Of a stretch of 33,587 nucleotides of DNA, positions 1-33,587 are shown one piece after another (positions within the stretch are counted from its first letter, which is position 1; each line of letters opens with the position of its first letter). A model generated the notes under the pieces. That model worked only from the letters and a program-made list of their open reading frames with translations, was not told the origin of the DNA and ran no database searches. Both the position numbers and the translations under genes were made by a program. This DNA is from a virus. Where the stretch lies: positions 1 to 33,587 of the IMG/VR virus record IMGVR_UViG_3300021197_001339; one strand, given 5' to 3'.

Positions 1-3000
1 CAAGCCAATCACCTGTAGATGTAATGCCATCTCGGTCACGCTTGGCAATCAACGGTAGTTCGCTTTCATACGATACGACTAACATAGCACGGCTATACAA
101 TCCCTGTGGGTGATACATCTTTGATGGCAACTCAAAGTTGGTAATGTCGTAGTGTTCGGGTGTGTATGTATTGTGTTGATTACCAATTGCGTAGTTGTTG
201 AAATTGTATTTGTTGTTTGAATTTTGTGTGTAAACCCCTTCGCCGGTTGTTACAGAATAATTTGCAAGAGGTCTGAATACATTCCAATGGTATGGTGCGT
301 GTAACAAAGCAGCACCGAAACCTCCCACATTTGAAGAGTCATGACCATCGGAAATCGGGGATGCTTCAGGACTGTTCAACATAGGATATGCCGACGGAAG
401 ATGACTCAAGACATTCAGACATGAAGATGCTGCACCGTAAGGAGAGAAACCGAGTTTTGGATGCCATGCACCCTTACCCGCTGCATACACACGATTGCCT
501 TTGTAGATTACATCATTGTCAGCCAAAGCAACAAGAGTTCCGCCACCAATAGTAATAGACGCGGAACCAACTGCTGTAATTGTCCCAATCTTTGTCCCAT
601 CTGCTTTGTAAATAACTTCACCCACGGCAAAGGATGTATTTGCCGCTGTGCCGCTTGTGACCATAGCACCATTAGTCCCTGCCGCGTAACCTGCTGGTGC
701 AGATGATTGGTGAATTAGCGTTGCTTTGAAAATTAATTCTCCGCTTGCAAGGGCAAACTTTGTTCCAGCACCGATTGTCATTGAAGTGGTTGATATAGCC
801 GTAACAATACCCAATGCGTTGCCTGATGAATTAAATGCAGTATCATTGACAGCAAAATGAGCGCTAATATCTGATGTAATTGTCATAACAGATGTTGTTC
901 CGGCCGCATATGGTGAACCGCCTACGGTTTCTGTTGTGCTTGTCACAGGTGCAGTTGTTCCATCAATAATGGGTAGTGTATTGAGATACGAATACCGTTC
1001 ACCCGCCCAACCCATCGCGCCGATTGGTCGCGTTCGGTCAATCGCATCCATCAAGCCACTAAAGTGAACTTGAGCCATGTGGTCACGCCCGGATTGATTG
1101 ACGTTGTTGTAACGATGAACACCGGCTTTAGACCAAACGTGCAGCACAACTTCCGCACCGGGGTCGGCGGGGTCGCACAAAGCAGGGAAGGATAATGTAT
1201 TGGCCGCAACAGTTTTTCCTCTACAATGTTGGTCAAATGTATACGCATCTTCAAACACCGGTAAACCTGAAATTCGATTTGGTGCGAGATAAAATTTCAC
1301 ATACCAAGTTCCACCGCTATCGTATACTTCACGGCTATGATATGGTGCAAATGCAGGGAAAATCAATTCAGCAGGGTCCGTAGGCAATCTACCACCCGCA
1401 GTAGTTCTCAACCAACCACATTGAGGAAGTTGTTCACCAAGTGCTTGAGATGTGCAAGGGGCTATAATATGTGAATCAGAACTTGTGAGAGCAAGAGTCA
1501 TAGTTTTGCTACCCGCTTCTGCTTCACTAATCGGCACAAGCGCATGAAGATTATACATACCCGCAATAGTGGATAATGTTACCCAACCTGTTCGGTCTTG
1601 TCGCATCGCATTACCCATTGATGGCATGAATGTTCCACCCATAGCCTTGAGCGCCCCACCGCCGGGGTGTTCGTTAATGGCGTTACCAAGCACTGTGGCT
1701 AATTCTTCTCCATTTTGGCAACGTGTAGCATCAACAACAATGTATTCCATATCGACCGCAGCGGCATTCGCCGGTCCTGTATTGGGCAAAATTGATTTCG
1801 CCATAGCACCCGAAACACGGAATGCTGAAGGTTGAATTTGTGCCCAAGATGGTTTAGCAATTCGATAATTACCCAATGCGTGCGGTGGATTGAAAGTAAG
1901 TTGATTGTCAAGCCAAGAACCACCGGGTGCATAACCGCCTTCCATGTGCCAAACGTAATCAGCAGCACGTGTGCTACCATACCACGGATATACACAATGT
2001 CTTGTTGGGTGTGCATTCATGTAGACACTTAGTGTATTTGCATTAACAGCATTCGTAATTACATTGGTGAAACTATCGCCGAAAAATCTACCATCTTCAG
2101 GTCGTTGATTCAAACCCGCTGTTCCGTGGACTGACCCAATAATTGGTAATCCTTTTGCGGGTTCCCAATTCATTCGCGTTCGCCAATGGTAAAATCCTAC
2201 TGCTGTTTGATAAGTTGAGTCAAATGGTCCCTCATGGCTATCATCGTTTGTAATTAAATTTGGTAACGAAGTAACACCAACTTTTGACCATGTATTGCCT
2301 AATTGAACTACGTAAGCGGGGTCGGGTTCATTTGCATTATGGGCGTTATCTTCCATTGATGGGAATGCTTGACCGGGACCAAAGACAATGTATGTTGTTT
2401 TATTTTCTGTTCCTGTAACATGGTCTTCGTATCGAGCGGTTGGGTGTGCAAAACGAAGAACCAATGGTGATGGTTTTTGAATCAACATTCCCGCTGTATA
2501 TTTTGCTGGATAAGGATGTGAAGCAATTACTGTAGCGCCCGTCAATGTCATATCAGGACTCAACACGTTATCTTGATTGTAGAATGGTTTACCACGTGAG
2601 CCTCGATGATTGTCCGTCAGCGCAGTTCCGGGGAAGAAAGCAAAGAGAGCGTTACAATCAACATTGGCGAATGATGTGCTAATCTCATTTGCGTGTTGTA
2701 TACCTGCACAGCCTGTTGGTCCCTTTGAATACGGATGTGTGTAGAATTCCGAGTAGTCATTCTGTGTGCCGTCGTTTACATCAAGCACGACACCACTGAA
2801 TCCGCCACCGAAGTAAAGTGGCACACTGTGGTCTACACTGTCACGTGCGCCCCGGAAATACGTGATTGGTTCCGAGAATGCGCTTCCGTGTAGCCTGTAA
2901 CCGTCAAAGAGTCGCGCTCTTTCGTCTGTAAAGTAAGAAAGTGTGCGTTGATTTTGATGTAATGTTGAAGCAGCCATTGTATTCCATTCATCACTTGCTG

Positions 3001-6000
3001 ATTCGGGCATCCACTTCAATACCGTTGATGATGGAATGATATACAAATCGTCACCATTGGCTAATGCTTCTACACTCCCATCAAAAATTAATATTGTATC
3101 AGGACCCGAACTTGTTGCTTGAACTTTTCCTACATAATGACCATTAGAACGAAACACCCAATCAAACTTTTTGAATTGTTTACTTGGTGGTGAAATTGTT
3201 TTTGTTGATAAAACAGTCTGTCCAATGGCTTCTGTTCCGTTAATTTCTACTTGCGTCACAGTTGCTTCCTCTAAACCTGCCAAAATCATTGTATTGGCTG
3301 ATTCTACAACAGCAGATGCCAACGGATTACCACCGAGATAAACTGTTCTTCTATCACCAAAACCACCTTCAGCACCTAACCATCGGTCTGTAGATGAGCC
3401 ATTTTCATCGTAGATGTAACCCCCTTTCATAGTCGCAGGTTTGACAAAATGAGCAAGAGTTTGATTATCAAAACTACCAAAATGAGGGTGAACTTCTGCT
3501 GCACCACTTGGGCCGTCGTTTGTTGCATAATCTGTATCTATGGACACATAGTAACCTGTGTTTTGGAATGGGCTGTTTGTAGATGCTATATCAACGTGTG
3601 AAAGAACAACAAGAGGATTGTCAATCTTAGGCAGAATATGGTCACCGGGGATATTTGTGAATCTCACCCCCTTCAGATTCTTTCGCCAACGTTCTGTATC
3701 TACAGGGTCATTCATTGAATCTACAAGTATTGGTGTTGGTGTATTGGCATGATGACCTCTACCCTTTGTTCTAATTTGTAGAATGGTTTTGGGCAAGAAT
3801 CCACAATCGAATCTTGTTTGTTTTTCTATATCGGTATTCGACAAAGCATTGGAAGTGTCAACCAACCATTTTCCTGTTGTGTTTGCAGAACGTGAACTAC
3901 CTGCTTCATTATCTGTTGGATTGAAAAGTGTAGTGTATTCACCAAATTCATTGTGTGTTGCTTGAATTCCCATATCACGGTGTGTTGAAGCCGTAAACAT
4001 TTCTGATATTGGTCGAATTTTATTTTCGGGATTGAATGCTCTTACACGAATAGCGTCCTCGGCAATACCCCATTCGCCAAATGTTCGTCCATCAAATGCA
4101 TACATATCACGACAATCGAATATAGACCCTTCAATCTCATTCGGGTCAGCAAGATTGACAGCGAATTCAGTCACAGCGGCCATCAATTCATCTGTCATTA
4201 ATGTTGTATGATTCAACACAGGAGAAATCAATGCACGGATGTTTAATGAAGAACTACCAAATGTTCCAGTATCGTCAGTGTCAATATGATAACCTTCTAC
4301 AGCGTGTGTAGATGTAAATGTAGCACCTTCCACACCGTAGAAATAATGAAGACCGGATGAAATTTGTGATTTAGTTGTTCTGTGCGTGTAAGAGAATGTC
4401 GCCCCTCTAACACCATATGTATCTGTGCCAAAAGTCAAAGTTTCGTTAGCCTGTGTTGCTGTAGCAGCGGCACTCAATTCAAATGATGTTACATCAACGC
4501 CTTCTGAACCGGTGTTAATTGATGCTACTACAGCGTTTGTAGGTATACCCGTGCCTGACACTGCCATACCGACTTTAATTTGTGTGCTTGCATCACACGT
4601 TACCGTAGCGTCAGTATTTGTTAAATCACAAGTTGCATCAGTAAATGAAGCATCATTCACTACATCAGATACTTGAATCAAACCACTTTCTTTCGGATAA
4701 CCCATATAGCCTAAAATATCAGATGCATCGACGGTTCTATCACCTGTATCAGCACCGGATTCATATGGTGAATCAAGGAACAATGCAAGAGTCTTGTTTG
4801 TAGAATCATACACAATAGCCGTATTGACACCAATAGCAGGTGCGGGAACACCACGCCATCTGTTACCACGCCATTGTTGGTATTTGTCTTCGGCCAATGG
4901 TGAGCCACCTACGCTTTCTGCATATTGTGACATTCTCCCTGTAGCGTCACCTGCACCATACATATGCTGCCCTAACGTAAATCCGCCCTGTGATACATCT
5001 TGGTCATTGAAGAAGATACAAACCTCATTTTCAATTGTTGATGGTAGAATGGTTTGTTCATTGGAAAACTTCTCGCCAAACTTTCGGTAAATGTATCGTA
5101 GGCCGTGGCCTCTACCGTAATGGTCAATTAGTCTAAATCCGTAAATTGAATCTTCACCGATATTTTTTACATCTGCCGAAGGAACGTGCGCTGTGTATTT
5201 TTCGATTTGCAATTCGTTTCCATACAAGAAGCGCTTGCCATAATATCCCTTGAATCTCTTGTCGCCTTTTTGACCGAAACCCCACGGTCCTGTGTCGGGT
5301 GCGAAACCCGGTATACCCGATTCAACAAGACCACCGAAGTTGACTCTTGCTGTGGCACGGGTAGCAGGGCGTAACCCCTCAACGAAACTTGCAGCGGGGC
5401 TTTGAATTTCAAACGATTCATCATTCACCGTATTGGAAGTCATACCTGAACCCATAGTCGATGAAAGCAAACGAAGATGGGCTGTGGATTCTAACTTGGC
5501 TTCTAAGTGTGGGTCGCCTCTTGTGGTATAATCTGAATTGCTCAAGAACGGCTCGGTCGTGCTTTCTGTATTCAAATACTCACGAAGTGTTGTAACGGGT
5601 GCAAATGGACGACCGTGTTTGTTTAGAGGCATTGGTGCTGGATGCATATTTTCTCCAAGCATTTCGTCAGGTTGACACCAAAAGTTTCGGAATCGCCCGC
5701 CGTGACCAATCAAAAATTGAGGTTGATAGGTTGATTGTCCCTTACTGTTATCCAACCAAACACAGAAATTCCGTCCACTTGCACCGGGAATTGTCGAATG
5801 AATAACGATTGTAAAGCCCGTTTGTCCGTTTCTATCTTCAATAACACGACCCAAATGAGCGCGAGCGTAACCCATGTGTGAACCTCGGTCGCTGTTTTCC
5901 TGTGCATTTTCAGGGTCCCACCACGGAGCAGGGTCGTAAGTAGAACCTGTAGCAGCAAAATCAGCACTGATGTGAGCCGCCGTTGGGTCAATGTTGGGGT

Positions 6001-9000
6001 CCAACGAATCTTGTCTTGCGCCAATACGATTCAAATCAAATCTGTCGCTTTCACCGGGGTATTGATGCGATGGTCTACGCGCGTGTGTCCTTCCTTTCTT
6101 TGCTCCCGCTTGATTGATAATACGAATGATTTCACGTGTCGCGGATTCAATATCCACAATACCTTCTTTCTGTCCAACTTCACCAAAGTCTACAGATAAA
6201 CGTCTAACGAAATCCATTTGCGTCCAATGAGGTAGATGTTGTAATCGAGTTTCTTCATGATTACTCAAATCAAGTTCAAGTGAACGAACACCTTTGAGTG
6301 CAAGGAAAGCGGATATACATCGTGTGCCATCGGGTGTATCAAACAATGTCGAAGATTCATTAATTTTGTAATCATCACCACGTGCGATTCTTGAATCTCT
6401 AAAGGCACGAATCAACGGGTAAGATGAATTCTTTTCTTTTCGTGCGTCAATGTGGTAATCATTCGCCCAATACGAATTACAAGTTGCAGGTGTTGTTCTT
6501 GGTTGTGCGCTGTCAGCAACGGCTCGGTCATCTGTATACGCTTCATATCGAAGCCCTGAATACACTACGTGACCGTGAGATTTTCCGTAGTAATTGAAAT
6601 TCATATCCTTGTATAGTGCATCATTATTTCTAAGTGAAACCAATGTTCCACCACCAATTGTAACCGTTCCCGTTGCTACTGCTGTTACTTTTCCGAGTAA
6701 AGTTCCATAATTTGGCATAGAAGTAGAACCACCAAAACCAACAGAAGCGGTGGCTGCACCTGCATAAACCATATCCCCTACATTGAAGTATTCTAATGGG
6801 TCAATGTTATCACAAATAATCGTTGATGTGTGGCCTTTTGGATAACCTGCGGTAAGATTTACCTTCGGTCCCATTACGGCTTGGCTGGCAAGATTCAATT
6901 GCTTTGGCCGTGAAAACGGTGAGGCATTCGTAAAGTGGTCTGTGACCCAACCTGTCGAACCATCAGGATTTTTTGCATCAAACTGATTGTTGGCTATGTC
7001 GTGTGCGTATGCACCTTCAATAAATACCGATTGTTGAGTGTTTCGATGCCATTTGTTTTCACTTGGGAATCCATTTGCAACGTCAATCTGTGTGCTGTAT
7101 TGTGATGGATTACCACCATTGATTGTTGTCATGCTCAACGGCAAATCGAATGTTCCATCAGTTGTGCTAAACATACGCGGAACGCCCACGTATGATGCTT
7201 GAGCGCTCGATTGCACCTGCATATGAATATCATGGAAAGCGATGAATTCACGGTCGTGAGCCACATCGTAGAGAAGCACACGGGCTTTTCCACTTGACGC
7301 CAAGTATGGGTCTACATATGCAATCGTCGGGGCTTGGGATGCATCCAACCCCATCGCTTCGTAATTCAATTCAATTGTTTTGTTTACGTGTTGCGCGAAA
7401 TTGATAGCCGTATCAAGACAGTTGTTCGCAATTAGGAAGTTCTCAAGCGGTATACTCTCACGCGGGCGTGATGCAGCAAGTGTTCCCTCGCCGCCATTGA
7501 AACCTGACCATACAAGGCCCTCATTGAGAACACCACGGCTTTTACAGAACAGACCTTCTACGGCGTGTGGATTGTTCACTGTCATGTTCATCCATACAGT
7601 GTCGCCGTTTCGTAGACCACCTTGAGTAAACGGATAGTGCCAAGTCGAGTTCAATGTCGCGTCTTCGTCCTCTTGGATAACAGAACCCGTCCCAACACGA
7701 ATGAAGTCATCGGCTGCGATAGCCGTCACGTTGTTTGCATCAAGCGTGATAGTCGTTCGTCCTCGCTTCAAAGCACAGTTGTTTGTAAGAGCGACTTTTG
7801 TTCCACCGCCAATTGTCAAGGTCCCACTCGCGGTAGCAGTAATAATTCCAATCATACGGTCTACGTTCGCAAGTGTTGCAAAAAGAACATCTCCTACAAT
7901 GTAATGAGTTGTTGGATTAGCACTCACGGCAATAGTTCCTGTGTGGGTTGCAGCAATTGTTCCACCACTATTATGTGTCAAAGTCATTGGTGATGTTGGA
8001 TTCAAGTATGAAGTAACAGCCGCTACTTTACCAACATAACCAATATCACCCGATGTATCACCCTCGACATAAATTTCATCGTCTACACGAACAGCCAATC
8101 CTTGTTGATTAGCATGAAGTAATCGACCGCTATTTTCAATGTTGTAAGTAGGTGTTACCAACTTAGCGGGTTCTGCGTAAAGCGTTGTTGTGCTTGCAGC
8201 ACTTGCAGCAATACTGAATGTCCACTCATCGTAATTTGCACCTACATATGTGCCGTATTTGACGGGTCTGAATGTGGCTGTAGTCATTTCATCGTCGCGT
8301 TGTAACGTTGGGTTACTAATGGATTTGACAGCCATACCTTTCTTTTTGAGCATGATTTCTTTGCCCTCCATATTCGATACCCAAGCAGGTATCGCGTATG
8401 GCGTCGAACCGCTAATCTTCTCGGTCATAATCAAGAAGGAAGAGTTACCAAGATTTTCTGCATTGGTCATCGGCGTTGTGCCGAGGTAATACGATTCATA
8501 ATCAACTTCTTCGTGCGTAACTTGAGTAGTGTAAAGTTCGTCACCGGCACTCATTGTCATGGTTTTCTCTCGTATAGTAGCAACAACGAATGATGCACCG
8601 GTCCCTATTCCGCTATCAACGATTGATAGAATATCCCCTACACGATAACCGGAACCACCTGCTACTATGCTTGCGATAGATGCTACCGGTTTATCCGCAG
8701 AACTGGTTACAGTAACAGTAACTGTGCAGCCTGTTCCATGCCCACCTTTTGTTGCAAGTGTTCCCGAACCGGTGTAATTCAAACCACCTACAACTGTTCC
8801 TGTAGTCAAAACTTCTCCTGAACTACCCGACGAAACAGCCGCTGTATATTCTACTTCGGGAAATAATTCGGCAGCCTTTTCATCTACTGTTACAATAGCC
8901 AAACCCGTGAATCCATTATGATTTGAAAGAGGCTCTACTTTCTTCACAACACCTCTTGCTCTCTTTGTTTGTATACGTGGTGCGTGAGGGTTTGCTTTTG

Positions 9001-12000
9001 GTCCGGCAGCAAATTCTACAGCACTAACGTATTGCCGTAGACCATAATCGAGATTACCACCTTGAGTTTGCACATTGGCTCTATCGTGATAATAGTCACC
9101 ACGACCTTCAAAATCTGCGGTTGGTGTATCTACATCCGAACCAATAGGAATGAGTGATTCAGAATCATACGAAGCACTACTGAAAATTGCTGCACCGACT
9201 TGGGCTTGTTCAAAGAAATTATCACTGTAGTAGTATACAGCGAGATAACCATCAGAACCGGGATTATTGGTATACAAACACCATGCTCCTGAAGAAAGGA
9301 AAGCCCTTCGATAACGTGGTAATTTATGGAAATTTACTTGTTTATCATTAGACGATTCAGGAAATAAACTCGGTTGTGCGAGATAGATTTTGTGATTATC
9401 AGTAGTCGCATTCATTGTAATCTGTGTAATCGTTGTTGAAACAATGAAATCTTTGTCAATAAAATTTTGATTGAATGATGAAAAGACGCTTTTATCGTTG
9501 GCTTCTGTGTCTTTACATCGTCTACCCACGGGTGTTGGGTTCCATGTGTGTGCAGTATAGGTGCAATCGAGATGAATTTTCATACTGTTGTCAGGACCGG
9601 GATAGACGGCTTGTGCTGAATTTTGGAAAAACTGATTTGGAAATACAGGAATCTCAACCAATGCGCGTGTTGAAGCATACTGTGAACCCAATTGATAATC
9701 GTGTGTTACATCATTCATTGATTGGAACATTCGGTCATTGACAGTTGTTCCATCTTGACACATATTCTCTTCCAAGAATTTGTTTGTGTTGTAAATTACC
9801 TGATTGATTGAAAAGACACCCTTCACATTTACATTAATTAGTTCATTTTGAATACACCATTCTGAAAACAAGCCCACTGCTTGTCCATCGCCCATTAAAA
9901 ATTTACTATCTTTTTGTCCATCGGTGCTATCGAAAAAGAATGCTGAACCCGATTTAGCGTAGTATTCAGCGCTCGCTCCGTCAGCGAGATAGATACGTCC
10001 CTGCTTTGGGAAACAATAGGTTCCCCATGATTTCAAATCATCTGAATTATTGTTGAGAGGTGCAACGGATAACCAAGTTCCTTTTTCGGTTGCGCCTCCA
10101 TCAATAGTGGCGATGGTCAAAAAACTCGTTTTAATGACTGATGAAGCCGAAGGACTACCTGAACCCGCATCTGTTTGTTTCACTTTGAAAGTGTCACCAA
10201 CCGCCCAATTGTAACCACCGGATGTTACAGCCCAAGAGTGTATAACACCTGTAGAAGAAGTTCCTACAGTAACTGTGCCTGTAAGGCCCACACCATTACC
10301 GTTGACGTTTTCTACTGTGGCTGCATCGTTTGTAGCGTCATTGTAACCCGAACCGCCGTTTGTTACTGTCACTGACGACACTACACCGAACGGCGTGTTC
10401 TTAACCATCGTGCCTTGTGCAGCACAGCCGTGCTGTGTAGACCACGGCAACCGAGCCAACGGCGACGGGTCCCACGTAGGCTTCGTATTCATCGCACCCT
10501 GACCGGGACCGCCGAGTGACACGGTGACCACGGGCGCATTCGGCTCAATCTCCTTGACGATGATTGAATCGGGCGACCCCTCGCCCACGACATTGACGCT
10601 TTGGGAAACAGTCGCCTCGCCTATGCTGCGTGTTGTGACTGATGTAATCAAACCATTTTCGCCTTCTTCTTGTTGCACAGAACGAATTCTGTGTTGGCCC
10701 ATTATGTAGTAACACGATGCAACATTTGGCTCAGATGTATTTGAAGTTGAAGAGCGCATTTTTGATAATTGATTTGTTCTAATTTTATTCGATGGCTGTA
10801 TAACAAGAGTAATCCGTGCATCAGTGGTAACATCTAATTTAAAATCAATAATATCGAACAATTCATACAGATTTGTATTACCTGATGTAGAACCAATATC
10901 AAAAACACCAGTGCCCGAAGATGTAGCACTCACTGCCCTTCTTTCTGTTCCATCAGCAGCCGTTACCAATGTCGCTGTTTTACTTGAATTAACAGCCTCA
11001 ATAGCCAATTTATTGAAAACAGATTCATGCACTAAATTAGTATGTGATGCTGCTACATTTTGTGGTGTTGTATTTGGTTTCGCTGTTGCGCTATTTGGTG
11101 GCGTGTAATTATTCGGACAAGTAGATTCATCAAGTTCAATATCGTTTTCTAAACCGCCCGTGTTATCACCAATAAACAAATTTGGTTCTGAAAATAAATC
11201 CAATGATGAAGATGTTGGGAGTGTTACATCTATCACACCACCGGGCGAAAATAATGTTGTATCTTTAGAAGCGTCCGCAAGGTCAGTAGTTATCACATCT
11301 AACACGGTTGTTGTGCCAGTCAAAACATACGAACCCGCTGGAACTGTTTTTTCGACCATTAGCATCGGAAATGTTTTCCCCATTGACGCTCCCGATAAAT
11401 CAATAGCATTGTAATGAATTTCTACGAAAGGTGCGATGTTATGTGTAGACTGAAGAGTTGGAACTTTGAGTAATGCAACACGACTTGTCGATTCAGGACG
11501 AAGATGAAAACGTCTTGTTTCTGTATCTATAGTGTCGAATTCCGGCATTGGTCCCTTCAATAAAAATGGCATAGCATCAAAACCATTTGAACCAATAGCA
11601 ATCATTTCTTTTCCACTTGCAGGTAAACCGTTGTCTATTATCGTATCAACAGAACATGAATTAATGATAGTTTGAACTGTCATTGTTCCTTGTTTGTTGA
11701 ATAAATCAATACGAGAATTTACAGGTAAACTGTGTTTCAAACCTCGACAAGTATTGTCGTAAATGAGAGTTGAAATATCACTTGTTCCATCTGTAGTTTG
11801 GTCATAAATTTCAGATGTAGCATCAGGTAAACGACGAAGGAATGGATGGCCTGTAACGTGAGAATAACAGTGTCTACCACTATGCCCAATTTGATACAAC
11901 TCATCAAGAGTAGCGGGCCACACTACAGCATACGGATTTGTAGGTGAATTTGTTGTAGTAGCCATATTTGATGAATAAATTAAACCATGTTGTTCATAGA

Positions 12001-13360
12001 AACTTTCATCCAGAATCATCTGACCCGTAGTATCAATAACTTGGGAACCCAAATGAGATGGCTGATATGGTTTTCCTGTTCCATTATCAACAAGCAGGTC
12101 TGCTCCAAGCACAACAAAATAATCATCTACATTTGCAGTGCGGTCATGAAGAACACCACGAAGACCAATTGAGCCAAACGCCGACGTTGCCATATTGTCA
12201 AAATCAACGTGAATACTGCTGACAGTAAGCACACCGGTTGCTGCGTTAATACTGTGTAAACGAACTCTTTCAGGGGGTTTTTGATTTGGTTTTTGTGTAT
12301 CACGATTGATAGCACCGGGATTGATGAGAAGATTATATGGAACGTGCGGAACGGCCATCGTGGAAGCGGTGCCGGGTGAAGAAACATAGTTTACAACCTT
12401 GTATGAACCCATACTGTATGGAGAGAGTGTGAAGTCTACAGTCGAAGATGTGAATGTTGTATGCGCTTTCCCCGTCATTTTCAAAATCATCGCTTGCGCT
12501 TCCGCAGTAGAAATTTTGATTGTCGTTGTTGTTCCATCTGTAGCCGCGCTGTAAACTGATGATGTGTCGCTACCCAAACCTATGATTGTGTAATTTGTTT
12601 CATCTACATCAATAGGCTCTTCAAATCTGTAAAGTCCTCTTGATTTTTCAGCCATTAACGGCATAATGTCTTCAGGCAATTCAGCGGAAAATAAATCTGT
12701 AAAATGAATACATTCTACGATACCACGAAATTCACCACCCTTACCACCAATATACAGATGTTCATTTGACCTTGCCAATCTTCCGTTATCAGGAATTTCT
12801 GCACTCGCCATCAATTGTTTATTGACAAAAAGAACAACTTTATTTTTGGAAATACCAGCAACAACGTGCATAAGAGGACGGTGATTGATATTCAGATTGG
12901 TAGCATCATTAGAAGCACCAATAAAACGATTGTATGAATCATGTATACCGCCATCAAAGGTAGGATATACTGTTCCATCATATCTTGAACCTGTATTTTT
13001 TGCTGTAGTTAGTTTGATAGGTTCATTTCCATTTTTACCTTCTACATTAATTGTAAATGTAGCCGGACCCGCAGTATCTACATTACCAATTTCCAATTTA
13101 AATTGTCCTTCACAGGATGCTATAATACCACCACAATCGGGTATAACCCATGCTTCAATGGCAAAATCAAACGTTCCTTTTGGACTCACATCAGTAAAAT
13201 CTCTTGTTCCGTGCGGAGAATTGCCCAATATTGTAATCGGACTGTAGGGGCCTTCAGGTAATTCTTGGCCCACACTATTGAAACGACCCTGTGGTATGAT
13301 GACACTATCGCTTACGCCGTCAAAAAAATACGCATGACTTGAGCGACGTATACCAACCAT
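1..13360 (-). CDS. Partial giant tail fibre/adhesin (at least 4453 residues)
   Basis: ATG at 13358-13360, with GGTGAT three bases upstream overlapping the previous stop. The frame stays open for 4453 codons to base 2, one base being left over, so the true end is outside the window. Residues about 55-230 resemble a LamG/concanavalin-like domain (FDFAIEAWVIPD near the start, VVLFVNKQLMAS and LYIGGKGGEF later). Further modules include GGSGY-type segments (about 990-1070 and 1510-1590), a VSGTGIP bead (about 2893-2980), and VGD..ITIGGGT modules (about 1815-1863, 2187-2250, 4153-4214, 4221-4285). Composition is Gly/Thr/Ser/Asn-rich, with scattered Cys and no membrane segment. As the last tail gene visible, it is probably the host-recognition fibre or a tip-hub protein. 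A giant structural hub with enzymatic parts cannot be excluded for regions I do not recognise. Confidence 0.87.
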   Translation of the reverse strand, partial: MVGIRRSSHAYFFDGVSDSVIIPQGRFNSVGQELPEGPYSPITILGNSPHGTRDFTDVSPKGTFDFAIEAWVIPDCGGIIASCEGQFKLEIGNVDTAGPATFTINVEGKNGNEPIKLTTAKNTGSRYDGTVYPTFDGGIHDSYNRFIGASNDATNLNINHRPLMHVVAGISKNKVVLFVNKQLMASAEIPDNGRLARSNEHLYIGGKGGEFRGIVECIHFTDLFSAELPEDIMPLMAEKSRGLYRFEEPIDVDETNYTIIGLGSDTSSVYSAATDGTTTTIKISTAEAQAMILKMTGKAHTTFTSSTVDFTLSPYSMGSYKVVNYVSSPGTASTMAVPHVPYNLLINPGAINRDTQKPNQKPPERVRLHSINAATGVLTVSSIHVDFDNMATSAFGSIGLRGVLHDRTANVDDYFVVLGADLLVDNGTGKPYQPSHLGSQVIDTTGQMILDESFYEQHGLIYSSNMATTTNSPTNPYAVVWPATLDELYQIGHSGRHCYSHVTGHPFLRRLPDATSEIYDQTTDGTSDISTLIYDNTCRGLKHSLPVNSRIDLFNKQGTMTVQTIINSCSVDTIIDNGLPASGKEMIAIGSNGFDAMPFLLKGPMPEFDTIDTETRRFHLRPESTSRVALLKVPTLQSTHNIAPFVEIHYNAIDLSGASMGKTFPMLMVEKTVPAGSYVLTGTTTVLDVITTDLADASKDTTLFSPGGVIDVTLPTSSSLDLFSEPNLFIGDNTGGLENDIELDESTCPNNYTPPNSATAKPNTTPQNVAASHTNLVHESVFNKLAIEAVNSSKTATLVTAADGTERRAVSATSSGTGVFDIGSTSGNTNLYELFDIIDFKLDVTTDARITLVIQPSNKIRTNQLSKMRSSTSNTSEPNVASCYYIMGQHRIRSVQQEEGENGLITSVTTRSIGEATVSQSVNVVGEGSPDSIIVKEIEPNAPVVTVSLGGPGQGAMNTKPTWDPSPLARLPWSTQHGCAAQGTMVKNTPFGVVSSVTVTNGGSGYNDATNDAATVENVNGNGVGLTGTVTVGTSSTGVIHSWAVTSGGYNWAVGDTFKVKQTDAGSGSPSASSVIKTSFLTIATIDGGATEKGTWLSVAPLNNNSDDLKSWGTYCFPKQGRIYLADGASAEYYAKSGSAFFFDSTDGQKDSKFLMGDGQAVGLFSEWCIQNELINVNVKGVFSINQVIYNTNKFLEENMCQDGTTVNDRMFQSMNDVTHDYQLGSQYASTRALVEIPVFPNQFFQNSAQAVYPGPDNSMKIHLDCTYTAHTWNPTPVGRRCKDTEANDKSVFSSFNQNFIDKDFIVSTTITQITMNATTDNHKIYLAQPSLFPESSNDKQVNFHKLPRYRRAFLSSGAWCLYTNNPGSDGYLAVYYYSDNFFEQAQVGAAIFSSASYDSESLIPIGSDVDTPTADFEGRGDYYHDRANVQTQGGNLDYGLRQYVSAVEFAAGPKANPHAPRIQTKRARGVVKKVEPLSNHNGFTGLAIVTVDEKAAELFPEVEYTAAVSSGSSGEVLTTGTVVGGLNYTGSGTLATKGGHGTGCTVTVTVTSSADKPVASIASIVAGGSGYRVGDILSIVDSGIGTGASFVVATIREKTMTMSAGDELYTTQVTHEEVDYESYYLGTTPMTNAENLGNSSFLIMTEKISGSTPYAIPAWVSNMEGKEIMLKKKGMAVKSISNPTLQRDDEMTTATFRPVKYGTYVGANYDEWTFSIAASAASTTTLYAEPAKLVTPTYNIENSGRLLHANQQGLAVRVDDEIYVEGDTSGDIGYVGKVAAVTSYLNPTSPMTLTHNSGGTIAATHTGTIAVSANPTTHYIVGDVLFATLANVDRMIGIITATASGTLTIGGGTKVALTNNCALKRGRTTITLDANNVTAIAADDFIRVGTGSVIQEDEDATLNSTWHYPFTQGGLRNGDTVWMNMTVNNPHAVEGLFCKSRGVLNEGLVWSGFNGGEGTLAASRPRESIPLENFLIANNCLDTAINFAQHVNKTIELNYEAMGLDASQAPTIAYVDPYLASSGKARVLLYDVAHDREFIAFHDIHMQVQSSAQASYVGVPRMFSTTDGTFDLPLSMTTINGGNPSQYSTQIDVANGFPSENKWHRNTQQSVFIEGAYAHDIANNQFDAKNPDGSTGWVTDHFTNASPFSRPKQLNLASQAVMGPKVNLTAGYPKGHTSTIICDNIDPLEYFNVGDMVYAGAATASVGFGGSTSMPNYGTLLGKVTAVATGTVTIGGGTLVSLRNNDALYKDMNFNYYGKSHGHVVYSGLRYEAYTDDRAVADSAQPRTTPATCNSYWANDYHIDARKEKNSSYPLIRAFRDSRIARGDDYKINESSTLFDTPDGTRCISAFLALKGVRSLELDLSNHEETRLQHLPHWTQMDFVRRLSVDFGEVGQKEGIVDIESATREIIRIINQAGAKKGRTHARRPSHQYPGESDRFDLNRIGARQDSLDPNIDPTAAHISADFAATGSTYDPAPWWDPENAQENSDRGSHMGYARAHLGRVIEDRNGQTGFTIVIHSTIPGASGRNFCVWLDNSKGQSTYQPQFLIGHGGRFRNFWCQPDEMLGENMHPAPMPLNKHGRPFAPVTTLREYLNTESTTEPFLSNSDYTTRGDPHLEAKLESTAHLRLLSSTMGSGMTSNTVNDESFEIQSPAASFVEGLRPATRATARVNFGGLVESGIPGFAPDTGPWGFGQKGDKRFKGYYGKRFLYGNELQIEKYTAHVPSADVKNIGEDSIYGFRLIDHYGRGHGLRYIYRKFGEKFSNEQTILPSTIENEVCIFFNDQDVSQGGFTLGQHMYGAGDATGRMSQYAESVGGSPLAEDKYQQWRGNRWRGVPAPAIGVNTAIVYDSTNKTLALFLDSPYESGADTGDRTVDASDILGYMGYPKESGLIQVSDVVNDASFTDATCDLTNTDATVTCDASTQIKVGMAVSGTGIPTNAVVASINTGSEGVDVTSFELSAAATATQANETLTFGTDTYGVRGATFSYTHRTTKSQISSGLHYFYGVEGATFTSTHAVEGYHIDTDDTGTFGSSSLNIRALISPVLNHTTLMTDELMAAVTEFAVNLADPNEIEGSIFDCRDMYAFDGRTFGEWGIAEDAIRVRAFNPENKIRPISEMFTASTHRDMGIQATHNEFGEYTTLFNPTDNEAGSSRSANTTGKWLVDTSNALSNTDIEKQTRFDCGFLPKTILQIRTKGRGHHANTPTPILVDSMNDPVDTERWRKNLKGVRFTNIPGDHILPKIDNPLVVLSHVDIASTNSPFQNTGYYVSIDTDYATNDGPSGAAEVHPHFGSFDNQTLAHFVKPATMKGGYIYDENGSSTDRWLGAEGGFGDRRTVYLGGNPLASAVVESANTMILAGLEEATVTQVEINGTEAIGQTVLSTKTISPPSKQFKKFDWVFRSNGHYVGKVQATSSGPDTILIFDGSVEALANGDDLYIIPSSTVLKWMPESASDEWNTMAASTLHQNQRTLSYFTDERARLFDGYRLHGSAFSEPITYFRGARDSVDHSVPLYFGGGFSGVVLDVNDGTQNDYSEFYTHPYSKGPTGCAGIQHANEISTSFANVDCNALFAFFPGTALTDNHRGSRGKPFYNQDNVLSPDMTLTGATVIASHPYPAKYTAGMLIQKPSPLVLRFAHPTARYEDHVTGTENKTTYIVFGPGQAFPSMEDNAHNANEPDPAYVVQLGNTWSKVGVTSLPNLITNDDSHEGPFDSTYQTAVGFYHWRTRMNWEPAKGLPIIGSVHGTAGLNQRPEDGRFFGDSFTNVITNAVNANTLSVYMNAHPTRHCVYPWYGSTRAADYVWHMEGGYAPGGSWLDNQLTFNPPHALGNYRIAKPSWAQIQPSAFRVSGAMAKSILPNTGPANAAAVDMEYIVVDATRCQNGEELATVLGNAINEHPGGGALKAMGGTFMPSMGNAMRQDRTGWVTLSTIAGMYNLHALVPISEAEAGSKTMTLALTSSDSHIIAPCTSQALGEQLPQCGWLRTTAGGRLPTDPAELIFPAFAPYHSREVYDSGGTWYVKFYLAPNRISGLPVFEDAYTFDQHCRGKTVAANTLSFPALCDPADPGAEVVLHVWSKAGVHRYNNVNQSGRDHMAQVHFSGLMDAIDRTRPIGAMGWAGERYSYLNTLPIIDGTTAPVTSTTETVGGSPYAAGTTSVMTITSDISAHFAVNDTAFNSSGNALGIVTAISTTSMTIGAGTKFALASGELIFKATLIHQSSAPAGYAAGTNGAMVTSGTAANTSFAVGEVIYKADGTKIGTITAVGSASITIGGGTLVALADNDVIYKGNRVYAAGKGAWHPKLGFSPYGAASSCLNVLSHLPSAYPMLNSPEASPISDGHDSSNVGGFGAALLHAPYHWNVFRPLANYSVTTGEGVYTQNSNNKYNFNNYAIGNQHNTYTPEHYDITNFELPSKMYHPQGLYSRAMLVVSYESELPLIAKRDRDGITSTGDWL
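505..895 (-). repeat. Tandem pair of VGD-IGGGT beta modules in the fibre
   Basis: Two copies in a row, at about 720-895 and 505-700. The first reads FAVNDTAFNSSGNALGIVTA with MTIGAGTKFALASGE; the second reads FAVGEVIYKADGTKIGTITA with ITIGGGTLVALADNDVIYK. The second one starts with GYAAGT as does the adaptor module. Confidence 0.78.
4420..4680 (-). repeat. VSGTGIP-type beta bead in the fibre
   Basis: Encodes FTDATCDLTNTDATVTCDAS, then VGMAVSGTGIPTNAVVASIN, and TSFELSAAATATQANETLTF. This is a bead seen widely in phage and viral fibre proteins, in which TVTC, VGMAVSGTGIP and SFELSAAATAT form successive strands. Two Cys may bridge. Confidence 0.7.
6610..6800 (-). repeat. VGD-IGGGT beta module in the fibre
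   Basis: Encodes FNVGDMVYAGAAT, a Gly/Ser-rich loop, YGTLLGKVTAVATGTVTIGG, then GTLVSLRNNDALYKD. It matches the consensus of the module family, with a longer loop before the glycine that precedes the KVTAV strand. Confidence 0.75.
7770..7915 (-). repeat. VGD-IGGGT beta module in the fibre
   Basis: Encodes YIVGDVLFATLANVDRMIGI, ITATASGTLTIGGGTKVALT and NNCALK. This copy has a Cys in place of the usual Asp near the end and is otherwise close to the consensus. Confidence 0.75.
8585..8830 (-). repeat. GGSGY-type bead in the fibre (second copy)
   Basis: Encodes TGTVVGGLNYTGSGTLATKG, CTVTVTVTSSADKPVASIAS and IVAGGSGYRVGDILSIVDSG. The GGSGYxVGD strand turn is a common fibre element. It resembles the copy at 10150-10390, which has VTNGGSGYNDAT and GGYNWAVGDTFKV. 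Confidence 0.68.
10150..10390 (-). repeat. GGSGY-type bead in the fibre (first copy)
   Basis: Encodes VTVTNGGSGYNDATNDAATV, VGLTGTVTVGTSSTGVIHSW and AVTSGGYNWAVGDTFKVKQT. The repeated GGxxY..VGD pattern marks the bead family. It lies just downstream of the GC-rich island of this gene. Confidence 0.68.
12680..13190 (-). other. LamG/concanavalin-like domain at the N-terminus of the giant fibre
   Basis: Encodes FDFAIEAWVIPD, a Cys-containing strand with GGIIASCEG, then HVVAGISKNKVVLFVNKQL, SNEHLYIGGKGG and GIVECIHFTDLFSAEL. This order is the usual layout of LamG-type domains: opening strand, central VxLxVNG strand, YIGG strand, and the final I-E-C-I strand. Such domains bind sugars or proteins. 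Unusually, it is at the N-terminus, where fibres normally attach to the virion. Confidence 0.66.
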
Positions 13361-13364
13361 AACA

Positions 13365-14570
13365 TCACCAAATCAAATCAATTGGTGCGAAGACAATAGT
13401 AAACGACCAAATAGGTTCACCACCCAATTGCGTAAATGTTGCTTTTTGAACAGTTCCTTTAATACCAGCCGCATTTCGTTCGTCAGCGTCAAATTCTACA
13501 TTACCTGCTTCAGCAGATTCGCTTCCTTTTTCCCAAGCCATATATTTGGCTCCCGTTGGCATCCAAAAATTTCTTACATTGTATGCTTCGTTAGGTTGAG
13601 CATGATACAATGAATTAAATGGAATCTGAATTCCCGTAATGTAGTCACCAAATTGATTACCATTTTTACCAATATTTGTTTTACCCTGCCACTTTTCTGC
13701 TGAACCTACGGCTTGAATTCTTGATAAAATTGTAGCGTTATCAGAATTGTTTATGATACCAAACAAATCCATTACTTTGTCACCCGCCGACCTTACACCT
13801 TCGTTTCCTTTTCCACCCGCGAATGTTTTTATCAATGGTAAAATACTAAATTGATTTCTTGCTAAACCAGTGATTAAAGGAGACTGGGTATTTCCTTCTT
13901 TACCGGTTGTTATTTGAGTAATTCTCACTTGTGTATTGGCTTCATCAGTAATTGTTGATGTTTGCAAAACAGCAGTAAATTTTGTCTGCAAAACAGAATC
14001 ATTTGTAATTAAATCAACGAGATTATCTGCTATTTCTGCGTGTGTTCCTTTGACTTCAGAACCTCCTGTGTGTCTGTAAATAGCGATGTAGTAATTACCT
14101 GATGTAATACCAGAATGGTTTGCTACAGCGCCATCACGACTCACCATGCTAATAACGTATGATGTTCCATCGGCAGCAACCAAGGAAATTTTCACTTTGG
14201 CTAATTCAGGATTAGCAGAAGTAATTCTTGTGCTACCAACCAATGTTAGAGAATCAGCGGTTGCATTATCGGGTAACCAATCTTGAGATATAAAATTCTT
14301 TTTGAAATTTACTGAAGTTGAAAAATCAATAGTAGCAAACGCCCCTTGTGCAGAAGACGCACTACTCACAATATTTGAATCGCTCATAATCCCATTGATG
14401 ATAATGGTCGCATTTGATAAATTAAAATCAAAACCAGCGCGCTTACTTCCCGCAAAAGGAAGAGGTATACCGCCTGTTTTTTTCTCAACATCAAGGGCTA
14501 CATCTGTAGCCATGATTTGTGTAATTGTGCCATCACTGTGAACAAGACGAACGGGGATATTTTGAGGCAT
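13365..14570 (-). CDS. Distal tail or baseplate protein candidate
   Basis: A protein of 401 residues whose ATG overlaps the tape measure TGA (TGATG), with GAGGCGAT upstream. The N-terminus is strand-rich (VRLVHSDGTITQIMATD, GFDFNLSNATIIINGIMS). The middle contains regions of Ser/Thr-rich strands and two Gly-rich turns, and the C-terminal part includes IQIPFNSLYHAQPN and QLGGEPIWSFTIVFAPIDLIW-type strands. Proteins following the tape measure usually form the distal tail cap or hub, and the small domain ending WSFTIVF is like a tail-tip beta domain. I do not recognise the family. Its end touches the giant fibre's ribosome binding site, so the two are probably translated together and may contact each other. 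Confidence 0.62.
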   Translation of the reverse strand: MPQNIPVRLVHSDGTITQIMATDVALDVEKKTGGIPLPFAGSKRAGFDFNLSNATIIINGIMSDSNIVSSASSAQGAFATIDFSTSVNFKKNFISQDWLPDNATADSLTLVGSTRITSANPELAKVKISLVAADGTSYVISMVSRDGAVANHSGITSGNYYIAIYRHTGGSEVKGTHAEIADNLVDLITNDSVLQTKFTAVLQTSTITDEANTQVRITQITTGKEGNTQSPLITGLARNQFSILPLIKTFAGGKGNEGVRSAGDKVMDLFGIINNSDNATILSRIQAVGSAEKWQGKTNIGKNGNQFGDYITGIQIPFNSLYHAQPNEAYNVRNFWMPTGAKYMAWEKGSESAEAGNVEFDADERNAAGIKGTVQKATFTQLGGEPIWSFTIVFAPIDLIW

Positions 14571-15625
14571 CAGTATCGCCTCGACATAGTTGAGCCACCG
14601 ACTGAACGGGCTACTTCTTGTTGTATCATGTTCCCAATCTCACGTGCTAACTGACGTTTATCAGTTCTATCGGTAAGACCTGAAAGATTGAATGTCATAT
14701 TGAATGTGCCACCGCCACCACCGCCGCCTTTCATTTCAACAGGAATAGAACGACCACCCGACAGAGGCACGATGGCTTCTGTGCCGTGTAGGATAGCAGG
14801 GTAGCCGCTTGAGGGACCTGATGCTATACCGCCTTGTGAGAAGCCTAAGACGCCACCTACAGTATCACCTACCCCACCAATGAAATCACCAATACCATCT
14901 GTAACAGTAGATATAGCGTCAATAATTGGTTCAAGAATACCCCATACGAAATCACCGAATTCGGCTGCTTTACCCATAACCCAATCCCACATACCGCCGA
15001 TAGGTTCTGAAATATACGTTGTCCAAAGATTTCCGATACTTTCCCAAATACCACTAATGAAATCACCGAAATCGCTGCCTTTTCCTTTGAGCCAATCCCA
15101 AGCATTTCCGACAGGTGTAGTAACCCAAGTGTTCCAAAATTCACCTACACTCTCAAAAATACCACCAACCCAATCACCGAAGGCACTTGCTTTTTCTTTC
15201 ATCCAATCCCATGCGCCGCCAATAGCATCACCAATAGCAGCCATGCCGTCATTCCATGATTCTTTTACAGAATCAACAGCACCCATAATCCAATCTGTAA
15301 AATTACCCCACGGGTCTTCCATGAAAGTTTTGAATGCATCGCGTATTGAAATATACGTGTCACTAAACCAACCTCCTATAGATGAAACAGTTTCTCCTAA
15401 CCAATCAAAAAACGGTTGAAGGGGTTCTACGACTTTTTCTTGCCACTTCACTTTGACCCATTCCCAAGCATCACTGAAAGCATCTTTTACTGCCTTCACT
15501 TTCTCTTTTACATTGTCAATGAATTTGCTAATGAGTTCACCGATTACCTTGAAGCCGGAACCAATGTTATTCAGCATACTCGACATACCCGTAAGCGCAC
15601 CTTGTAATGCTGCCAAACCTGCCAT
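14570..15625 (-). CDS. Tail tape measure protein, short
   Basis: A protein of 351 residues from ATG at 15625, which overlaps the previous TGA and has AAGGAGG seven bases upstream; the TTG one codon earlier is less likely. Residues 1-100 are amphipathic helices with Trp (WEWVKVKWQ, FFDWLGETVSSIGGWF). Residues about 135-240 hold three 37-residue Trp-rich repeats. Residues 255-285 contain FSQGGIASGPSSGYPAIL and HGTEAIVPLSGG, typical of the C-terminal part of tape measure proteins, followed by a Gly-run and an amphipathic helix. Tape measure length sets tail length at roughly 0.15 nm per residue, so the tail might be about 50 nm, short for a siphovirus. It is placed directly after the chaperones, as expected. 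Confidence 0.86.
   Translation of the reverse strand: MAGLAALQGALTGMSSMLNNIGSGFKVIGELISKFIDNVKEKVKAVKDAFSDAWEWVKVKWQEKVVEPLQPFFDWLGETVSSIGGWFSDTYISIRDAFKTFMEDPWGNFTDWIMGAVDSVKESWNDGMAAIGDAIGGAWDWMKEKASAFGDWVGGIFESVGEFWNTWVTTPVGNAWDWLKGKGSDFGDFISGIWESIGNLWTTYISEPIGGMWDWVMGKAAEFGDFVWGILEPIIDAISTVTDGIGDFIGGVGDTVGGVLGFSQGGIASGPSSGYPAILHGTEAIVPLSGGRSIPVEMKGGGGGGGTFNMTFNLSGLTDRTDKRQLAREIGNMIQQEVARSVGGSTMSRRY
14900..15222 (-). repeat. Trp-rich tandem repeat, 37-residue period, in the tape measure protein
   Basis: Three units begin near 15219, 15108 and 14997 (111 bases apart). Each opens with GG/GN then A/M-WDW, followed by a K-rich turn, F-G-D-(W/F), and (I/F)W/FES(V/I)G with a later Trp-Thr. The third unit is degenerate in its second half. 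Period and motif agree with heptad-independent amphipathic helices stacked along the tube. Confidence 0.8.
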
Positions 15626-15906
15626 CAAAAGTCCTCCTTATCCAAAAATCCGTAATCTAATCTTACTGTTTCATTTCCTTTGCTCTTTGCTTTTTGTTGT
15701 TGCACCTTCGCCTGTTCTTGTTGTTCTTCTTCAACTACCAAAGCCCAAGCGAGAGATTGCTTGAAGAGAGTGGGGGGCATTGAATAAACTTCCAACAGCG
15801 AAATACCATAATGCTTCGCCACCCTATATGCTAATCCTTGTAACTGGTATTCAATATCTTCGGGTGTTTCAATTTTTCTTTTTTCAATATACTGCTGCAC
15901 TTTCAA
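15625..15906 (-). CDS. Tail assembly chaperone, C-terminal (gpT-like) part
   Basis: A frame of 93 codons from TTG at 15906. It has no clear ribosome binding site upstream, unlike almost every other gene in the operon; a GTG two codons later is the other possible start. The frame is -1 relative to the previous gene and is open back through the six-G run. I therefore read it mainly as the second part of a fused product, adding about 100 residues (VYQSEQLKVQQYIEKRK onward). It contains helices (LAYRVAKHYGISLLEVYS, LFKQSLAWALVVEEE) and a Gln/Lys-rich segment, ending near a strong ribosome binding site for the tape measure gene. In lambda-like phages the longer chaperone form recruits tape measure protein to the tube. 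Independent initiation at TTG is the alternative. Confidence 0.7.
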   Translation of the reverse strand: MKVQQYIEKRKIETPEDIEYQLQGLAYRVAKHYGISLLEVYSMPPTLFKQSLAWALVVEEEQQEQAKVQQQKAKSKGNETVRLDYGFLDKEDF

Positions 15907-16277
15907 CTGCTCGGATTGGTAAACCCCCCTTGCATAGCCTCCGCAATTTCATTGGGCTGAGGCATTACACGGGAAATTTGTTCTCCAACGTAACCTTTCA
16001 TTGATAGAATTTCGGCTTTTGTTAGTTCAGGGTCTGTGCGAGCAATCCAATGCTCAAAGGCATATTCCCAATATCCGCTTAGATTGAAAGAAATTTCGCC
16101 GTCTACGATGTTAAACATCGTTTGGGCTGCGTTTTGTATGTCCAAAAAAGAGAGGTCACGAATCCATACGTGCATGACAGAAGCCTCGTCATCGGGGTCT
16201 ACCCGTATAACGTGCTTCGTTGATGTGTCATTCTTCAGTATCAGGCTCTTGTTCTGTGTCACCGTGTGGTTGTTCAT
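15903..16277 (-). CDS. Tail assembly chaperone, short (gpG-like) form
   Basis: A protein of 124 residues; GGAGAG lies upstream of the ATG at 16277. Sequence begins with a polar segment, then a domain with VIRVDPDDEASVMHVWIRDL, a helix (FLDIQNAAQTMFNIVDG), Trp/Tyr-rich part (GYWEYAFEHWIARTDPEL) and KAEILSMKGYVGEQISRVMP. Between the tube and the tape measure genes, siphoviruses carry a chaperone pair read as a short protein and a longer frameshift product. This gene ends in a run of six G, after which the 0-frame has only eight codons, while the -1 frame leads straight into the following gene. The family is not recognised by sequence, but position, length and the slippery site make it a good candidate. 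Confidence 0.74.
   Translation of the reverse strand: MNNHTVTQNKSLILKNDTSTKHVIRVDPDDEASVMHVWIRDLSFLDIQNAAQTMFNIVDGEISFNLSGYWEYAFEHWIARTDPELTKAEILSMKGYVGEQISRVMPQPNEIAEAMQGGFTNPSS
15921..15930 (-). other. Candidate programmed -1 frameshift site (six-G run)
   Basis: On the coding strand, A GGGGGG TTT lies near the end of the upstream chaperone frame (CAA GGG GGG TTT). A -1 slip gives GG then VYQSEQLKVQQY, running into the next gene without a stop. The run is not in the classical X-XXY-YYZ register: the P-site or A-site Gly tRNA would re-pair in the G-run itself. The -1 frame has a TGA about 30 bases upstream, so a shift can only occur near here. Confidence 0.62.
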
Positions 16278-16755
16278 TCAATATCTCTCCTTTGGTTGCA
16301 GCCGCGTCAGCGGGGGCCTCCGATTCGGTGTCAGCAGCCGCGTCAGCGGGGGCATCTACCTCATCTGTATCGGATGGAATGTCATCTTGTTTCAAGCGTA
16401 GAGCAAGTTCGGCTTTGGTGCCATAGGCGGGAAGGCCGCGCTCTTTTGACGCTTCTTTAAGTTCAGCGAGCGTCCATGAATCATATTCTTGAACGGATTC
16501 AGGGAATGGGTTTTCTTCAGGCGCGGCTGATTCAGGGTCAAACTTTGGTGAAGGCGCACCGGGTGGTGGCCCCGCAGGTGAAAGAAGAGCGAGAATCGCT
16601 ACCTCGACCTCTTGAATATAGGTCGGTTGTTCAGTTGAATACAATTGAGGATGGTCTTGTAATCCATTTTTTGCTGCAAGATATTGAAAATATCCCAATA
16701 CACCTAATCGGCGGAACATGGAAAGAGATGCATACGGAGGTCTATTTGCTGACAT
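16228..16755 (-). CDS. SAP-domain protein upstream of the tail assembly chaperones
   Basis: A protein of 175 residues; GAGGTGA lies six bases before the ATG. Residues 10-58 are helical and hydrophobic. A Pro-rich linker (60-90) follows. Residues about 94-122 match a SAP domain closely: W-T-L-A-E-L-K, then RGLPAYGTKAELALRLK, with the expected Gly and Lys-x-Glu-Leu positions. SAP domains bind DNA in cells, but in phage tail operons they also occur in small structural or accessory proteins. The acidic Ala-rich C-terminus contains a 12-residue tandem repeat (EAPADAAA type). The gene overlaps the next by 50 bases. Its position, after the tube and before the frameshifting chaperones, suggests a tail assembly role, with the SAP fold used as a protein-binding piece. 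Confidence 0.75.
   Translation of the reverse strand: MSANRPPYASLSMFRRLGVLGYFQYLAAKNGLQDHPQLYSTEQPTYIQEVEVAILALLSPAGPPPGAPSPKFDPESAAPEENPFPESVQEYDSWTLAELKEASKERGLPAYGTKAELALRLKQDDIPSDTDEVDAPADAAADTESEAPADAAATKGEILNEQPHGDTEQEPDTEE
16298..16353 (-). repeat. Direct repeat in the acidic tail of the SAP-domain gene
   Basis: Two perfect 20-base copies at 16298-16317 and 16334-16353, period 36 bases, encode a 12-residue tandem repeat (EAPADAAA-type). It is GC-rich against its surroundings, and looks like a recent slippage duplication within a disordered linker. Confidence 0.85.
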
Positions 16756-16764
16756 TTTTTCACC

Positions 16765-19014
16765 TCAATACTTCAAAATTGTATCTCTACAAACAATTTT
16801 TACGGCTTTAGGCATAACCTTCAAAGCCGATTTTATGGCACCTTTATCTTCTGGAATTTGTAGCGGTGCTTCTGTGATGTAATAATCATCAATAATGATG
16901 GACATTTTTTCTCGATTTGCCCCATCGCCATTTTTTGTAAATTCAAGTAGAATTTGATTGCTCGCGCTATTTGTAAATTCAGTTGCTGTTCGCATCTTGT
17001 GGAAGAAGATAGGGTCGTCAACAATAATTTCCATATCCATATTGTATTGAGTTTGACCTTCAACAAGTAGAACGGGATTTCTTGCACCTGAAAATGGAAC
17101 TTGGTCTGTAACTGCTGTGGCTGTAGTATCTGCACCATTAATTGCGTAATGTGTTGTAAGTCCTGTCGCACCGGTTAGTGTGAAACTAACGACTTGACCA
17201 ATAGTTTGACCTGCTAATGTGATAGAACCATTGTAAAACATATACGGTTTTTGTGTTCCCTTTCCAATACCTGAAACATACCGACCAATTTCTGTATTTG
17301 CGGTATCGTCAAACATTTGGTGAGAGCGGTATCGACTACCTCGTATATTCGCTGTAGGTTCCAAACGACCTGTATCGGTGTAACATAGTGCAGAATCGAA
17401 GTTCACGGCCAACTTGAGAGCCGCATCATTGTCGGTTGAAAGTGTCCAATCCTTGACCTTACAACCACGGTATACACGTGTCAATTCTTTACTATCAGCC
17501 GATGAACCATCTGCAACAGATGTATCTCCTTCGTTTACATCACGGCGACGTTGTGAAACTTCAAGACAGAATGAAGGTAATGTGTCCTTTGAATAGAGAA
17601 GATGCTGCACACCTGCGTAAGATGCGTAATGTAGGTTACCTGTGCTACTTGCAGCCGCGCCCGTTGATGGTGCTACAGTTTGAAGATAAGGTGCATTTGC
17701 GACCCATAGAACATCATTATTTGCAATAGCCGACTCTATACCATTTGCTATTGTAAAGTGTGTAGCATCAGGAATAGCAGTTACAACACCGAGTCTATTT
17801 GCAGTTGCAAGAACTAAAGTTCCCGCACCACCACCGCCTGAATCCGGTCCACCGTTATACAGAATATCTCCAACTTTTACTTTGGTTCGTATATCCACTG
17901 TATCAACTGTGATACTTCCATAAGCCGCAGCGGAGCCAACAGCAATAGCACCTGTTGTTTTGACACCTGTTGATGAACCGGTTGGTTTAGGTGTTTGGAA
18001 AATGACTCTTACAGATGATGTTGAGGGGTCATGTGGATATGCCAATGGTTCATCCAAATAAACGATATTACCATTCAAGCCAATAACACGACGATATTCG
18101 TTCGTTTCGCAATTATCAAACAATCCTGAAAATGCTGCCCCGTCCCATGTTGCACCTGAAGGTTCATGGTCACTTACACAAGATGTTGTGGTGGCATCAA
18201 CAATTGCGATGTAATCATCAACAGCGATATTGGTAACAGCATTCAAAGTAACTTGTGAAACACCTGCGGCTTCAGCAGCGGCTAAGTCAAGTTCACCGAA
18301 ACCACTCACAAGCCCAATAGCGGGTGGTGTTTCAACTGCCTCTTTACCAAGACAATACTTCAACCATCGAGCCGTGTGCATATTGACTTCAAATGAGCCA
18401 CCTTCAGTCACGAACTTACCCGGAACTTGAACTGATGTATCTCGACCAAGACCAATTACATGAAATCTCTTCAAATCAACTTTTGTTTCGGGTAGTGTAA
18501 TCGCACTTGCAATACCCAAAAATTGGTCAATTTTACAAGATTCATCACTTGTCAACGCACCTGTTTTTGAATATGCAGAAGCAGTATCAAAGGGTGGTGT
18601 GCAGAAAGGTAAGATTTCAAATCCATCACCGGTTGCAAATGAAACTGCTCCTGTTTTCATAGCAGGTGAAATTGTAATTTGAGTGTGGTCACCAGCGCCT
18701 AATTCCGCTGATGTAGTAGTTCCTCCGGGTCTGAAATCAGTAATTGTAAAAACACGCCCATCAACGTCATCATTTTCAATTAGAGATGATGATGCCGCTT
18801 GGAAGAATACTAATTTTGAACCGATAAGCATACCTCTTGGATAAGCCAAGAAATGATTCACAAGAGGTGAACCTGCTGTGTTACCGGTAATTTGTAGCAT
18901 GGATGAACTAACCGTTGTAATTATTATCGCGCTATTATCATCGGTTAAACGAAGTCCTGTTTCTGATGCGAAAGTAACTTCCGCGAGGTCACCCTTGTAG
19001 ACTGTTGATGGCAT
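16765..19014 (-). CDS. Major tail tube protein, enlarged by insertions
   Basis: A protein of 749 residues; AGGTGA lies six bases before the ATG. Tube proteins are usually 150-300 residues, so this is large. Tube-like sequence appears near 185-235 (VDLKRFHVIGLGRDTSVQVP, then GSFEVNMHTARWLKYCLG) and again in the C-terminal third (YMFYNGSITLAGQTIGQVVS, ARNPVLLVEGQTQYNMDMEI, ILLEFTKNGDGANREKMSI, IIDDYYITEAPLQIPEDKG), the usual split of the tube fold into strands and loop. Between about 235 and 480 lie Gly/Thr/Ala-rich beta insertions, one (VKVGDILYNGG, later GVVTAIPDATHFTIA) resembling the module family of the fibre. The insertions probably decorate the outside of the tail. Tube rather than sheath is favoured, because the neighbours are siphovirus-like and no second tube gene is present. 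Confidence 0.72.
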   Translation of the reverse strand: MPSTVYKGDLAEVTFASETGLRLTDDNSAIIITTVSSSMLQITGNTAGSPLVNHFLAYPRGMLIGSKLVFFQAASSSLIENDDVDGRVFTITDFRPGGTTTSAELGAGDHTQITISPAMKTGAVSFATGDGFEILPFCTPPFDTASAYSKTGALTSDESCKIDQFLGIASAITLPETKVDLKRFHVIGLGRDTSVQVPGKFVTEGGSFEVNMHTARWLKYCLGKEAVETPPAIGLVSGFGELDLAAAEAAGVSQVTLNAVTNIAVDDYIAIVDATTTSCVSDHEPSGATWDGAAFSGLFDNCETNEYRRVIGLNGNIVYLDEPLAYPHDPSTSSVRVIFQTPKPTGSSTGVKTTGAIAVGSAAAYGSITVDTVDIRTKVKVGDILYNGGPDSGGGGAGTLVLATANRLGVVTAIPDATHFTIANGIESAIANNDVLWVANAPYLQTVAPSTGAAASSTGNLHYASYAGVQHLLYSKDTLPSFCLEVSQRRRDVNEGDTSVADGSSADSKELTRVYRGCKVKDWTLSTDNDAALKLAVNFDSALCYTDTGRLEPTANIRGSRYRSHQMFDDTANTEIGRYVSGIGKGTQKPYMFYNGSITLAGQTIGQVVSFTLTGATGLTTHYAINGADTTATAVTDQVPFSGARNPVLLVEGQTQYNMDMEIIVDDPIFFHKMRTATEFTNSASNQILLEFTKNGDGANREKMSIIIDDYYITEAPLQIPEDKGAIKSALKVMPKAVKIVCRDTILKY

Positions 19015-19024
19015 TTCTTTTCAC

Positions 19025-19474
19025 CTATGGTATCAATTCTGCGAGTATCACTACTTCGATTTGGAACGTCATTCTGTAAATATGTTTTGAACGGTCTGAA
19101 AGGTCTGTGCGAGTTTTCAGAACGAGCCTGTCAAAATTTGTGCCATCCCCCTTTCGTTTGGTGTGAATAACGCGCCGCAACTCGTTCTCAAGTGCTTGCA
19201 GATGCTTCCTACCCTTAATCGTTCTCATATCTACAGTGATATTTAAGCGAGTTGTGACAAAATCATAGAATAAATCGGGCGCTTCTTCGTTGTGAGCCGT
19301 TTCGTAAATGAGGATGTAATCACTTTGTTGAAGATTCAAACGCTTACCGCGCTCAGGACTTACATCAGCAATATCAACGATGATGGGTTTGTAATTGGTT
19401 GTGTTCGCACGATTCCACCCATCAGAAAGAACGCTGATGAGAACATCTGTGCCTTCCAACCACGTTGCTACCAT
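19025..19474 (-). CDS. Probable tail terminator / tail completion protein
   Basis: A protein of 149 residues from ATG at 19474, two bases after the previous stop; an in-frame GTG at 19480 overlaps that stop and is the alternative. The fold appears mixed alpha/beta: an N-terminal helix (GTDVLISVLSDGWN), strands (YILIYETAH, FVTTRLNITVDMRT), a helix with many charges (HLQALENELRRVIHTKRKG) and terminal strands (IYRMTFQIEVVILAELIP). This order, with a pair of strands of type NITVDMRT before a long helix and final strands, is like tail terminators that cap the tail tube. Being directly before the tail tube gene is the expected place. I could not confirm by profile, so the assignment remains moderate. 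Confidence 0.66.
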   Translation of the reverse strand: MVATWLEGTDVLISVLSDGWNRANTTNYKPIIVDIADVSPERGKRLNLQQSDYILIYETAHNEEAPDLFYDFVTTRLNITVDMRTIKGRKHLQALENELRRVIHTKRKGDGTNFDRLVLKTRTDLSDRSKHIYRMTFQIEVVILAELIP

Positions 19475-19476
19475 AA

Positions 19477-19854
19477 TCACTTACGCCCCGTAGATACCAA
19501 TTCACTCTTCTTTACGTCTTTCCAATTGATTGGAATAACTTTTCCATTCTTATATTGCATTTTGTTGTCCGTAAATGTTTCGTGCGGCACACTCAAAATT
19601 GCTTGCTCATGATTCGCTTTGTATTGTTCAGCCATCTCTTCTGACGCTGCCGCACCTGAACCAACGTCTGTGAGATTACCCATCCCGTCTTTTTGCAGAC
19701 CAAGGGATTGGGCCTCAATATCACCCAAGCGATTACTCAACTCTTTGTTGCCTTCTGTCATCAATTGACGAAGTTCTTTTTGGGCTTTAGCATCATCAGC
19801 AATTTCATTTTGAATACACTCATACGCAAACTTAGCATCCTCTTCAGTAATCAT
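19477..19854 (-). CDS. Small helical tail-completion or neck candidate
   Basis: A protein of 125 residues whose ATG overlaps the adaptor's TGA (ATGA); GGTGA lies upstream. Residues 1-55 are charged helices (DDAKAQKELRQLMTEGNKEL, SNRLGDIEAQSLGL), followed by a loop and a short basic C-terminal part (VIPINWKDVKKSELVSTGRK). No motif is recognised. In siphovirus order, one or two small proteins sit between the adaptor and the tail terminator, such as stopper or HK97 gp10-like proteins, which suits this gene. That is an inference from order; sequence alone does not show it. Confidence 0.62.
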   Translation of the reverse strand: MITEEDAKFAYECIQNEIADDAKAQKELRQLMTEGNKELSNRLGDIEAQSLGLQKDGMGNLTDVGSGAAASEEMAEQYKANHEQAILSVPHETFTDNKMQYKNGKVIPINWKDVKKSELVSTGRK

Positions 19855-21671
19855 TCAAACGTCACCACCTCAATGTAGCGCGGAAGATTTCGCTCTACGT
19901 CTGCTTTGTATAATTGAACCTTTGATGTAAGGTCGATATTCTGTGTGCCTTCGGGAATGAGAACACTTCGGTCGTCAGCAAGAAGCAGGTCAATTGCAAC
20001 AAGTTTTGTGCAAATATCCTCAATCGCTTTCTCAAGATACCGCTCACCATAGATGTAAGCCACCTTAATCGCATTCCACTCAAAGAAAGGATAAGAATTG
20101 TTGAAGTAAATGATACCCATTTCGTGGTCACACCACCAATCACGAAGACGGCCAACGTCACCTGCACTGCTACCACCCTGAAGGTCTACCTGAAATGTCG
20201 TTTGTGAAATTGTATGTTGTTTATGAAGCGGGTCATCATCGGCCACTGAAACCAACGTTCCCGCTGAAATCGTAATACTGTTTGTTCCTACGGCAGTTAT
20301 AACACCCACAAGAGTTTCATCTGCTTTGTAAACAGAATCACCTACAGAAAACGAAGTGTCAGCATTTACACCATCGGTTGTCATGGCTGTTGTAGTTCCA
20401 GCAGCATACCCCGGCCCGTTATTGATAAGTGTCCCTGCTGTCAACGTGGCTAAGGGTGTTCCACTTACATTCACACAACCTGTAAACGTGTTTTCTGTCT
20501 TTCCTGTATATCTCAAGACTTCTTCTCCAATTTGCAATAAACCGCCGTTCACAAAACCTGATGTGGAAGCCGTATTGACTGAATCAACAAGATTTGAAAT
20601 TGTCAATGTGGTGCTACTTACAGATGTAAAGATATTTGTTAGTTCAGAACCACCGCCTTGACTAAAGAGAATGTTTGTAGTATCTGTTGTGGCGATTGTG
20701 CAGGTTTCCCCACCCTTCACACCACGCATACTTGTGATTTTTGTAACCCCCGTGCCGTAATCTGAGTTAGATGTAGAAAGGAATTCGTTATTAACGCCGA
20801 CATTTGTAGTGCTACCGGGTAATGTAAAGTTAGGACTGAAGGCTATAGCGGTATTTCCAACCCTATCTTCATTATTAATCAGGTCTGAAAGGGACTGTGC
20901 AGCCGTAGCATCGTCAAAATCTGCTCTCCAATTGGTTGTTCCTGTGCCTACAGTGAGCGCTCCTACACTACCATTACCCGGAGAGAGGTAAATTGAGTCA
21001 CCGGAGAGGGCTGAAATCTCACCGAATTTAACGCGGATTTCAGCACTGCCAATTTCCCTGTAGTCATCACCTTGCCATAATTCGATTCTCAATACCTGCT
21101 GTAGATTTCGGAATAGAAGAGGTGCCGTTCCTACGTAATCTGTGTAGTATCGGCGTCTGTATGGCTTGTAGGTATCGAAATTAATGTATTCACCTGTGAC
21201 AAGATAAGGTCGCCATGCATTGTGTGTAAGGTTGTCAATCTTATCTTGCATGATTTTGATGAGATGTTCTACATGGTTCTTGGTTACACCGCGTGTTCGA
21301 CCATTGGTGAAAGATGCTTGATTTTGTATGTATGCATTATCGGCTACTTGGTAGTTTGCGTGTGTAATAGAATCAGCAAAATTTAATTTTACACCAAGAG
21401 AATCAGTAGTAATTGATGTAATCACCCGTTCGATACCCAATGGGTCTGCATCTGAATAGATAAGAATGGTATCATTGACAGAAAAACCAATGTTTCTGTA
21501 ATCTGAACCCGTAACAAACACACCTGTTGCGGCACTGTCGCCACTGACAAGCACTGCTTCTTGTGGCCCGATGCTCAATAAATCAGCCACTTTCTGTGCT
21601 GACGTATACACAATAGCATCAGGGTCCAAGGGGCGGGTTTCCGCTTCTCCGGGGCTGAATACTACTGGCAA
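19851..21671 (-). CDS. Head-tail adaptor/connector protein with inserted beta modules
   Basis: A protein of 606 residues from TTG at 21671, the only start available because an in-frame TGA lies directly upstream. The two ends look like a head-tail connector: an N-terminal segment with AQKVADLLSIGP, a helical middle near 120-150 (HVEHLIKIMQDKIDNLT), an Arg/Tyr-rich patch (YKPYRRRYYTDYVG) and a helical C-terminal part (RYLEKAIEDICTKLVAIDLL, then KADVERNLPRYI). Between about 240 and 485 lie inserted beta modules: one of the IGEEVLRYTGKT..TFTGC type (about 357-415), and one of the VGDSVYKADETLVG..ITISAGT type (about 426-482), the latter also present several times in the giant fibre. Ordinary adaptors are 100-200 residues, so the insertions probably project outward at the neck. 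Connector assignment is from position and end regions. Confidence 0.68.
   Translation of the reverse strand: MPVVFSPGEAETRPLDPDAIVYTSAQKVADLLSIGPQEAVLVSGDSAATGVFVTGSDYRNIGFSVNDTILIYSDADPLGIERVITSITTDSLGVKLNFADSITHANYQVADNAYIQNQASFTNGRTRGVTKNHVEHLIKIMQDKIDNLTHNAWRPYLVTGEYINFDTYKPYRRRYYTDYVGTAPLLFRNLQQVLRIELWQGDDYREIGSAEIRVKFGEISALSGDSIYLSPGNGSVGALTVGTGTTNWRADFDDATAAQSLSDLINNEDRVGNTAIAFSPNFTLPGSTTNVGVNNEFLSTSNSDYGTGVTKITSMRGVKGGETCTIATTDTTNILFSQGGGSELTNIFTSVSSTTLTISNLVDSVNTASTSGFVNGGLLQIGEEVLRYTGKTENTFTGCVNVSGTPLATLTAGTLINNGPGYAAGTTTAMTTDGVNADTSFSVGDSVYKADETLVGVITAVGTNSITISAGTLVSVADDDPLHKQHTISQTTFQVDLQGGSSAGDVGRLRDWWCDHEMGIIYFNNSYPFFEWNAIKVAYIYGERYLEKAIEDICTKLVAIDLLLADDRSVLIPEGTQNIDLTSKVQLYKADVERNLPRYIEVVTFE
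20225..20395 (-). repeat. Beta module in the adaptor, related to fibre modules
   Basis: Encodes GYAAGTTTAMTTDG followed by VGDSVYKADETLVGVITAVG and ITISAGTLVSVADDD. The closest relative is at 505-700 in the fibre gene, which also begins with GYAAGT and has VGEVIYKADGTKIGTITAVG. The two proteins are otherwise unrelated, so this looks like a shared or transferred domain. Confidence 0.75.
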
Positions 21672-21676
21672 TCATC

Positions 21677-21976
21677 TCACATCCTGTTCTTTTCATCTCG
21701 GTGGGAAAGATTGTATTCCATTGGCTTTCCGCACGAACCACAAGTGGCCCGCCACATGAAGTGGAGAAGGCCACAGTGTTTACATCTTGTGCCTGAACCG
21801 ATGTTGAGAATATCGCCTACTTCTGATGTGCGAGCGCGTTGTGAACTGACTATACCCTCAAGAGGGCGGTCAGTATTCATGACCTTATTATGGTCAAATT
21901 TTACGTCAGATACGACGCCTTGTTTCTGTGAACGAGATATGTCTTCAAAGTCGATTGACCTAACATCGAACCCCAT
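21677..21976 (-). CDS. Zinc-ribbon protein in the head-connector region
   Basis: A protein of 99 residues; GTGAGGA lies six bases before the ATG. Residues 1-60 are polar with no motif. Residues 65-82 form a four-cysteine zinc ribbon (C65-x2-C68-x10-C79-x2-C82), in which the knuckle CKHCG is followed by an aromatic stretch (HFMWRATC) and CGSCGKP, as in rubredoxin-like ribbons. The tail is charged. Zinc ribbons of this kind occur in small viral proteins that bind nucleic acid or that need a metal-stabilised fold. It sits just before the adaptor gene, with its stop five bases upstream of that start. Whether it is a virion component or an expression regulator cannot be decided here. Confidence 0.72.
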   Translation of the reverse strand: MGFDVRSIDFEDISRSQKQGVVSDVKFDHNKVMNTDRPLEGIVSSQRARTSEVGDILNIGSGTRCKHCGLLHFMWRATCGSCGKPMEYNLSHRDEKNRM

Positions 21977-21991
21977 ACATATTCCTCACGC

Positions 21992-22183
21992 TCAACAATA
22001 TGTGACTAAGATATACACGTTACCCAAAACCGTAAACGGGTCAGAAGCAATTAAACTCGTCGTCGAAATACCCGTAAGTGTTCCGACATCAGATTCAATC
22101 GCTGCTGTAAGTGTAGCGAGGTCCGAGAACTCTTTTGGAGAGTAGGGACCTACTAACTTGTATTTGGGTTCCAGCGTAGCCAC
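21992..22183 (-). CDS. Very small structural-operon protein, unknown
   Basis: A protein of 63 residues starting at GTG (22181-22183); a GGAG element lies ten bases upstream, just after the stop of the previous gene. Sequence is simple: Lys/Pro-rich start, a Ser/Thr/Leu-rich helix (FSDLATLTAAIESDVGTLTG), then a hydrophobic strand (VLGNVYILVTYC) ending in a cysteine. No family is recognised. It belongs to the operon by spacing and by start signal. A head-tail joining peptide is conceivable, but there is no direct evidence. The reality of the gene rests on its place in an otherwise gap-free operon, where removing it would leave a 220-base hole. Confidence 0.55.
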   Translation of the reverse strand: MATLEPKYKLVGPYSPKEFSDLATLTAAIESDVGTLTGISTTSLIASDPFTVLGNVYILVTYC

Positions 22184-22200
22184 GGAGAATCAACTCCGAA

Positions 22201-22482
22201 TCAACTTCGGCGTCCTAAGACCCACCAGCGACCTGTCATATTTGATACACAAGCAATCTGTAGACCAGTAGAACCTGTGTGTTCGACAAATGCACCATCA
22301 ACACCAGCGGCTGTTTGTGCGCCACCTACGTCAGCCATAACACCCGCAGCAACAATTTCTACAACTTGACCTGTTAAATCAACGGCTCCTGATTCAGCAC
22401 TTGCTGCGTTCCACGTGCCTGTAAACATAATCAGGTTTCCTATTACTGTCGGTCTTTCATCCATTGTGCTTGAGAATGCCAT
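22201..22482 (-). CDS. Small beta-rich structural protein, unknown
   Basis: A protein of 93 residues whose ATG overlaps the previous TAA by one base (TAATG), with GGAGATGATGA just upstream. It consists of short strands and Gly/Ala-rich turns (IGNLIMFTGTWNAAS, TGQVVEIVAAG, GLQIACVSNMTGRWWVLG), with Trp residues at the C-terminus. I see no known motif. Its strand pattern (GTW...VVEI...WVLG) suggests a small beta-barrel or beta-sandwich that could decorate the capsid or line the connector. Translational coupling to the gene before it argues for a fixed ratio between the two products. Function cannot be assigned. Confidence 0.65.
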   Translation of the reverse strand: MAFSSTMDERPTVIGNLIMFTGTWNAASAESGAVDLTGQVVEIVAAGVMADVGGAQTAAGVDGAFVEHTGSTGLQIACVSNMTGRWWVLGRRS

Positions 22483-22862
22483 TATTCATCATCTCCTTGA
22501 TGTTCTTCGACAAGAACCTCTTCTACTTGAACTTGTTCATTATCGAGAGCGGGATTAAGGTGTTCAGCGACCATTTCAAGGGCGCGACCTTTTGCTGTGT
22601 AACCATTCAATACTACACCATTTGAAGTAAGCCAAGCGAGAATGTCTTTTCGATTCCAACCTGCGTCGGGAACACCGTCATTACCTGCATCAACTGTTGG
22701 TGAACCTTCGTCACCCTCGATACGCCAATACTTGGTATCAAGGCGATTTCGCCAAAGATTCAACCACTCTTGTGATACAGTCTCGGTAACACCGCGCAAG
22801 CGATGTTCTTTCTTGTCCAGTTTAACACTGTATGACGGACCAAGATAGGTCAGCAGAGGCAA
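22482..22862 (-). CDS. Small head-completion candidate with a helix-extended-helix (SAP/HeH-like) motif
   Basis: A protein of 126 residues starting at TTG (22860-22862). A GAGGTGG element six bases upstream fixes this unusual start. Residues 1-50 contain YLGPSYSVKL and a Trp-rich helix (SQEWLNLWRNRL). Residues about 69-103 (WNRKDILAWLTSNG, then YTAKGRALEMVAEHL) fit a short helix, extended loop, helix layout as in HeH, LEM or SAP domains, which in phages often occur in small proteins near the capsid and can bind DNA or proteins. The last 20 residues are strongly acidic (EEVLVEEHQGDDE). The stop shares a base with the next start. The domain call is by eye; the function may be head completion or DNA binding. 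Confidence 0.7.
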   Translation of the reverse strand: MPLLTYLGPSYSVKLDKKEHRLRGVTETVSQEWLNLWRNRLDTKYWRIEGDEGSPTVDAGNDGVPDAGWNRKDILAWLTSNGVVLNGYTAKGRALEMVAEHLNPALDNEQVQVEEVLVEEHQGDDE

Positions 22863-22873
22863 GTTATTCCACC

Positions 22874-23338
22874 TCAGTTGAGTAGCATTACTGTTGCTGT
22901 GAACTGACCACCGGCTTCACCGTGAGCCACAAGTGCTGGAAGCGCACCGCCGGTCTTTGCAGCCGGTGCATTTCCTGTGTTGGTGAAAGTCAATTGAAGG
23001 TCTTTATCAGTCACGTTGAAAGAATATCCGAGAATTGCTACAATCTTTGAAGCACCTGCACTGATAGTCAATACCTGTTCAGCAGCGTCTGCTAAGGTAG
23101 CCTGAATGGTTACCATTCGCATACTACCTACTGCGTTACCGTCTGCGTTTGCAGCATTGAATCCAGCCAATGTGCCGGGGTATGAACCGCCGCTGTTTCC
23201 GCTCAACCAGCCTGTTTCATCAACAGGTGTTCCTGTTCGCATATCAAGGTCCAAAAGAACCGAGACTGTTCCTGTTGAGAAGTCACCGTCATCGAATGAT
23301 ATTGTCAATCCTTTTCTTGTGTATGTTTCTGTTGCCAT
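22874..23338 (-). CDS. Probable capsid decoration or minor capsid protein
   Basis: A protein of 154 residues. It is almost entirely predicted beta: short hydrophobic strands (TVSVLLDLDM, VTIQATLADA, IVAILGYSFNV, DLQLTFTNT, GQFTATVMLLN) separated by Gly/Ser/Asn loops, with no cysteine and no signal peptide. It follows the capsid gene and shares that gene's A-rich leader and strong ribosome binding site, which points to high expression. Virus genes of this size and position often encode head decoration proteins that trimerise on the shell. I do not recognise the family directly, so the role rests on context and on the beta-rich composition. A minor capsid or head fibre protein is the main alternative. 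Confidence 0.7.
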   Translation of the reverse strand: MATETYTRKGLTISFDDGDFSTGTVSVLLDLDMRTGTPVDETGWLSGNSGGSYPGTLAGFNAANADGNAVGSMRMVTIQATLADAAEQVLTISAGASKIVAILGYSFNVTDKDLQLTFTNTGNAPAAKTGGALPALVAHGEAGGQFTATVMLLN

Positions 23339-23375
23339 ATTTCATCATCTCCATTTTTATTTTTTTTTGTGTTCC
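23339..23375 (-). promoter_or_regulatory. A-rich leader and ribosome binding site of the decoration protein gene
   Basis: On the coding strand, after the capsid stop, the leader reads GAACACA, nine A, T, five A, then TGGAGATGATGAAAT before ATG. It closely resembles the leader of the capsid gene itself: an ACACA start, a long A-run, then GGAGATGATGA. Such duplicated leaders would keep two abundant shell proteins translated at similar levels. A-run/T content could also hold a weak promoter, but no clear promoter element is visible. Confidence 0.5.
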
Positions 23376-24548
23376 TCACTTAAGGTCACGGATTGAACCC
23401 TGACCTCCGAAGAAAGTAGTCCATAGTTCGCCCATTGAGCGATACATACCCTCTTGTCCGAGGCGGTTGATGGCGAATGGGTCGCCAGTTTCAATACCAC
23501 TCTCAAAGTATTGGGTTGGAATTGCTGTGCTGAAGTAGAGGTAGTCAGTGTCGAGGAAATACATTCGACTTAGACCGTCCTTTGTTACGTCCTTGCTTGG
23601 AATGATTGGGACACCGTTGTATGTTGCAACGATGAAACCAGCCTCAAGACCGGGAACACCCTTTACACCGTTGTAGGTTGGGGTGACACGCTTCTCTTCC
23701 ATGAATCGCTGTTGGCTTTGCAATAGTTGCTGTAGACGCATTAGAGTGTCATAGCCAGTTAGGATAACCTTCGGGTTACCACCACGTTCCCAAGTCTGCT
23801 GGAACAAGGTGTCCAAGTGGTCAAGGGAAAGAGTTCGGCGGCTACCTGCTGCACGGTCTGCACCACAGTTTACTTCTGCGTTAGACCAAGAGTTTGCACT
23901 TCGGTCAATGCTGTAAATGTCGAGGTCGGTTGCGCCACAGTGGTCGGTTCCGGCGCTTGCGCCAGTTTCCATTGATGTTAGTCCACCAGATGAACCACCG
24001 TCGTTACCAGTTACTCGGTCGAGTGATTCAAAGTCGTTACCGGCTACGGTTTCGGAATCCTCAAGAAGCATCTTGTTGATATGCTCTGCGTGGTGCTTGC
24101 CCATCTCTTCTTTGAGGACAGCGCGGATGTCACCAAGTCCATCGTCCTTGTCAGCAAGGAACATGGCTGTTTCGCTCATATCGAATGTGTGAACAATCGT
24201 TTTGGGCTTTGCAGCGATGTGCTGGAAGGTAGGCTTGGTTGTGTCTGGTAGGGTTGCGTTCTCAGCAACACCGCCGCCAACAGTGAAGGAAGGTCGTGAA
24301 GTAATAACTCTCCATCCACTTCGCTCCCAAGGGCGCTTTGGTAGAATGCTGAATGCATTGAATTCTTGGTTCAACTGTGACCAAACCTTGCGACCGTAGA
24401 TTGCTTGGTATGTTCCACCAGTTGTGGACAGCATAGGGCTGTCAGCCTTGAGTAGTTCGGAACCGCTGTAGGAATAACCCATAGCGTTCCCTGCGCCGTA
24501 AAAGTAGCGCTCCATGTCAGTTACTGTGCGAATGTAATCTCTTGCCAT
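23376..24548 (-). CDS. Major capsid protein, HK97 fold
   Basis: A protein of 390 residues, a usual size for HK97-type capsid proteins. Residues 1-34 form a short N-terminal segment ending SGSELLK, which could be removed by the protease encoded just upstream. The body shows features of the family: an N-arm and E-loop-like part (residues about 65-100, RPWERSGWRVITSRPSF), an acidic helix region around 120-165 (spine helix, KEEMGKHHAEHINKMLLEDS), a Gly/Ser-rich P-domain segment near 180-200, and a C-terminal half with LILTGYDTLMRL-type A-domain pattern, VPIIPSKDV and YLDTDYLYFSTAIP-like strands near 310-340. It assembles into the icosahedral shell. The start is fixed by a strong GGAGATGATGA element. 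Identification rests on pattern and on the preceding protease; I could not run a profile search. Confidence 0.88.
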   Translation of the reverse strand: MARDYIRTVTDMERYFYGAGNAMGYSYSGSELLKADSPMLSTTGGTYQAIYGRKVWSQLNQEFNAFSILPKRPWERSGWRVITSRPSFTVGGGVAENATLPDTTKPTFQHIAAKPKTIVHTFDMSETAMFLADKDDGLGDIRAVLKEEMGKHHAEHINKMLLEDSETVAGNDFESLDRVTGNDGGSSGGLTSMETGASAGTDHCGATDLDIYSIDRSANSWSNAEVNCGADRAAGSRRTLSLDHLDTLFQQTWERGGNPKVILTGYDTLMRLQQLLQSQQRFMEEKRVTPTYNGVKGVPGLEAGFIVATYNGVPIIPSKDVTKDGLSRMYFLDTDYLYFSTAIPTQYFESGIETGDPFAINRLGQEGMYRSMGELWTTFFGGQGSIRDLK

Positions 24549-24584
24549 TTTTCATCATCTCCTTTTTTTTCATTGTTTGTGTGT
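24549..24584 (-). promoter_or_regulatory. A-rich leader and strong ribosome binding site of the capsid gene
   Basis: On the coding strand the 36 bases between the protease stop and the capsid ATG contain ACACAAACAATG, a run of eight A, then GGAGATGATGAAAA before ATG. The GGAGATGATGA element is repeated before the decoration protein and other genes. I read it as a strong initiation site for the most abundant virion protein. The same stretch seen on the plus strand is T-rich but has no stem, so it is not a terminator. Confidence 0.6.
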
Positions 24585-25979
24585 TCATGCACCTCTAAAC
24601 GACTCATCAGCGAGTCGATGAACTTCATCCCAACTCATGTGGGCGAGGTCTTCAGTGGATGGAATCTGAACGTTGCTTCGGCCTTGTGACTTTGCAATTG
24701 TAGTTGATTCTGTGCTGATGTTGTCAATGCGCTCTCCGAGTGCTTCGATAGCCTTGCTGATTTCAGAAAGTGGGCCGCGAGCATCGAACTGCTGCTGCTC
24801 TTGCTTCTGAACTGCTTGCTGGACTTCACTACTGTAACGCTGTGAGAATTGTTGCTCAAGGTTACCACGGAAGTTCTGCTCTTGTGCTGCTGCCTTGTAG
24901 ACTTCATATGCAGCCTCAATGTCAGCATCAGATACTGTGTCTGCTGTCAAGTAGCCCTTCTTTACGGGGCCAAGAGCGCCCGCAGGGGTCTTTCCACCAG
25001 ATGCACTGACGGCACTGATAGCATTGGTTGAAGGTGAACCGGATTCTTGTCCTCGGCCACGAACTTGACCACCGAAGTAATCTGCACCGTCAACGGAATC
25101 TGGGTTGTCGAATCCACCAAGTTGAGCCTTGTTCAAGTCATCAAAGTGCTGTCGTGCTGCACCTGTGTCTACGCCGCCGCTCTTGAGTGTATTTTCCATC
25201 CATGTAAGGTATTCTGCGGTGATAACATCGCTGTATTCATTACCTTTTTCCATGTTATACATCTTCTCTTCTTTGTCATCTTCTTTGTCATCTTTTTCAT
25301 CTTTTTCTTCAGACATTTCTTTGTCCTCCTTTGGACCGTCATCTTTTCCCTTACCTTCAAGGAAGGCAGGGGGTAGACCTTTCTCCATAGAGTCAAGTCG
25401 TCCTTCAAGTCGTGTCAATACGCTGTTCATTTGTTCCATTACATTTCCATCTGTCATAGTGGTGTCCTCCTTCAATATACGAAAGGATGCTTCGGGATTA
25501 ATCCCTTTTTCACAAATTGTTATTTCGTGAAGTTCAAGTTTACTGATTTCTTGGTAGTCGCCGTGTTCTTTGTCACTCTTTCGCATTCTTTTGAATGCTT
25601 GACCACCGATTGAAAAACCAGTAAGATTACCTGTGCGAATTTCTGAAGCCACTTCGCGTGCCTTCTCAATATCATTTCGCAACTTTACAACAACAAACAT
25701 ACCTGTGTCGTCTACTTCAGACTTCCACATACGCCCGTCATTGTCTGTGTAGGCTGGAATTACAGTTCCAACCTGAATGTTTGAATGTGCGAGTTGAACA
25801 TTAGCGTGTTCGGGTGTTGCCATGAACTTCTTGAAAGCGTCGTTCAATGCGCCGCGTGTAATGAGGTCACCCTGCTTGTCTACCAATTCTACGCTCGCGT
25901 AGCCCGCGACAACCAAATCCTTCCCGCTCTTCAGCAGGGTGATTTGGTCTGGGTTACGCATTCGTAGTTGTCCCAACAT
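24585..25979 (-). CDS. HK97-type prohead protease fused to a scaffold-like C-terminal region
   Basis: A protein of 464 residues; GGTGAT sits three bases before the ATG. Residues 19-170 match the prohead maturation protease family (peptidase S78): VAGYASVELVDKQGD at the start of the fold, candidate catalytic His65 in QLAHSN, Ser123 in TGFSIGG, and acidic residues E149/E152 in LELHEITI followed by the family's typical KGINPEA turn. After about residue 175 comes a long Glu/Lys/Asp-rich coiled-coil region (210-245), then a Gln-rich helical region (370-420), resembling capsid scaffolds. The C-terminus carries MSWDEVHRLAD (448-458), shared with a small head protein encoded upstream. The enzyme would cut scaffold and capsid N-termini inside the prohead. 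LLKS at 15-18 and ILKE at 168-171 are candidate self-cleavage points. The gene precedes the capsid gene, as is usual in this family. Confidence 0.92.
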   Translation of the reverse strand: MLGQLRMRNPDQITLLKSGKDLVVAGYASVELVDKQGDLITRGALNDAFKKFMATPEHANVQLAHSNIQVGTVIPAYTDNDGRMWKSEVDDTGMFVVVKLRNDIEKAREVASEIRTGNLTGFSIGGQAFKRMRKSDKEHGDYQEISKLELHEITICEKGINPEASFRILKEDTTMTDGNVMEQMNSVLTRLEGRLDSMEKGLPPAFLEGKGKDDGPKEDKEMSEEKDEKDDKEDDKEEKMYNMEKGNEYSDVITAEYLTWMENTLKSGGVDTGAARQHFDDLNKAQLGGFDNPDSVDGADYFGGQVRGRGQESGSPSTNAISAVSASGGKTPAGALGPVKKGYLTADTVSDADIEAAYEVYKAAAQEQNFRGNLEQQFSQRYSSEVQQAVQKQEQQQFDARGPLSEISKAIEALGERIDNISTESTTIAKSQGRSNVQIPSTEDLAHMSWDEVHRLADESFRGA

Positions 25980-26018
25980 TAAATCACCAAACGAATAGTC
26001 ATACTATATCAAGTTACA

Positions 26019-29000
26019 TCAAGAAAATCGAACAGTGGGTTGGTCATCTTCTATATCAAAATCGACGGACTCACCCTCATTTGTGCTTAATTTAGCATGA
26101 GAAATTTTTTCTTTGCCTTTTTCTTTCCGGGGCATTGGTTTTTCGGGGTCTTCAGCGGGTCTTGGGCGCATATCATAGTCCGGTAATGTAGATTGGTCAC
26201 GTAGTTGAGTTGGTCCGCTTGGTGATTCTACGGGTGTAGCCATGTCAATACCCAACCCTTTTCCTCCTGATGATGCCATTCTTTCTTTTGCAATCACATC
26301 TAATGCCCGTAAAGCAACTTCTAACGCTTTTACCATTGATGGTTTGAGAAGGATGTTCTTTTCTTTTTGGTCAAGAACACCAGCGGATTCCCTTTCAATA
26401 CGCTTAGGGTCAATTTTTTTAGGAACAACGTTTATTTCATCGTCTTTATCCATTTTTTCTACATATCCTTTGAGCATCAATGAAATTACAGGTTCCCAAA
26501 ACGGACGAAGGCTTTCAGATAATCTGTATGAATAATTACTCTTTTTTAAATCACCCATAATACAACTTGGATTCTGAAGATACCAAGACTCATTCCATTG
26601 TTTTACTTGATATTCTACAGTATCAATATCTTCCAACATAATTTTAATCACTTTACCGTCAAAATCAATATCATGTGGTATAATTATTGGAGAGTAACTC
26701 TTTGTTAGTAACGAAAGTGATTCGCTACTTGCGGGTCCTTCACCCTGACCTTCTTTGTCAACAGATGTAATTTGAACGTTGAATATATCACGACCACCAC
26801 GTGCTTTCTTTGTTACACCAGATATTGTTGCTTCAACAATATCTCCTTCTTCAAATGGTTTCTCAACACGTTGGGCTGTTCCTATGTCCATGTAATATTT
26901 ACCATCTAATTCTACTGCTCTATTTCCAAGACCTTCATTTGTAAGAATTGGCCCTGCACCTAAACGATAGGTGTAAGGTCCCTTTCCTCGCTTATCAAGA
27001 ATAACAAAATTCATTGTTTTTCCTTCTCTCAAAATTAACCACTTAGGATGTCGTTTTTCACCCTTCATGTATGTTGATTGTGCATCACGTAGTAGAACTC
27101 TACCTTCTTCCTTTAGTTCATCTACTGCACTTTCTAAACCATCAGTATCTGTTACACGTGTGTTGTAAGGACCGGGAATAGAAATTCCATCATGACTCTC
27201 TAATTGTCCACGAAGAATTTTCAAACGCTCATTAGTATTCATATCCGATGAATCTGTTCCGTCATACGAAATAATATCGTGAACAAAGAATTCATCATCT
27301 TTCAAAACACCATCAACAATAAATTCATTGTCACTTAGTTTTGAAGCAGCGTCACGAATTTTCTTTGGGACACCTCTTTTCTTTCCATTTTCATCAAGAA
27401 ATAATGTTTCATTATCCTTAATCAAAAGTAATCGAGTTCCTTCATACCATGTTGAAACGACCCAAGAATCACTAAAACCTTTGAATTCTTTCAAATCATC
27501 GAGAGTGAAAATACGGTGCATGGGACGAATTAATGGAACCCAATCATCCTCACTTGCTTTTGTCAATAATACATCAGGATTCAATAGACTCGCTAAGAAA
27601 TTAGTCATTTCACCGGTTGAAACATCATATGGGTCTGTTGCATGAGGGTCGTCATATCCTCTTTCTCGTAGTTGAGGGGATTTTTGTGGTGTAACACCGG
27701 GTAAGTTCATGATTTGAGTTACATTATTTCCATGAATATCCCTCATCATTTCATCCGATGTTGGATGCACAAGTGTAGGGAACTCATTGGCGGCAAAATA
27801 CCAATTTCCATCTACGCCTATTTCACCATCGAAAGTTGGTGTAACATATCCTGAAGCCCAATCCTGTTCCCCGCTATTCCATACCGGATTGACACTACAT
27901 TGACTTTCGGGTGTAGGTGGAGAAATCGGTCGGTTAGACCATTTAGCCTCCTTTGTCATTTTTTGCTCTTGTGTCGCACCGACACTTTCAACGCCTTCTT
28001 CACCCATTTGTGCTTCTTCAGGATTCAAAACATACAAACTATCAAGATTATTTTGAGTTTTTCTTGTAGCCCTTTTAATGTGTTTTGATTTCAAACCCTT
28101 TACACCGTGTAAATCATTTGAAAGGAAACTCAAACCGTGATTTCCTAACAATGGACTAAACATATCTTGCGCCCTTTGTTCAAATGCACGCGGAACATTG
28201 TGTAATTCATGGTCATTCCATTGGCGTGTTTTTTTGGCTGGATTTGATGCTTTAACACCTTTCTGTCCTACCCTCAATAAATCATGATAATCTGCTCCAT
28301 GAAATGGTGTCAAATCTAAATCATGTGCAGTTGGTAAATTTCCATCTGTAAGAAGAGAATGCATAGACGCAACACGGAAGGGTTGGTTCATTTCATTTGA
28401 ACGGCGTATAATTTCATTCACGTGTTCTTTGTGCTTTGGTGTAGTTGGTAATCCCAATAGTTCCAATGCTTCGGTATCAGTCATGTTTCCGTGAATCTCC
28501 GCACCGTGATTCAAAAGATGATTTGCAATTTCCGCATAATCACTACCTGATGTTAGACCTTCTACATTAGGTATTTCAACATCATCAACACCATAAGCGT
28601 GTGAATGCAAACCATGAGAATTATGTTCTTGCATGAGAAGACTTCGTTCTGCTAATTTAGCCAACTGTCCCATATCATGAGTAAACTGCATTTTGTCATC
28701 TTCGGGGAAAGAATGTGGAACGGCTTCCTTAATTTGTGGAAGTAGAATTTTCATCATTTGAGTAATGGCATTATTGTCTCCTTCTAATTTTGCATCACGT
28801 TGTTTGGCTCTATCTTCCCAAAAACCAGATTTAGATTTTGGTTGCATATTACTTGCTTCTGTTTGCATAGTAAACAGAAGACCTCGTAATTCTTTGATTT
28901 CCTGTTGAAGATTTAGAATACCCTCAGGTGACATTTCACCTACTTCTTTTTCTTTGTCGAGTTGTTGTTCACGTATCATCAATTCTTTTGCCGTTTCAAT

Positions 29001-31922
29001 CTCTTCAGGTAATGAAGCACCGTAAGCGCCCATACCCAAAAATTGCTGTATGTTCCCCAATTGTTGTTTTTTCTCACCCAAAAAACGTTCTTCTGCTTCT
29101 TTTGGTGTTTCTTGGTCAATTGTGTCGGGACTTAAATGACCTAATTCATTCATTAATTTTGAAACGTTTTCTTGCTCGATAGCCGGTAAATCGGTATAAT
29201 CACCATCATTTAGATATTGAGCAATTTGATGCGGATTTCGTGTTCCCAAATGTCGTGCGATGACACCCAAAGAGTTCACATATTCTCTTTCCAAACCTTC
29301 AGGAATATTAGGCGGATTTTGTAATGATGTTTCACGATAATCTGAATAGCCGATAAAATTCAAGAAATCATCTAAATTATCACCTGTGGATAATGGTATA
29401 CCATATGATTGCATATTTTTAAGATTATGAAGTTTTTTCTTTTGCGGCTCTTCAAATGGTCGAATATGACCCAATGCTGTTCGGATATGATGGTCTATCA
29501 TCGCTTGTCTATGTGACATTTTATCTGACGCGCCTTCACCATAGGCTTGTTCAGAAGTCGAAAATGTATCTTCCATGTGCGGAATAGGAAGAACATAACC
29601 ACGCTTACCCATAATTTCTTCATGTTCTTTAGGACTTCTTGATAAAAGATAATTTGAGTATTTACCACTTGTAGAACTTTTGTGGTCAGTAAAATTGTTT
29701 TTAATCGAAGAACCTTCACCAAGAAGATTACCATTACTGTCGTGCTTTACCTGTGTAATATCACCCGGTGAAAGAACGTGAGAAGGGTCCATTATCACGG
29801 GTTTTTTGACGAGGTTTTCCTCTCCCTTTTCACCTTGTGATAAATCCATAACTTTCTCTACGCTATGAGGTTTTACATATGGAGCGACTAAACTTGCTAT
29901 AGAATTCAAATTTTTATTCACCAAGAGTTTTCCTGTATTGGAGTCTAATTCACCAAAAATCGACTTGCCCGTTTCTGGGTCCATCATCATATGATGAATA
30001 AATTCTACATATGTGGCTAAATTTCTTCCTACTCCACCAACTTCAGCAAAAGGCTCCCACCAATGTGAACCATGTGTTGTGGTATGTGTTCCATCTGAAC
30101 TTTCATCATACAAACCATCTTCATTTTCTTCAGGTCTTGGACCGAATCTTGAACGTTTATTTCCAAGTATATTCCGTATATCTTTTGATAATGCTGAAGA
30201 AGATTCGTAACTTTTTGCAGCCGAAATTGCATCATCTAAATGTTCTTTCGGAATAAGAGGTCCTTCTGTTTCACCATACATTGGATGTTGTTCCATCCAT
30301 TCTTCTGTTTGGGGATGATAACCCGCTAAGAATAACAAATCTTCTTTTGATATTTTTGTATGATTTTTTCCATCAGGTGTTTTCAAAACACTATGTTTAC
30401 CCGATGGAAGGTATGTTTTGTGATTACCTAAACCGATTTTTTTCACATTGTTCCAATCATACGAATCTTCTGCTTTAGCCCATTCTTCGGGATTATGAAA
30501 ATTAAATCGTGGTAATACATCAAGTAGACCGTCTTTATTTGATAGTGGTTCACCTGTTACATTATGAAGAATCTGCTCCCCTTCATTTTTGTGACCTTTC
30601 GGGTAAGTTTGAGGTGTGTCATATTTATCATGCATTTGATGTATTCGTTCCAAGATTACATCTGCTATGGATTGTCCATTGTAATTTGCAACCTCAGAAT
30701 CATGCACTGCGGTATTCAAACCACCTTGAAGGAATCTATTTTCTCCTGAAACAAAATCTCGTTCATTATCTTCAATAAACTTGTGGAAATTTGGCGAATG
30801 CGTCGAAACACCACGATGCCACCAATTAATTTCAGGTGTCATACGCTCCATAGCATTGAAAGCAAAACGAGCCTGTGGAAGAGTAGTTCCATCGGGTAAT
30901 TTGATGAGTTGGCTATCTTCATTTACATTTCCTTTGTTTTCTAAATGGTCTAAAACTGCTGTTCGTTCTTGCGGTGAAAGCCATTCCATACCAAGCATAT
31001 ACCCTGCCCAACCTAAACCATGACCGTGATGTTTTCCTTTTTTACCACCTTGTTCTACTTCTTTGAATGCTTGGTCGTAAGAAAATTCTTCATCTGAAGT
31101 AGGCTCAAATGTTACATCTTCACCTTCCCATTCATCAGCACGACTATTGAAATGCTCTTTTCTCAAATCATGAGAATCATCAATGTTTCCATGACCATTT
31201 TCTAATTTCCAACGTCGAAAATCACGTTCATACAAATCATGATTTGAAGAGTAAGCACCACCTAAAGCACCTCCAAAAAGATATTTTCGTTTACCTTTGA
31301 CATTATGACCAAAAACAACAGGACTCTTGTTTTTTACAGCATGGTCATGCCACTCTTTTTCTTTTTTTGCAGTATCTTCTACTTTGGTTTTTTCTCCTTC
31401 TTTTGAAGGAAGATACATTCTTTTCAAATGTTCAACATATCTTCTTCTTTTTGTAATAGCATCTCTTCGCAATAATGGGTATGTTTCTTCTCTAAATGGG
31501 TGTCTATTGTGGTAAGCCTCACCGGGTGAAGAAATAATATCGGGCCAAACTGCGTGTCTAATTCCTCTTTCATCTGTATTGGGAAATTTGTCAACCCACG
31601 GGTGCCTTGAAGGTTCACTACTCGCACCTTCTATTCCAACGGCTACAGGGGCCATTGGTTTTGAATAAATATGTGGCACTGCTGAGTCATCGGGGTCTAC
31701 CCACTTTTCTTTAGGTGTTTCTTCATCTTCATCTTTCAAAAGAAGGACATTCATCGCCATACTTTTGCAAACCAAAGTCAAGGGGTCATTCGGTTTTACA
31801 TTTAGATTGGCTAAAGCCATCATGTATTCAGCAGCATTACGCTCTAAATCCAAACCGTCATCAACTGACTTCAACAGTTGAATTCTTCTGAAAAGAAATA
31901 GATTTGAAGGGTCGGCCAACAC
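26019..31922 (-). CDS. Giant capsid-module protein with degenerate DNA ligase-like and OB domains
   Basis: About 1967 residues counted from GTG at 31922, chosen because GGTGAT lies just upstream with usable spacing; a TTG at 31928 overlaps that element. Residues 1-1450 match no family I recognise: His-, Asp- and Asn-rich, mostly polar, with helical and coiled-coil stretches around 950-1060. Residues about 1456-1640 follow the layout of ATP-dependent DNA ligase adenylation domains, and about 1645-1735 look like the OB fold. However, motif I reads W1492-Y-E-G-T-R where ligases have K-x-D-G-x-R, motif III has DGV (V1539) instead of DGE, and motif IV reads EGRVLL (E1606) without its lysine. It is therefore probably not an active ligase. 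The C-terminus is Pro/Lys-rich. Position before the protease and capsid genes suggests a virion or prohead protein, perhaps one that holds or is ejected with DNA. LLTK motifs flank the ligase-like part. Confidence 0.85.
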   Translation of the reverse strand: MLADPSNLFLFRRIQLLKSVDDGLDLERNAAEYMMALANLNVKPNDPLTLVCKSMAMNVLLLKDEDEETPKEKWVDPDDSAVPHIYSKPMAPVAVGIEGASSEPSRHPWVDKFPNTDERGIRHAVWPDIISSPGEAYHNRHPFREETYPLLRRDAITKRRRYVEHLKRMYLPSKEGEKTKVEDTAKKEKEWHDHAVKNKSPVVFGHNVKGKRKYLFGGALGGAYSSNHDLYERDFRRWKLENGHGNIDDSHDLRKEHFNSRADEWEGEDVTFEPTSDEEFSYDQAFKEVEQGGKKGKHHGHGLGWAGYMLGMEWLSPQERTAVLDHLENKGNVNEDSQLIKLPDGTTLPQARFAFNAMERMTPEINWWHRGVSTHSPNFHKFIEDNERDFVSGENRFLQGGLNTAVHDSEVANYNGQSIADVILERIHQMHDKYDTPQTYPKGHKNEGEQILHNVTGEPLSNKDGLLDVLPRFNFHNPEEWAKAEDSYDWNNVKKIGLGNHKTYLPSGKHSVLKTPDGKNHTKISKEDLLFLAGYHPQTEEWMEQHPMYGETEGPLIPKEHLDDAISAAKSYESSSALSKDIRNILGNKRSRFGPRPEENEDGLYDESSDGTHTTTHGSHWWEPFAEVGGVGRNLATYVEFIHHMMMDPETGKSIFGELDSNTGKLLVNKNLNSIASLVAPYVKPHSVEKVMDLSQGEKGEENLVKKPVIMDPSHVLSPGDITQVKHDSNGNLLGEGSSIKNNFTDHKSSTSGKYSNYLLSRSPKEHEEIMGKRGYVLPIPHMEDTFSTSEQAYGEGASDKMSHRQAMIDHHIRTALGHIRPFEEPQKKKLHNLKNMQSYGIPLSTGDNLDDFLNFIGYSDYRETSLQNPPNIPEGLEREYVNSLGVIARHLGTRNPHQIAQYLNDGDYTDLPAIEQENVSKLMNELGHLSPDTIDQETPKEAEERFLGEKKQQLGNIQQFLGMGAYGASLPEEIETAKELMIREQQLDKEKEVGEMSPEGILNLQQEIKELRGLLFTMQTEASNMQPKSKSGFWEDRAKQRDAKLEGDNNAITQMMKILLPQIKEAVPHSFPEDDKMQFTHDMGQLAKLAERSLLMQEHNSHGLHSHAYGVDDVEIPNVEGLTSGSDYAEIANHLLNHGAEIHGNMTDTEALELLGLPTTPKHKEHVNEIIRRSNEMNQPFRVASMHSLLTDGNLPTAHDLDLTPFHGADYHDLLRVGQKGVKASNPAKKTRQWNDHELHNVPRAFEQRAQDMFSPLLGNHGLSFLSNDLHGVKGLKSKHIKRATRKTQNNLDSLYVLNPEEAQMGEEGVESVGATQEQKMTKEAKWSNRPISPPTPESQCSVNPVWNSGEQDWASGYVTPTFDGEIGVDGNWYFAANEFPTLVHPTSDEMMRDIHGNNVTQIMNLPGVTPQKSPQLRERGYDDPHATDPYDVSTGEMTNFLASLLNPDVLLTKASEDDWVPLIRPMHRIFTLDDLKEFKGFSDSWVVSTWYEGTRLLLIKDNETLFLDENGKKRGVPKKIRDAASKLSDNEFIVDGVLKDDEFFVHDIISYDGTDSSDMNTNERLKILRGQLESHDGISIPGPYNTRVTDTDGLESAVDELKEEGRVLLRDAQSTYMKGEKRHPKWLILREGKTMNFVILDKRGKGPYTYRLGAGPILTNEGLGNRAVELDGKYYMDIGTAQRVEKPFEEGDIVEATISGVTKKARGGRDIFNVQITSVDKEGQGEGPASSESLSLLTKSYSPIIIPHDIDFDGKVIKIMLEDIDTVEYQVKQWNESWYLQNPSCIMGDLKKSNYSYRLSESLRPFWEPVISLMLKGYVEKMDKDDEINVVPKKIDPKRIERESAGVLDQKEKNILLKPSMVKALEVALRALDVIAKERMASSGGKGLGIDMATPVESPSGPTQLRDQSTLPDYDMRPRPAEDPEKPMPRKEKGKEKISHAKLSTNEGESVDFDIEDDQPTVRFS

Positions 31923-31935
31923 ACACAATCACCGC

Positions 31936-32544
31936 TCACTGTAGCGGTCTGTATTCAGGACAAGCGTTCAAATCCATTCCTTGATGAATTCTACATCCTT
32001 CACGTGTTGTTCCCCCACAAGCACCGCAAATCTGTGGGGCATGACCGCCTTCTGCGGCTTCACGCCGCTCGGCTAAAGGGTTAGCCTTAGACAAATCAAG
32101 CGGTTTTGCTTCTCCTGAAGCATCTTCTCTTTCAGCACCCGTGCCTTCGTGTGGATTCAATTTTCGGCCAAGATTTTCCATTGAAACACTTTCCTTAGCC
32201 TTCTTGTTTTTTGGCTTTGGAGCATCTTCTGTTTCAAGAGTGCGCTGATTTGTAGTAAAATTTTGTGACCTTGTTTGTCCACCTGTTTCAGTTAGAAATT
32301 GAGGATGAGAGTTTTGTGATGCTTCTGATTTATATCCCGGTTGTGCTTTTTCCATTTTGCAACCCATTTTACACATACCTGCTTTGTCTAATTTACCACC
32401 TTTGCAATCAGGACAATCCTTGCAAGTGCAATTTTTACCACAGTCTTTGCATTCAGTTGCTTTTTCAATTCGGCGTTCTATAGATGCTGCTTTTTCAAGC
32501 AACTTTGATGCCTCGTAACTAATTGCGTCATATCTTGGTTTCAA
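31936..32544 (-). CDS. Cys-rich protein with two putative zinc-binding clusters
   Basis: A protein of 202 residues. It starts at TTG (32542-32544), which overlaps the previous TGA; a strong GGAGATGAT site just upstream supports this start. Residues 5-30 are helical. An eight-cysteine cluster follows (C32, C35, C39, C41, C44, C47, C58, C62), resembling paired zinc knuckles. The middle (about 70-165) is polar, charged and probably disordered. A second cluster near the C-terminus has C173, C176, C184, H187 and C195, which can make one further zinc site. The protein sits directly before the giant ligase-domain gene, with 13 bases between this stop and the GTG I prefer for that gene, so they are probably coexpressed. 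It may bind nucleic acid or act as a structural zinc-stabilised head protein; the sequence does not decide. Confidence 0.78.
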   Translation of the reverse strand: MKPRYDAISYEASKLLEKAASIERRIEKATECKDCGKNCTCKDCPDCKGGKLDKAGMCKMGCKMEKAQPGYKSEASQNSHPQFLTETGGQTRSQNFTTNQRTLETEDAPKPKNKKAKESVSMENLGRKLNPHEGTGAEREDASGEAKPLDLSKANPLAERREAAEGGHAPQICGACGGTTREGCRIHQGMDLNACPEYRPLQ

Positions 32545-32891
32545 TGAATCATCTCCGTATTTCTTGAGGCGTCTGCCATTTCATGAATATCATCCCAACT
32601 CATAGAGTGGAACTCTTCGTTTGATTGAGGCATTACAAAACCTGTTTCATTCTTCATAAGAAGCCCTTCGTCATTTCGGAATGGGTCAGGAAGTAAATCT
32701 TCAGATAGAGGTGTTGATGTTCTTACAAAACCCGCTCTCTTCAATAACGCTTCAGGGTTGTTGAAGGCTTTTCGCAATCTTTGATTTTCGGCCTTTAAAA
32801 GTTGAAGGTCACCATCCATGCCTTCCATCTTTGTGATAAGAGCGTTCATTAAACGCTCAGTTGTAGAAGCCTCTTCGGCCAAATTACTCAC
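32541..32891 (-). CDS. Coiled-coil head protein with the C-terminal MSWD motif shared with the protease-scaffold
   Basis: A protein of 116 residues. Residues about 8-45 form a likely coiled coil (LMNALITKMEGMDGDLQLLK, then AENQRLRKAF). The C-terminus carries MSWDDIHEMAD at residues 97-107. This closely matches MSWDEVHRLAD near the C-terminus of the prohead protease-scaffold (residues 448-458). The start is not certain: GTG at 32891 overlaps the previous stop, but a GGTGA element lies five bases before an in-frame TTG at 32882, which fits the virus's usual spacing better. The coiled coil plus shared tail peptide suggests a scaffold-like protein or one recruited to the prohead by the same partner as the protease. 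That role is inferred; the family is not recognised. Confidence 0.72.
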   Translation of the reverse strand: MSNLAEEASTTERLMNALITKMEGMDGDLQLLKAENQRLRKAFNNPEALLKRAGFVRTSTPLSEDLLPDPFRNDEGLLMKNETGFVMPQSNEEFHSMSWDDIHEMADASRNTEMIH

Positions 32892-33243
32892 CTTGATTTA
32901 CTCGGCGTCCAAATGTTCCAGCGTGTGGTCGCATAGCAGAATTATGACGACCAGACGAAATAAAGCCCGGAAGTTGTTGTCCTGAAACAACACCAGATGG
33001 CGAAACACTTGCATCTTGATACTTGATTACGGCTGCATTACCTGCAAAATGTTCTTCTGGAACGTAGTTGTTACCTTTTTGAACAGCAGCATGAATATCA
33101 TCGGATAGATAATCAGCGAACTTTCTAATTTCTGACAAATGTGTTTGTGCCGAAGTAGCATCACCATCTGAAAGAGCCTTGTTAAAAGCCTCAGTATGTT
33201 GTTGCAACTTACGCGCCATCGGGTCCATTTTTTTCAAATCCAT
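32884..33243 (-). CDS. Small head-module protein, unknown function
   Basis: About 119 residues; not recognised. The N-terminal half (to about residue 60) is helical and charged, with heptad-like spacing of hydrophobics (KLQQHTEAFNKAL, THLSEIRKFADYL). The C-terminal half is Gly/Ser/Pro-rich and ends RRVNQGE. I start it at the ATG at 33243 because an AGGA element lies 11 bases upstream. An in-frame GTG at 33252 exists but sits only two bases from that element. Its stop overlaps the start of the next gene, which indicates translational coupling. Position between a possible portal gene and the giant ligase-domain gene suggests a role in head assembly or as a minor packaged protein, but nothing in the sequence proves it. 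Confidence 0.7.
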   Translation of the reverse strand: MDLKKMDPMARKLQQHTEAFNKALSDGDATSAQTHLSEIRKFADYLSDDIHAAVQKGNNYVPEEHFAGNAAVIKYQDASVSPSGVVSGQQLPGFISSGRHNSAMRPHAGTFGRRVNQGE

Positions 33244-33286
33244 TGTGAACACTGTCCTTTCGCATGATGCCTTTGTTTATGAGGTT

Positions 33287-33587
33287 TTAGGCCCCTCTTG
33301 GCCTCCGAGCATTCATTAGAGCATTTGAGTTACGCATCCCTTGAGTTGGTGTCGCGCCTCTTTGTTGCACTGAAGTTACTGGTGAGCCAATTCCCGGTGA
33401 CCCTCTTTGTTGCGGTCGAGCGGGCGTTCTTGGTGTCCGTATACCCATACCTTCTCCGCCGGGTTGTGACGGTGGCATCATTGGAGGTCGAGCCATACCC
33501 GGTTGAGGTGGCATCATTGGTGGCATACCCGGTGGCATCGCACCGCCCATCGGTGGTCTACCGCCCATCGGTGGCATACCCGGAGGC
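33287..33587 (-). CDS. Partial CDS: Pro/Gly/Met-rich C-terminal tail of an upstream structural protein (possibly portal)
   Basis: The frame is open to the window edge, so only the last roughly 100 codons are visible; it ends in TAA at 33287-33289. The visible part is low complexity: repeated MPPMGG, PPGMPP and RPPM units, then an Arg/Pro/Gln/Ser-rich stretch ending NARRPRGA. It is almost certainly disordered. No fold or catalytic motif is visible. It lies first in the visible operon, 43 bases before the next likely start. In the usual order terminase-portal-protease-capsid, the gene at this position would often be the portal, and disordered portal C-termini exist, so portal is my leading guess. 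That is inference from position only. A minor head protein is equally possible. The nearest in-frame ATG, at 33577, is probably internal rather than the true start. Confidence 0.55.
   Translation of the reverse strand, partial: PPGMPPMGGRPPMGGAMPPGMPPMMPPQPGMARPPMMPPSQPGGEGMGIRTPRTPARPQQRGSPGIGSPVTSVQQRGATPTQGMRNSNALMNARRPRGA

What the first reader, a model, noticed from the sequence alone, without database searches (positions are those of the whole stretch)
27000..27570. A DNA ligase fold without its catalytic lysine inside a capsid-operon giant protein
Residues about 1456-1735 follow the order of ATP-dependent DNA ligase motifs and OB fold (WYEGTR at 1492-1497, FIVDGV then HDIISYDG, EGRVLL near 1606, KWLILREG). 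The motif I lysine is Trp, the motif III Glu is Val, and the motif IV lysine is Leu. Several catalytic positions are lost while the fold remains readable, which suggests selection for a non-catalytic role such as gripping DNA in the capsid, plugging the portal, or travelling with the genome. The motif positions come from established ligase knowledge; the role is inference.
Basis: partly seen in the sequence, partly recalled or inferred. Interest (0 to 1): 0.78.

Follow-up and report, generated by a model that had tools for sequence, protein, structure and literature searches.

The report
Dead ligase fold in magrovirus head protein
A 1,969-residue protein made next to the capsid genes of a marine archaeal virus contains a complete DNA-ligase fold whose ATP-joining lysine is gone in every relative examined, so the 'DNA ligase' credited to these abundant ocean viruses is probably a non-enzymatic part of their head-building machinery.

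Summary
Residues ~1455-1728 of the 1,969-aa ORF (26019-31928, minus strand) form an ATP-dependent DNA-ligase fold (nucleotidyltransferase plus OB domain): AlphaFold pLDDT 86, VIA-align Z 20.9 to P. furiosus ligase over 262 residues, and profile E 3e-7 to Thermococcus ligase. The catalytic lysine is Trp1494. Among 144 distinct relatives (23 clusters at 70% identity, down to ~31% identity) the nucleophile column is never Lys (W/Y/M/F/L/I). The motif III Glu and first motif V Lys are always lost, mostly to hydrophobic residues.

The virus is a magrovirus relative. The giant protein lies between portal and maturation protease/MCP, and its ligase-like domain is its most conserved part. It is present in every magrovirus head module tested that had enough upstream DNA. 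None of 40 records (8 of at least 100 kb) has another ATP-ligase match. Published 'ATP-dependent DNA ligase' annotations of magroviruses therefore probably refer, at least in clade A, to this non-catalytic domain.

Best reading: an ancestral ligase module exapted as a non-catalytic binding/structural part of a minor head protein. Fold, residue loss, conservation and synteny are shown; virion location and DNA binding are inferred.

The parts
26019..31928 (-). giant head-module protein, 1,969 aa (TTG start), between portal-side genes and the maturation protease
   Evidence: 52 full-length relatives of more than 1,650 aa; synteny
26742..27572 (-). ligase-like domain, aa ~1453-1728: nucleotidyltransferase subdomain plus OB fold
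27432..27449 (-). motif I WYEGTR; Trp1494 (codon 27447-27449) in place of the catalytic Lys
27306..27323 (-). motif III FIVDGV; Val1541 in place of the catalytic Glu
27258..27281 (-). motif IIIa HDIISYDG (Asp1551 invariant; the adenine-stacking aromatic position is His)
27021..27107 (-). motifs IV-V EGRVLLRDAQSTYMKGEKRHPKWLILREG; Arg1614 for motif IV Lys, Ile1632 and Arg1634 for the motif V lysines; STYM-GE-RHPKW nearly invariant
26742..27010 (-). OB-fold part of the ligase-like domain (approximate limits)
   Evidence: AlphaFold secondary structure; VIA-align model range 13-302 on 2cfm
26166..26408 (-). conserved C-terminal segment aa 1841-1920 (GKGLGIDMATPVESPSGPT), no known relatives
24585..25979 (-). 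head maturation protease with a long C-terminal tail
   Evidence: PHROG head maturation protease, E 2e-13
23376..24548 (-). HK97-type major capsid protein, nearest isolate Haloarcula tailed virus HVTV-1 (35%)

Best explanation
The segment descends from an archaeal-type ATP-dependent DNA ligase (nucleotidyltransferase plus OB domains) that was fused into, or grew within, a large minor head protein of magroviruses, the tailed viruses of marine Poseidoniales archaea. The three charged residues that hold and attack ATP (motif I Lys, motif III Glu, first motif V Lys) were all replaced, almost always by hydrophobic residues, before the sampled viruses diverged. The domain therefore should not form an enzyme-AMP intermediate, and its ATP pocket has probably closed into a core. 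What is kept is the two-lobed shell and the polar loop between motifs IV and V (STYM-GE-RHPKW), together with HRIF upstream of motif I. The most likely job is a non-catalytic binding module, for the packaged DNA near the portal or for a head protein partner, made with the capsid and acting during head assembly or genome packaging. Shown: fold, residue loss, conservation, synteny, and co-inheritance with the capsid protein. Inferred: presence in the virion, the binding partner, and the step at which it acts.
For: Fold: AlphaFold on a 62-sequence alignment gave pLDDT 86.4, pTM 0.79; Foldseek best 4eq5, E 2.1e-12; VIA-align Z 20.9 to 2cfm, 3.4 A over 262 residues. Sequence: profile E 3.3e-7 to 4eq5. 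Loss: 144 distinct domains, 23 clusters at 70% identity; nucleophile column W84 Y20 M14 F12 L12 I2, motif III Glu column I/V/M/T/A/L, first motif V Lys column L/M/V/I, motif IV R139 K4 C1. Selection: domain dN 0.128 against 0.49-0.64 in the three segments N-terminal of it for window vs L003 (0.156 in the C-terminal segment), dN/dS about 0.075 for window vs L002; 48 invariant columns in 302 aa against 21 in the other 1,667. Head module: portal and TerL upstream, protease and MCP downstream. Capsid-anchored sample: 69 of 79 new loci have the domain, 7 lack the DNA, 3 are other viruses. Domain identity tracks MCP identity, Mantel r 0.86, 0 of 999 permutations. No other ATP-ligase match in 40 records and no NAD-ligase in 18.
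Against: No virion proteomics or binding data. The domain is net acidic in most relatives, which does not favour general DNA binding. The remaining ~1,650 residues match no known fold or family by sequence (N- and C-terminal segments), so placement in the head rests on gene order alone. An invariant Lys1457 in the flexible linker just before the domain leaves a small opening for an unconventional active site.
Confidence: 0.62

Rival explanations
1. It is a working ligase with a shifted or alternative nucleophile: the Lys one residue before the usual place (SKWYDG) or the invariant linker Lys1457, giving the virus its own nick-sealing enzyme.
For: Lys at -1 in 77 of 144 relatives; Lys1457 invariant in 132 of 132 relatives with a residue there; ICTV reports list an ATP-dependent ligase among magrovirus replication genes (PMC10768690, PMC12999244); no other ligase match in these records.
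Against: The -1 residue is Thr in the window clade and Ala/Val/Leu/Ser/His and others elsewhere. Motif III Glu and the first motif V Lys are lost in 144 of 144, so ATP and metal coordination is gone too. HMMER aligns W/F with the canonical Lys without a gap.
Confidence: 0.07
2. The dead fold keeps a ligand-binding pocket and binds a nucleotide, cap-like structure or DNA end without chemistry, as snurportin-1 uses a dead capping-enzyme fold (own knowledge).
For: An aromatic residue sits at the nucleophile position in 116 of 144, which could stack on a base; weak Pfam hits to the snurportin cap-binding domain in 4 of 62 relatives, best 0.0026.
Against: The position is also Met/Leu/Ile in 28 of 144, and the adenine-stacking position of motif IIIa is mostly Ile/Val, so a conserved base sandwich is not evident. 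The Pfam hit of the window segment is far below its cut-off.
Confidence: 0.15
3. It is an injected (ejected) polyvalent protein: the giant protein travels in the head and enters the cell, and the ligase-like domain acts in the host, for instance as a decoy that shields incoming DNA ends or nicks from repair enzymes.
For: HVTV-1 has a large multidomain protein at a comparable place (gp115, annotated zeta toxin, 1,313 aa), and giant multidomain proteins by the portal are often ejected in phages (own knowledge).
Against: No sequence match between the giant protein and HVTV-1 gp115; no toxin or other effector domain recognised in it.
Confidence: 0.13
4. The resemblance to ligase motifs is chance, or the ORF is an assembly artefact.
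For: The window segment alone is just below the Pfam cut-off (23.7 against 26.2 bits).
Against:: independent profile and fold matches to DNA ligases. The same fusion occurs in 52 full-length relatives from many separate metagenomes.
Confidence: 0.01

Closest known systems
Archaeal ATP-dependent DNA ligases (P. furiosus 2cfm, T. sibiricus 4eq5; Pfam PF01068)
   Same: Nucleotidyltransferase plus OB fold; order of motifs; DGxR of motif I, Asp of motif IIIa, and the STY-G-R-KW loop between motifs IV and V.
   Different: No catalytic Lys, motif III Glu or first motif V Lys; motif IV Lys is Arg; no N-terminal DNA-binding domain of the usual kind seen; embedded in a ~1,970-aa protein of the head operon.
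Magrovirus 'ATP-dependent DNA ligase' in published genomes (order Magrovirales)
   Same: Probably the same gene: a read on a group A magrovirus contig spans a ligase gene and the prohead protease gene (PMC7318539), the arrangement seen here.
   Different: In the papers read it is listed as a replication or DNA-metabolism gene (PMC10768690, PMC12999244, PMC10160649); here it lacks the catalytic residues and is part of the head module.
HVTV-1 / Druskaviridae head module
   Same: Related MCP (35%) and protease (31%), same portal-to-MCP region; a large protein at the comparable position.
   Different: HVTV-1 has no ligase-like domain by profile in the 33 kb examined (best score 5.9 bits, E 0.44), and its large proteins are not similar to the giant.
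Snurportin-1 m3G-cap-binding domain
   Same: Precedent for a dead covalent-nucleotidyltransferase fold reused for binding (own knowledge); marginal Pfam hits.
   Different: Related to capping enzymes rather than DNA ligases; no matching ligand residues shown here.

Membership tests
ATP-dependent DNA ligase (PF01068) | Nucleotidyltransferase plus OB two-domain fold | tested here: met
   Model pLDDT 86.4; Z 20.9, 262 residues aligned to 2cfm across both domains
ATP-dependent DNA ligase (PF01068) | Motif I catalytic lysine (KxDG) | tested here: not met
   Trp1494 in the window; never Lys in 144 distinct relatives
ATP-dependent DNA ligase (PF01068) | Motif III glutamate | tested here: not met
   Val1541; I/V/M/T/A/L in 144 of 144
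ATP-dependent DNA ligase (PF01068) | Motif IV lysine | tested here: not met
   Arg1614; R in 139, K in 4, C in 1 of 144
ATP-dependent DNA ligase (PF01068) | Motif V lysines (KxK) | tested here: not met
   Ile1632 and Arg1634; first position never K in 144, second mostly R
ATP-dependent DNA ligase (PF01068) | Curated Pfam score | tested here: inconclusive
   Window 23.7 bits against cut-off 26.2; 14 of 25 relative records exceed it
ATP-dependent DNA ligase (PF01068) | Nick-sealing activity | not testable with these tools
   Needs biochemistry
mRNA capping enzyme (PF01331) | Curated Pfam score and catalytic Lys of KxDG | tested here: not met
   17.7 bits against 29.6; no Lys; PDB and viral fold rankings are led by DNA ligases
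Snurportin-type cap-binding domain (PF21974) | Curated Pfam score | tested here: not met
   14.1 bits against 27
Magrovirus head module | Portal, protease, HK97 MCP and TerL in one block, with PolB, ERCC4 nuclease and thermosome elsewhere in the genome | tested here: met
   (TerL, portal, PolB, ERCC4 and thermosome in relatives; protease and MCP in the window)
Known virion injection or MuF-type minor head protein | Recognisable MuF, transglycosylase or toxin domain in the giant protein | tested here: inconclusive
   No Pfam, PHROG or PDB match outside the ligase-like domain; middle segments were not searched as profiles and no fold was predicted for them

The most novel reading that the evidence does not exclude
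A whole order of abundant marine archaeal viruses builds its heads with a protein containing an ancient, universally dead DNA ligase whose ATP pocket has turned hydrophobic. The ligase shell is reused as a DNA-end or portal-proximal clamp, a kind of virion component not described before as far as the literature searched here shows, and these viruses have no ligase of their own.
Probability: 0.3. Interest if true: 0.78.

Novelty: new variant of a known kind. Interest (0 to 1): 0.62.

Why it matters
It shows a replication enzyme fold captured by a capsid operon and kept, without its chemistry, as the best conserved part of a giant head protein across a widespread group of ocean viruses. It also bears on published statements that magroviruses encode an ATP-dependent DNA ligase and so replicate with little host help: the only ligase match found in 40 records lies in this non-catalytic domain, so nick sealing probably depends on the host. 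Both points can be tested directly with a purified domain of about 300 residues.

Tried and rejected
A first AlphaFold run with 11 close relatives failed (pLDDT 53) and was replaced by one with 62 relatives. Single-sequence phmmer of the domain against PDB found nothing; profiles did. No relatives in the isolate phage collection (only E above 1) or in the 84,980-species genome collection (17 pattern matches, none confirmed), so no provirus or host copy was found. PDB profile searches of the N-terminal 440 and C-terminal 227 residues found nothing convincing; Pfam found nothing in the N-terminal part. The idea that the giant contains the portal was rejected: relatives have a separate portal gene. 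A homologous giant in HVTV-1 was rejected. Caution on ascertainment: the first relatives were found through the patterns RPMHRIF and STYM(K/R)GE-RH, so invariance of those stretches was partly built in; the capsid-anchored scan removes that bias for the loci it found. Reference magrovirus records ON649702, OR863078 and PP497040 are not held, and the original 2017 magrovirus paper is not in the library.

Full report
What is in the sequence. The minus-strand ORF 26019-31928 encodes 1,969 aa. The window is a 33.6-kb virus record. Its neighbours are a head maturation protease (24585-25979), an HK97-type major capsid protein (23376-24548) and a tape measure protein (14570-15628). The capsid protein is closest to haloarchaeal tailed viruses, 35% to HVTV-1.

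Which virus. Relatives reach 107 kb and carry family B DNA polymerase, an ERCC4 nuclease, a thermosome, TerL and a separate portal gene. By established knowledge and the literature (PMC10160649, PMC10768690) this is the profile of magroviruses, the viruses of marine Poseidoniales. Gene order in relatives is TerL, an HNH-like gene, portal, three small genes, the giant gene, protease, MCP.

Is it a ligase fold? Yes. The segment alone gives PF01068 at E 4.5e-5, just under the curated cut-off. 60 of 62 relatives match the same family, best 7e-8, and several relatives pass the cut-off. A profile of 11 relatives finds archaeal DNA ligase 4eq5 in the PDB at E 3.3e-7. AlphaFold with 62 relatives gives pLDDT 86.4 and pTM 0.79. 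Foldseek's best PDB match is 4eq5, E 2.1e-12. VIA-align gives Z 20.9 to P. furiosus ligase, rmsd 3.4 A over 262 residues, covering both the nucleotidyltransferase and OB domains. Capping enzymes rank lower.

Is it dead? Over 144 distinct domains in 23 clusters at 70% identity (minimum pairwise identity about 31-32%), the nucleophile column is W84 Y20 M14 F12 L12 I2. The motif III Glu column is I106 V30 M3 T2 A2 L1. The first motif V Lys column is L97 M22 V19 I6. Motif IV is R139 K4 C1. The three charged ATP-pocket residues have thus been replaced together, nearly always by hydrophobic ones; that this closes the pocket is inference. A Lys one residue before the nucleophile occurs in 77 of 144, but is Thr in the window and other residues elsewhere, so it is not a general replacement. 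Loss before the divergence of the sampled viruses is the simplest reading.

Is it kept by selection? The domain is the most conserved part of the giant. 48 of 302 columns are invariant in 52 full-length relatives, against 21 in the other 1,667 residues. Between the window and L003, dN is 0.128 in the domain and 0.49-0.64 in the three segments N-terminal of it (0.156 in the C-terminal segment). Between the window and L002, dN/dS is about 0.075. Near-invariant positions include Lys1457 in a flexible linker, HR-F at 1471-1474, Trp1489, Asp1551, Arg1568, Arg1573, and the run Asp1615, Tyr1620, Met, Gly, Glu, Arg, His, Pro, Lys, Trp1630. The first searches used patterns from RPMHRIF and STYMKGE, so part of that invariance is ascertainment. 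A scan anchored on the capsid protein instead gave 79 new loci: 69 have the domain, 7 start too close to the capsid gene to show it, and 3 are other viruses with divergent proteases and no giant. The domain follows the capsid protein in evolution (Mantel r 0.86 over 131 loci, 0 of 999 permutations).

Do these viruses have a real ligase? In 40 records, including 8 of at least 100 kb, every PF01068 match lies in the giant reading frame; one 100-kb record has no PF01068 match although its giant domain is found by the family profile. None of 18 has an NAD-dependent ligase. ICTV profiles list an ATP-dependent DNA ligase among magrovirus replication genes (PMC10768690, PMC12999244). [quoted passage not shown]), the junction seen here. 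It is therefore likely, at least for clade A, that the published ligase is this domain. The reference genomes are not held here, so this is not proven.

How it may work. The best-supported reading is exaptation: the two-lobed ligase shell and its motif IV-V loop are used for binding, not chemistry, in a minor head protein made between portal and protease. The likely partners are DNA near the portal or another head protein. The domain's net negative charge in most relatives argues for a specific contact rather than general DNA coating. Rivals are a ligand-binding pocket as in snurportin, an injected protein, and an unconventional active ligase. The last is unlikely because three catalytic positions are lost together.

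Novelty. A ligase fold in a head operon is not among the described virion components that I know of or found in the library, but the library holds only open papers. The gene itself has evidently been seen and annotated as a ligase; what is new is its catalytic loss, its universality in magrovirus head modules, and its place in the head block.

Noticed in passing
window aa 1449-1458 of the giant (about 27555-27584, minus strand): Lys1457 in the motif LLNPDxLLxK, in a low-confidence linker directly before the ligase-like domain, is invariant in all 132 distinct relatives with a residue there; it could be a maturation-protease site or an interaction peptide.
   Followed up: partly
window 26166-26408 (-): C-terminal segment aa 1841-1920 of the giant (GKGLGIDMATPVESPSGPT...LPDYD) is almost as conserved as the ligase-like domain and has no PDB relative.
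   Followed up: partly
window 23376-24548 and 24585-25979 (-): The capsid protein starts about 70 residues later than that of HVTV-1 (window residue 6 aligns with HVTV-1 residue 75), while the protease has a tail of about 290 residues, which suggests that the scaffold is fused to the protease.
   Followed up: no
window 2-13360 (-); 4,684-aa ORF at L117:5935-19989: An ORF of at least 4,453 aa runs off the window end; a relative has a 4,684-aa ORF in its own record. PHROGs names no family for the window ORF; probably a tail fibre or adhesin.
   Followed up: no
L113:2348-3292, L113:3402-4430, L119:8105-8533, L115:18532-19182: Several otherwise different magrovirus proteins begin with the same N-terminal pattern (M-x-PF-x-x-AW-x-x-LK), as if sharing a sorting or assembly signal.
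   Followed up: no
window 16765-19014 and 19851-21671 (-): Two tail-region proteins match single HVTV-1 proteins (gp128, gp125) in two separated pieces, implying inserted domains of about 270-300 residues.
   Followed up: no
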